From a virus, in IMG/VR virus record IMGVR_UViG_3300002460_000071, positions 1 to 41,356 of that record: DNA of 41,356 nt; one strand, 5' to 3'. Made by a program: the position numbers and the translations under genes. The number at the start of each line of letters is the position of its first letter. Position 1 is the first letter of the stretch. The notes beneath the pieces are model-generated. The model had not been told where the DNA came from. It searched no databases and was given only the letters and a program-made list of their open reading frames with translations. Shown in pieces: positions 1 to 41,356 of this stretch.

Positions 1-829
1 GTCTGCGATGATGTTGTACCTGCCTTGCATTTCCCCACTTGAGAGTGTTGGACTGATAACCTGATTGTCTGTAGACTCGTGCTGGTTGTTTGTGTGCCCT
101 TGAGAGGTGCATTTGTTTAGGGAGTCTCGGAGTTCCGATGCTTCCTGCATATTCTTGACCAATCGGATTGTTGCTTCCGCAGAGAGGAAATACTTCTGGT
201 CGGGGTGTTCCTCTAAGATGTCCGACAATGAACACTCGCTCCCTGTTCTGGGGGACTCCGTGATTCTTGCTGTTAAGCACTTGCCATTGGAGGTCGTACC
301 CCAGTTCATCAAGCGTGGAGATGATTGTTTTGAAAGTGAATCCGTTGTCGTGAGAAAGCAGTCCTTTAACGTTTTCCAGTAGGAGTCGGGTAGGTTGTTT
401 ATCGTGCAGTATTCGCGCAATTTCAAAGAAGAGCGTCCCGCGAGTGTCATCGAACCCTCCGCGCTTTCCAGCGATTGAAAAACTTTGGCAAGGGAATCCT
501 CCAACGAGCAGGTCAAATTGGTCGATATTATCGGTACTGATTGCTTTAATGTCTCCGTAGTTTCGGTGGTCCGGGAAGTGTCGTTCATAGATTTTGATGG
601 CATATTTATCAATTTCGGAGTAACCAATACAAGTCGCCTCTGATTTGTTAAGCTCATGCAAACTGATCCTTGAAGATGGATCACCCACTCCTGAACCGTA
701 CTCCTCTTCTTGTCCGCTCGATATGGAATCAGGCGATCTTCTCTTATCGACCATCCAGCTATTCTCATACGCTTGTTGTATTCCTAGTTCAAAACCTCCG
801 ATGCCACTGAATAATGATAAGTATTTCAT
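1..829 (-). CDS. Cytosine-5 DNA methyltransferase, N-terminal part (runs off window)
   Basis: Transfers a methyl group from SAM to cytosine C5 in phage DNA, probably for protection from host restriction. It starts at 829 with MKYLSLFSGIGGFELGIQQ (motif I). Motif IV is FDLLVGGFPCQSFS with the catalytic Cys, motif VI is LLLENVKGLLSHD and motif VIII is NHGVPQNRERVFIVG. The frame stays open to base 1. The target-recognition region and motifs IX-X are missing here, but matching motifs IX-X lie at 40847-41356, so both are probably one gene interrupted by the contig ends. The start overlaps the stop of a 23-aa leader ORF (ATGA), implying coupled translation. The family call is secure; specificity cannot be read. 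Confidence 0.93.
   Translation of the reverse strand, partial: MKYLSLFSGIGGFELGIQQAYENSWMVDKRRSPDSISSGQEEEYGSGVGDPSSRISLHELNKSEATCIGYSEIDKYAIKIYERHFPDHRNYGDIKAISTDNIDQFDLLVGGFPCQSFSIAGKRGGFDDTRGTLFFEIARILHDKQPTRLLLENVKGLLSHDNGFTFKTIISTLDELGYDLQWQVLNSKNHGVPQNRERVFIVGHLRGTPRPEVFPLCGSNNPIGQEYAGSIGTPRLPKQMHLSRAHKQPARVYRQSGYQSNTLKWGNARQVQHHRR
185..325. repeat. Left copy of near-identical contig-end repeat
   Basis: These 141 bases match 41216-41356 with two substitutions (197 T versus 41228 G; 236 T versus 41267 G). The repeat lies inside the methyltransferase gene. Both differences fall at third codon positions of the methyltransferase frame and are silent. Left of 185 the two copies diverge completely. 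This fits a circular or circularly permuted genome of about 41,031 bp whose contig ends hold two alleles of one gene. Confidence 0.9.
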
Positions 830-897
830 GTGAGCGACTTCAATATCTCCTCCAAGCCCAAAGACTCTCCTGCGGTGTCGTGGTTTTCTATGGGCAT
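826..897 (-). CDS. 23-aa peptide overlapping the methyltransferase start
   Basis: A short frame starting MPIENHDTAGESLGLEEIL and ending in TGA, which overlaps the ATG of the methyltransferase. Its own ATG overlaps the TAG stop of the gene at 888-1073. Its first 19 residues nearly repeat the N-terminus of the protein at 1070-1450 (MPIETNNTAGESFGMEEIL), so it looks like a duplicated and truncated gene start that now couples translation of neighbours. No function is recognised. It could be a residue of recombination rather than a made peptide. Confidence 0.45.
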   Translation of the reverse strand: MPIENHDTAGESLGLEEILKSLT

Positions 898-899
898 AT
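847..899. repeat. Direct repeat, second copy at about 1400-1452
   Basis: About 53 bases at 847-899 recur with a handful of changes at about 1400-1452, including an identical stretch around ACTCTCCTGCGGTGT. Both copies encode the same N-terminal peptide on the minus strand, and both begin inside the stop codon of an upstream gene ending in Ile-Cys-Pro. The arrangement points to a local duplication of a gene junction. Confidence 0.7.
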
Positions 900-1073
900 A
901 AAATCAAATAAAAATTGAGATTGTTCTTTTGTGAATCCTGCCCGTTCTGCCGCGTAGATAAATTTCTCTTTTTTTGTTCCATTCTCAAATAACTCACGCA
1001 CTTTTTCACTTTCCTTTTCCGCATCTACCATTCTATCGTATGCATCAATTTGTTCTTGAGTAAATAAGCTCAT
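888..1073 (-). CDS. Small hypothetical protein (61 aa)
   Basis: A charged, mostly helical protein beginning MSLFTQEQIDAYDRMVDAEK, with no cysteine pairs or membrane segment. It overlaps the upstream gene by four bases (ATGA) and the downstream 23-aa frame by its stop codon, so it sits in a tightly coupled early operon with the methyltransferase. The TAG stop lies within an ATATGCCCATAG junction that is also found at the end of the gene at 1441-1707. I do not recognise the family. Support is the operon packing and the absence of a competing frame. Confidence 0.6.
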   Translation of the reverse strand: MSLFTQEQIDAYDRMVDAEKESEKVRELFENGTKKEKFIYAAERAGFTKEQSQFLFDFICP

Positions 1074-1450
1074 ACCTTCCCCTCCCCAAGCGACTTAAGG
1101 AAACGCTCACTCAATGTGGTTATTTCTTCGATTGCTTTGTTATACTCTTCGTCTTTCAAAACCTTAATATGATTCTCTATTGTTGAAGCATCTGGCGAAT
1201 ACATACAATCTTTCTTCTCCACCCTCGTTGCTTCCTGGTGAGCGAGTGCGCCTGCGAGGTAGGCTTTGCGGATGAAGTCATACATGGCATCGGTGTCTCT
1301 TTTTGCTCTTAATTCTGTATAAAGTTGATCATTTTCTTCGTGGCACTCACCCCATCCACTGATATAGATTGAAAGTAATTTTTTAAACTCCTCTAAAATC
1401 TCCTCCATCCCAAAAGACTCTCCTGCGGTGTTGTTGGTTTCTATGGGCAT
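1070..1450 (-). CDS. Hypothetical helical early protein (126 aa)
   Basis: An acidic, helix-rich protein starting MPIETNNTAGESFGMEEILE. The middle contains WGECHEENDQLYTELRAKRD and the C-terminus EEITTLSERFLKSL. The start lies ten bases inside the end of the upstream gene and the stop overlaps the downstream start by four bases. Its N-terminus is duplicated in the 23-aa frame just upstream of the methyltransferase. There is no known domain. Position in the early operon suggests takeover or DNA metabolism, but this is only positional. Confidence 0.65.
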   Translation of the reverse strand: MPIETNNTAGESFGMEEILEEFKKLLSIYISGWGECHEENDQLYTELRAKRDTDAMYDFIRKAYLAGALAHQEATRVEKKDCMYSPDASTIENHIKVLKDEEYNKAIEEITTLSERFLKSLGEGKV

Positions 1451-1707
1451 ATCGTTGATGATGATTGTACGCTTGGCGGACAGTCACAAGTAAGCTTTAG
1501 TATATGATTGATTCTTCGGCATCGAGGACATTCCCATTCAGACATTCCCGTTCCTTTTGGTTCTTGTAGATGTTCAAAGCCACTTTCTGGTTGTATATAT
1601 TTATCAATTTTCAGCGTTCCAATCTCTTTTGTTCTTGAAAAGCCACACCTGCAATTAGTAGCATCAAAGCTAAACGCCGGACAATTAAAATCATGTGTTT
1701 CATTCAT
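1441..1707 (-). CDS. Putative zinc-ribbon protein (88 aa)
   Basis: Begins MNETHDFNCPAFSFDATNCR and contains two cysteine clusters: C-x-C in NCRCGFSRTKEIG near residues 18-25, and WECPRCRRINHILKLTCDCP near residues 58-77. The second looks like a four-cysteine zinc ribbon. It overlaps its upstream neighbour by four bases and its downstream neighbour by ten. It probably binds zinc and perhaps nucleic acid or protein; no family is recognised. Confidence 0.6.
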   Translation of the reverse strand: MNETHDFNCPAFSFDATNCRCGFSRTKEIGTLKIDKYIQPESGFEHLQEPKGTGMSEWECPRCRRINHILKLTCDCPPSVQSSSTICP

Positions 1708-1886
1708 ACATTCTCTTTTTTTATGGTTTGAAGTTTACTGTATTCTTTCTTACTCATCTTGCCGTATAAGCATTCAACACTCCACAGAGTCCATGTTTTT
1801 TCAGTTCCATTATCGCCAGCATGACTTATCGAAGTGTGCGTACTATAGCATTTACATTTTTTAGTTGAAGTGAAATTATTATTCAT
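1704..1886 (-). CDS. Small hypothetical protein (60 aa)
   Basis: Starts MNNNFTSTKKCKCYSTHTSI and has three cysteines and two histidines in its first half, with a lysine-rich C-terminus. Its ATG lies four bases downstream of the 3D-domain gene, and its stop overlaps the zinc-ribbon gene start by four bases (ATGA). There is no recognised domain. It is supported by operon packing only. Confidence 0.5.
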   Translation of the reverse strand: MNNNFTSTKKCKCYSTHTSISHAGDNGTEKTWTLWSVECLYGKMSKKEYSKLQTIKKENV

Positions 1887-1889
1887 ATT

Positions 1890-2354
1890 TTATTTGAAGT
1901 AAACAGTTTTATAGGAAAGCCCTTTTGGGTTATTACTAAATATATCTATTGTATTTTGTATTCGTTTGTTTGTTCTATCCTCAACTATATATTTCTTTCC
2001 ATCAATTATTATTTCTGTACCAAATGGGATTGTTCTATCAGATGTGGCAACTGCTCCAATGTAAGGATATTTTCCGCTCGCTGTTTTGTTACCAGTCCAA
2101 CCATATTCAGTTATTCTCATCCATCTCTTATTATCGCAAAAAACGTTTGAGAGATAGCAGGGGTCGGGCGGTTTTATTGCTGTTACTATTTCCACCGCGT
2201 CGCCGAAACCGGCACCTGAACTGTTTTGTCCATTTTCCGTACTGGTGAGATTTTCACCACTTAACGTGATAATGCCTGAATCGGCGATAGCGGCAGATAG
2301 AGCGAGTATAAAGGCAAGAAAGGTTGTGAAAAGAGCGGTGTGAAGGTGGAGCAT
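1890..2354 (-). CDS. Secreted 3D-domain (RlpA-like double-psi beta-barrel) protein
   Basis: Residues 1-24 form a signal peptide (hydrophobic run TTFLAFILALSAAIA). The C-terminal 80 residues match the 3D domain seen in RlpA- and YabE-like proteins that act on peptidoglycan. They include RITEYGWTGNKTASGKYP, GAVATSDRTIPFGTEIIIDG, the conserved EDRT and an IDIF near the end, which supply the Asp residues of the 3D signature. Known members cleave or bind cell-wall glycan. Here it lies in the early leftward operon beside the Erf gene, not with the lysis genes. A role in cell-envelope modification or in lysis are both possible. The domain call is firm; the timing and role are inferred. Confidence 0.82.
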   Translation of the reverse strand: MLHLHTALFTTFLAFILALSAAIADSGIITLSGENLTSTENGQNSSGAGFGDAVEIVTAIKPPDPCYLSNVFCDNKRWMRITEYGWTGNKTASGKYPYIGAVATSDRTIPFGTEIIIDGKKYIVEDRTNKRIQNTIDIFSNNPKGLSYKTVYFK

Positions 2355-2361
2355 AACTTAT

Positions 2362-3033
2362 CTAAAAAGGTATTTCATCCGAATCGTTCACTACTACTAC
2401 TCCTGTTTTCTGTTGTATCGGGGGTTGGCGCAGCCAGCATTTCTTGTCGCAGAAAACTTTGCCGGATTTAGGACTCGTTACATAAGTGCCATCCTCGCAC
2501 TTGGAGCACTTATTACCTTCTTTTTTAGATTTCCCCTCAAAATAGATGCCAGCTCCGTGTATACGTTGCCCCTGTGATGGCACAGGATGAGATATGGGGG
2601 GTTTTTCGTCAAAAATAGAGGTAGTGTCTTTATTTGTACTCCAAACGTGTCCTGAAGCCAAATTACCGTCATCGTCTACCTCCGCTTCTAAGGCGAGGAG
2701 CGATTGGATAGAATAGCGACGGAGATAGGTTATGGCTGATCCGAGTTTTTGAGCGTCAGCCACTTCCGGTATGACAATGTTTGATTCTATGTAAGTAGGG
2801 TCATCTCCTTCTTTTGTTTCAGCATCTCTTATTATTGTCTTGATGATATTTCTTCCATCAAGGATAGAAATTGGTTGGGAGAGAATGAGGCCAAGTTCGG
2901 AGAGAAGTGGTTTTATTTCGGCCAGTAAGCCGTTTATATTGAAATAAGTGCTGTTAAAGTAAGGATTTTTCTCTTCTTTTTTTATTGGTTTTACGCGCTT
3001 TTGGAGTTCGAGGAGCTTTTCCTTGAATGACAT
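2362..3033 (-). CDS. erf: Erf-family single-strand annealing recombinase
   Basis: Residues 1-125 carry the ERF core: KNPYFNSTYFNINGLLAEIK, then LSELGLILSQPI, and AQKLGSAITYLRRYSIQSLL followed by EAEVDDDGN. These proteins anneal complementary single strands and drive phage recombination and circularisation of terminally redundant genomes. After a proline-rich linker there is a Cys4 zinc ribbon (CSKCEDGTYVTSPKSGKVFC) and an acidic DSDEIPF tail, typical of an SSB-like interaction end. It is encoded in the early leftward operon, eight bases upstream of the 3D gene. No SSB or polymerase gene is seen nearby, so host partners are likely. Confidence 0.9.
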   Translation of the reverse strand: MSFKEKLLELQKRVKPIKKEEKNPYFNSTYFNINGLLAEIKPLLSELGLILSQPISILDGRNIIKTIIRDAETKEGDDPTYIESNIVIPEVADAQKLGSAITYLRRYSIQSLLALEAEVDDDGNLASGHVWSTNKDTTSIFDEKPPISHPVPSQGQRIHGAGIYFEGKSKKEGNKCSKCEDGTYVTSPKSGKVFCDKKCWLRQPPIQQKTGVVVVNDSDEIPF

Positions 3034-3036
3034 ATA

Positions 3037-3297
3037 TTATTTTATTAAATGATTAAGCTGTGCTATGGCGAGGTCATTGTCCATATTGAGAAGAGAAAGC
3101 CCCGTCCATTCATCCAGATCGTTTTCAATATAGGACTTCATTGTATCGGTCAATTCATTTTTCAATTTCTCAAGGACAAATCCTGAAACCATAGCTGAAG
3201 CTTTGTTAAACTTCCATGCCTGCGCCTTCGCAACTTCTGTAATATCATGCTCTTTGTTTTTACGCTGACACTCAAGACAAATATGAGGACATTCCAT
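3037..3297 (-). CDS. Hypothetical early protein with N-terminal Cys motif (86 aa)
   Basis: Begins MECPHICLECQRKNKEHDIT, where three cysteines and a histidine could form a small zinc site, and continues as helices (FVLEKLKNELTDTMKSYIEN). It ends three bases before the erf start, suggesting joint translation with the recombinase. I do not recognise the family. Small early proteins before erf in other phages are often recombination or anti-host factors, but nothing here identifies this one. Confidence 0.6.
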   Translation of the reverse strand: MECPHICLECQRKNKEHDITEVAKAQAWKFNKASAMVSGFVLEKLKNELTDTMKSYIENDLDEWTGLSLLNMDNDLAIAQLNHLIK

Positions 3298-3364
3298 AAA
3301 ATTGTTTTATGTGTCGTGGGCTTTTGTGGCGCGCCGCGTGGCCATCGCATGCGCGTTGAGCGTT

Positions 3365-3514
3365 TTATTTAACTGCCTCGCCCGAATGTTCGGCAGACCC
3401 GCAGATTTCTTGGCAAAATGGGCAACCTTCTTCTTCGGCCCATCGTTGTGTGTCTTCAATCAAATGAGACTCGTGATCGCGATGCCATTCATCCATGTAT
3501 GAAGGTTCACTCAT
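3365..3514 (-). CDS. First gene of leftward operon, 49-aa acidic protein
   Basis: Starts at 3514 with MSEPSYMDEWHRDHESHLIE and ends in EHSGEAVK. It is acidic and carries GCPFCQEICG, a possible metal site. It is the first frame downstream of the strong leftward promoter, with a short leader. The frame is continuous and suits the codon use of its neighbours. No family recognised. The 67 bases between it and the next gene hold a GC-rich patch (GGCGCGCC) and no further gene. Confidence 0.55.
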   Translation of the reverse strand: MSEPSYMDEWHRDHESHLIEDTQRWAEEEGCPFCQEICGSAEHSGEAVK

Positions 3515-3544
3515 AGATTATGTTATTTATTTTCTTATACATTT

Positions 3545-3573
3545 ATATTACTATAACCCCATTACCTTGTCAA
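3545..3573 (-). promoter_or_regulatory. Strong sigma70-type early leftward promoter
   Basis: On the minus strand there is a perfect -35 TTGACA (3568-3573), a 17-base spacer and a -10 TAATAT (3545-3550). It lies about 30 bases upstream of the first leftward ATG at 3514 and would drive the early operon. It overlaps an oppositely directed promoter. Confidence 0.75.
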
Positions 3574-3593
3574 GTAGTGTGGTTATGGTAATA
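3546..3593. promoter_or_regulatory. Inverted repeat spanning the divergent promoters (operator-like)
   Basis: TATTACTATAACC (3546-3558) and GGTTATGGTAATA (3581-3593) are inverted copies with one mismatch in 13. They are centred on CTTGTCAAG, where both -35 boxes lie. The dyad makes the two promoters mirror images and is a plausible binding site for a dimeric regulator. No regulator gene is recognised in the window. Confidence 0.6.
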
Positions 3594-3594
3594 T
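3567..3594 (+). promoter_or_regulatory. Rightward promoter overlapping the leftward one
   Basis: On the plus strand there is -35 TTGTCA (3567-3572), a 16-base spacer and -10 TAATAT (3589-3594), placing the start near 3601 upstream of the membrane-protein gene and TerS. The two -35 boxes share five base pairs, so polymerase binding at one should exclude the other. Confidence 0.6.
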
Positions 3595-3639
3595 CATAAG
3601 GTATTTCAAACTTATTAACATGTTGTATACTTAAAATGT

Positions 3640-3897
3640 ATGTTGGATATGGCACTGTGGATTATGACGCTAAGTATGACATTAAGTTTTTTCGCCATTG
3701 TATTACTTGCGTATTGGATATGGCGTTTATATGCGTTTATAAGCGATTGTATAGCGGATAAGGCAGGTGCCCTCAATTATGAAAAGAAAACGCCTAGGAA
3801 CGCATTACATGGCTCACCACGCGAGGCTAGGATACAAGATAACGCGACATCGCACGATGAGATAAGAGTGTTTGAGAGAAAAAATTATAAAGAGTAA
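3640..3897 (+). CDS. Small membrane protein (85 aa)
   Basis: Residues 5-35 form a hydrophobic helix (LWIMTLSMTLSFFAIVLLAY) followed by aromatic and basic residues, then a polar cytoplasmic-type tail. It is the first rightward gene after the divergent promoter and ends three bases before TerS. The start at 3640 has no clear ribosome site. A second overlapping frame starts at 3636 (41 aa) and cannot be excluded. Function unknown. Confidence 0.45.
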   Translation: MLDMALWIMTLSMTLSFFAIVLLAYWIWRLYAFISDCIADKAGALNYEKKTPRNALHGSPREARIQDNATSHDEIRVFERKNYKE

Positions 3898-3900
3898 TGT

Positions 3901-4356
3901 ATGGGATTTGGATCAGAAATAAAATTGAGGAGGAAGGCGAAGATATTTGTAAATACGGTTGTTAAGGAAGGCGGTACGCTTACAGAAGCAGGGAGGAGAA
4001 TATGGCCAAAGCAAAGACCTGAAATAGCTGTAGTGTCAATGAAACAAGACCTCCAAAAAACAAATGTGCAAATTGCGATAAGGGAACAATTAGAGAAAGT
4101 AGGGCTTACTGATGAGGTGTTAGACGTGGAATTGTGTAAGATTGTAAGACAGAATAAAGTGCTCCCAACTAAGCTCAATGCAATCGTAGAAGCTAACAAA
4201 ATGAAGAACAGGTATCCTAAGGATACAAGTGTGCAGAATCTTCATCTCCATGGCATAAATGCTGATAATATCGATGAAAAGATAGAAGAGGTGTTGAATG
4301 AGATCAAGATGCTAGGTCAAAGTGATACCGTGGTAATAGAGGGGGTATCTCAATAA
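3901..4356 (+). CDS. terS: Terminase small subunit (TerS-like)
   Basis: A 151-aa protein with an N-terminal helical DNA-binding region (VVKEGGTLTEAGRRIWPKQR, a helix-turn-helix-like stretch), a central helical part (IREQLEKVGLTDEVLDVEL) and an acidic C-terminus. Small terminase subunits recognise the packaging site and regulate the large subunit; size, domain order and position upstream of TerL fit. The call rests on context and pattern because TerS sequences diverge widely. Unusually, about 520 bases separate it from TerL. Confidence 0.65.
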   Translation: MGFGSEIKLRRKAKIFVNTVVKEGGTLTEAGRRIWPKQRPEIAVVSMKQDLQKTNVQIAIREQLEKVGLTDEVLDVELCKIVRQNKVLPTKLNAIVEANKMKNRYPKDTSVQNLHLHGINADNIDEKIEEVLNEIKMLGQSDTVVIEGVSQ

Positions 4357-4492
4357 TACGTATGGTTATAAGATAAATAGGGTATAGTTATAGAGTATAA
4401 TTAAGATTATACGCAATTACATTTTAGAACAGACTACCCCACCCATGACCCCCAAGGGGGTATCAAAAAAATTCATCAAGTCCCCCCATATT

Positions 4493-4534
4493 TTTTCCAC
4501 AGTTTTTCAAATGACCATCTAAAAGTTATCCACA
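4493..4534 (+). promoter_or_regulatory. Pair of DnaA-box-like sites
   Basis: TTATCCACA at 4526-4534 is a perfect match to the bacterial DnaA box. TTTTCCACA at 4493-4501 has one change. They have the same orientation and are offset by 33 bases, close to three helical turns, and are followed within 40 bases by an AT-rich run that could unwind. Host DnaA-dependent initiation is the natural inference for a phage without its own replicase. Confidence 0.5.
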
Positions 4535-4658
4535 GGTATCAACATGAGTGTTTAGATATAATGGTTTGTATTTTTTTTTAAAAAAAGATATGCTGAATGA
4601 AGTTCTACAAAAAATCATTGAAAACCAAGCTTTTGGGGTACGCTTGTAAAACCACTCC

Positions 4659-4778
4659 ATGAAACGTAAAAGCATATCAGGTACACGTGCGAAAGCTGGA
4701 AAAAAGAGTTTTGCGAGACGCCCCTCTCCCAGCCATCTGACGTGTATCGGATATGCTATACTACTTGATAGTACATGA
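4659..4778 (+). CDS. Possible 39-aa basic peptide within the gap
   Basis: A frame starting MKRKSISGTRAKAGKKSFAR and ending AILLDST crosses the hairpin at 4671-4757. It is very basic in its first half. There is no ribosome binding site, and the hairpin explains the sequence as well as coding does, so I consider it doubtful. Confidence 0.2.
   Translation: MKRKSISGTRAKAGKKSFARRPSPSHLTCIGYAILLDST
4671..4757. other. Long imperfect hairpin upstream of TerL
   Basis: AGCATATCAGGTACACGT (4671-4688) pairs with ACGTGTATCGGATATGCT (4740-4757) at 16 of 18 positions. A nested GCTGG (4695-4699) pairs with CCAGC (4729-4733). No T-run follows, so it is not a simple terminator. It could be a structured RNA, a DNA packaging signal or a protein-binding dyad. 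Confidence 0.55.
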
Positions 4779-4880
4779 GGATGTTTAAACTGTCAAGTAA
4801 ATCTCAATGATTCGAAGGGCCCAAAAAGAAAATCATCGCCCCGTAAGGGGTATCAGAGGTAAAGGGCGTCTCTATGCCTT

Positions 4881-6434
4881 ATGGAGAATACAAAGGAGGA
4901 GCTTTACATAAAACTAAATAATCTTCTCTCGTTTAAGAGAAGGATTGAAGGAGAGAAATCAGTCTCTTCTTTTTTTTCTGCGTATCTCAAAACATTGCGT
5001 ACCACAAAGACTCCGCCGTTTCATTATGAGATGATGAATCTTTTGTATGATGCAGTTCCGCTTAAAGATAAAACTCAAAACATTGAACGGCTTCTTTTTA
5101 TCGCGCCGCGCGGTTTTGCTAAGTCTACGATATGTTCAATCGTTTATCCTCTCTATCTTGCGCTCTATGGCATTAAGAAAGATATTTTTCTTGTTTCCGC
5201 GACTATATCATTGGCAAAAGAACTTCTTCGTAAAGTGCGAAATGAACTTGAAAATAATACAACGATAGTGCAGGACTTCGGAGAAATGAAATCGGATAAA
5301 TGGACGGAAGATATTCTTGCTTTGAAAAACGGATGTGTGATTCGCGCGAAGGGCAGAGGATTTCAGATTCGTGGTTTTCGTCCAGACATTATCATCTGTG
5401 ACGACTTGGAAGATGAAGAAGTCATCTATAGCAAAGAACAAAGAGATAAATTGGAGCATTGGTTTTTCAGAACGCTACTCCCCGCTCTCAAACCTGGACA
5501 GAATGTCGTATATGTCGGCACAAAGCTCCATCAATTTTCTCTCATAGCAAAATTGCAAAACAAAGAAGAATTTATCGTTCGACAATACAAGGCGATCGTA
5601 TCAATCGATAATGAAGAGAAAAGTATCTGGGAAGAATTGTGGAGTTTGGAACGCCTTACGAAATTACGGAGAGAACTTGGAGCGTATGCATTTGAGGCGG
5701 AATATCAAAATAATCCGATATCTCTTGAAGAGCAGCCGGTAAAGCCGGATATGCTGGACAATGTCATTGTGCGCGGAGAAAAAGTGTATTCGGCGCTTGC
5801 GATCGATCCGGCAATATCAGAGAAGGAATCTTCCGATTATCGCGGGTTCTCTCTCTTTGAAAGAACCGATGAAGGATTCAGAGAAGTTTATTCTGAAAAA
5901 GGAAGATGGGGGATTGATGAACAGATCGAGCGTGTCATCAATCTTTACGAGCATTACAGGCCGGATAGAATTATCATAGAAGAAGTCGCTTTTCAAAAAG
6001 TTTTCAAACACATACTTTTGGAAAAAAGCAGGAAGCGCAAACTTTTTCTTCCCGTCACAGCAGCTGAACTCGGCGTGGGGTACAACAAAAGGCCAAAGGA
6101 TAAATATACGCGCCTCCTTTCCGTCATTCATCTTTTTGAACAGCGTCTCGTGCAGATAAAGAATCCCGATCTTCGAGAAGAACTTCTTACATTTCCCCAT
6201 GGAGAACATGACGACCTTGTTGACGCGACTGTCTTCGCTCTCTATTGGCTCATGCAAAACAGGGATGGCAATGTCATGAAGAAACGACAAGACGAATCAG
6301 TCCCCCTTGAAGGAGTCAAGGATTCATTCTATGTTGAAGAGGTGAGGCCTGGCGTGTTTATGGCCAAAATCGGTGAACCGGCAAAAGCCCCCCTACTTTC
6401 AGAAACGCATATTTTCAATTATGATAAAGAATGA
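4881..6434 (+). CDS. terL: Terminase large subunit (ATPase-nuclease)
   Basis: This 517-aa motor pumps DNA into the prohead and cuts the concatemer. The ATPase domain has an atypical Walker A, IAPRGFAKST (about 74-83), and a Walker B, IIICDDLEDEE (about 170-180). The RNase H-like nuclease domain shows its three acidic clusters: ALAIDPAISEKESSDYRGF (about 303-320), RIIIEEVAFQK (about 365) and GEHDDLVDATVFAL near residue 440. Full length for the family. The start at 4881 lacks a good ribosome site but no better start exists. The stop overlaps the start of the next gene by 14 bases. Confidence 0.96.
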   Translation: MENTKEELYIKLNNLLSFKRRIEGEKSVSSFFSAYLKTLRTTKTPPFHYEMMNLLYDAVPLKDKTQNIERLLFIAPRGFAKSTICSIVYPLYLALYGIKKDIFLVSATISLAKELLRKVRNELENNTTIVQDFGEMKSDKWTEDILALKNGCVIRAKGRGFQIRGFRPDIIICDDLEDEEVIYSKEQRDKLEHWFFRTLLPALKPGQNVVYVGTKLHQFSLIAKLQNKEEFIVRQYKAIVSIDNEEKSIWEELWSLERLTKLRRELGAYAFEAEYQNNPISLEEQPVKPDMLDNVIVRGEKVYSALAIDPAISEKESSDYRGFSLFERTDEGFREVYSEKGRWGIDEQIERVINLYEHYRPDRIIIEEVAFQKVFKHILLEKSRKRKLFLPVTAAELGVGYNKRPKDKYTRLLSVIHLFEQRLVQIKNPDLREELLTFPHGEHDDLVDATVFALYWLMQNRDGNVMKKRQDESVPLEGVKDSFYVEEVRPGVFMAKIGEPAKAPLLSETHIFNYDKE

Positions 6435-6852
6435 AGATAGAGAAATCGTGAGTTTTTGGTGTGATAAATGCCATGAGGATTTTGATACGCCATCGCGCGT
6501 GAAAAAGACCTATTACGAAGATGAGTATTTTATTTCGCATTGTCCAAAAAATCATGAAGTGGTACGCTATATTACAGGAAAAGAGGATGATCCGTATTTT
6601 TTCAAATCAGAAAAAATGAAACGCCAGCGGTATGAATTTCGTAAAGATATTATACAACCTGGACAAGACGGATTTGAGACATTATATAAAAAGGAGTATG
6701 ATAAAATCGAGAAGGCAAGAGAAGCGTATGAGAAAAAGATGATGCAAAGAAAAAGAGAGGCGGAAGCATACTATAAAAAACTCAAAGAACAACAGGTTGA
6801 TTCTAAAATCATAAATCGGGCAATGGAAGCAGAAAGAGGCCACTATGCCTGA
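6421..6852 (+). CDS. Zinc-ribbon and coiled-coil protein between TerL and portal (143 aa)
   Basis: I start it at the ATG at 6421 (MIKNEDREIVSFWCDKCHED), which overlaps TerL by 14 bases. An upstream in-frame ATG at 6373 would lie deep inside TerL. The N-terminal 45 residues hold CDKC and HCPKNH, a probable zinc ribbon. Residues 80-135 are a charged coiled coil (KKEYDKIEKAREAYEKKMMQ). It overlaps the portal start by eight bases. It is probably virion-assembly or packaging related by position; family not recognised. Confidence 0.7.
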   Translation: MIKNEDREIVSFWCDKCHEDFDTPSRVKKTYYEDEYFISHCPKNHEVVRYITGKEDDPYFFKSEKMKRQRYEFRKDIIQPGQDGFETLYKKEYDKIEKAREAYEKKMMQRKREAEAYYKKLKEQQVDSKIINRAMEAERGHYA

Positions 6853-8503
6853 AGTAGCTGCGGAAAATACGTCTGTAGAGGATACCGAAAAAAGTGAGCA
6901 AGAAGAGTTCAACGACACTCTTGACGATGCAACCATTCTTCACATTATCGAAGGATGGGAACAAGAATCGCAAGAATTTTACGGAAATCTTGAACGTATC
7001 TGGGAAGAAAATCTCCTTTACTACAAGGGTATTCAAACCGATGTCCAAAAGATACGGGGGAAGCATTCCAAGTCGGTCGAGAATCGAATTTTCATGGCCG
7101 TTGAAACAGAGATACCGCTTGTTACTGGCCGCCTTCCTGACGCTGTTGTAAAACCAGCGCAGGAAGACGAACAAAGCATCATAGACGCGCTTGACCTCGA
7201 AGACATTCTCGAATATCAATTTGAACGCGTTCATATTCAAGAACTTGCCGAACGATGGATACGTGACATGATTATTAAACGCTACAGCGTTTTTAAGGTT
7301 GTATGGGATGAAAAAATTGATGATGTAGGCGTTCAAGTTATCGATCCGCGCAGGATACGCATTCCGAAGTATGGGAAAACCGTTGATGAGCTTGCCTACG
7401 TCATCGAGGAACTTGAACTTTCTTACGGACAAATTGAAGATTTTTTTGGAAAAGAAAAAGCGGAGAAAATAAAATCTCAAAAAGTTGATTCAAACACAAA
7501 AGTAAGAAAAAAAACATATCTTGTGAAAGAAGTGTGGACGAATGATTTTGTTGTCTGGAAAGCTGGAAGTGAGATTTTGAAAAAGGAATCAAATCCCTAT
7601 TTCAAAAAAAACGGTTTCTTTGATGCTCCGAAAAAGCCCTATGTCATAAAATCTCTTTTTGAAACGGAAGAATGCATTATCGGCGACACCGACTACATCC
7701 AGCAAGTAAAATCAATCCAGGATAATATCAATATACGGAAACGGCAAATAGAAGATATCGTCGGGAAAGTTTCAAATCCCTATCTCCTCATAGATTCCGA
7801 TGTGATGAGTGAAGAAAAAGCAGCTAATATCACAAATGAACCTGGCGCTATTCTTTACGGAAGAGAAGCGGCGTCAGGGACAAAGATACGCTTTGAATCA
7901 CCTGGACAAGTTTCAAACGCACTCTTTGAAGATTTACAACTTTCACGAAATGAGTTTGACAATATTTGGGGTATCCACAGTACAACACGAGGAGAAAGGC
8001 AGGGGAAGGAAACACTCGGAGGCCGCCAAATACTGCGAGAAGCGGATTTAGGCCGCGTTGATTTAGTCGGAAGAACACTTGAGCGCGCGCTTGACGAAAT
8101 AGCGGAGTATTGGACACAACTCATTTCTCTTTTTTATACAGAAGAACGCTCATTCGCCATCCTTGGCGGGGATGGTGTGAGGTTTGTCCGTAATTTTACC
8201 GGTTCGCGTGTCGGAAAAATGATGAAACCAATGGTAAAGAGCGGTTCGACATTGAAAGAGGATGATTTCAGTATCAAGCAAACAGGGATTATGCTCTGGC
8301 AATCTGGAGCAATAGGCCTTAAAACATTGTATAAAATGTTAAAATTTTCCAATATGCAAGAAGCAATAGACGATTTTGTGCAAACAAAGAGTGGTGCTAT
8401 ACTCCAGGGAGGGCAACAACCGGCAGTCCCTTTTACTTCTGATTCTATCCCGCAGGAACAAGCGCAATCCGGCCCTCAAGAACCTCCTGGAACTATTTTA
8501 TAA
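6845..8503 (+). CDS. Portal protein
   Basis: At 552 aa, this is the dodecameric ring at the capsid vertex through which DNA enters and leaves. It has an acidic N-terminus, then LYYKGIQTDVQKIRGKHSKS, VFKVVWDEKIDDVGVQVIDP, the long wing and stem region with DNINIRKRQIEDIVGKVSNP, and a helical crown (ETLGGRQILREADLGRVDLV). Order TerL - small gene - portal - scaffold - capsid is canonical. An AGAGG site precedes the ATG. The C-terminus is Gln/Pro-rich. Confidence 0.88.
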   Translation: MPEVAAENTSVEDTEKSEQEEFNDTLDDATILHIIEGWEQESQEFYGNLERIWEENLLYYKGIQTDVQKIRGKHSKSVENRIFMAVETEIPLVTGRLPDAVVKPAQEDEQSIIDALDLEDILEYQFERVHIQELAERWIRDMIIKRYSVFKVVWDEKIDDVGVQVIDPRRIRIPKYGKTVDELAYVIEELELSYGQIEDFFGKEKAEKIKSQKVDSNTKVRKKTYLVKEVWTNDFVVWKAGSEILKKESNPYFKKNGFFDAPKKPYVIKSLFETEECIIGDTDYIQQVKSIQDNINIRKRQIEDIVGKVSNPYLLIDSDVMSEEKAANITNEPGAILYGREAASGTKIRFESPGQVSNALFEDLQLSRNEFDNIWGIHSTTRGERQGKETLGGRQILREADLGRVDLVGRTLERALDEIAEYWTQLISLFYTEERSFAILGGDGVRFVRNFTGSRVGKMMKPMVKSGSTLKEDDFSIKQTGIMLWQSGAIGLKTLYKMLKFSNMQEAIDDFVQTKSGAILQGGQQPAVPFTSDSIPQEQAQSGPQEPPGTIL

Positions 8504-8507
8504 ACGT

Positions 8508-8678
8508 ATGCCGTCCCATTATCTTACACGTGAGAAGGCGAAAAAGATTTTACGCCACGGGGAAGTACGCGGTTCACATTCACTCACGGAAAAACAAAAA
8601 GGGTTTTTCGGTTTGATTGCATCGGGTAAGCGTCCCTCAATGAAAAAAATGGCATCCCTCTTGCGGAAAAAACAGTAA
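8508..8678 (+). CDS. Small basic protein after portal (56 aa)
   Basis: Begins MPSHYLTREKAKKILRHGEV and continues with SLTEKQKGFFGLIASGKRPS. The pattern Lys-x-x-Leu-His-Gly... followed by LTEKQ-GFFG-IA-G resembles a short conserved phage protein found next to portal or head genes in many tailed phages, whose function is unknown to me. Starts four bases after the portal stop. Confidence 0.65.
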   Translation: MPSHYLTREKAKKILRHGEVRGSHSLTEKQKGFFGLIASGKRPSMKKMASLLRKKQ

Positions 8679-8771
8679 AATGACATACTCAACGTGAGGA
8701 CAGAACCTCGTAAAAAAATGCATCACGGGCTTCACTCGCCCGCAACCTAATTTTTAGGAAAAGAGCGCAAT

Positions 8772-9359
8772 ATGGACGAAGAATTTAACAATGGCGATTC
8801 ATCATCGTCAGAAATAGAAGATACTCAATCTGGAGAAAAAATGATTCCTGAATCGAGATTCAAGGAAGTGTACGGGCAAATGAAGAATCTTGAACGTGAA
8901 ATAACCACGTTAAAAAGTAAGGAATCAGGGAGTGGCCTCACAGAGGAACAACAAAAGGAACTCCAGGCAAAAGAGTATCTCAAGAGTCTTCTCAAAGAGA
9001 CGCTTTCAGAAGAGAAGAAAATTGAGGAGGATAAAAAGACGGAAGAACTTAAAAAATTCAATGATGAAGTCGAAAATATCCTCTCAATCCATACGGATGT
9101 GAAAAAAGACGATTTCCTTTCTTTTCTTGAAAAAGAAGGAGACGACTACTCATCCATACAGGCCGCTATGAAAGCGTATAAACGTCTTTCCAATGTCGAG
9201 AAGGAAGCTATCGGGAAAGCGAAGCAAGAACTTCAAAAAAAACCGAAACTTCCAGCCCATGAAGGCGGAGGAGGAAGGCAAGATTATTCCGAATCAGACA
9301 AAGGAAAAAGTTTATGGCAGATAGCCCAAGAAGCGGCAACGGAGCTATCTAAAAAATAA
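8772..9359 (+). CDS. Capsid scaffolding protein
   Basis: A 195-aa, highly charged, helical protein with coiled-coil segments (QMKNLEREITTLKSKE, then LKETLSEEKKIEEDKKTEEL) and a basic C-terminal end (AKQELQKKPKLP, then GGGGR). Scaffolds of this type guide capsid assembly and leave before DNA fills the shell. It sits immediately upstream of the capsid gene, nine bases away. AGGAAAAG upstream serves as a ribosome site. The 93 bases before it hold two small hairpins (GAGG-CCTC and CGGGC-GCCCG) and no gene. Confidence 0.82.
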   Translation: MDEEFNNGDSSSSEIEDTQSGEKMIPESRFKEVYGQMKNLEREITTLKSKESGSGLTEEQQKELQAKEYLKSLLKETLSEEKKIEEDKKTEELKKFNDEVENILSIHTDVKKDDFLSFLEKEGDDYSSIQAAMKAYKRLSNVEKEAIGKAKQELQKKPKLPAHEGGGGRQDYSESDKGKSLWQIAQEAATELSKK

Positions 9360-9368
9360 CATACTATT

Positions 9369-9815
9369 ATGCCAGCACTCGGAACGATCGTAACGAGTGT
9401 GACCCAGGATCGGTTTATTCCGGCTGCGATTGATAGCGTATTGAATGGCAATGTCCTTTCAATGCGCCTTTTACGCAATTCGCGCACATGGAATGGCGGC
9501 GTTTCTATCGAACAGCCCGTCCATTTGTCGGATATTACCGCAGTTGGGTCATACTCTGGATTCGATACACTTTCGACGACACAGGAGAATACGCGCCAGC
9601 GCGCATCTTTCACGCCGTCGCAGGTATATGTCGCAATCCCTATTTCGGGCATTCAGAAAGCAGTTAATCAGGGTGATGCCGCAGTTCTTAATCTTGTCGC
9701 AACAGAAATAGAATGGCGCACAAAACGCCTCAAGGATGAGATTGGTACACAGGTATACTCTGATGGTACAGGAAATAGTTCGAAGGACATTCTCGGTATT
9801 CATGCCGCCGTGGAT
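9369..9815 (+). CDS. Major capsid protein, exon 1 (codons 1-149)
   Basis: Starts MPALGTIVTSVTQDRFIPAA and contains the N-terminal arm, VSIEQPVHLSDITAVGSYSG, and the spine-helix region RTKRLKDEIGTQVYSDGTG. The true exon ends with codon 149 (GAT, Asp) at 9815, although the frame reads on to a stop at 9846-9848. Joined to exon 2 the junction reads HAAVD-DSTDVTTYGGLSRA, the continuous sequence expected for this capsid family. The spliced protein is 333 aa, normal for an HK97-fold shell protein. Unspliced RNA would give a 159-aa truncated product. Confidence 0.9.
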
Positions 9816-9870
9816 AAAACATTGTCCACACTTGCTTATAGCTTGTAACCCTAGAAGTTCTTTGATATAA

Positions 9871-9899
9871 TTAGTGCATGGATAAACACTATGCACTAA
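9871..9899 (+). promoter_or_regulatory. Hairpin enclosing the HNH start codon
   Basis: TTAGTGCAT (9871-9879) pairs perfectly with ATGCACTAA (9891-9899). The ATG of the endonuclease (9878-9880) lies at the base of the loop. Such sequestering hairpins keep intron endonuclease expression low until late transcription in other phage introns, and it may double as a P2 element. Confidence 0.6.
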
Positions 9900-10672
9900 A
9901 ACAGTCACCAGAATATAAACTATGGCGATCAACCATTTATCGAAGAGATAGATGGAAGTGTAAAGTATGTGGGAAGAATGGGAGAATAGAAGCGCACCAT
10001 ATATTCCCACTAAGAAGCCATTACGAAAAAAGAGTTGATGTGAATAATGGGATCACTCTTTGCTTCGGATGTCATAGGCTGATATTCGGAAAAGAACTTT
10101 TAGTAGCAAGATGGCTACTAGGCTTGATAAATATAAACGGCGTAAATTCGGTGGACATCCAAAAGGACAATACCGAGCCAAGCCGAGATGGAAACTTCTC
10201 GGAAGGTGTAACGACTAGGAGTCGAGGCTACCGTTTAGAGCAGTTCATTAACAAGGAAGTACAATGTTCAGAGTGTGATGCAAAATTGATTAGACATTAT
10301 TATCGAATAAAAAGGTCTAAAAGATTTTGGTGTAGTAAGGCTTGTAATAGTTCGTGGGTTAAGAAAAACCAATCTGGTGAGAATAACCCAAACTATAAGA
10401 AGCCAAAAATCTATAAATGTTTATATTGTGGAAAGAAAACTCAAACTCCAACGTATAAACATAGAGAGAAAAAATACTGCACCAACACATGCCAGTTGAG
10501 ATACGAGTATAAAAATGGATTAAAGAAAAAATTAAAACCATATCTCAATGGAAAATGGACAAAAAAATTCTTATCCTGTGTCATTTGTGGGGAAAAAGAT
10601 AAACCACATTATGGCAGGGGTAGGTGTATGCCTTGTTATAATGAAGAATATAACTCTAAAAAACGCCAGTAA
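9878..10672 (+). CDS. Intron-encoded HNH homing endonuclease
   Basis: Residues about 15-75 form an HNH module: WRSTIYRRDRWKCKVCGK, then GRIEAHHIFPLRSHYEKR and NGITLCFGCHRLIFGKE. It would cut intronless capsid alleles and drive intron spread. Residues about 96-125 (KDNTEPSRDGNFSEGVTTRS) are simply the translation of the conserved ribozyme core, so RNA structure constrains the protein here. The C-terminal half has three Cys-rich fingers (CSEC...C, CLYCGKK...C, CVICGEKD...C), probably for DNA recognition. The whole frame is removed by splicing. Confidence 0.92.
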   Translation: MDKHYALKQSPEYKLWRSTIYRRDRWKCKVCGKNGRIEAHHIFPLRSHYEKRVDVNNGITLCFGCHRLIFGKELLVARWLLGLININGVNSVDIQKDNTEPSRDGNFSEGVTTRSRGYRLEQFINKEVQCSECDAKLIRHYYRIKRSKRFWCSKACNSSWVKKNQSGENNPNYKKPKIYKCLYCGKKTQTPTYKHREKKYCTNTCQLRYEYKNGLKKKLKPYLNGKWTKKFLSCVICGEKDKPHYGRGRCMPCYNEEYNSKKRQ

Positions 10673-10769
10673 TACTCCCACGAAAACGCTGCCCGAAAGG
10701 GATGATATAGTCTGACCTCTATGGAAACATAGAGAAGTAAAGGATAAAGAGCCTTTACGATAACACTTG

Positions 10770-11324
10770 GATTCAACTGATGTCACAACATACGGCGGAC
10801 TATCCCGTGCGACCTATACGAATTGGCGCGGAACGCGAACGGCGCAGTCAGGTTCATTGTCATTAGCAAACCTTGCAGCGGATTTTGACGCGGCACAGCG
10901 TGGAGATGATGCTCCGACATTGAAGGTTTCAACGCCGGCGGTATTCACTATCTTTGAAGCACTTCTTACGCCAACCGTTTCTCACCAATTCAGTATGAAT
11001 GATTTCCGCATGACGGAAACAGGCATGGTGCGCGTTGGCGGGACATTGGCTGCGAATCAGGGATTCCGCGCTCTTACATTCCGTGGCATCCCCTTTGTTG
11101 CTGATGAGAAATGTACCGCAGAAAATATCTTCACGCTCAATGAAAAACATTTGTTTTTCTATACGATCCCAAATCCGGAACGTGAAGTGAAGAATGGTTT
11201 TGCGTGGACTGGATGGAAAGAACCGGCTAATCAGGATGTCGTTGTGGGCCATCTTCTGTGGTACGGACAGCTTATCACTGACGCACCTCGCACTCATGCG
11301 CGAAGAACGGGTGTCACGAGTTGA
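10770..11324 (+). CDS. Major capsid protein, exon 2 (184 codons plus stop)
   Basis: Continues the capsid in frame with exon 1 from GAT at 10770. It contains TTYGGLSRATYTNWRGTRTA, the P-domain segment STPAVFTIFEALLTPTVSHQ, RALTFRGIPFVADEKC and a C-terminal A-domain part with WYGQLITDAPRTHARRTG. A TTG at 10767 could be misread as a start for a separate 185-aa gene, but the in-frame stop at 10761-10763 belongs to the intron. Confidence 0.9.
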   Translation, partial: DSTDVTTYGGLSRATYTNWRGTRTAQSGSLSLANLAADFDAAQRGDDAPTLKVSTPAVFTIFEALLTPTVSHQFSMNDFRMTETGMVRVGGTLAANQGFRALTFRGIPFVADEKCTAENIFTLNEKHLFFYTIPNPEREVKNGFAWTGWKEPANQDVVVGHLLWYGQLITDAPRTHARRTGVTS

Positions 11325-11347
11325 TATAATCCTTAACTGGAAAACTT

Positions 11348-11764
11348 ATGCCATTCAAAAATCCGGCATTGTTCGATCAGGAATCTCCAGTGAAAGGATT
11401 TACAGTATCAGTTGTTTTGCCTGGAGCAACATCTGCAACAGCGGCAAACTTCGGAAGTTTTTGGATTGCGCCAGCGAAGTGTGTAGTTGATAGTATCACC
11501 TATTCATTTAGCGCGAATTCAACATCAGGTACTGTAGAAGTTGAAAAAGTTCCTTCAGGTACGGCACAGGGTTCTGGTACGAATCTTCAAACGGCAACAG
11601 TTGACTTATCAACTGGCGCGAACACCAATCAAGCAGCAACACTTTCCGCAACAGCAGCGACACTTGAGCTTGCATCTGGTGACCGTCTCGCTCTTGAAGA
11701 CGGAGGAACACTTACTTCGCTTACTGATCTTGTTTGTACCGTTGGTCTTCACTGGATACCTTAA
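11348..11764 (+). CDS. Small virion protein, possibly head decoration (138 aa)
   Basis: A beta-rich, Ser/Thr/Ala-rich protein starting MPFKNPALFDQESPVKGFTV, with FWIAPAKCVVDSITYSFSA and a closing LVCTVGLHWIP. Lacks signal peptide or membrane segment. Position directly after the capsid gene and its beta composition suggest a decoration or minor head protein. Family not recognised with certainty. Confidence 0.6.
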   Translation: MPFKNPALFDQESPVKGFTVSVVLPGATSATAANFGSFWIAPAKCVVDSITYSFSANSTSGTVEVEKVPSGTAQGSGTNLQTATVDLSTGANTNQAATLSATAATLELASGDRLALEDGGTLTSLTDLVCTVGLHWIP

Positions 11765-11775
11765 TTAAGTATTAA

Positions 11776-11821
11776 GTTCGGCTCGTGTCTATGGGTGATA
11801 CCCTTAAAGGCCTTGCTGAAC
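11776..11821 (+). promoter_or_regulatory. Stem-loop leader before the gene at 11835
   Basis: GTTCGGC (11776-11782) pairs with GCTGAAC (11815-11821) with one G-U pair, enclosing a small GGG-TGATA-CCC hairpin. AGGGAG at the 3' end of the stem is the ribosome site for the next gene, so folding could control its translation. No T-run follows, so it is unlikely to be a terminator. Confidence 0.4.
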
Positions 11822-11834
11822 AGGGAGAATTTAT

Positions 11835-12542
11835 ATGTCTTTATTCGGATTGCCCGTTATTTACGGGATTAAGCCCCACGAAACAGAAACAGTTCCGTCA
11901 CATGAACTTGGTGCGCTAGGAATTGATGGAACTGGAAGAAAGTTTCGCTATGTTCGTGCCGGTGGCACAGCACTTGTTGTTGGTAACCTTTTGCAGTCAA
12001 AAGCAGAAAATACGTCAGATCAGGGACTTGCTTTTGCCGCCGCGGCAGTTGGAGCAACAAGCGTTACGACTACAACTACCGTTACGGTTGACGCCAATGA
12101 ATATGCGAATGGGTACCTTGTTGTAACTGTCACACCTGATCTTGGGCGGACATATCGCATCAAGAGCCATCCGGCCGCTTCAGCGGCAACACTGGTTATC
12201 ACACTCTACGACCCAATCGTAACAGCATGGACGACCGATACTCGTGCTGATTTAGTTGCGAATCCATATGTGGATGTTATTCAGCATCCAGCAACAGCGA
12301 CTTCTTGTCCTATTGGTGTAGCTGTTTCAGCAATTCCAGATACAGATTACGGATGGATTGGAACGGGTGGTATTTTCGGCGTTTTATCAACTGGTGTAAC
12401 TGCTGTTGGCCAGAGTGTCGTTGCGGATACTGCCGCAGGTGCGATTATTGACGAGGCAAGTACCACACGACCAGTTATTGGAATGGCGGCCACAGGAATC
12501 GCCACTGGCGAAAATGGCGCAATCTTCCTCACCATTGATTAG
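11835..12542 (+). CDS. Putative head decoration/capsid-stabilising protein (235 aa)
   Basis: Starts MSLFGLPVIYGIKPHETETV. A beta-rich body has alternating Val/Thr/Ala segments (SVTTTTTVTVDANEYANGYL), then DIVQHPATATSCPIGVAVSA-type and GGIFGVLSTGVTAVGQSVVA stretches, ending GENGAIFLTID. The repeating hydrophobic beta pattern with Gly turns is typical of phage shell cement proteins, and it follows the capsid genes. A good ribosome site (AGGGAG, eight bases) precedes the ATG. Not assigned to a named family. Confidence 0.6.
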   Translation: MSLFGLPVIYGIKPHETETVPSHELGALGIDGTGRKFRYVRAGGTALVVGNLLQSKAENTSDQGLAFAAAAVGATSVTTTTTVTVDANEYANGYLVVTVTPDLGRTYRIKSHPAASAATLVITLYDPIVTAWTTDTRADLVANPYVDVIQHPATATSCPIGVAVSAIPDTDYGWIGTGGIFGVLSTGVTAVGQSVVADTAAGAIIDEASTTRPVIGMAATGIATGENGAIFLTID

Positions 12543-12558
12543 TTATTAACCATTAATC

Positions 12559-12629
12559 GGATAAGGGGGAACATTAGTTCGAGTCCAGCCGTGAAAGCGG
12601 GGTCTTTATGACGAAGGAAGCCCTTATCC
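12559..12629 (+). promoter_or_regulatory. Stem-loop leader before the gene at 12636
   Basis: GGATAAGGG (12559-12567) pairs perfectly with CCCTTATCC (12621-12629), seven bases before the next ATG. The loop holds a small CCG-CGG hairpin and an AAGGAAG that would be the only ribosome-site-like element. Together with the leader at 11776 it suggests RNA-level control of virion protein dosage. Confidence 0.45.
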
Positions 12630-12635
12630 AAAGAT

Positions 12636-13145
12636 ATGAAAGAACTTAATCCTGAAATCGACACGACAAAATTCGTCAATATTGACGATAAGAAGTTTGT
12701 TTTCCACATCAATAAACAACCGCGTGAGATTGAAGCGGGAGAAGAAAAGGTCATGCCTGTTTATGTTGCTCAAATAGGAGCGAAACATCTCGTTGATCGC
12801 ATATTGCAAGAAAAGCACAATGTAAAAGATACATTGCGAGATAGTGATTTGAGAAAATCGCTCTTCGCGCAGATTCTTCCTGAAATGGCGGAGGACCGCG
12901 ATATTAAACCGCTCTCTGAAAATGACTTTAACAGTAAAGTTGAGGAAGAATTAAAGAGGCAAAATGACCTTATTGGCGCCTTGGCCGGTAAAACAAAGGA
13001 AAAGGATGATAAAATTCTTAAACTTGAGACGAAAATAGAAGAATTGAATAGATTGATTGGCCAAGAAAAGAAACGTCTCGGCCGTCCGCCAAAAGTGGAA
13101 AAACAAGAAGGTGATGATGTCGAACAGGAACCCATTGATTCATAA
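12636..13145 (+). CDS. Virion-region protein with coiled coil (169 aa)
   Basis: The first 60 residues look globular (TKFVNIDDKKFVFHINKQPR, then EKVMPVYVAQIGAKHLVDRI). Residues 105-145 form a coiled coil (KRQNDLIGALAGKTKEKDDK). The tail contains KKRLGRPPKVEKQ, an AT-hook-like GRPPK, and an acidic end. A structural or DNA-contacting head protein is possible; the family is not recognised. Confidence 0.55.
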   Translation: MKELNPEIDTTKFVNIDDKKFVFHINKQPREIEAGEEKVMPVYVAQIGAKHLVDRILQEKHNVKDTLRDSDLRKSLFAQILPEMAEDRDIKPLSENDFNSKVEEELKRQNDLIGALAGKTKEKDDKILKLETKIEELNRLIGQEKKRLGRPPKVEKQEGDDVEQEPIDS

Positions 13146-13156
13146 ATGGCCATTCT

Positions 13157-13504
13157 ATGGCATACGCACAGCAAACTGCGCTGCGAACACAAGAGACGCT
13201 TATACGTCTCACGGATACATGGACTGCGCTTGAAGCGTCAAGTACATGGAGCGGAAACGGCGGAGAGACAAGCGCGCTACCGCGTCGCTTTGCGATAAAG
13301 GTGTTCAATGTCGGTACAGCCGGAGCAAGCCGCGTTGCGTTGTCGTATAGGAATGATATAGGGATAAAATCAGCATCCCATTATGTCGGTTCTGGACAAT
13401 TTATTGTAGAACCTGCTTCAACGGGACTGACTTTGTATGGTCGAGCAAAGTTGGCGTCTGGAATAAATCATATTCGCGTCGTCGTGACTGAATACGGCCA
13501 CTAA
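13157..13504 (+). CDS. Small beta-rich virion protein (115 aa)
   Basis: Starts MAYAQQTALRTQETLIRLTD and carries RRFAIKVFNVGTAGASRVAL and GLTLYGRAKLASGINHIRVV. The alternating pattern suggests a beta-sandwich. It lies between head proteins and the short Ser/Thr-tract gene, six bases upstream of the latter. Probably a minor structural protein. Confidence 0.55.
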   Translation: MAYAQQTALRTQETLIRLTDTWTALEASSTWSGNGGETSALPRRFAIKVFNVGTAGASRVALSYRNDIGIKSASHYVGSGQFIVEPASTGLTLYGRAKLASGINHIRVVVTEYGH

Positions 13505-13509
13505 ATACT

Positions 13510-13788
13510 ATGGCTGAATTTGAATTTGGGACATCTGGTGTAAGCGGTTTCACATGGACAACAACCTCAACATCAACGTCCACATCCACAACTACAACTA
13601 CATCGTCGACGTCGAGTTCAACTTCCACGTCGTCAACATCTACGAGTACGACATCCACGTCGACAAGTACATCCTCTACATCTACCTCTACATCTTCGAC
13701 ATCCACGTCGACAAGTACAACGACGTCAACGACGACTACCACGTCATCTACAACAACATCAAGTTCATCAACAACAACGTCGGCGTAG
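13510..13788 (+). CDS. Short mucin-like Ser/Thr-tract protein (92 aa)
   Basis: After MAEFEFGTSGVSGFTW the protein is almost only Thr and Ser (about 75 residues) and ends in Ala. It is the last gene before the terminator at 13804 and the sugar cassette. The same kind of tract, much longer, occurs in the protein at 23716. Serine and threonine are the acceptors of O-linked glycans, so it may be a displayed, glycosylated virion peptide. The codons are varied, which argues for selection on the protein. The minus strand also reads open (Val/Asp repeats), but that is a by-product of the Ser/Thr codons. Confidence 0.7.
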   Translation: MAEFEFGTSGVSGFTWTTTSTSTSTSTTTTTSSTSSSTSTSSTSTSTTSTSTSTSSTSTSTSSTSTSTSTTTSTTTTTSSTTTSSSSTTTSA

Positions 13789-13803
13789 CGTAGTGAAAAA
13801 TGA

Positions 13804-13840
13804 GAAAAAGGAATATGGTTAAAATACATATTCCTTTTTC
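13804..13840 (+). terminator. Intrinsic terminator at the end of the head gene block
   Basis: GAAAAAGGAATATG (13804-13817) pairs perfectly over 14 bases with CATATTCCTTTTTC (13827-13840). The loop is nine bases and the 3' arm is T-rich. It separates the head operon from the sugar cassette and could work in both directions. Confidence 0.75.
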
Positions 13841-13869
13841 TTTACCTATTTTATGGATTTTGTTATAGT
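13841..13869 (+). promoter_or_regulatory. Probable promoter of the sugar cassette
   Basis: TTTACC (13841-13846), a 17-base spacer and TATAGT (13864-13869) lie directly after the terminator and 25 bases before the first cassette gene. The -10 matches five of six consensus positions and the -35 four of six. This suggests separate control of the glycan genes. Confidence 0.5.
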
Positions 13870-13893
13870 AAAATAAAGACTTAAAAATAGAAT

Positions 13894-14691
13894 ATGAATA
13901 AAAATTGCATTGCGATTGTAGGCATGGGTTATGTCGGTAAAGGGATGTTAAAGATTTTTCCTGATGCCATTCAGTATGATGAACCGTTAAAAATTGGGAC
14001 GCGAAATGATGTCAATCAATGCGAACTTTCAATACTATGTGTTCCAACTCCATCAGCCGATGATAAAAGTTGCGATACCTCAATCGTAGAAGATGTTGTT
14101 TCATGGATTGAAACGCCACTCATTTTGATAAAATCAGCCCTTGAACCAGGTACAGTTGACCTCCTCAAAGAGAAATACGATAAGAGGATTGTCGTTTCCC
14201 CAGAATATCTCGGCGAAGGGAAGTATTATACACCACCGAAATACCCAGACCCACAGAATCCACTATCACATGGATTTGTTATCCTTGGAGGAACTGATGA
14301 GGATTGCTCTGAAGTTGCCGATATACTTGTCCCTGTTCTCGGCCCGACAACACGGTTCCGTTTTGTGACACCACTGGAAGCCGAGGTTATCAAATATGCG
14401 GAAAATACATGGGGCGCAATGAAGGTGACGTTTGCGAACGAACTTAGGGAGATATGCGAAATACTGGGAGCAAATTGGCACAAGGTTCGTGAGGGGTGGA
14501 TTGATGATCCTCGTGTTGAGCCAATGCATACCGCTGTTTTCAAAAATAAAAGAGGATATGGCGGTAAATGTTTTCCAAAAGATACATGGGCTTTTTTCAA
14601 AGTATGCCAAAAAAACGGTTTTGAACCAAAACTTATTAAGGCAATGTTAGATAAAAATTCGGGCTATGAAAGTTCTTATCACGGGAAATAG
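13894..14691 (+). CDS. Short UDP-sugar (UDP-glucose/GDP-mannose type) 6-dehydrogenase
   Basis: Members oxidise C6 of an NDP-hexose to a carboxylate (for example UDP-glucuronate). The Rossmann motif is IAIVGMGYVGKGML at residues 6-19. The central domain shows ESTLEPG-like IKSALEPGTVDLL, PEYLGEGKYY, and EVIKYAENTWGAMKVTFANE. The catalytic-Cys motif GYGGKCFPKD is at about 227-236. At 265 aa it lacks the C-terminal sugar-nucleotide domain of standard enzymes (about 430 aa), as some compact viral forms do. The acid it makes would be a substrate for the AsnB-like amidotransferase two genes downstream. Confidence 0.85.
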   Translation: MNKNCIAIVGMGYVGKGMLKIFPDAIQYDEPLKIGTRNDVNQCELSILCVPTPSADDKSCDTSIVEDVVSWIETPLILIKSALEPGTVDLLKEKYDKRIVVSPEYLGEGKYYTPPKYPDPQNPLSHGFVILGGTDEDCSEVADILVPVLGPTTRFRFVTPLEAEVIKYAENTWGAMKVTFANELREICEILGANWHKVREGWIDDPRVEPMHTAVFKNKRGYGGKCFPKDTWAFFKVCQKNGFEPKLIKAMLDKNSGYESSYHGK

Positions 14692-15517
14692 GGGGTTTAT
14701 AGGTTCTCATCTTCAGAAGAAAATTGATGCCGATAGTGTCGGATATGATATTGTAGACGGGAAAGATATATTGGAAATGAAACCTAAAGACTTTGCGGGA
14801 ATTGATTATGTTTTTCACCTCGCCGCAGAAGTAAATGTTCAAAAATCCGTTGAAAATCCCATAGAAACATTTAGAACGAATGTATCTGGGACGATGAATG
14901 TCTTAGAGTGCGCAATACACTCCGAATCTGTTAAGCGCGTTATTTTCTCATCATCGGCGGCAATCTATGGCATAAACGCAAAAAATGACAGGACAGGAAA
15001 GGCGTATGAAGAATTTGACGAGAAGAAACCGCTTTCTCCGTATGGCTTTTCAAAACTTATAGGAGAAGAACTTTGTAAAATGTATTCCACAACCTATGGA
15101 CTCGATACCGTATGTCTTCGGTACTTCAATGTTTATGGAGATGGGATGAAATGTGATTCACCGTATAGCGCGGCTGTCGCTATTTTTTTGGATAAGAAAA
15201 AAAATGGTATGCCCCTTCCTGTATTCGGCGGAAAACAGACGAGAGATTTTGTTTCTGTCGATGATGTGGTTAATGCGAATATTTCCGCCATGTCATATCC
15301 ATTTCCTTTGAATGGAGAACCGATAAACATAGGTTCGAGCATAAGTACGGTGATAGATGATGTTGCGCGCAAGATAAGTGATGACATATTATATTATCAA
15401 CAGAGAGATAACGAGCCGATGCATTCAAGGGCAAATATAAAAAAAGCGCATAGTATTCTCAAATGGCTGCCAAAAACTGATTTTATGAAATGGCTCGAAT
15501 CGGTATGTGCAGTATAG
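14666..15517 (+). CDS. NAD-dependent sugar epimerase/dehydratase (GalE-like SDR)
   Basis: An extended short-chain dehydrogenase acting on nucleotide sugars. NAD motif GNRGFIGSHL at residues 7-16, then DYVFHLAAEVNVQKSVENP, the FSSSAAIYG serine, catalytic SPYGFSKLIGEE (Tyr-x3-Lys), RYFNVYGDG and GGKQTRDFVSVDDVV. Closest in pattern to UDP-glucose/UDP-glucuronate 4-epimerases; substrate not fixed. Overlaps the dehydrogenase by 26 bases and the AsnB-like gene by 13, in a compact operon. Confidence 0.88.
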   Translation: MKVLITGNRGFIGSHLQKKIDADSVGYDIVDGKDILEMKPKDFAGIDYVFHLAAEVNVQKSVENPIETFRTNVSGTMNVLECAIHSESVKRVIFSSSAAIYGINAKNDRTGKAYEEFDEKKPLSPYGFSKLIGEELCKMYSTTYGLDTVCLRYFNVYGDGMKCDSPYSAAVAIFLDKKKNGMPLPVFGGKQTRDFVSVDDVVNANISAMSYPFPLNGEPINIGSSISTVIDDVARKISDDILYYQQRDNEPMHSRANIKKAHSILKWLPKTDFMKWLESVCAV

Positions 15518-16842
15518 CTGGCGCGTATTCAATAGAGAAAGTCGATTCGATGCTTCAGGCGATGATTCATCGCTCGCCTGACGGAACGAGAACTGCTGAA
15601 AAAAACGGATTCGCAATAGGGATGGGGCGTCTCTCAATCCTTGATTTAGAATCAGACAATCTTTGCCTTTACGAAGAAGATGGCTCGTATCTTTCTTTCA
15701 ATGGTGAAATATATAACTATGAAGAACTTAAAAATGAACTCAGAGAGAAACATGAGTTCAAAACAAAGTCTGATACTGAAGTTCTATTCAAGGCATGGAA
15801 GGAATGGAGCGTTGGATGCCTCGACCGTTTCAACGGGATGTTTGCCTTTGCCATTTATGATGGTGAGAAGATATTTTTCGCGCGCGATAGTGCGGGAGAG
15901 AAGCCACTTTATTATAAAGAAAATCCATTTTGTTTCGCATCAGAGGCAAAAGCTCTTTTTTGGGATTGTAAGGAATTAAAACCTGCTCATTACGGCATTT
16001 ATGATATAAAGACAGGTTTTCTTGATATAAAGCGCTACTGGGAGCCAATAAAACGCGATATAAGCATTTTTGACGCCCAAGAAGAGCTAGAGTATCTCCT
16101 TGATGATTCCGTGCGTCTAAGGACGAAATCTGACGTTCCATACGCCCTCTATTATTCAGGTGGCATTGATTCCTCACTTATCAAGACATTTCATGATTTT
16201 GAATATACCTATTCCTATGAAGACAGATATGATTACAAAGAAGAATTTCTCGAAAAAGCAGAAGACATCATCTACCACCTCGATTATCCTGCCTCAAGTT
16301 TTTCGCCATTTGGTTTGTGGAAACTTGCCAAAGAAGCATCAAAAAAAGTGAAAGTCGTTCTGTCGGGAGAGGGAGCTGACGAACTCTTTGGCGGGTATGT
16401 AAGGTATGTCGCTCCTCACTTCAATCATTTGGCGCAAAAGGAGTTTCCGTCATACAAAAAAATGTTTGAGCCAGCCATGTCAGTAAGTGAATATGGATGG
16501 AATGAGTTTAACGGAAACATGCAAGAACTTCTTCGCATGGGAGACAGGATGAGTAGTGCGTTTGGTATTGAGAATCGTTGTCCGTTTCTTGATAAACGAA
16601 TCATAGAATTTGCCTACTCATTGCCTGATGAGCTTAAAATCAATGGACTTGAAACAAAGGTTATTCTGCGCAGGATTTTAGAAAAGAGAAATCCCGATTA
16701 TAAACATATCGAGAAGAAAGGGCTCTATTGCCGTGTCAATGAGTTTCTTGGCGAAAGCGATAAATACTCAAAGGATAAATATCTTGATTTTCAATATAAG
16801 ATATGGAGAAAATTTCAATTATCTCAACCCATTGGTCAATGA
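15505..16842 (+). CDS. AsnB-like glutamine-dependent amidotransferase
   Basis: I choose the start at 15505 (MCSIAGAYS) because it puts the catalytic Cys at position 2, as the class II glutaminase requires. An in-frame ATG at 15490 would bury it. The glutaminase domain has HRSPDGTRTAE, FNGEIYNYEEL and RDSAGEKPLYY. The synthetase domain has ALYYSGGIDSSLI (PP-loop), VVLSGEGADELFGGY and NRCPFLDKR. At 445 aa it is shorter than cellular AsnB. In bacterial O-antigen clusters such proteins amidate sugar uronic acids, which fits its place beside a UDP-sugar dehydrogenase. Asparagine synthesis is the alternative. Confidence 0.88.
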   Translation: MCSIAGAYSIEKVDSMLQAMIHRSPDGTRTAEKNGFAIGMGRLSILDLESDNLCLYEEDGSYLSFNGEIYNYEELKNELREKHEFKTKSDTEVLFKAWKEWSVGCLDRFNGMFAFAIYDGEKIFFARDSAGEKPLYYKENPFCFASEAKALFWDCKELKPAHYGIYDIKTGFLDIKRYWEPIKRDISIFDAQEELEYLLDDSVRLRTKSDVPYALYYSGGIDSSLIKTFHDFEYTYSYEDRYDYKEEFLEKAEDIIYHLDYPASSFSPFGLWKLAKEASKKVKVVLSGEGADELFGGYVRYVAPHFNHLAQKEFPSYKKMFEPAMSVSEYGWNEFNGNMQELLRMGDRMSSAFGIENRCPFLDKRIIEFAYSLPDELKINGLETKVILRRILEKRNPDYKHIEKKGLYCRVNEFLGESDKYSKDKYLDFQYKIWRKFQLSQPIGQ

Positions 16843-17504
16843 ACGAACAACGATCAGAAGTAATGCGACGTTGTTATCAATCATTGATTGAAACAACAAA
16901 GCATCTTCAGGTGGAAATTATCGTGTGTGACAATGGGGGTTCATTAGAAGATTCACAGTATCTTCTTGGATTATGTAATGAAAAAAAGATTCATCACTAT
17001 ATTCGCAATTCTGAAAATTTATATTTTGGCTATGGAAGAAATATCGGCGTTCATCTTTCTGTCGGGGAGTATCTTGTTTTCACCGATAACGATATTGAGT
17101 ATAAGCAAGGATGGCTGGAAGAATGTATCTCTGTTCTTGAGCAGAATCCTGATAGGAAGATTCTTATGACTCCATTGCGCACAGATAGAGAACATAGAAA
17201 TCATAGACATTGGATGGGAGAGATTGAAGTAAACGGTAAAAAATATCTTCTCAATATGAGAGCGGGAAGCAATTCATGGGTTATGAGGAGAGAAGATTTT
17301 TTCAAAATAGGGTTGTTTCGTAATCATAGCATTGCAGGAAGTTTGTGGAACGATGTTTTTGTCCGTTGCGGATATTTGATGGCGACCATGGAACATGAGC
17401 CGAAAGCTCATGATATTGGGTTCAAAAAAGGGTACAATCATAAAGAACGCGTTTCAATAAAAAAGATTTTTTCGGACGGTTCGGAACTTTGCATCAATAA
17501 TTGA
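16803..17504 (+). CDS. Family 2 glycosyltransferase
   Basis: GT-A fold: MEKISIISTHWSMNEQRSEV at the start, EIIVCDNGGSLEDSQYLL, then GRNIGVHLSVGEYLVFTDND (the DND metal-binding site near residue 97) and WLEECISVLEQNP. C-terminal acceptor part with RREDFFKIGLF and WNDVFVRCGYLM. Single domain, 233 aa, no membrane helix. Overlaps the upstream gene by 40 bases. Sugar donor and acceptor are not predictable. Confidence 0.87.
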   Translation: MEKISIISTHWSMNEQRSEVMRRCYQSLIETTKHLQVEIIVCDNGGSLEDSQYLLGLCNEKKIHHYIRNSENLYFGYGRNIGVHLSVGEYLVFTDNDIEYKQGWLEECISVLEQNPDRKILMTPLRTDREHRNHRHWMGEIEVNGKKYLLNMRAGSNSWVMRREDFFKIGLFRNHSIAGSLWNDVFVRCGYLMATMEHEPKAHDIGFKKGYNHKERVSIKKIFSDGSELCINN

Positions 17505-17506
17505 TT

Positions 17507-18100
17507 ATGAATCTCGCTATAAACATGATGACACTTAATGGAAAGACGGCGTTTATAAAAGAGACGCTTGACTCCGTATATGACTATTCAAATGAAATAA
17601 TCGTTTATGATACGGGATCGACTGACGGAACGGTTGAATTTGTAAAGGATCGATTCCCAAAAGCCATCATCAAGCAATTCGATATTCAACATCTTGGTGA
17701 AATATGGACTGGTTCAGAGAAAGACAGGGAATTGACGCGACTTCTTAATCAAATGAAGAAAGAAACAAAATCAGAGTGGATTCTCAAAATAGATGATGAC
17801 GAACTATTCCCAGATGTACTAATGGAAGAAATATGCGATGTAATAAAAAACGGGGGCGACAATATCGTTTCAATCCCATTCATTCATATAAGCAAGAAAA
17901 CATCCCAATCAGGACTTATTATCAAACGTCTTTTTAGAAATACGGATGCTGTTTCATGGAGCGGTATTTATGGTACTGAAACACTTGCTCTTTGCGGAAG
18001 CCGTATTAGGTCTCATAAATGCTATACATTGAGCAATCACTTTTATCATCTTGGAGAATTGCGAAAAGATAATAACAGAAAACATGACTATCAATTCTGA
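17507..18100 (+). CDS. Family 2 glycosyltransferase (short)
   Basis: Starts at the ATG at 17507 (MNLAINMMTLNGKTAFIKET). Shows EIIVYDTGSTDGTVEFVKDR (nucleotide-binding DTGSTDGT) and SEWILKIDDDELFPDVLME (the DDDE metal site). SIPFIHISKKTSQSG and RLFRNTDAVSWSG resemble SPBc2-type or LPS core GT2 enzymes. 197 aa. It lies two bases after the preceding gene and overlaps the next by 17. Confidence 0.87.
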   Translation: MNLAINMMTLNGKTAFIKETLDSVYDYSNEIIVYDTGSTDGTVEFVKDRFPKAIIKQFDIQHLGEIWTGSEKDRELTRLLNQMKKETKSEWILKIDDDELFPDVLMEEICDVIKNGGDNIVSIPFIHISKKTSQSGLIIKRLFRNTDAVSWSGIYGTETLALCGSRIRSHKCYTLSNHFYHLGELRKDNNRKHDYQF

Positions 18101-18770
18101 CATTCATATTGTCGTTCAATCAAAATATCCGCATATTCTTGAAAACTTTAAGAAGAGTTTTTTTGAAACAACAAAGAATTTCTCAAAACTTACTCTTCAT
18201 ATTATCGATGGAAGTTCGTACGGAGCTATTGAGATAAACAAGATATTGCGCCCTCTTTTATCAAAGAGGGAGGGATATGCGTTTGGCGTGTTTAATGACG
18301 ATCTCGTATTTTCAGAAGGTTGGCTCGAAGATGTTTGCGAAGCATTGAAAAGTAATCATTGTGTTTCTGGTGGATATGTTGAAACGGATGATATGGATGT
18401 CTTCAAAAAAGCGGTTGATATGACAAAAGACGATGAAGGATTCGTCCCGTTGCTTTATGGGCCGAATGCCGTATTTAGAATGGATATATTTCAATCGATA
18501 GGCATTTTTGATGAGAGATTCGAATGGAGTGTTGATGATTTGGATTTTGCATGGCGTATTAAACTCAACGGTCTCTCGTCAATTACGCTGAAACGGATAC
18601 GAACGTGCCATCTTTTCGGAAAGACACGAGAACATAATATGAAACAATGGAATTATATTTCTACTCTTAACAAGGAAAAGTTTTATGACAAGCACGGCTA
18701 TCGCTCCTACCGGAACATCAGGGGTGAATACAAAAAATGGCATAGATATTTCCAATGTTACAAGACTTGA
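18084..18770 (+). CDS. Family 2-like glycosyltransferase
   Basis: From the ATG at 18084: MTINSDIHIVVQSKYPHIL. GT-A features include YAFGVFNDDLVFSEGWLEDV (NDD metal site), LYGPNAVFRMDIFQSIGIFD and ERFEWSVDDLDFAWRIKLNG, the acceptor/catalytic region typical of GT2 rhamnosyl- or galactofuranosyl-type enzymes. An upstream in-frame start at 18051 would overlap the previous gene by 50 bases and has no ribosome site. Confidence 0.85.
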   Translation: MTINSDIHIVVQSKYPHILENFKKSFFETTKNFSKLTLHIIDGSSYGAIEINKILRPLLSKREGYAFGVFNDDLVFSEGWLEDVCEALKSNHCVSGGYVETDDMDVFKKAVDMTKDDEGFVPLLYGPNAVFRMDIFQSIGIFDERFEWSVDDLDFAWRIKLNGLSSITLKRIRTCHLFGKTREHNMKQWNYISTLNKEKFYDKHGYRSYRNIRGEYKKWHRYFQCYKT

Positions 18771-19263
18771 AATTGGAAGTGGAAATAAGCCCGTACCTGG
18801 ATATACGCGCATTGACATAGAGCCGCATCAATTTGTTGATATTGTTGGTGATTTCAGAACGATGACATTTAGCAATCTTGAGGAAGTGCGCTCTCATCAT
18901 CTTCTTGAACACTTTGGATATGATGAATCAATAGAAGTTTTGAAACTTTGGAAATCATGGCTGATGATTGGCGGAAGATTAACAGTAGAAACACCTGATT
19001 TTGGAAGAATCTGTGAGGTATGGAATGAAAAGAAATACTGGGCTGACAAGGAGCATCTTGCAAAACACGCCTATGGTTCACAAGAAGCTGATTGGGCATA
19101 TCATAAGAGCGCGTGGTACAAGGAAAAGTTTCAAGACATACTACCCAAGATTGGATTTTATATTGAACTTATAAAACAAAAACACAGCTATATACGCTAT
19201 GGAGAAAAAAGGACACGATACAGATTCCCCAATATACTCGTTATAGCAAAAAGAATTATATGA
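18685..19263 (+). CDS. Predicted SAM-dependent methyltransferase (class I, COG4627-like)
   Basis: NVTRLEIGSGNKPVPGYTRI is the SAM-binding motif I with GSGNKP. DIEPHQFVDIVGDFRTMTF is motif II, VRSHHLLEHFGYDE gives the EH signature of small-molecule methyltransferases in sugar clusters, and GGRLTVETPDF follows. The ATG at 18685 overlaps the previous gene by 86 bases; a GTG at 18724 is an alternative start. Likely methylates a sugar of the phage glycan. Confidence 0.8.
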   Translation: MTSTAIAPTGTSGVNTKNGIDISNVTRLEIGSGNKPVPGYTRIDIEPHQFVDIVGDFRTMTFSNLEEVRSHHLLEHFGYDESIEVLKLWKSWLMIGGRLTVETPDFGRICEVWNEKKYWADKEHLAKHAYGSQEADWAYHKSAWYKEKFQDILPKIGFYIELIKQKHSYIRYGEKRTRYRFPNILVIAKRII

Positions 19264-19841
19264 AGATGTCTCTTGATACGATTATCGCCCATCATGATAG
19301 AAATCTTAATTATAATTCCTTTATTGTCGATGTTGGTGGGTATAATGGCGAATACGCAAAAAGAATGTTTGATATGTTCAAATGTTCAATTCTTATATTT
19401 GAACCACATCCCGTCTATTGTGACGTTATTAAAAAAAGATTTAAGAAGGAAGAACGTATTTTTGTGGAGGAATGCGCACTCTCAAACATTGAAAGTCCAT
19501 TGCTTTATCTCAATGAAGACGGTTCGACTATTTATGAATCATGGTATAAAAAAAATAAAAAAACAGTGTGTGTGCCAATAGAAGTGAAAAGCGTCAAAGC
19601 GTCAAAACGGCTCGATGGATATAAAATCGATGTATTGAAATTGAATTGTGAGGGTTGTGAGTATGACATTATAAAAGACCTCTATGAGAACGATATGATA
19701 AACGGTATAGGTGAGATACTCGTACAATTTCACAAAGTTCCTGAACTTTTAGGATATTACAGTGAGTGTCAACATATCCTCTCATTGAATCATGAACGGA
19801 TATTAAACGATAAATGGCAATTATGGAGAAGGAAATTATAG
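19260..19841 (+). CDS. FkbM-family methyltransferase
   Basis: SAM-binding FIVDVGGYNGEYAKRMFDMF, then ILIFEPHPVYCDVIKKRF and the family hallmark DVLKLNCEGCEYDIIKDLYE near residue 128. FkbM enzymes O-methylate hydroxyls, often on sugars of surface glycans. 193 aa; start overlaps the previous stop (ATGA). One of two FkbM genes in the cassette, which suggests two separate methylation positions. Confidence 0.87.
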   Translation: MKMSLDTIIAHHDRNLNYNSFIVDVGGYNGEYAKRMFDMFKCSILIFEPHPVYCDVIKKRFKKEERIFVEECALSNIESPLLYLNEDGSTIYESWYKKNKKTVCVPIEVKSVKASKRLDGYKIDVLKLNCEGCEYDIIKDLYENDMINGIGEILVQFHKVPELLGYYSECQHILSLNHERILNDKWQLWRRKL

Positions 19842-20488
19842 AACACTGCAATACACCTGAATACTGGGATACTGTTTGGTCGAAATGGCGGCATGATGAT
19901 AAAAAGTCTTTCATAGCTGCTACGGTCCAAAATGTCATAAAGAAAGAGTATTGGGATGAAGCATTTTACGGCTTGCGACCTCATGATAAACATTCAGTCA
20001 ACAGGGCTTTTTGGTACGCGAATATGTATAAACCAAAATCAGTTCTTGATATTGGTTCCGGCAATGGACGGCTCTTGTATGGCATAAAAACGATATTACC
20101 TGAATCACGATTCTTTGGGATAGACTTGTCAAAAATTGCCATTGAAAGAATGAAAAACGAATATGGCATCTATGGCATTGCGGATGACATAAAAAATATA
20201 AACATTATTCAAGATGAGTTTGATATGGTCATCGTCAATGATGTTTTGGAACACGTCGAAGATGATTCTTGGCTCATAAAAAAATGTAGTGAAAAAACAA
20301 AAAATGGCGGCTTGCTCTATATGACATTTCTTAATGGGTGCATGGGGAATGATGAGACAAAAGAACATCTAAGGAATTACAATGAAGATTCTGTGCGTTC
20401 CATTCTTAATCCGCTTATTCCTGAATATGATATTGAAAAAATATCAATCTATTTATTATGTATAGCCAAAATAACGAAGAAGAAATAA
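19814..20488 (+). CDS. Class I SAM-dependent methyltransferase
   Basis: SVLDIGSGNGRLLYGIKTIL is motif I (about 75-94). RFFGIDLSKIAIERMKNEYG is motif II, EFDMVIVNDVLEHVEDDSWL carries the D-VLEH motif, and NGGLLYMTF follows. The N-terminus contains CNTPEYWDTVWSKWRHDD, common in methyltransferases of sugar clusters. A second ATG at 19823 is possible. Overlaps its neighbours at both ends (28 and 31 bases). Confidence 0.87.
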   Translation: MAIMEKEIIEHCNTPEYWDTVWSKWRHDDKKSFIAATVQNVIKKEYWDEAFYGLRPHDKHSVNRAFWYANMYKPKSVLDIGSGNGRLLYGIKTILPESRFFGIDLSKIAIERMKNEYGIYGIADDIKNINIIQDEFDMVIVNDVLEHVEDDSWLIKKCSEKTKNGGLLYMTFLNGCMGNDETKEHLRNYNEDSVRSILNPLIPEYDIEKISIYLLCIAKITKKK

Positions 20489-21090
20489 TCCTCAATTATT
20501 TTAACGGACATATCGGTACTGTTTTGGATATTGGAGCGAATGATGGGAAGACATTTAGCAATTCAAGAAAACTCACAGAACTTGGATGGAAAGGGATTAT
20601 GGTTGAGCCGTCTATATTAGCCTTTTTAAGATTGTCGAATCTTTATAAAGGAAATGATAACGTGTCACTTCATAATATCGCCATAACAGAGAAGGACGGG
20701 AATGTCATACTTCATGAATCAGGCCCGCTCTGTTCAAAGAAATTAAAGAAAAAAGACATTGCTCTCATCTCAACGATAAAAGAAGAAGAACTTTATCGCT
20801 GGAGAAAGTGGGAGGGAAGAATATTTTGGACTCGCGTATTAGTAGTTGGGAGGACATTTGAAAGTTTTTACAATTCACTTGATGAGGAGTTTAAGGAGAT
20901 AGATTTTATAACAATAGACGCGGAAGGTATGGATTATGAAATACTTTCACAAATAGACCTTGAGAAACTAAAAACAAAACTTGTCTGTGTTGAATATATA
21001 AAAAACAGTGATAAGTTTTTATCGTATCTATTAGAACATGGATATAGGCATATAGCGACAACGAAAGAAAATGTAATTTGCGGAATATGA
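20458..21090 (+). CDS. FkbM-family methyltransferase (second copy)
   Basis: MYSQNNEEEIILNYFNGHIG at the N-terminus followed by VLDIGANDGKTFSNSRKLTE (motif I) and GIMVEPSILAFLRLSNLYKG. FITIDAEGMDYEILSQIDLE matches the FkbM IDxEGxE signature. The YSQ-x-EE start is frequent in FkbM proteins of polysaccharide loci. 210 aa. Not closely similar to the FkbM protein at 19260, so it is not a recent duplicate. Confidence 0.88.
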   Translation: MYSQNNEEEIILNYFNGHIGTVLDIGANDGKTFSNSRKLTELGWKGIMVEPSILAFLRLSNLYKGNDNVSLHNIAITEKDGNVILHESGPLCSKKLKKKDIALISTIKEEELYRWRKWEGRIFWTRVLVVGRTFESFYNSLDEEFKEIDFITIDAEGMDYEILSQIDLEKLKTKLVCVEYIKNSDKFLSYLLEHGYRHIATTKENVICGI

Positions 21091-21746
21091 AAATTTGTTC
21101 ACATACTATCGTAAAACAAGGAATGCCATTTATCGGTAAAGTTTTGCGACAAGTGGCATCGCTCATGGATAAAATGTTCATTTCTGTATCTCAATTAAGC
21201 GATGATGGGACCTTGCAAGAAGTGATGGAATTCATAGGCGACAATCCTGGTAAGGTAGAATTCATGCAGGATGGATATACGATACCAGGACAACTCACCC
21301 AACTAAGACAATTTCAGGTAGATAGAACCGTGCAGGATTGGATACTCTTTTTGGATGATGATGACTGGTGGCCGCAAGACCAACTAGAATTATGCCTTAA
21401 AGAGATTGAAAAAGACGACGGAACGCTTGCCTATTCAGTCAGTCCCTATCAACTCATAGACTCATGGCACTATGATACATCATGGTATAATAAGTCGTTT
21501 TCAAAGTTTCTTAAAAGGACGGAACGCCTTCATTATGAGGGCGATTGGCCTCGTGATTTGCCTTGCGATGATGAAGGTAATGCACTCTATTGGAAAACAC
21601 ATAAGAAAGTCAAAATACTTCCTTATAAGTTTTATCATCTTGCTCTGCTTAAAAACCATTCTTTTAGGCAAGAAGATTGGGCAAAAAAGAAGTATAATTA
21701 CCATATTGGCATACCTGGCCGCCTTGAGAATGAATTTATTATTTAA
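21087..21746 (+). CDS. Family 2-like glycosyltransferase
   Basis: Starts at 21087 overlapping the upstream stop (ATGA): MKICSHTIVKQGMPFIGKVL. QDWILFLDDDDWWPQDQLEL carries the DDDD metal-binding cluster near residue 92, and VSPYQLIDSWHYDTSWYN follows. The C-terminus is Tyr/His/Lys-rich (KFYHLALLKNHSFRQEDWAK). A GT-A-fold enzyme; substrates unknown. It is the last gene before an HNH insertion. Confidence 0.8.
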   Translation: MKICSHTIVKQGMPFIGKVLRQVASLMDKMFISVSQLSDDGTLQEVMEFIGDNPGKVEFMQDGYTIPGQLTQLRQFQVDRTVQDWILFLDDDDWWPQDQLELCLKEIEKDDGTLAYSVSPYQLIDSWHYDTSWYNKSFSKFLKRTERLHYEGDWPRDLPCDDEGNALYWKTHKKVKILPYKFYHLALLKNHSFRQEDWAKKKYNYHIGIPGRLENEFII

Positions 21747-21752
21747 AATTAT

Positions 21753-22157
21753 ATGGCTAAGATTGTTTTTTATGAAAAGAAAAATTGTAAATTATGTTCG
21801 AAAATAATAATTCCAAGAAAGACAGAAGGAAACAGGGATTGGGATAGAAGAGAATTTTGTAATAGAAAATGTTATTCAAAATGGAACATTGGTAAAAACA
21901 ATCATTTATGGAAAGGTGGTATAAAAACAAGGCCAGATGGATATTTAAGAGATAGTAAAACGGATAAGTATATTCATCGTCTTATAATGGAAAAATATCT
22001 AAAAAGATTATTGAATTCATCAGAACACATTCATCATATAGATGGTAATCCAAAAAATAATGATATAAAAAATTTAATAATTCTTACTAATAGCGAGCAT
22101 AGAAAACTCGAAATGCAATATGCAAAAAGAGATAAAAAAGGAAGATTTGCAAAATAA
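21753..22157 (+). CDS. Free-standing HNH homing endonuclease
   Basis: The N-terminal Cys finger (CKLCSKIIIPR...FCNRKCYSKW) is followed by NHLWKGGIKTRPDGYL, the pattern of phage HNH proteins, and the HNH core HIHHIDGNPKNNDIKNLIIL with NSEHRKLE. AT-richer than its neighbours, as expected for a mobile gene. It is inserted between a glycosyltransferase and the GDP-mannose dehydratase, whose start codon now lies inside the last 38 bases of this gene. Confidence 0.9.
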   Translation: MAKIVFYEKKNCKLCSKIIIPRKTEGNRDWDRREFCNRKCYSKWNIGKNNHLWKGGIKTRPDGYLRDSKTDKYIHRLIMEKYLKRLLNSSEHIHHIDGNPKNNDIKNLIILTNSEHRKLEMQYAKRDKKGRFAK

Positions 22158-23130
22158 GAAAGCTCTTATTTTTGGAGTAACAGGAATGGACGGAAGTTAT
22201 CTTTCCGAACTTCTTCTTGAGAAAAATTACGAAGTGCACGGGGTTTTACGCCGTTCCAGTTCCTTAAATACTTATAGGATAGATCACCTCATCAATCAGG
22301 AAGCTCTTTTTAACAGGCGTTTTTTTCTTCATTATGGGGATTTGTTTGATGGCAATAACATTCAAAAGATTATTAAAGAAGTAATGCCTGACGAGATATA
22401 TAACTTTGCGGCAATGAGCCAAGTTCGCATATCATACGATATCCCTGTCTATACAGGAGAAGTGACTGGCATTGGCTTCGCGCGTATCATTGAGGCAGTT
22501 CGCGTGGTCAATCCTACTATAAAAATATACCAAGCGTGTTCATCAGAAATGTTTGGAAAGGTTCAAGAAGTGCCGCAAAAGGAAACGACACCATTCTATC
22601 CTCGCAGTCCCTATGGTTGTGCAAAGGCATATACCTATTATCTTGCTAGAGCATACCGAGAGGGGTATGGGATGAAGATATATTGTGGGATACTATTCAA
22701 TCATGAAAGCCCTCGTAGGGGCGATAATTTCCTCTCAAAGAAGGTTGTGAAAGCTGCCGTAGCCATTAAGCAGGGGAAACAAGATAAACTCTATCTTGGC
22801 AATCTTGATGCGATACGAGACTGGGGCTACGCGAAAAGCTATGTTTATTGGATATGGAAAATGGTACAACTCGATGAACCAGATGATTTTGTTATAGCAA
22901 CAGGAGAAACCCACACTGTGGAAGAGTTTGTTTCTTCTACGTTTGAATATCTAGGGCTAGATTGGAAGAAATATGTCGAAATAGATAAGAACTTCATGCG
23001 TCCGGCAGAGGTTGACTTACTTAAAGGAGACTATTCAAAAGCTGAAAAAGTACTTGGTTATAAAGTAGATACTCGTTTTAATGATCTCATAAAGATTATG
23101 GTTGACAGTGAATTAACTGGAAAAATATGA
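22120..23130 (+). CDS. gmd: GDP-mannose 4,6-dehydratase-like enzyme
   Basis: Converts GDP-mannose to GDP-4-keto-6-deoxymannose, precursor of GDP-fucose, rhamnose or perosamine. NAD motif KALIFGVTGMDGSYLSELLL, then HGVLRRSSSLNTYRIDHLI, NFAAMSQVRISYDIPVYTGE, the serine of ACSSEMFGKVQEVPQKETTP, catalytic YPRSPYGCAKAYTYYLARAY (Tyr-x3-Lys), GILFNHESPRRGDNFLSKKV and RDWGYAKSYVYWIWKMVQLD. 336 aa, full length. The first 12 residues (MQKEIKKEDLQN) derive from the overlapping HNH gene. No fucose synthetase follows, so a different final sugar is likely. Confidence 0.93.
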   Translation: MQKEIKKEDLQNKKALIFGVTGMDGSYLSELLLEKNYEVHGVLRRSSSLNTYRIDHLINQEALFNRRFFLHYGDLFDGNNIQKIIKEVMPDEIYNFAAMSQVRISYDIPVYTGEVTGIGFARIIEAVRVVNPTIKIYQACSSEMFGKVQEVPQKETTPFYPRSPYGCAKAYTYYLARAYREGYGMKIYCGILFNHESPRRGDNFLSKKVVKAAVAIKQGKQDKLYLGNLDAIRDWGYAKSYVYWIWKMVQLDEPDDFVIATGETHTVEEFVSSTFEYLGLDWKKYVEIDKNFMRPAEVDLLKGDYSKAEKVLGYKVDTRFNDLIKIMVDSELTGKI

Positions 23131-23462
23131 CAGAGGAGATTTATACCCACGAAGACAATCGAAGGGTACTTATTGAGTGGATAGAGGATTCTAAGTTTGT
23201 CACATCAAAAGTAGTTATTGCAAAAGATAATTGTATTGTCGGCGATCATTACCATAAAAAAAAGGATGAGATTTTTCTTTTATTGATTGGCAAGGCAAAA
23301 AGAGTTATCATAGGGAATAGTGAGGAGCATGACATACCCGCGCTAAGGAAATGGATCGTTAAAAAAGGAGCCTATCATCTTTTTGATCTTGAGCAGGGGT
23401 CAATTCTTTTGGGGTGTTGTACAAAGAAGTTCGATCCGAAAGATGAAATAAAGCGGGCATAA
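23127..23462 (+). CDS. Cupin-fold protein, probably sugar-nucleotide ketoisomerase/epimerase type
   Basis: A single cupin domain with the metal motif GDHYHKKKDEIFLLLIGKAK (H-x-H-x4-E) near residues 38-57 and WIVKKGAYHLFDLEQGSILL supplying the second histidine motif. WxcM/FdtA-like cupins convert 4-keto-6-deoxy sugars, which is what the dehydratase just upstream makes; the starts and stops overlap by four bases. It could instead be another small cupin; the exact reaction is inferred from context. Confidence 0.75.
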   Translation: MTEEIYTHEDNRRVLIEWIEDSKFVTSKVVIAKDNCIVGDHYHKKKDEIFLLLIGKAKRVIIGNSEEHDIPALRKWIVKKGAYHLFDLEQGSILLGCCTKKFDPKDEIKRA

Positions 23463-23474
23463 AGCTCGCTTTTT
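23451..23474 (+). terminator. Intrinsic terminator at the end of the sugar cassette
   Basis: AAGCGGGC (23451-23458), loop ATAAA, GCTCGCTT (23464-23471) with one G-U pair, then a short T-run. It starts inside the last codons of the cupin gene and closes the sugar operon. Confidence 0.7.
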
Positions 23475-23480
23475 ATCACT

Positions 23481-23726
23481 ATGTATGTAGATTATAAAAT
23501 ATCCCGTATTATTGAAGATTTCAAAATATCTGTTCTTGTGAGATTTTATCACGGAGATTTTGTCATTGAAGAAGAAAAGAAAAAATATAAGAGAATGAAG
23601 AAGGTGTCAGAAAAGACCTATATTTTTGATTTTGGTACTCCATTGTCAGCCATACGAATATATCTCAATAAATCACTATCTCGCTTCTCTCATCCGCCGA
23701 TAGACGACCAGAAATATGTTGGATAG
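23481..23726 (+). CDS. Hypothetical protein (81 aa)
   Basis: Starts MYVDYKISRIIEDFKISVLV and continues with RFYHGDFVIEEEKKKYKRMK, alternating basic and hydrophobic residues. It ends 11 bases inside the large Ser/Thr-tract gene. The ATG has no evident ribosome site and lies just after the terminator, so a new promoter or readthrough would be required. Family not recognised; possibly a virion protein tied to its neighbour. Confidence 0.5.
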   Translation: MYVDYKISRIIEDFKISVLVRFYHGDFVIEEEKKKYKRMKKVSEKTYIFDFGTPLSAIRIYLNKSLSRFSHPPIDDQKYVG

Positions 23727-26148
23727 GTATTTTTTCAAGAAATATCAGAAATACATTGTTTGGATTTTCAACACATCTTTTGGTCGTTGGTTTTTTCGCA
23801 TACACAATGAAAATTACAGCTCTGTCGGAAAACACATTATAACAGCAGTCTTCCCTAATGCGATAAGGTGGAAGAACAAAAAAGGACAAGTAATGACCGA
23901 GTTTCGTACACATGCGCGTTTTTCAAAGCGCATGAATACGCTTCTAAAATATTTCCCATTTGTACGCTTCGAGCGTAATTATTACAGACAATTGGAGTGG
24001 CAGCCAGTTTTACAATTTGGCTTAACGGTAAGCACGTTCTATCCCGATCCTGATCCTGAAAGTACAAGTGTCGATGGAGATGTACAAACACAATATACTC
24101 TTGGAAGTGGAACAACATGGTCTACACTTGTAGCTGACCCAGGAAACTTCGCAGGTGATTCAGCAACACTTATAGATGCTGTATTTATTCGTGCAGATAA
24201 TGTCACAGATCAATGGATTCAACTTGGAAGAGGAATATATTTATTTGATACATCATCTATCCCCGATTCAGATACTATTGATTCAGCGACTCTTTCTTTA
24301 TATGGTGATACAAAAACAGACGGTCTTTCAGCAACGCCAAATATAACAATCTATTCTTCAGCACCAGCGTCAGATACGGCACTTGTTTCAGGAGATTATG
24401 ATAGTTTAGGGAGTCAAAATTTTGCCCCGACTATTGCATACGCTGATTTTCAAACAGGTGCTTATAATGATTTTACATTTAATGCTGACGGAAGGACGGC
24501 AATATCAAAAACTGGAGTTTCAAAGTTTGGGTCCCGAAATCAACAATATGACGTTGCCGATGCTGCACCCACATGGTCATCTGCAGCGTCATCAAGATTT
24601 CTAGTAAGTTCAGCCGATGAAGCAGGAGCAACACAAGACCCAAAACTTGTCGTGACTCATACAGCGCCTACTTCTTCAACATCGACTTCAACATCAACTT
24701 CAACATCAACGAGTACAAGTACTAGCACAAGCACAAGTACTAGTACGAGTTCATCAACATCTACGTCAAGTAGTACGAGTACATCGAGTAGTACTAGTAC
24801 AACAGCAACTTCATCATCTACATCGACTTCAACATCAACGACAGCAACATCATCGTCTACTTCTTCGAGTACCTCATCTTCGACAAGTACGTCAACCTCA
24901 ACAAGTACTAGTACATCAACGTCAACCTCCACATCGACATCGAGCTCAACCTCGTCATCTACTAGTACGAGTTCTTCAACATCAACGACAGCAACGTCTT
25001 CAAGTTCATCGACTTCTACTTCGACCTCAACCTCAACAAGTTCATCGACTTCTACTTCGACCTCAACTTCAACAAGCTCTAGTACATCTACATCTACTAG
25101 TACGAGTACGTCGACATCTACGAGTTCATCAACAACATCTACCTCTACAAGTACATCTTCTTCAACTAGTACAAGTACGTCGACATCATCAAGTACTTCA
25201 ACGAGTTCTAGTACAAGCACCTCAACATCGTCTACAAGCACCTCAACATCTACTTCTAGCTCCACATCAACTTCATCATCAACGAGTTCTTCGACTTCTA
25301 CATCTTCTTCTACAAGCTCTACTAGCAGTAGTACAAGCACATCAACATCTACCTCATCGTCCACTAGCACCTCAACGAGCACCTCAACTTCAACGAGCAC
25401 ATCAAGTTCTACGTCTACATCAAGTTCTACGAGCTCGTCTACATCATCAACATCAACAAGTAGTAGTACAAGTACATCTACCTCTACGTCCTCCAGTACA
25501 TCTACATCTACCTCGACATCAAGTTCGACTTCTTCGAGTACATCTTCATCGTCTACGTCTAGTAGTACATCTACATCATCCAGTACGACCTCATCGACCT
25601 CAACCTCAACTTCTACAAGTAGTTCAACAAGCACATCAACATCTACCTCATCTAGTACAAGCACGTCCAGCTCGACAAGTAGTAGTACGACAAGTACCTC
25701 ATCTACTAGTACTTCTACTTCTACTTCTAGTACTAGTACGTCTACTTCGAGTACTAGTACAAGTACGTCAACATCATCTACTAGCACAAGTACAAGCTCA
25801 ACAAGTACTTCAACATCATCTACTTCTACCTCAACAAGTACAAGTACATCATCAAGTACCTCATCCTCAACAAGTACAAGCACCTCAACATCTACCTCTA
25901 CCAGCACTTCTTCTAGCACAAGCACTTCTTCCTCAACGAGCTCTAGCACCTCAACATCTACATCTACCTCATCATCAACGAGTTCTTCGACAACAAGCAC
26001 CTCAACCTCAACAAGTACATCATCATCATCTACAACAACATCATCCACATCTTCAACAACAACCGCTCCAGGTGAGATAATTCCTATTCTCGATATAAAG
26101 ACTATAACTCCAATTCTTGATATTAAAAGGACTTATCGTTCTGGCTAA
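23716..26148 (+). CDS. Large mucin-like virion protein with Ser/Thr tract (810 aa)
   Basis: There are three parts. Residues 1-105 are an aromatic/basic N-terminus (WIFNTSFGRWFFRIHNENYS, then MTEFRTHARFSKRMNTLLKY), of a type I recall from other phage structural proteins and likely the virion anchor. Residues about 105-312 are a beta-rich domain (RGIYLFDTSSIPDSDTIDSA, then SRFLVSSADEAGATQDPKLV) resembling DNRLRE/carbohydrate-binding modules. Residues about 315-783 are almost wholly Ser and Thr. The C-terminus has two PILDIK repeats. A long extended tract of this kind is expected to be flexible and O-glycosylated if a transferase is present. It lies between the sugar cassette and tail genes, so it may be a fibre or head appendage. 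Confidence 0.8.
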   Translation: MLDRYFFKKYQKYIVWIFNTSFGRWFFRIHNENYSSVGKHIITAVFPNAIRWKNKKGQVMTEFRTHARFSKRMNTLLKYFPFVRFERNYYRQLEWQPVLQFGLTVSTFYPDPDPESTSVDGDVQTQYTLGSGTTWSTLVADPGNFAGDSATLIDAVFIRADNVTDQWIQLGRGIYLFDTSSIPDSDTIDSATLSLYGDTKTDGLSATPNITIYSSAPASDTALVSGDYDSLGSQNFAPTIAYADFQTGAYNDFTFNADGRTAISKTGVSKFGSRNQQYDVADAAPTWSSAASSRFLVSSADEAGATQDPKLVVTHTAPTSSTSTSTSTSTSTSTSTSTSTSTSTSSSTSTSSSTSTSSSTSTTATSSSTSTSTSTTATSSSTSSSTSSSTSTSTSTSTSTSTSTSTSTSSSTSSSTSTSSSTSTTATSSSSSTSTSTSTSTSSSTSTSTSTSTSSSTSTSTSTSTSTSTSSSTTSTSTSTSSSTSTSTSTSSSTSTSSSTSTSTSSTSTSTSTSSSTSTSSSTSSSTSTSSSTSSTSSSTSTSTSTSSSTSTSTSTSTSTSTSSSTSTSSSTSSSTSSTSTSSSTSTSTSTSSSTSTSTSTSSSTSSSTSSSSTSSSTSTSSSTTSSTSTSTSTSSSTSTSTSTSSSTSTSSSTSSSTTSTSSTSTSTSTSSTSTSTSSTSTSTSTSSTSTSTSSTSTSTSSTSTSTSTSTSSSTSSSTSTSTSTSTSTSTSSSTSTSSSTSSSTSTSTSTSSSTSSSTTSTSTSTSTSSSSTTTSSTSSTTTAPGEIIPILDIKTITPILDIKRTYRSG
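24660..26065 (+). repeat. Low-complexity Ser/Thr coding tract (about 1.4 kb)
   Basis: The translated pattern is TSTSTS and TSSSTS with occasional TTATSS. At DNA level it mixes ACA, ACT, ACG, ACC with TCA, TCT, TCG, AGT, AGC so no long exact repeat persists. The only non-Ser/Thr residues are a few alanines. The minus strand is also open across most of the tract because reversed Ser/Thr codons cannot form stops in one frame; that frame is not a gene. Confidence 0.9.
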
Positions 26149-26169
26149 TCAATGATATATTAAAAATAT

Positions 26170-27552
26170 ATGTTATTTCTTGGGAGAAACTTTGAACTGA
26201 TACGAGATGGTGAGAAAACATACCTCACTGCTTCAGTCACGGCAGCAGCAACGACAATCACTGTTAGAGCCGTTGATTCAAACTCAATGGCAGACAATGA
26301 TTATCTTATTATCGGAGAAATTGGCTCTGAAAATGCAGAAATCATGCAAATAAATGGCGCTGTGAGTGATGGGACGTCTCTTACGATAGACAATAACGGG
26401 TCCGGCGGAACAAGATATGCGCATGCAATAGATGAACCAGTCTATCGAGTGTCGTATAATCGAGTTGAATTCAGTAGGGCAACGACAGAAGACGGAACAA
26501 AATCAGTTCTTACGACTATTGAAATACAGCCAGATGATTTGTACACACGGTATGAAGATACGACGAATACGACTGGATTCGGTTTTATTCGATTCAATAA
26601 TCAAACAGCAGCAACATTTTCATCATATTCTGATGGGATTCCATATACTGGATACACCATGAATTCTCTTGGTAGGATGCAGAGAATGGTAAGAAGGCAT
26701 CTTAACGAACCAGATGTACGGTTTATAACCGATGAAGATATAGCAGAGGAATTGAATGAGAAACAAAGAGATGTTGCCCATGAGAGATTATGGCCGTTCT
26801 ATGAGGATATTTTTTCAGCGTCTACTGTTGCGAATCAACGCGCATACGAAATAGATGATGATGTTGTTCTTGGGAAAGTACATACGGTTGTTGTAGAGTC
26901 TGAACCGCTTGCAAAAATAGATGCTCATAGATTTGATATTCTTCATTGGGATACGGTCAGAACAGGCGATCCGACTCATTTCAGGGTTTGGAATAATAGG
27001 TTAGAGCTTTATCCACTCCCAACATCGGCAGCGACAACAACCGCTCTTAATGGCGCGTTAACGGCTACTACTACATCTATAACGGTGGATTCGACAAGTG
27101 GATTCACTCCTTCTGGAAGAATAATTATAGACAGTGAGGTTATATCATATACGCGAACATCATCTACGCAATTTCTTGGATGTGAACGCGGGCTTGAAGA
27201 AACGACGGCAACAACACATACGGATGATACAACAGTCACGGAGAGGGATATTATTTATACGGCAAATAGAGAGCCGAATGAATTGGTTGATGTCGGCGAT
27301 GAAACGGCAATACCAGACCCAGCCGTAATAGTATATGGAGCGGCAATGGAACTTGCTATTGGGAAACTTCAAGACCAAGTTTTACATGATAGGTTGAAGA
27401 TAAAATACGACCAAGCCATCGATAGATTGCGCGATAAGTTCGGACAAAAAGCAACAGCTTTCTATTACAGGATAAAGGATAAAGACGAAATTGTGACTGA
27501 TGTCGGGAGATTTAGGAATCCAAACGATTTCCCTCAAAACATCAGTGGTTGA
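26170..27552 (+). CDS. Head-tail adaptor-like virion protein with two small beta domains (460 aa)
   Basis: Residues about 18-95 (TASVTAAATTITVRAVDSNS to EPVYRVSYN) and about 291-352 (TATTTSITVDSTSGFTPSGR to THTDDTTVTERD) look like copies of one beta domain that recurs in the next protein. Between them lies an adaptor-like helical region: MNSLGRMQRMVRRHLNEPDV, TDEDIAEELNEKQRDVAHER. The C-terminal helices (MELAIGKLQDQVLHDRLKIK) resemble phage neck adaptors that dock below the portal. Position upstream of the nozzle-like protein supports this. Confidence 0.65.
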   Translation: MLFLGRNFELIRDGEKTYLTASVTAAATTITVRAVDSNSMADNDYLIIGEIGSENAEIMQINGAVSDGTSLTIDNNGSGGTRYAHAIDEPVYRVSYNRVEFSRATTEDGTKSVLTTIEIQPDDLYTRYEDTTNTTGFGFIRFNNQTAATFSSYSDGIPYTGYTMNSLGRMQRMVRRHLNEPDVRFITDEDIAEELNEKQRDVAHERLWPFYEDIFSASTVANQRAYEIDDDVVLGKVHTVVVESEPLAKIDAHRFDILHWDTVRTGDPTHFRVWNNRLELYPLPTSAATTTALNGALTATTTSITVDSTSGFTPSGRIIIDSEVISYTRTSSTQFLGCERGLEETTATTHTDDTTVTERDIIYTANREPNELVDVGDETAIPDPAVIVYGAAMELAIGKLQDQVLHDRLKIKYDQAIDRLRDKFGQKATAFYYRIKDKDEIVTDVGRFRNPNDFPQNISG

Positions 27553-27553
27553 T

Positions 27554-29353
27554 ATGGCTAAACTTAGAGATTTTGTCATCAATGATTATTCGGGAGGGCT
27601 TGTGACGAACAAGTCTGATTATGAAATGGCAAAAAATGAATTTGTCAATACATTGAACTGCGATCTTGAAGAACGAGGGAAAGTAAAAAGAAGACGAGGT
27701 ATGGAACAAGTCGGGCAATCTCTTGACCAAGTAATAGATGATTCTTTCGCATGGTATCAAGTAACACTTGGAGCTGCTCCAACCCATCATCATATCGTGG
27801 TCGGTCGCTCAGTAGGTGGGGCTGGATGTGACATATCTCGCCTCTTCTCAACGTATTTGACCGTAGCTGCTGCCGTAGGAGACACAACCTTAACCGTTGC
27901 GGATAATGCTAATCTTGCCGCGAGCGGTTCAGTGGCAATCAATGGAGATGTCATAGCATATACAGGGTTAAGCGGAGGGACGGGGCTTACTGGGGTGACA
28001 GGTATTCTAACTGCTCATCCAGCTAATAGTCTCGTCACGCAATTTACAGAGGTTGTCGGAGCGGCTGCGGCAGGGATTGATACGCGGTCTGGCATATACT
28101 TTGCAATAATAAATAATCTTGTATTTCTCAATGGTATTGTCACGAGTGGTACGTTTGATGGAACGACGTTTACGGCGGTAAGCGACACAGATGAGGCGGC
28201 AGGATTATTCGCCGTCAATTTCAGGGATAGAATTTTTGTTGCTGGATCAGGACCATCTGATGCGGCCGGCGCGCGCAATGGTCATCCACGCAGAATCGCA
28301 TTTAGCGATGCCGGTGATTCTACGTCATGGGATGTAAACAATTTTTTTGATGTCGAAGATGAGCGCGGCGAATCAATAACAGGATTGCGCGAATCGCCAA
28401 ATAATCTTCTCATATTCAAAACAAGCTCGATATGGCTCTATAACGAGAATGAACTTGTACAGGGTATATGGAATGTCGGGGCATATAATAATAAGGTGAT
28501 ACAAAGATTCGGCAATACATTTATAACTTTCTGTCCGAATGGCGTTTTTGAAACAAACGGTTTTTCAGCAGTTAAAATAAGTGATCCGATAAAAGAGTAT
28601 CTTTTGCAATTCATTGCCACACATGATACAACACGCGGGCGTGTCGCCGTGAACACGTTTTCAGGTAAGTTCAAAAATAAATACTATCTCTATATAGGCG
28701 ATATTACACATCCTGAAATATTGACTGATGTTGTACTTGTTTGGGATACGATAAAAAGAAATTGGACAGTGCATGATGGATATACAAATATAGTTCATTT
28801 CGCATCCCTTAATTCTTTTGGCGATGGAACAGCAGCTCTTGGCACTGGGCAATTCAGACCGCAAGACCATGAAGTATTGTTTGCTTCTGATGATTCAAAT
28901 AGATATTTCAGATTATTTGAAAATAGATTTCTTGATGGAGCTGCAACAAGAACATATCGAGGTGGAGATATATTTGGGAATATGAAGACGAACAGTACCG
29001 GAGACCCAGTTTCTACTATTCTTGAGACTCCGTGGCATACGCTCGGAACTCTTGATTGGAAAAAAATAGGGAGGATACGTTGTGGCGTTGAAATGGGGAA
29101 TTGGCATATTTCCTATCGTGTTGACCATGGAAACAAACAATCAGATTGGTTTTCTTTGGGCAATTTCCAACAGGGGATTACTACTAAAAAATTGCGCATA
29201 GATTCTCAACGTGGGTATAATCTTAATGAGGGATACAGAATAAAAATAAAAGCGACATCAAATAGTCTTGAAATTATCGATATCCTCAATTTTATTTCCA
29301 TAGAGGAAATAGAAACAATGGATAAAGTTATCTATGCCGAATATTCAAAATAA
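27554..29353 (+). CDS. Tail nozzle/stopper-like virion protein (599 aa)
   Basis: I start at the ATG at 27554 (MAKLRDFVINDYSGGLVTNK), one base after the previous stop; an upstream in-frame start at 27500 would overlap. The N-terminus matches the opening of podovirus tail proteins (SGGL..., NTLNCDLEERGKVKRRRGME). A copy of the small beta domain follows (AVGDTTLTVADNANLAASGS to HPANSLVTQFTE). The body reads like a beta-propeller (GNTFITFCPNGVFETNGFSA, LVWDTIKRNWTVHDGY). Probably the lower tail tube or nozzle closing the DNA channel. Confidence 0.7.
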   Translation: MAKLRDFVINDYSGGLVTNKSDYEMAKNEFVNTLNCDLEERGKVKRRRGMEQVGQSLDQVIDDSFAWYQVTLGAAPTHHHIVVGRSVGGAGCDISRLFSTYLTVAAAVGDTTLTVADNANLAASGSVAINGDVIAYTGLSGGTGLTGVTGILTAHPANSLVTQFTEVVGAAAAGIDTRSGIYFAIINNLVFLNGIVTSGTFDGTTFTAVSDTDEAAGLFAVNFRDRIFVAGSGPSDAAGARNGHPRRIAFSDAGDSTSWDVNNFFDVEDERGESITGLRESPNNLLIFKTSSIWLYNENELVQGIWNVGAYNNKVIQRFGNTFITFCPNGVFETNGFSAVKISDPIKEYLLQFIATHDTTRGRVAVNTFSGKFKNKYYLYIGDITHPEILTDVVLVWDTIKRNWTVHDGYTNIVHFASLNSFGDGTAALGTGQFRPQDHEVLFASDDSNRYFRLFENRFLDGAATRTYRGGDIFGNMKTNSTGDPVSTILETPWHTLGTLDWKKIGRIRCGVEMGNWHISYRVDHGNKQSDWFSLGNFQQGITTKKLRIDSQRGYNLNEGYRIKIKATSNSLEIIDILNFISIEEIETMDKVIYAEYSK

Positions 29354-30086
29354 CAACGAGGAACAGATTCTTGAAGAAAGTTTCGACATTCAGGAAGCTG
29401 ATATAAAACAATCAAATAGTGAGGGAAGAATAGAAAGGAATCAATTTTTCAATTACTCAAATTATCCTTTTATTATCGATTTTATCAATAGACTCATACG
29501 CCCGATTTATGGAACTAATATAGCTACAAGTACAAGAAAGTTTCTCAAGTTGGGATCAGATTTTTTACCGAGTGGCGTTATTGAATGTGATGCAACGGTG
29601 GTGACGGTTGCTGGGACAGCAGGAGAAACAACACTTAATTCATATACAATACCGCTCAATACCATATCTCGGAACATAGGGAATACGGCTGCTACAAGCG
29701 GAAAAGACTTCAGAAATGCAGGGAATACTTTCAGAGTAAGGGCGAGTGGCATATATACGACAGACGATGGTGTCTCAACATTCGCATTGGCATTAAAGGT
29801 TGGGGCTGCAACTATTCATACGCTTTCAAGCGATGCAGGGGTTCAAACAAACGCTCAATGGTATCTTGATTGGCTCTTTATTGTTTCCGCTATAGGAACA
29901 TCGGCGACACTTGAGTCTTCGGTTGCTGCAACGCTCAATCAAGTCATAAAAAATACGTCAAATACTTCTACGACGAGCTTTGATACGACAGTTGACAATG
30001 ATATTGCTATAACGGCTTTGTGGACAGGAGGTTCTGCTGGAGATACAATATCAATAAGGCAGTTTTTAGTTGAGCTTATTAACTAG
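29334..30086 (+). CDS. Beta-rich virion protein (250 aa)
   Basis: An N-terminal acidic helical segment (NNEEQILEESFDIQEADIKQ) is followed by FIIDFINRLIRPIYGTNIAT and a beta-sandwich-like body (TVVTVAGTAGETTLNSYTIP, then NTFRVRASGIYTTDDGVSTF and DTISIRQFLVELIN). The body resembles the outer domain of phage receptor or structural proteins with repeated beta strands. Overlaps the nozzle gene by 20 bases. Exact role unknown; a tail spike or fibre base is possible. Confidence 0.6.
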   Translation: MPNIQNNNEEQILEESFDIQEADIKQSNSEGRIERNQFFNYSNYPFIIDFINRLIRPIYGTNIATSTRKFLKLGSDFLPSGVIECDATVVTVAGTAGETTLNSYTIPLNTISRNIGNTAATSGKDFRNAGNTFRVRASGIYTTDDGVSTFALALKVGAATIHTLSSDAGVQTNAQWYLDWLFIVSAIGTSATLESSVAATLNQVIKNTSNTSTTSFDTTVDNDIAITALWTGGSAGDTISIRQFLVELIN

Positions 30087-30089
30087 CTT

Positions 30090-31721
30090 ATGCCAGTCCT
30101 CAATACAGCTTCATCAATTATAGACTTCTATAAAAGCAAAGGATTCAGACCATCGGCAGGAGAACCTGTTCCTTTATTTTCTCAAAGGAAAAAAGACTTT
30201 GAGCGGCTTGGACTTTCAAGTCAGCTCGGTGATTTTAGGGGGTCGGCAGAACAGAATACAGCTCTTCTTAATGCGCTCGTAAAAGGAGAAAGGAATACAG
30301 GTGTTTCAATAACTCCGCAAAATATTGATTCCATAGTGAGGGTTGCTCAACAACATCCGATACAGCAGGCAACCACGACTCAACAGAGACCTCCATTGAG
30401 ACTTCCTTCAGGACAAACCATTTCTCCAGCAGACCCTCAATACGAAGAATTTTTACGTTCTGGCGGAAAACCAGAACCAGTACAAGCTCCTCCAGGTTCG
30501 ATTGAAGAAATAACTGCTCCACCTCAAATAACGCCGCCACAAATCACTCAACCGCAACAGCAACAAATTCCACAAGAGATACAGCAAAGAATATCTGAAA
30601 TAACAAAAACGCCGACTGCTGAAGATATAACTGGTCTTGCACAAGAAAGATTTTTCGGGCGTCCAACCTTCCCACTCGAACAAGAATCCATAGAAGCTGA
30701 AAAAGAGAGGGTGCGCCTTGGAGCGCAACAGGAAAAAGAAAGTATTATTTCAAGTCTTGCTTCTCGCGGTCTTTTCTTTTCAGGAAAGAAAACAAAGGGG
30801 ATAGAATCAATAGAAGCGCAAAAATTATCTGACCTTCTTGGCATAGATAGAAAATTCGCCATTTTTATTACACAGGGCCTTGAAACAGCGGCGCAGCAGG
30901 TAGCAAAAGAGGCACAAGCTGGAAGTAAAACGGCATTGGATGCGCTTGAAAAACTTGGATTTACCATAAACCCGATTACAGGAGGAGTTGAGCCTACGCT
31001 TGAAGCGCGAAAGGCACAGCAACAAGCGCAACAGCAACAGTTGCAGGCAGAGCAATTTCAACAAACACAACAACGTCTTGAGGGTCAAGCGCAGGCCCAA
31101 CAACAGAGATTTGAAGTAACACAGGCTCTTGCAGAGGCTCGTCTTGCGGTGAGTATGGCGCAGAATCAAGCTCAAATGGCTATAGCGCAACGAAGGCTTG
31201 AACTGGCCGAAGCAAATGCAAGTAAAGTAGGGGTTGGTGTCTCTGATCTGAATAGACAATTAAAAGAGTTGCAAATACAGCAAGCAGAACAATCACTCTC
31301 AACTGGTACTCAAGCGCAAGGCCTTACTGCTGGGTATGCTGAAAGAATCCAACAATCTAATCGGATTTTAACTCAGCTAGAAACGAAAATAAATAAATAC
31401 AGCGCTGTTGGATACGCAATTCAAAGAGCATTGCCGAACTGGGCACCAGGGAAAGACCCAAATATACAGTCTCAAGAACAAGCAGAACGTAACTTCATCA
31501 ACTCTGTATTAAGGCGAGAATCTGGTGCGGTTATTTCACCTCAAGAGTTTGATAATGCAAAAAAACAATACTTTATTCAACCTGGTGACAGTAAGAAAGT
31601 ATTGGCTCAAAAGAAAGCAAACAGGCAATTAGTAGAAAAAAGCTTCATTAAAAGTAGTGGAAGAGCATTTACTCCAGTACAGACTCAAACAACTGATACG
31701 TTTAATGATATTTGGAAGTAG
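30090..31721 (+). CDS. Glutamine-rich internal/ejection-type virion protein (543 aa)
   Basis: The N-terminal 180 residues are Pro/Gln-rich. Residues about 200-400 form long coiled coils with poly-Gln (ARKAQQQAQQQQLQAEQFQQ). The C-terminus has NFINSVLRRESGAVISPQEF and YFIQPGDSKKVLAQKKANRQ, a motif I know from DNA-injection proteins of short-tailed phages. Such proteins are packaged in the head and pass into the cell to form a channel. It is followed at four bases by a second protein of this type. Confidence 0.72.
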   Translation: MPVLNTASSIIDFYKSKGFRPSAGEPVPLFSQRKKDFERLGLSSQLGDFRGSAEQNTALLNALVKGERNTGVSITPQNIDSIVRVAQQHPIQQATTTQQRPPLRLPSGQTISPADPQYEEFLRSGGKPEPVQAPPGSIEEITAPPQITPPQITQPQQQQIPQEIQQRISEITKTPTAEDITGLAQERFFGRPTFPLEQESIEAEKERVRLGAQQEKESIISSLASRGLFFSGKKTKGIESIEAQKLSDLLGIDRKFAIFITQGLETAAQQVAKEAQAGSKTALDALEKLGFTINPITGGVEPTLEARKAQQQAQQQQLQAEQFQQTQQRLEGQAQAQQQRFEVTQALAEARLAVSMAQNQAQMAIAQRRLELAEANASKVGVGVSDLNRQLKELQIQQAEQSLSTGTQAQGLTAGYAERIQQSNRILTQLETKINKYSAVGYAIQRALPNWAPGKDPNIQSQEQAERNFINSVLRRESGAVISPQEFDNAKKQYFIQPGDSKKVLAQKKANRQLVEKSFIKSSGRAFTPVQTQTTDTFNDIWK

Positions 31722-31724
31722 TAT

Positions 31725-33539
31725 ATGGCAGAAATATCATTGCAAAATTTTACTGAAAAGGTGAATAAGTCTCGAAATGCTAAACTTACCGATACTGAAA
31801 TACTTAATAATCTATCTTTGAATAATCCTGATTTAGCTGTAAAAATAGGACAATCGAGAGATATGTATGGAAAACAGCCGAACATGAGTAATGATCGTGA
31901 TTTGGTTAATTTTCTTTCTGTAAAATATGGTGGAAGGATGCCAACCACTGCTAGTGTACCAACAGAAGAACAAGTTTCAGAGCAAGAGCAAAAACCAGGA
32001 TTTATCAAGGGTGTAAAAGAAAGCATTGAGAAAAGGGCTGAAGGAGTTGGTGAAATAGCCGATGTATATGGTGCAGGAAAACAAACACTTGCTGAGTCTG
32101 CTGTACAAACAGTAGGGCAGACAGTCGCTGGGTTAGGTGATATTGAGGTAGAGGCATTAAAATCCGCCGGAAGAGCAGTTGGATTTAAGGTTGAACCAGA
32201 GACTATACAGAAATTACTTCAAAATCCAACAGTACAAAAAGGTTTACAAATGGCAAAGAGTGGCATTAAACAATATCAGGGCTGGAAAAAAGAAAACCCA
32301 AGACTGGCGGCGAACCTTGAAGCATTTGTAAATATAAGTGAGGTATTTCCAATAGGAAAAGTATTAAGTATAGTTGGAAAAATAGTAGCTAAGACTGGAG
32401 AAAAAGCCATTGAAATAGCAAAGAAACCCGCAGAGATAATTCAAAAAACAAAAGAAGTAGTTGCCGATATTGATACTCCGACAAAGAATGTTCTCGACCC
32501 TTCCTTTAAGGCAAAGGAGGCTCTTAAAAAAGAAGTATCTTCAAAAAAGCTGACACAGCAAGAAGCAAGAGAAATTACAGAAGATATAAAGCCGCGACAG
32601 CAAGCGCAGGCACAATTTAATACTCAACGTGCCGACTATTATCTTTCAAAGGCTGTCCGGGCATCAAAGGATGCGGCGCAACCGACACCAATGGAGCTTG
32701 TAGGGAAACAAGCTGAAGATGTTATTCTTGAATTAAATAAAAAATTAAATAGATATGGAGAGTTGAAGCAGAAAGCTCTTACCGTTGCCGAGAAGCGGCA
32801 AGTACCGGGTATAGATAACGTAAAATTAAAATTACTCGATCTCATGGATAAGCGGTTGGGGGTGTATATTGATGCAAAGCATAAAATAGTTGAGGCAACA
32901 GGTAAGGTATCTCGCATCGCCCTTGATCCATCTGACCAAAATCTATTAAGTAAAGTGTATACGCTTCTTGATAATCTTGATGATGTCGATAATTTAGTAA
33001 GAGTAGATGCTACAGTAGATGCTATTCAAAATCTTCTTTACAAGAGAAGCCAAAATGTCTTTATTCCTATAAATAGTAATACGGAGGGAATCCTGAAACA
33101 AATAATGGGTGAGCTTAATGGTTTAGTAAAAAAACAGGCCGGCAAAGAATACATACAAGCAAACCAAAAATATGCAAACATCGTTGAATTGCGCGATACA
33201 TTGAATAAAGCAATAGGAGTAGAAGGAAAGAAAGGTGGAGCTTTAATGAAGCGAGTATTTAGTCCTGCTGATACTGGAACAAAAAAGATGTTTCAAAAAA
33301 TATATTATATTACTGGCATAAATCTTACTGATGAAGCGGTGCTTGCAAAATTTGCCATGGAAGCGGTAGGAGATGCTCGCCAGAAAAGTCTTCTTGAAGA
33401 AGTTGGGTTAATACGAGGAACAATATCGGGGGGCGGAGCATATCAAACTCTTCAACATGCATTTGAAACGGTAATAAAGAAAACGGTAACAAAAGAAAAA
33501 ACTGGAAAAGAAATTCTTAAAAAAGCGAGTGGAAAATAA
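31725..33539 (+). CDS. Internal virion/ejection-type protein (604 aa)
   Basis: A helical, Lys/Glu/Ala-rich protein. The first 90 residues look like a small globular helical part (TDTEILNNLSLNNPDLAVKI). Amphipathic stretches follow (AESAVQTVGQTVAGLGDIEV, then FPIGKVLSIVGKIVAKTGEK), such as could insert in a membrane during DNA entry. A long coiled C-terminal half follows. It has no enzymatic motif. Last virion gene before the leftward sugar operon. Confidence 0.62.
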   Translation: MAEISLQNFTEKVNKSRNAKLTDTEILNNLSLNNPDLAVKIGQSRDMYGKQPNMSNDRDLVNFLSVKYGGRMPTTASVPTEEQVSEQEQKPGFIKGVKESIEKRAEGVGEIADVYGAGKQTLAESAVQTVGQTVAGLGDIEVEALKSAGRAVGFKVEPETIQKLLQNPTVQKGLQMAKSGIKQYQGWKKENPRLAANLEAFVNISEVFPIGKVLSIVGKIVAKTGEKAIEIAKKPAEIIQKTKEVVADIDTPTKNVLDPSFKAKEALKKEVSSKKLTQQEAREITEDIKPRQQAQAQFNTQRADYYLSKAVRASKDAAQPTPMELVGKQAEDVILELNKKLNRYGELKQKALTVAEKRQVPGIDNVKLKLLDLMDKRLGVYIDAKHKIVEATGKVSRIALDPSDQNLLSKVYTLLDNLDDVDNLVRVDATVDAIQNLLYKRSQNVFIPINSNTEGILKQIMGELNGLVKKQAGKEYIQANQKYANIVELRDTLNKAIGVEGKKGGALMKRVFSPADTGTKKMFQKIYYITGINLTDEAVLAKFAMEAVGDARQKSLLEEVGLIRGTISGGGAYQTLQHAFETVIKKTVTKEKTGKEILKKASGK

Positions 33540-33549
33540 TTCTATTTTC
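33532..33549. terminator. Weak AT-rich hairpin between convergent genes
   Basis: GAAAATA (33532-33538), loop ATTC, TATTTTC (33543-33549), overlapping the end of the ejection-protein gene. It may help end rightward transcription ahead of the convergent gene ending at 33624. The stem has few G-C pairs, so the call is tentative. Confidence 0.25.
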
Positions 33550-33623
33550 TTGAAAGATTGTCGTATAAAATACCAATCACAATCAAGAAGAAGATATTTA
33601 GTATAATTGAGAGTGTTAACATA

Positions 33624-34787
33624 TTACTCCACCATCTCCTTAAACCGTTCTTTATCAGGATAAAGTTCTGGCCGGTAGATATACTGCGAAAGATTTTCCG
33701 TGATAAATGTATGGAGCTGTTTTTGCAGTTTGCTATTCCTATACCCTTCCATTGCTATTGGATTCTGGCTTATAAGGTCTAGCTCGCTCCAATGGAAGAT
33801 AGAGATGCCACAGTTACTCTTGCCATAGAGTTTGATATTTTTTTGCTCCCATGGTCGTTTCACAAGAAGATCATTGAATGTATACTTCCGGTGTTTTGCT
33901 ATCCATTTTCTATCTCCTTCATACACCCTTGCTCCATCAACCATAATCCTGTCAAGGTCTGCTTTGTTCTTTGAACGTAGATAATTTATGTACGTTCTCT
34001 CCCTCCAGTCATCTGCTCCGAGAGCATAGAGAAGATTGAGGATATTCTCCACATAGTCAAGATGATGATAGGAATATCCCCTACCTGCTCCAAGGTGATA
34101 GCCAATGGCTTTAGGGTCTACCATGACAGTACTCCCTAACATCCACCATTTTGATGTAATATAAAACTCTCCACCGTATGTCTTATGATAAAATTCATAC
34201 CCCCTATATTTTTCAAACTCTTCACGCTTTACTCCCATACCCCACGCCCCCTGCCCTATGATGTACCATGGCGTATCGGCGAGTTTATAATTAGCCCATG
34301 TCTCCCTACACTCATCTCCTAGCTTCCATGTATATTGAAATCCCATAGATGAGTCTGTTGGCGGATAGGCTCCCATTGTTTGTAATGATCCAAAGACAAG
34401 CCCGCCATTTTTTTCTATAGTTTCAAGAATGTGCTTGAAAAAGAAAGGATCGAGGGCGACATGAGCATCAGAAAAGTAGAGATACTTACCTCGTGCTATC
34501 TTTGCTCCGGTGTTTCTGGCACTGTGATTACCAGCTATCGGATCTCGTACAATGCGTATGATACGATTGAAGTACCCGCCACGTCCTTCGAGATATGATG
34601 TCGTGCCTCCTGTACCACGTTGGGGATATTTGTTATCATCACTACAATTATCTACAAGTATCAACTCAATTTCTTTCATGCCAAAACCAGAAGACTTCCA
34701 CGCGTGTAAAATACTATATATTGTAAAAACAACATGAGGGAATTCATTACGAGCAGGAATAACCACCGAGAGTGTTATATTTGACAT
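33624..34787 (-). CDS. Glycosyltransferase with polypeptide-GalNAc-transferase-like features
   Basis: Family 2-type N-terminus: ITLSVVIPARNEFPHVVFTI, then IELILVDNCSDDN. RNTGAKIARGKYLYFSDAHV places a DxH motif (Asp107-Ala-His109) where most GT2 enzymes have DxD; DxH is the metal site of mucin-type polypeptide GalNAc-transferases. GQGAWGMGVKREEFEKYRGY and then YGGEFYITSKWWMLGSTVMV with IGYHLGAG resemble the catalytic GGEN-W-GG region of those enzymes. 387 aa, no lectin domain. AAGGAA lies seven bases before the ATG. It is a candidate initiating transferase for the Ser/Thr tracts; acceptor choice is inference. Confidence 0.8.
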   Translation of the reverse strand: MSNITLSVVIPARNEFPHVVFTIYSILHAWKSSGFGMKEIELILVDNCSDDNKYPQRGTGGTTSYLEGRGGYFNRIIRIVRDPIAGNHSARNTGAKIARGKYLYFSDAHVALDPFFFKHILETIEKNGGLVFGSLQTMGAYPPTDSSMGFQYTWKLGDECRETWANYKLADTPWYIIGQGAWGMGVKREEFEKYRGYEFYHKTYGGEFYITSKWWMLGSTVMVDPKAIGYHLGAGRGYSYHHLDYVENILNLLYALGADDWRERTYINYLRSKNKADLDRIMVDGARVYEGDRKWIAKHRKYTFNDLLVKRPWEQKNIKLYGKSNCGISIFHWSELDLISQNPIAMEGYRNSKLQKQLHTFITENLSQYIYRPELYPDKERFKEMVE

Positions 34788-34809
34788 ATGATTTCCTTCT
34801 CGCTATGAT
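34781..34809 (+). promoter_or_regulatory. Promoter-like sequence on the plus strand
   Basis: TTGACA (34781-34786), a 17-base spacer and TATGAT (34804-34809). It points away from the minus-strand glycosyltransferase, whose start codon overlaps the -35. Transcription would read a 24-codon frame and then run antisense to the methyltransferase at 34894. Near-perfect elements, but the biological sense is unclear. Confidence 0.45.
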
Positions 34810-34816
34810 TATATAT

Positions 34817-34891
34817 ATGGCTACAGGGAAAATATGTAGATGTGAGACACATTATCAATGGGCATATAAACATAATTTTTTTAAAAAATAA
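34817..34891 (+). CDS. Possible 24-aa peptide
   Basis: MATGKICRCETHYQWAYKH followed by NFFKK and a TAA stop, starting about eight bases after the promoter-like element. The C-x-C...H-Y-x-W pattern recalls C-terminal fingers of phage HNH proteins, so it may be a remnant. No ribosome binding site. Doubtful as a real gene. Confidence 0.2.
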   Translation: MATGKICRCETHYQWAYKHNFFKK

Positions 34892-34893
34892 GG

Positions 34894-35850
34894 TTAAATC
34901 TTCGGCATACTGCATTTATATAGAAGGGGTGTATGATTCGTTGTTTCATATTCATTTTCAGAAATAGGAATACCTTTTGAGTTAAATAATTCAATTTTAG
35001 CAAAATAATTTCCAAGTGCTTCAAGGCCTTCCCCGGAACGCCACTCCCTCACATGAAAGGGGTTATATGGTTTATCATCACGAATATGCTTATTGTTCCG
35101 ATTCGGCGTACTGATAAAATATTCTGTTGGTACATCTTTGCTCCTGTTATCAAACTTTTGAATCATATTTGTTACAAATGTTCGCCAATCATTCACATGC
35201 TCTATAATCTCAATGGCGCAAATTATGTCAAATCTTGCAAACGTCCGTGTATCTGTGATGAAATCAACATGATCAAACCTACACTCACCGCTATAATAAA
35301 TTCCATTCTTTAGGCGCGTGAATAGCTGTTGCGCGAGTGATACAGTCTTCTCATTTTTATCAAGCCCCCATACAAAGTCTGCTTCTTGTGAGAGGATATT
35401 ACTCCCAACACCGGTACCACAACCAACATCTACAATCTTTGGCCGCCAGATATATTTTGGATACTGCGGGTGTGCGAGTACCTTTGTCATGCAATAATCC
35501 TTGATGAAGGTGTACATATCTCTTGTAGGATGCCACAAGAATACGCCTGTTTTTATGAAGCATTGAAGATTTGCTTCCCACTGTGGCTTGTCTTCCTTTT
35601 CTGGGTTCTCCTCATAGTTTTCGTCAAGAATAGAAGAATCATGTTTTTTAGGCTTGATGTCTTCAGTCACATTGACTAATTCCTCAGTTGATACAACAAC
35701 AGTTTCGGCTTGTTCAAACTTTTCTTCTTTGTCTACCTCCTGAATCCTTTTGTTTTCTTCTTCTATTTTTACATAACAATCATCACATAAGAGATTCTGA
35801 TAATCTTGAGGTATTTCCTTGTTACAAACGTCACATTGTTTATTGCTCAT
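34894..35850 (-). CDS. Class I SAM methyltransferase with N-terminal zinc finger (318 aa)
   Basis: Residues 1-30 form a Cys4 finger (CDVCNKEIPQDYQNLLCDDC). An acidic linker of about 60 residues follows. The methyltransferase core has PKIVDVGCGTGVGSNILSQE (motif I), FVWGLDKNEKTVSLAQQLFT (motif II), FDIICAIEIIEHVNDWRTFV and FISTPNRNNKHIRDDKPYNP. The set EIIEH plus TPN is typical of small-molecule or sugar methyltransferases. It lies between two glycosyltransferase genes (with an HNH insertion), so glycan methylation is the likely job. Confidence 0.85.
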   Translation of the reverse strand: MSNKQCDVCNKEIPQDYQNLLCDDCYVKIEEENKRIQEVDKEEKFEQAETVVVSTEELVNVTEDIKPKKHDSSILDENYEENPEKEDKPQWEANLQCFIKTGVFLWHPTRDMYTFIKDYCMTKVLAHPQYPKYIWRPKIVDVGCGTGVGSNILSQEADFVWGLDKNEKTVSLAQQLFTRLKNGIYYSGECRFDHVDFITDTRTFARFDIICAIEIIEHVNDWRTFVTNMIQKFDNRSKDVPTEYFISTPNRNNKHIRDDKPYNPFHVREWRSGEGLEALGNYFAKIELFNSKGIPISENEYETTNHTPLLYKCSMPKI

Positions 35851-36212
35851 AATTTATTTTTTAAATAATATTCTTGATAATAATGCTTCTTACATTTTCC
35901 TTTAGAAAAATATTTATTACCACATAAACAATTTTCGGGGTTTCCATAATCCATTTTTTTATGACAACTCGTACACAACATAAGCCAGTCACTTCTCACC
36001 CTTTTATACTTTCCACTAAGGTTCGCCCACTCATATCTTTTAGGATTTTTAATGTTACATTTTTCACACTTATTTGGTTTACCGAAGTTATTTTTCATCC
36101 AATGATGTATTGCGCTGTAACTTGCCCTATCTCCTTTCCATGCTTTATTTTTATTCCCAAATATTTTTACTGGCTTCATTACTCCAGACCTATTAAGGCA
36201 ATGGATTAACAT
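35847..36212 (-). CDS. HNH endonuclease, free-standing
   Basis: NKAWKGDRASYSAIHHWMKN, then CEKCNIKNPKRYEWANLSGK and SDWLMLCTSCHKKMDYG form an HNH-like module in which WANLSG and CTSCH supply the metal and zinc ligands. The C-terminus has another finger (CLCGNKYFSKGKCKKHYYQE). 121 aa. Start overlaps the upstream glycosyltransferase by seven bases and the stop overlaps the methyltransferase start (ATGA), so the insertion preserved coupling. A mobile gene within the sugar operon. Confidence 0.85.
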   Translation of the reverse strand: MLIHCLNRSGVMKPVKIFGNKNKAWKGDRASYSAIHHWMKNNFGKPNKCEKCNIKNPKRYEWANLSGKYKRVRSDWLMLCTSCHKKMDYGNPENCLCGNKYFSKGKCKKHYYQEYYLKNKL

Positions 36213-37477
36213 TCAAAAAAGAGAGGTTCTATTGACTGCTTGAATATATGGCTATACGAATAATTCTTTTTTATGTCGTTACTTGCCTTTAGCACTTTAT
36301 TTTGTGAGAACTCCGAATTGATGATCTTTGCGACATCGTTCATGAAGCTATCCCTATCTTTGTATTCAACATTTGTTCCTATCCCTCCAAAATCAAAGTA
36401 GAGAGCATTTTCTTTCGCAAATTCTCTCATTGGCGGAACATGGTTATTGAGAATGAGGAGATTATGAGAAAGCATTGCCTCTAAAAGAATGAGGGAACAG
36501 TTTTCTGACGTGCTTGGAAAAATGAAAAGATTAGAAAGCTGGAATAATTGCGATACCACTTCACGCGGCACTCCATGTTGGTAATTCGGCTCATCTTCAA
36601 GCGATGTGAAAATAAGCTCGTTGCGTGTAATTCCTTTTGTACTCGCCCATGCTATCGTTTCACCGATAAGTTGTTTTTCTCTTTTATCGTTTGCATGAGC
36701 ATTACATACAATGAGTGCAATTTTCTTACCTTGTTTTTTCAGAGCCGCCATTATCTCAATGACTATACCAAGCTGTTTTCCAGACATCATTCTCGGCGTT
36801 GAAACAGGATAAATCTGTAGATAATCTGTTGATAAAATATCGTATTTGTGGATAAGTTCTTTGATGAGCTTGTGAAGATTGAGAAAAAGTTGCGGATCGA
36901 GAGGATTATATACTATTCGCACATCTTTCGGAAAAACACCGTAGCTTTCGGCCGCATTGACGAGATAATGATTATTGAGATATACAAGTTTTGAGTTTTT
37001 AGGTAATGTATACCGCAAATTATGTGGGTACTTCATCTCATTTGGACGTGATGAAGGATTAGAATGTATCCAATGAAGCCATTTTATATTTGATTCTTCA
37101 GCGTATTTATGGATTGCCATGCAATATGGCAAGAACCACGCTTGGAATATCAGGTCGTGTTCAAGAATAATATCAATATCAGAACAATGTTCTTTTAATG
37201 CTTCATAAGCCGTTTTTGCTTGGTTTTCAAGGTCCGGTGACATCTCTTGATTCGCAGAATAATCCACAAGTAAAAATCGTGGAACTACCTTTCGTATCTC
37301 AACTCCATTTGGAACAAGGTTGTCATCATTGAAGTTATCATGGACAAAAAGAACGGTTTCATAACCGTTTTCCACAAGCGCGTAAAGTTGAGCTTCGACA
37401 ACAGAGCAAAGAGAATAAGAAGAATTGAACTCATAGAATGTTGTTAAAACCCCTATCTTCTTGTTCCGCTTTTCCAT
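36206..37477 (-). CDS. Family 4-like glycosyltransferase (GT-B fold)
   Basis: The N-terminal acceptor domain has KKIGVLTTFYEFNSSYSLCS and VVEAQLYALVENGYETVLFV. The C-terminal donor domain has LQIYPVSTPRMMSGKQLGIV, then QLFQLSNLFIFPSTSENCSL and ILLEAMLSHNLLILNNHVPP, the E-x7-E type region that binds the nucleotide sugar. 423 aa. First gene of the leftward sugar operon, preceded by an attenuator-like leader. Retaining GT4 enzymes usually extend surface glycans; here the acceptor may be the phage's own protein-linked sugar. Confidence 0.85.
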   Translation of the reverse strand: MEKRNKKIGVLTTFYEFNSSYSLCSVVEAQLYALVENGYETVLFVHDNFNDDNLVPNGVEIRKVVPRFLLVDYSANQEMSPDLENQAKTAYEALKEHCSDIDIILEHDLIFQAWFLPYCMAIHKYAEESNIKWLHWIHSNPSSRPNEMKYPHNLRYTLPKNSKLVYLNNHYLVNAAESYGVFPKDVRIVYNPLDPQLFLNLHKLIKELIHKYDILSTDYLQIYPVSTPRMMSGKQLGIVIEIMAALKKQGKKIALIVCNAHANDKREKQLIGETIAWASTKGITRNELIFTSLEDEPNYQHGVPREVVSQLFQLSNLFIFPSTSENCSLILLEAMLSHNLLILNNHVPPMREFAKENALYFDFGGIGTNVEYKDRDSFMNDVAKIINSEFSQNKVLKASNDIKKNYSYSHIFKQSIEPLFFEC

Positions 37478-37489
37478 AGTGTGATATGA

Positions 37490-37558
37490 TATAAAAATAA
37501 GCCCCTGTTTCGGGCGAACAGGGACTCGTCACTATAGTACCATAATGTTGCCCGAAAC
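37490..37558 (-). promoter_or_regulatory. Attenuator-like leader with alternative hairpins
   Basis: Reading the minus strand, GTTTCGGGC (37558-37550) can pair with GCCCGAAAC (37515-37507) as a nine-base antiterminator. Alternatively CCCTGTT (37523-37517) pairs with AACAGGG (37509-37503) and is followed by GCTTATTTTTAT, a standard intrinsic terminator. The two structures share bases 37507-37509 and the terminator loop, so they exclude each other. The terminator ends about 12 bases upstream of the glycosyltransferase ATG. Confidence 0.65.
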
Positions 37559-37567
37559 CACTATATT

Positions 37568-37596
37568 ACTATAAATGAATAATAGATTTTATGCAA
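37568..37596 (-). promoter_or_regulatory. Probable promoter of the leftward sugar operon
   Basis: Minus-strand TTGCAT (37591-37596), a 17-base spacer and TATAGT (37568-37573), predicting a start near 37561, only a few bases before the antiterminator arm. The -10 is good (five of six) and the -35 weak (three of six). The -35 overlaps the start codon of the peptidase gene on the other strand. Confidence 0.5.
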
Positions 37597-38517
37597 GTGG
37601 ATAAAAGATTAGGGGCTAAAAAGGATAGGCGTGATTGGAGAGATTATCGTCTTGGCGGTATCCAATTTGCAGAGGATGATTTGCCGGATTCTTTCCGCCT
37701 CAATGACCCTTTCCCACTCAAAAATCAGAATGGTTTCGGCTCTTGCACAGCACAGGCAACCTCATACCATAAACAAATCCAAGAGGGAAAAGAGCTTTCT
37801 GCTCGGTATATTTATGCGAGAACAAAACAAATTGAGGGAAACACGTCATGGGGGGCTCACACGAGAAATGCTTTCAAAGTTCTTACTGATTACGGGGCAG
37901 TAGATGAAATCGATTATCCAGAGCGGCATGATGTTACGGAACGTGAATATCTCGATTGGAACAACATACCGAATTATCTTGATGCAACACAGCATAAATC
38001 AGAGTCATATTGGCGCGTAGGCGTTTCTTTTAACGAGATTGCGTCAGCACTATATAAAAATAGAAGCATTGTCGTCATTTCCGTGCCTTGGTACAATTCT
38101 TACAACACGCCTGATAAAGAGAGTGGGAATCTTGAATGGAAGAAAGAGGATGGGTGGAAATATGGTCATGCAGTTGCTGTGTGTGGATGGAAAGCAAACG
38201 GATGGTTGCTTGTGAAAAACAGCTGGGGTGAGAAATGGGGATTGAATGGTTATTGTTATTTTCACAAATCATACCCGATATGGGACGCATGGGTAAGTAG
38301 GGATATTCCAAAAGAATTGCCTGTTGATATGAGATATAATAAGAAAAGGAATTATTTTTTGGAAAAGAAAACAGCTTTCAATCCATGGCTCTTAAAAAAG
38401 ATAGTGCGCCTCCCAACAAACAGGGAAATAAAGGGGCTTGTGTATGGATCATGGGACTATGAAGCGATTTTTGAAGGGCGCGTAGAAGACCAATGGCTTT
38501 ATAAAACTAAATATTAA
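37591..38517 (+). CDS. Papain-family (C1A) cysteine peptidase
   Basis: All active-site elements are present. PLKNQNGFGSCTAQATSYHK holds the oxyanion Gln46 and catalytic Cys52, GWKYGHAVAVCGWKANG the His near residue 192, and LLVKNSWGEKWGLNGYCYF the Asn near 210. About 60 residues follow the catalytic domain (RLPTNREIKGLVYGSWDYEA). No signal peptide or propeptide. Directly upstream of holin-like genes, so it may attack the host envelope at lysis. Virion maturation or host-protein degradation are alternatives. It is an uncommon enzyme type for a phage lysis position. Confidence 0.9.
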   Translation: MQVDKRLGAKKDRRDWRDYRLGGIQFAEDDLPDSFRLNDPFPLKNQNGFGSCTAQATSYHKQIQEGKELSARYIYARTKQIEGNTSWGAHTRNAFKVLTDYGAVDEIDYPERHDVTEREYLDWNNIPNYLDATQHKSESYWRVGVSFNEIASALYKNRSIVVISVPWYNSYNTPDKESGNLEWKKEDGWKYGHAVAVCGWKANGWLLVKNSWGEKWGLNGYCYFHKSYPIWDAWVSRDIPKELPVDMRYNKKRNYFLEKKTAFNPWLLKKIVRLPTNREIKGLVYGSWDYEAIFEGRVEDQWLYKTKY

Positions 38518-38520
38518 TCT

Positions 38521-38703
38521 ATGCAATTTTCTTTCAAACAATCATTAATAAAGGCGGCAAAGGCATTTCTTATTTTTCTTTTGCCTTTTCTCGTTGACCA
38601 ATTCATTGTCAATGTTCCGAATGTCGCACAGCTTACTATAGGCGGCGCGCTTATTATCATTGTCGATTATCTGAAAAGGAAATATGCAGGAAAAAATAGT
38701 TGA
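38521..38703 (+). CDS. Holin-like small membrane protein (60 aa)
   Basis: Two hydrophobic stretches, AFLIFLLPFLVDQFIVNV (about 15-32) and VAQLTIGGALIIIVDYL (about 35-51), with a basic N-terminus and C-terminus (KRKYAGKNS), the usual holin make-up. Starts three bases after the peptidase stop and overlaps the next small gene by 20 bases. It would permeabilise the inner membrane at lysis. Assigned from topology and position only. Confidence 0.65.
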   Translation: MQFSFKQSLIKAAKAFLIFLLPFLVDQFIVNVPNVAQLTIGGALIIIVDYLKRKYAGKNS

Positions 38704-38839
38704 GGCGTTGGTGCAGGGAGGGCTTGCCGGAGTTGCGGTTTTTTCACTGTGGGTCAATTATAAATTGATAGGAAATCATATCAATCACTCAGCTTTAGCA
38801 ATGACAGAACTTACGAAGGTTCTCGCTGAATTGAAGTAA
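38684..38839 (+). CDS. Second small membrane protein of the lysis region (51 aa)
   Basis: MQEKIVEALVQGGLAGVAVF and SLWVNYKLIGNHINH give one transmembrane helix (about 8-28), followed by an amphipathic C-terminus (TELTKVLAELK). Begins inside the holin-like gene in another frame. An antiholin or spanin-like partner is plausible. Last rightward gene. Confidence 0.6.
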   Translation: MQEKIVEALVQGGLAGVAVFSLWVNYKLIGNHINHSALAMTELTKVLAELK

Positions 38840-38850
38840 GTGATAACCGA

Positions 38851-38887
38851 CAAAATAAAGTAGCTATTTGAATGATATTTTATTTTG
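38851..38887. terminator. Weak AT-rich hairpin between convergent operons
   Basis: CAAAATAAA (38851-38859) pairs with TTTATTTTG (38879-38887), overlapping the end of the leftward nuclease gene. It lies exactly where the rightward late genes and the leftward early genes meet. The almost pure A-T stem makes the call weak. Confidence 0.3.
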
Positions 38888-39220
38888 AGAAATAAGCGTA
38901 AACTTAATGCCCTTTATCTTTGAATGGATGGCATTAAGTATTTTCCATTTTATTCGCCATACATAAGTTGCGTACCCTTTTGTTTCGACATATTCGATAC
39001 TCCCGTCATTGTGGATAATAGAGAAGTCTATTGTGTAGGAGAAAACTTTTACGCCATTGATTATTACTGGAATCTTGATTTGCCTATCCCATGACTTTAT
39101 CTTTTTTGAACGAAGCATTGAATCAAGAATCATCGCATATTCAGATTCAAATTTTGAATCATAAACTTTTCCTTTATATATTGTCTTCTTGGCCGCGTTC
39201 CCCCAACCTTTCTTCGTCAT
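38864..39220 (-). CDS. DUF1064-type PD-(D/E)XK endonuclease
   Basis: KKTIYKGKVYDSKFESEYAM supplies the conserved Glu, VFSYTIDFSIIHNDGSIEYV the Asp and ETKGYATYVWRIK the E-x-K of the PD-(D/E)XK fold. WDRQIKIPVIINGVKV between them is the usual family stretch. 118 aa, standard length. Phage proteins of this family are thought to act as Holliday-junction or replication nucleases, fitting the Erf gene in the same leftward set. Starts 47 bases inside the upstream small gene. Confidence 0.85.
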   Translation of the reverse strand: MTKKGWGNAAKKTIYKGKVYDSKFESEYAMILDSMLRSKKIKSWDRQIKIPVIINGVKVFSYTIDFSIIHNDGSIEYVETKGYATYVWRIKWKILNAIHSKIKGIKFTLISQNKISFK

Positions 39221-39353
39221 GTAATTTCTTTAATTTCCTTATTTTATAATACTTTTTCCAATAGAGGCGCATCTTGTCATTATTCCTTTTTCGATACTCT
39301 CTATAATACTGGTTATATTCTTCTCTTGTTTTATAACTACTTAATTTTGGCAT
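39174..39353 (-). CDS. Small basic protein (59 aa)
   Basis: From the ATG at 39353: MPKLSSYKTREEYNQYYREY, then RKRNNDKMRLYWKKYYKIRK. Very rich in Lys, Arg and Tyr, probably one long helix and likely nucleic-acid binding. Similar Tyr/Arg helices accompany phage HNH proteins. Comes just after a strong terminator, so it needs readthrough or its own promoter. Function unknown. Confidence 0.5.
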   Translation of the reverse strand: MPKLSSYKTREEYNQYYREYRKRNNDKMRLYWKKYYKIRKLKKLHDEERLGERGQEDNI

Positions 39354-39357
39354 ATTC

Positions 39358-39409
39358 AAAAAAATGAGGGGAACTGCTTCGACGACGTGGGGCGTCTTAC
39401 AGTTCCCCT
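39358..39409 (-). terminator. Strong intrinsic terminator on the minus strand
   Basis: AGGGGAACTG (39367-39376) and CAGTTCCCCT (39400-39409) form a perfect ten-base stem. A nested GACG-CGTC pair sits in the loop. On the minus strand a run of seven T follows (39364-39358). It would stop or reduce leftward transcription before the two genes at 38864-39353. Confidence 0.85.
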
Positions 39410-39427
39410 GTCGGCGGTTTCGGTCGG

Positions 39428-39745
39428 CTATTTTCTTGTCCTGTCATCACGTTCAATGACTTCAACCTTCTTTTCCTTATCCACATTCATTGCAAGGATA
39501 GTGACGCATGAGCGGCATATCAACTTCGTAGGTGCGGACATGATTGAAAATAGGTTATTCGCGTACTCCTTGCCCCCACAGAGGATACATGACTTTTTGT
39601 GAAGTGTATTCTCCACTTTTCTCATTCTCCTCTCGATTGCTCCAAGTATGCAGTTCATGCAGGATGGCTCATCTTGCTTGTCGATGTCCGCGTAGGCGAA
39701 TAGGAACGCATTATCCGCCTCGAAGTCGCAATCGCTGCATTTCAT
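39428..39745 (-). CDS. Multi-zinc-ribbon protein (105 aa)
   Basis: Four Cys pairs: MKCSDCDFEADN, CMNCILGAIERRM, CILCGGKEYANN and CRSCVTILAMNV. This gives two zinc ribbons separated by a helical segment, with a charged C-terminus (VDKEKKVEVIERDDRTRK). The ATG overlaps the upstream stop (ATGA). Possibly a transcription or protein-binding factor; family not recognised. Confidence 0.65.
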   Translation of the reverse strand: MKCSDCDFEADNAFLFAYADIDKQDEPSCMNCILGAIERRMRKVENTLHKKSCILCGGKEYANNLFSIMSAPTKLICRSCVTILAMNVDKEKKVEVIERDDRTRK

Positions 39746-39948
39746 GGCATACTCCCATCAGGATCTTGTATCTTGCGATGAGTGTGGATATGTCCTTCGC
39801 GTCTTCCTTTGTGCGCTACATCGAGGATATAGTGTGAATGAAGGTCCTTGATGACACCCGCGCAGGGAACACAGATGTGCTTCTTTGTTATCGGTGTCTG
39901 AATGTAGGCGAACGCATCTGTATGGTTGCAGATGACACATGAAGGCAT
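39742..39948 (-). CDS. Small zinc-finger protein (68 aa)
   Basis: I start at 39948 because GGAGG lies five bases upstream and the ATG overlaps the previous stop (TGATG). The sequence MPSCVICNHTDAFAYIQTPI then HICVPCAGVIKDLHSHYILD gives a Cys4 finger. His-rich C-terminus. An in-frame extension to 40044 is possible but has poor signals. Function unknown. Confidence 0.65.
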   Translation of the reverse strand: MPSCVICNHTDAFAYIQTPITKKHICVPCAGVIKDLHSHYILDVAHKGRREGHIHTHRKIQDPDGSMP

Positions 39949-40037
39949 CACAACCTCCATTCTGGATAAATGATTCGGTAGCCCTGCACCAATAGAAACG
40001 CTACCGTGAATCCAATGAGTGCCGCCCGCAAGAACAT
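39948..40037 (-). CDS. 29-aa single-span membrane peptide
   Basis: MFLRAALIGFTVAFLLVQGY followed by RIIYPEWRL and TGA. One transmembrane helix fills most of it. AAAGGAG lies seven bases before the ATG, one of the best ribosome sites in the window, and the stop overlaps the next gene start (TGATG). Tiny membrane peptides are common in phage early regions, for example to alter the host membrane or block superinfection; the actual role is unknown. Confidence 0.55.
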   Translation of the reverse strand: MFLRAALIGFTVAFLLVQGYRIIYPEWRL

Positions 40038-40213
40038 GGCTCATCTCCTTTCAAGATTAGATCGCGCCTCACTTTGAGTATGATTCCATTGTCTTGGGAA
40101 GCGAAGTGGAAAAACAAGTTGTTCCACATCGTTTTCCACAGAGTCTCGTGCTGCTCGCCATCCTTGAAAAGGAGAACGATAGCACGGCCGCGAGTTCTTT
40201 TCGCTTTAGACAC
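40001..40213 (-). CDS. Small hypothetical protein with GTG start (70 aa)
   Basis: A full consensus AAAGGAGGT lies seven bases before GTG at 40213, which decides the start over an ATG at 40252. VSKAKRTRGRAIVLLFKDGE, then LWKTMWNNLFFHFASQDNGI and a C-terminal CSCGRHSLD. Basic N-terminus. Overlaps the 29-aa peptide by 37 bases. No family recognised. Confidence 0.6.
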   Translation of the reverse strand: MSKAKRTRGRAIVLLFKDGEQHETLWKTMWNNLFFHFASQDNGIILKVRRDLILKGDEPCSCGRHSLDSR

Positions 40214-40277
40214 TGTACCGACCTCCTTTCTGTAAAGGTACGAGTTGGTCACAATTTGTGACCGATTACTGATATAC

Positions 40278-40395
40278 GGAGGGCTGGTGATTTGAACACC
40301 GAGGAATCATTATGCGACTGGCTCACTTCTGATTCCTCCCAGCTCATTTTATGGGAGAACCTTGTCGTTGACCCACAAACATTTTGCCGCCCTCC
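40278..40395 (-). ncRNA. tRNA-like element with acceptor and T-arm, abnormal middle
   Basis: On the minus strand GGAGGGC (40395-40389) and GCCCTCC (40284-40278) form a perfect seven-base acceptor stem. Directly inside the 3' strand is GGTG-TTCAAAT-CACC, a T-arm whose loop fits TTCRANY. The remaining 87 bases are too long for a normal tRNA and show a GAGGAATCA/TGATTCCTC stem next to the T-arm and CTCCCA/TGGGAG with a ten-base loop. I cannot find a seven-base anticodon loop. It may be a tRNA-like structure or a decayed or intron-bearing tRNA. No CCA is encoded. Confidence 0.35.
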
Positions 40396-40497
40396 ATATT
40401 TGGGGGATACGCGAATGAAACCATGCTTTGAAACATCCGCGATTATCCCTCCAAGCATACCGCATGACGGACAAGTTCATACGGTACGCTTGCAGCG

Positions 40498-40626
40498 CTA
40501 ATCCATTTTAATAAAAAGACCTATACAAAGAATCGACCATATAATAAGAAAAATAACGGTAAGAACAAATCCCGTATTGTTAAGTAAGTCGCACGTTGTT
40601 TTCGGTTGTGTCCACATCGTTTCCAT
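40498..40626 (-). CDS. 42-aa single-span membrane protein
   Basis: METMWTQPKTTCDLLNNTGF then VLTVIFLIIWSILCIGLFIK and a short end. One clear transmembrane helix (about 19-40). Starts ten bases after the preceding gene. Leftward early region. The stretch from here down to 40214 holds the tRNA-like element and no convincing gene. Confidence 0.5.
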   Translation of the reverse strand: METMWTQPKTTCDLLNNTGFVLTVIFLIIWSILCIGLFIKMD

Positions 40627-40635
40627 GTCTTCATA

Positions 40636-40833
40636 TTACCACTTACATTTATTACATACAATATGCCAATTTCTCTTACTAGGCGCTGGCAACATCTTCC
40701 ATGAATGAGTAGATATTTTATCCGCTATTCCCGTCCATACTATTGATGTAGTGGTATTAAGAGGAACATCTTCAACCATAATCTCTTTCTCGCATTTCTC
40801 ACATCTCGCTTTTACGTCTATTAGGATTGGCAT
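40636..40833 (-). CDS. Small Cys4 protein (65 aa)
   Basis: MPILIDVKARCEKCEKEIMV has one CxxC and the C-terminus WHIVCNKCKW a second, which together make a zinc ribbon split by about 45 residues (TTTSIVWTGIADKISTHSW). Starts 14 bases after the methyltransferase stop in the same operon. Similar small ribbons are common in phage early operons; function unknown. Confidence 0.6.
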   Translation of the reverse strand: MPILIDVKARCEKCEKEIMVEDVPLNTTTSIVWTGIADKISTHSWKMLPAPSKRNWHIVCNKCKW

Positions 40834-40846
40834 AGGTTATTCTTTT

Positions 40847-41356
40847 CTAAACATTACGCTTATTAGTATCCTTCGGGATTATCTCGCGCATTATTTCTCG
40901 TACCACGTTCACTGTAACAGCGTTTCCAAGACACTTATATCGCTGGGTGTCACTGACTCCCTCTGTCCATCCGTCTGGTAATCCTTGAAGTCTCTCACAC
41001 TCGGTTGGGGTAAGACGACGGATGGCATTAACTGTAGGCGGTTCTTTATAACTTGTTGCTGTTATTGCTACGCTGTTTTCATAATCCTTTTTATAATTCA
41101 TCAATTTTGGGTTCTGAATGTAGCTTCCTCGGTGCTTATCGCCGCACTGGAGGGTGTGTGCAATGTCGTTCCCTTGTGCATTCTGCTTAGAATTGACTGC
41201 GTTACTGACTCCGAAAGGAAATACTTCGGGTCGGGGTGTTCCTCTAAGATGTCCGACAATGAACACGCGCTCCCTGTTCTGGGGGACTCCGTGATTCTTG
41301 CTGTTAAGCACTTGCCATTGGAGGTCGTACCCCAGTTCATCAAGCGTGGAGATGAT
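40847..41356 (-). CDS. Cytosine-5 DNA methyltransferase, C-terminal part (runs off window)
   Basis: From the window edge: TLDELGYDLQWQVLNSKNHG, motif VIII VPQNRERVFIVGHLRG, then a short target-recognition region (QGNDIAHTLQCGDKHRGSY). Motif IX follows as RRLTPTECERLQGLPDGWTE and motif X as RYKCLGNAVTVNVVREIMRE. It lacks motifs I-VI, which are at 327-829. Joined at the 141-base overlap the enzyme would be about 334 aa, a normal single-chain Dcm-type length. The fact that the joined gene is intact supports a circular map. Confidence 0.92.
   Translation of the reverse strand: MISTLDELGYDLQWQVLNSKNHGVPQNRERVFIVGHLRGTPRPEVFPFGVSNAVNSKQNAQGNDIAHTLQCGDKHRGSYIQNPKLMNYKKDYENSVAITATSYKEPPTVNAIRRLTPTECERLQGLPDGWTEGVSDTQRYKCLGNAVTVNVVREIMREIIPKDTNKRNV
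41216..41356. repeat. Right copy of near-identical contig-end repeat
   Basis: Matches 185-325 in 139 of 141 positions, same orientation, and ends exactly at the window edge. Implies a unit length of about 41,031 bp. To the left of 41216 the sequence continues the intact methyltransferase, whereas the corresponding left-end bases 1-184 encode a different version. Confidence 0.9.

Follow-up and report, generated by a model that had tools for sequence, protein, structure and literature searches.

Group I intron of a phage major capsid gene and its HNH endonuclease frame, possibly read through the ribozyme core

Group I introns of phages are said to prefer genes that serve nucleotide synthesis and DNA metabolism, and this bias has been called mysterious (PMC12350094); the Jug phages carry many of them in essential genes, with metatranscriptome support for 37 of the 76 tested (PMC12363816). 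Splicing of an intron out of a capsid gene has been followed in mycobacteriophage LittleE by RT-PCR and N-terminal sequencing (PMC3706429). Intron-borne endonuclease frames can also run into the ribozyme itself: the largest overlap between ORF and catalytic core listed in a review of this 'core creep' is 81 nt, and in phage T4 a hairpin masks the ribosome-binding site of I-TevI (PMC3073962).

The stretch of DNA analysed here (the window) is a metagenomic IMG/VR virus record of 41,356 bases, in which a major capsid gene spanning 9369-11324 is interrupted by an intron. We are confident that this is a group I intron carrying an HNH homing-type ORF within the capsid gene. The features of the locus are collected in Table 1.

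Table 1. Coordinates of the split capsid gene, the ribozyme elements and the intron-encoded features
Feature	Positions	Strand	Basis
Capsid exon 1, codons 1-149	9369..9815	+	spliced product matches NF033394 capsid_maj_Podo and phrog_9953
P1: exon GUGGAU + intron AA / UU + IGS GUCCAC; U9815.G9824 at 5' splice site	9810..9829	+	sequence, fold
Group I intron, 954 nt, terminal G	9816..10769	+	intronless relatives, core pairing, partial RF00028 matches
Candidate intronic promoter TTGTAA-17-TATAAT, TG before -10	9843..9871	+	10/12 matches; not rarer than in shuffles
11-bp hairpin enclosing ORF start codon	9871..9899	+	fold, z -5.2
HNH endonuclease ORF, 264 aa	9878..10672	+	open frame, Pfam, phrog_1271, AlphaFold
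P3 5' strand CGGCG, partner 10687-10691	10138..10142	+	5/5 pairs covary in class
P4 10148-10152/10172-10176; P5 10158-10160/10165-10167	10148..10176	+	core alignment
P6 10177-10179/10205-10207; P6a 10183-10188/10197-10202	10177..10207	+	core alignment
P7 5' strand GACUA, partner UAGUC 10708-10712	10213..10217	+	motif, alignment; invariant in set
P7.1 5' strand GGAGU, partner ACUCC 10674-10678	10218..10222	+	4/5 pairs covary
P7.1 3' strand ACUCC	10674..10678	+	core alignment
P3 3' strand CGCUG	10687..10691	+	core alignment
P8 CCC-GAAA-GGG	10692..10701	+	core alignment
P7 3' strand UAGUC	10708..10712	+	core alignment
P9, GAAA loop	10717..10734	+	core alignment, fold
P9.1 GUAAAGG-N8-CCUUUAC	10737..10758	+	fold
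Capsid exon 2, codons 150-333 and stop	10770..11324	+	junction continuous in 14 intronless relatives

The split capsid gene and its ribozyme

Without splicing, the exon 1 frame meets a stop at 9848, and a separate open frame runs over exon 2 to 11324. Joining 9369-9815 to 10770-11324, which removes 954 nt (3 x 318), gives an intact protein of 333 residues, reading ...HAAVDDSTDVTTYGG... across the junction. This product scores 198 bits against the NCBIfam model NF033394 capsid_maj_Podo (cut-off 80; residues 8-330) and 5e-56 against phrog_9953 'major head protein', and the family match bears out an earlier sequence-only reading in which the capsid gene was held to be split by an intron.

The same reading had claimed exact splice sites, with the joined exons restoring the capsid. 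A scan of viral contigs returned 18 loci with relatives of the capsid, and in the 14 intronless loci the alignment runs without a gap over AAVD|DSTDV, with both D149 and D150 present in 14/14. The gap-free junction shows that both splice sites are exact; none of these homologous capsids has extra residues there, and the relatives fix the position of the terminal G, G10769. The pairing of GTGGAT (9810-9815) with GTCCAC (9824-9829), with its U.G pair at the splice site, is likewise seen in the sequence, and in the fold P1 reaches 8 bp. One further contig (L016) carries the same intron, with a single mismatch in 6,552 bp (99.985% identity). Including it, five intron-bearing contigs were found besides the window, and together with the 14 intronless relatives they show that this capsid gene has intron-plus and intron-minus alleles. 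Annotated phages share only 24-34% capsid identity with the window, one of them being a TM7 phage, and searches of genome contigs with the capsid profile and with the terminase, made to find a host, gave no relative.

The ribozyme cores of 13 introns of the class, namely the window and 12 relatives, were aligned with their ORFs excised and scored on a hand-made structure (42 pairs). Across P3-P9, 96.5% of cells are paired, against 35-42% when the alignment is slid; since the structure was drawn on the same 13 sequences, this percentage taken by itself leans towards the structure. The compensatory changes are stronger evidence: double changes occupy 109 cells of the core, where shuffling gives 32 on average, with compensation in all five pairs of P3 and four of the five of P7.1, while P7 does not vary. 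A local fold offered UAAACGG/CCGUUUA as an alternative P3, which was set aside in favour of CGGCG/CGCUG, the pairing that sits canonically beside P8 and covaries throughout. Identity as a group I intron is thus upheld by the intronless relatives, the covariation and the protein-family matches. The core elements P3-P7 are visible as had been described, and GAAA loops cap P8 and P9; P9.1 has no GAAA loop, its loop being of a GGAUAAAGAGCC-like type that recurs in four other introns (L067, L077, L114 and L104).

An endonuclease frame across the catalytic core

The 264-residue ORF, of which the sequence-only reading made no mention, is likely to be the homing enzyme of the intron. Its HNH domain (residues 28-68), with zinc-binding cysteines, matches Pfam HNH_2 (1e-6) and HNH (7e-6), both above their cut-offs; the ORF matches phrog_1271 at 6e-13, and its best structural match (PDB fold) is the HNH nuclease of phage GVE2 (5h0m). 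A core-coded linker follows at residues 87-115, and then three zinc-finger-like units encoded in L7.1; the P7.1 loop contains the C-terminal half of the ORF. The frame stays open across 10138-10222, that is, 85 nt of catalytic core from P3 to P7.1, where it encodes the peptide NGVNSVDIQKDNTEPSRDGNFSEGVTTRSRG. It closes with a TAA (10670-10672) lying within the conserved ribozyme UAAU that adjoins P7.1. In a weak AlphaFold model (8 sequences, overall mean pLDDT 62), the HNH domain reaches about 90 and residues 73-125 fall below 50, matching a predicted flexible linker coded by the core. Among the viral contigs, the window's ORF matched only the near-identical contig, with no close non-identical homologue.

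About ten of 81 introns of the class among the matches listed have a long frame that crosses the core or lies next to it. Seven of them encode the same core peptide and then, in frame, a CxxC..CxxxC finger; their complete members have two fingers and the HNH domain before the core and one finger after it. In these seven relatives the post-core part has a pN/pS of 0.52 and a rough dN/dS of 0.17, synonymous sites being close to saturated; in 6/7, stops interrupt the other post-core frames. The pre-core part gives a pN/pS of 0.38 (four sequences). The core-coded part gives 1.2 (seven relatives), the kind of value to be expected of a segment constrained by its RNA and not by its protein. The substitution ratios thus indicate that the post-core zinc finger is under purifying selection in the seven relatives, and this, with a layout common to related introns, argues that translation through the core is probably real. 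For the window's own phage we also regard it as probable. A tblastn search with the ORF of one relative (L047) against annotated phages gave no match.

The principal alternative is that the 264-residue frame is accidental, with function confined to the HNH part, or to some shorter product, and the zinc fingers not co-translated with it. The frame across the core does close quickly in about 70 of the 81 introns (among the matches listed), and Edgell et al. caution that annotation error may account for long overlaps between ORF and core (PMC3073962). We nevertheless consider an accidental frame unlikely: the window's frame passes from HNH to zinc fingers without any stop, seven other introns keep their CxxC..CxxxC in the same post-core frame under apparent purifying selection, and several introns of the class, the window's among them, place their stop codon in the same element of the ribozyme.

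An RF00028 search at the gathering threshold finds nothing in the window, and the covariance search put forward in the sequence-only reading returned partial matches: 10572-10734 at 28.4 bits (E 5e-5), the sole match at E<0.5 across the whole window, and 10142-10222 at 16 bits, both below the gathering score of 50. Such a score might be read as the mark of a decaying element that no longer splices and leaves the capsid gene broken. It is most likely explained by the ORF, which splits the core; relatives without an ORF do exceed the threshold, at 65.6 bits in L004 (a different intron in the same capsid family) and 55.2 bits in L077 (the window's class). Decay is further countered by the intact P1, IGS, P3, P4, P6, P7, P7.1, P8, P9 and terminal G, by a capsid frame kept in both exons with no other damage, and by the practically identical second contig, and we think it very improbable. 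The core motif GAGCCAAGC-N4..34-AAGGTGTAACGACTA occurs once in the window and in none of 100 shuffles, and at least 119 viral-contig stretches carry it. An intron of this sort breaks up the capsid gene as well as its own Rfam match, so that standard annotation misses the one and the other.

An assembly chimera, an intein or a freestanding HNH insertion that is not spliced, which a metagenomic record might bring to mind, can hardly be credited, given that the exon 1 frame stops 33 nt into the insert (against an intein), that the group I signature falls exactly on the capsid boundaries and that a second assembled contig agrees; a group II intron was also considered and rejected.

For an intact, functional element of this kind we infer splicing, homing, translation through the core in the window's phage and a promoter/hairpin switch. 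The ribozyme, from P1 to P9.1, would excise itself and join codon 149 to codon 150, restoring the capsid. The HNH protein would cut intronless alleles near the conserved codon pair, and repair would copy the intron in. Its ORF would start upstream of P3, be read through P3-P4-P5-P6-P7-P7.1 and end in the zinc fingers of the P7.1 loop, the core-coded residues serving as a flexible linker. Since the core could not fold while a ribosome occupied it, expression of the ORF is probably separate from splicing. In read-through transcripts the start codon would be trapped in the hairpin, and shorter transcripts from the nearby candidate promoter would begin at about 9878, lack most of the 5' arm of the hairpin and leave the start codon free. 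The candidate promoter ends 6 nt upstream of the start codon, and two promoter-like sites were found where 4.7 were expected from shuffled sequence. A comparable start-codon hairpin was found in only one (L014) of five other introns tested; in L039, L047 and L056 the hairpin is not strong. Control of the ORF by such a switch is therefore a tentative suggestion. The combined picture, of a capsid-specialised lineage whose HNH enzyme is read through its own ribozyme core (about 85 nt serving as both active-site RNA and protein linker), with splicing and endonuclease synthesis mutually exclusive for each transcript and divided by hairpin and promoter, is one that we hold at close to, but short of, even chances.

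Other endonuclease-like frames lie elsewhere in the window. A freestanding HNH_3 ORF (21753-22157) stands directly upstream of a GDP-mannose dehydratase gene, and the RF00028 search of the whole window gave no group I match near it. A small ORF on the minus strand (35847-36212), between glycosyltransferase and methyltransferase genes, has an HNH-like Cys-rich pattern and no Pfam match. The surrounding regions (13894-23462 and 33624-37477) contain a long series of sugar-nucleotide and glycosyltransferase genes, which is large given the size of the phage, encoding a UDP-glucose dehydrogenase, an epimerase, an asparagine synthase-like protein, a GDP-mannose dehydratase and an FkbM methyltransferase. 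Long Ser/Thr repeat proteins (STSTSTSS), possibly fibres, are encoded at 23716-26148 and 13510-13788, and a similar protein follows the head genes in L039 (5915-6373).

Insertion sites and host genes of the class

Other group I introns occur in the capsid family of the window. One lies after G64 (L014; 768 nt, with HNH), one after S151 (L004/L005; 308 nt, no ORF), one after the codon equivalent to D150 (L039; 830 nt, zinc fingers then HNH) and one before HLLF near codon 309 (L039; 728 nt, HNH_3). Altogether there are five insertion sites, all between codons and three of them within 6 nt, and so this family is invaded at five or more sites. By inspection the core of the window's intron is unlike those of L004 and L039; with differing cores at nearly the same spot, this region of the capsid junction seems to be a point of convergence for two or more intron lineages. 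The two L039 introns, both of group I, interrupt a single capsid gene (L039:1718-4290), and each has an HNH-type ORF. Ser151 is encoded by AGT next to the intron in L004 (2680-3010) and by TCT in the intronless L002, a difference that may reflect co-conversion of the flanking exon during homing.

Introns of the window's class are also found in more distant phrog_9953 capsids, at SYSG| (equivalent to the L014 site) in L078 and L114 and elsewhere in L068 and L086. L114 carries two such introns in one phrog_9953 capsid gene (reverse strand, cores 3177 and 4049), the first with a GIY-YIG-like ORF. LAGLIDADG-like ORFs adjoin the same core class in L105 (core 5216, reverse strand) and L046 (core 2514, reverse strand); one begins at GACUAUG right after P7 and the other enters the core from upstream.

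To identify host genes, the flanks of 81 introns among the matches listed were compared with classified exon fragments, which placed 52. The intron lies in or beside a major capsid gene in 38 of these 52, a count that includes near-duplicate loci, relies on reference fragments drawn from the same set and takes in some loci that show adjacency to a capsid gene only. By family the 38 comprise 19 phrog_1328, 14 phrog_9953, 2 phrog_267, 2 phrog_334 and 1 phrog_1357; the remaining placed introns are in tape measure, DNA polymerase or portal genes. The expectation that capsid genes are less usual intron sites does not hold for this class, in which, among the matches listed, they are the commonest identified host.

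Comparison with known systems

Capsid introns and core-overlapping ORFs are already known; what is less ordinary is the passage of an endonuclease gene through the core and the preference of a whole class for capsid genes. A literature search of incomplete coverage gave no account of an endonuclease frame that spans the core and encodes domains to either side of it, and none of an intron class biased towards capsid genes. Like the window, LittleE has a group I-like intron in the major capsid gene with an endonuclease ORF present, but there the ORF is LAGLIDADG-like and on the opposite strand, the host phage is unrelated and the insertion site is another (PMC3706429). In the lactococcal phage Tuc2009, too, a capsid gene contains a group I intron (cited in PMC3706429), a likeness drawn from its description.

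The td intron of T4 and its I-TevI resemble the window in that the ORF overlaps the ribozyme core and its start region lies in an RNA hairpin; I-TevI, however, merely ends within the core (20 nt), whereas the window's frame crosses 85 nt, with domains on both sides (PMC3073962). The HNH endonucleases of the phrog_1271/GVE2 type share the catalytic domain and differ in domain order and in the core-coded linker. The core-threaded HNH introns of phrog_1328 capsid genes (L047, L050, L056, L059, L067, L102 and L106) have the same core class and core peptide, a post-core finger and a major capsid host; where complete, they carry two fingers before the HNH domain and one after the core, and the corresponding numbers in the window are zero and three. 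Because the post-core domain appears to be under selection in these relatives, the core-threaded ORF bears on the doubt that long 'core creep' overlaps are annotation errors. Finally, against the bias towards DNA metabolism described for phage group I introns, this class as a whole, among the matches listed, leans towards capsid genes, with at least five conserved sites struck in a single capsid family.
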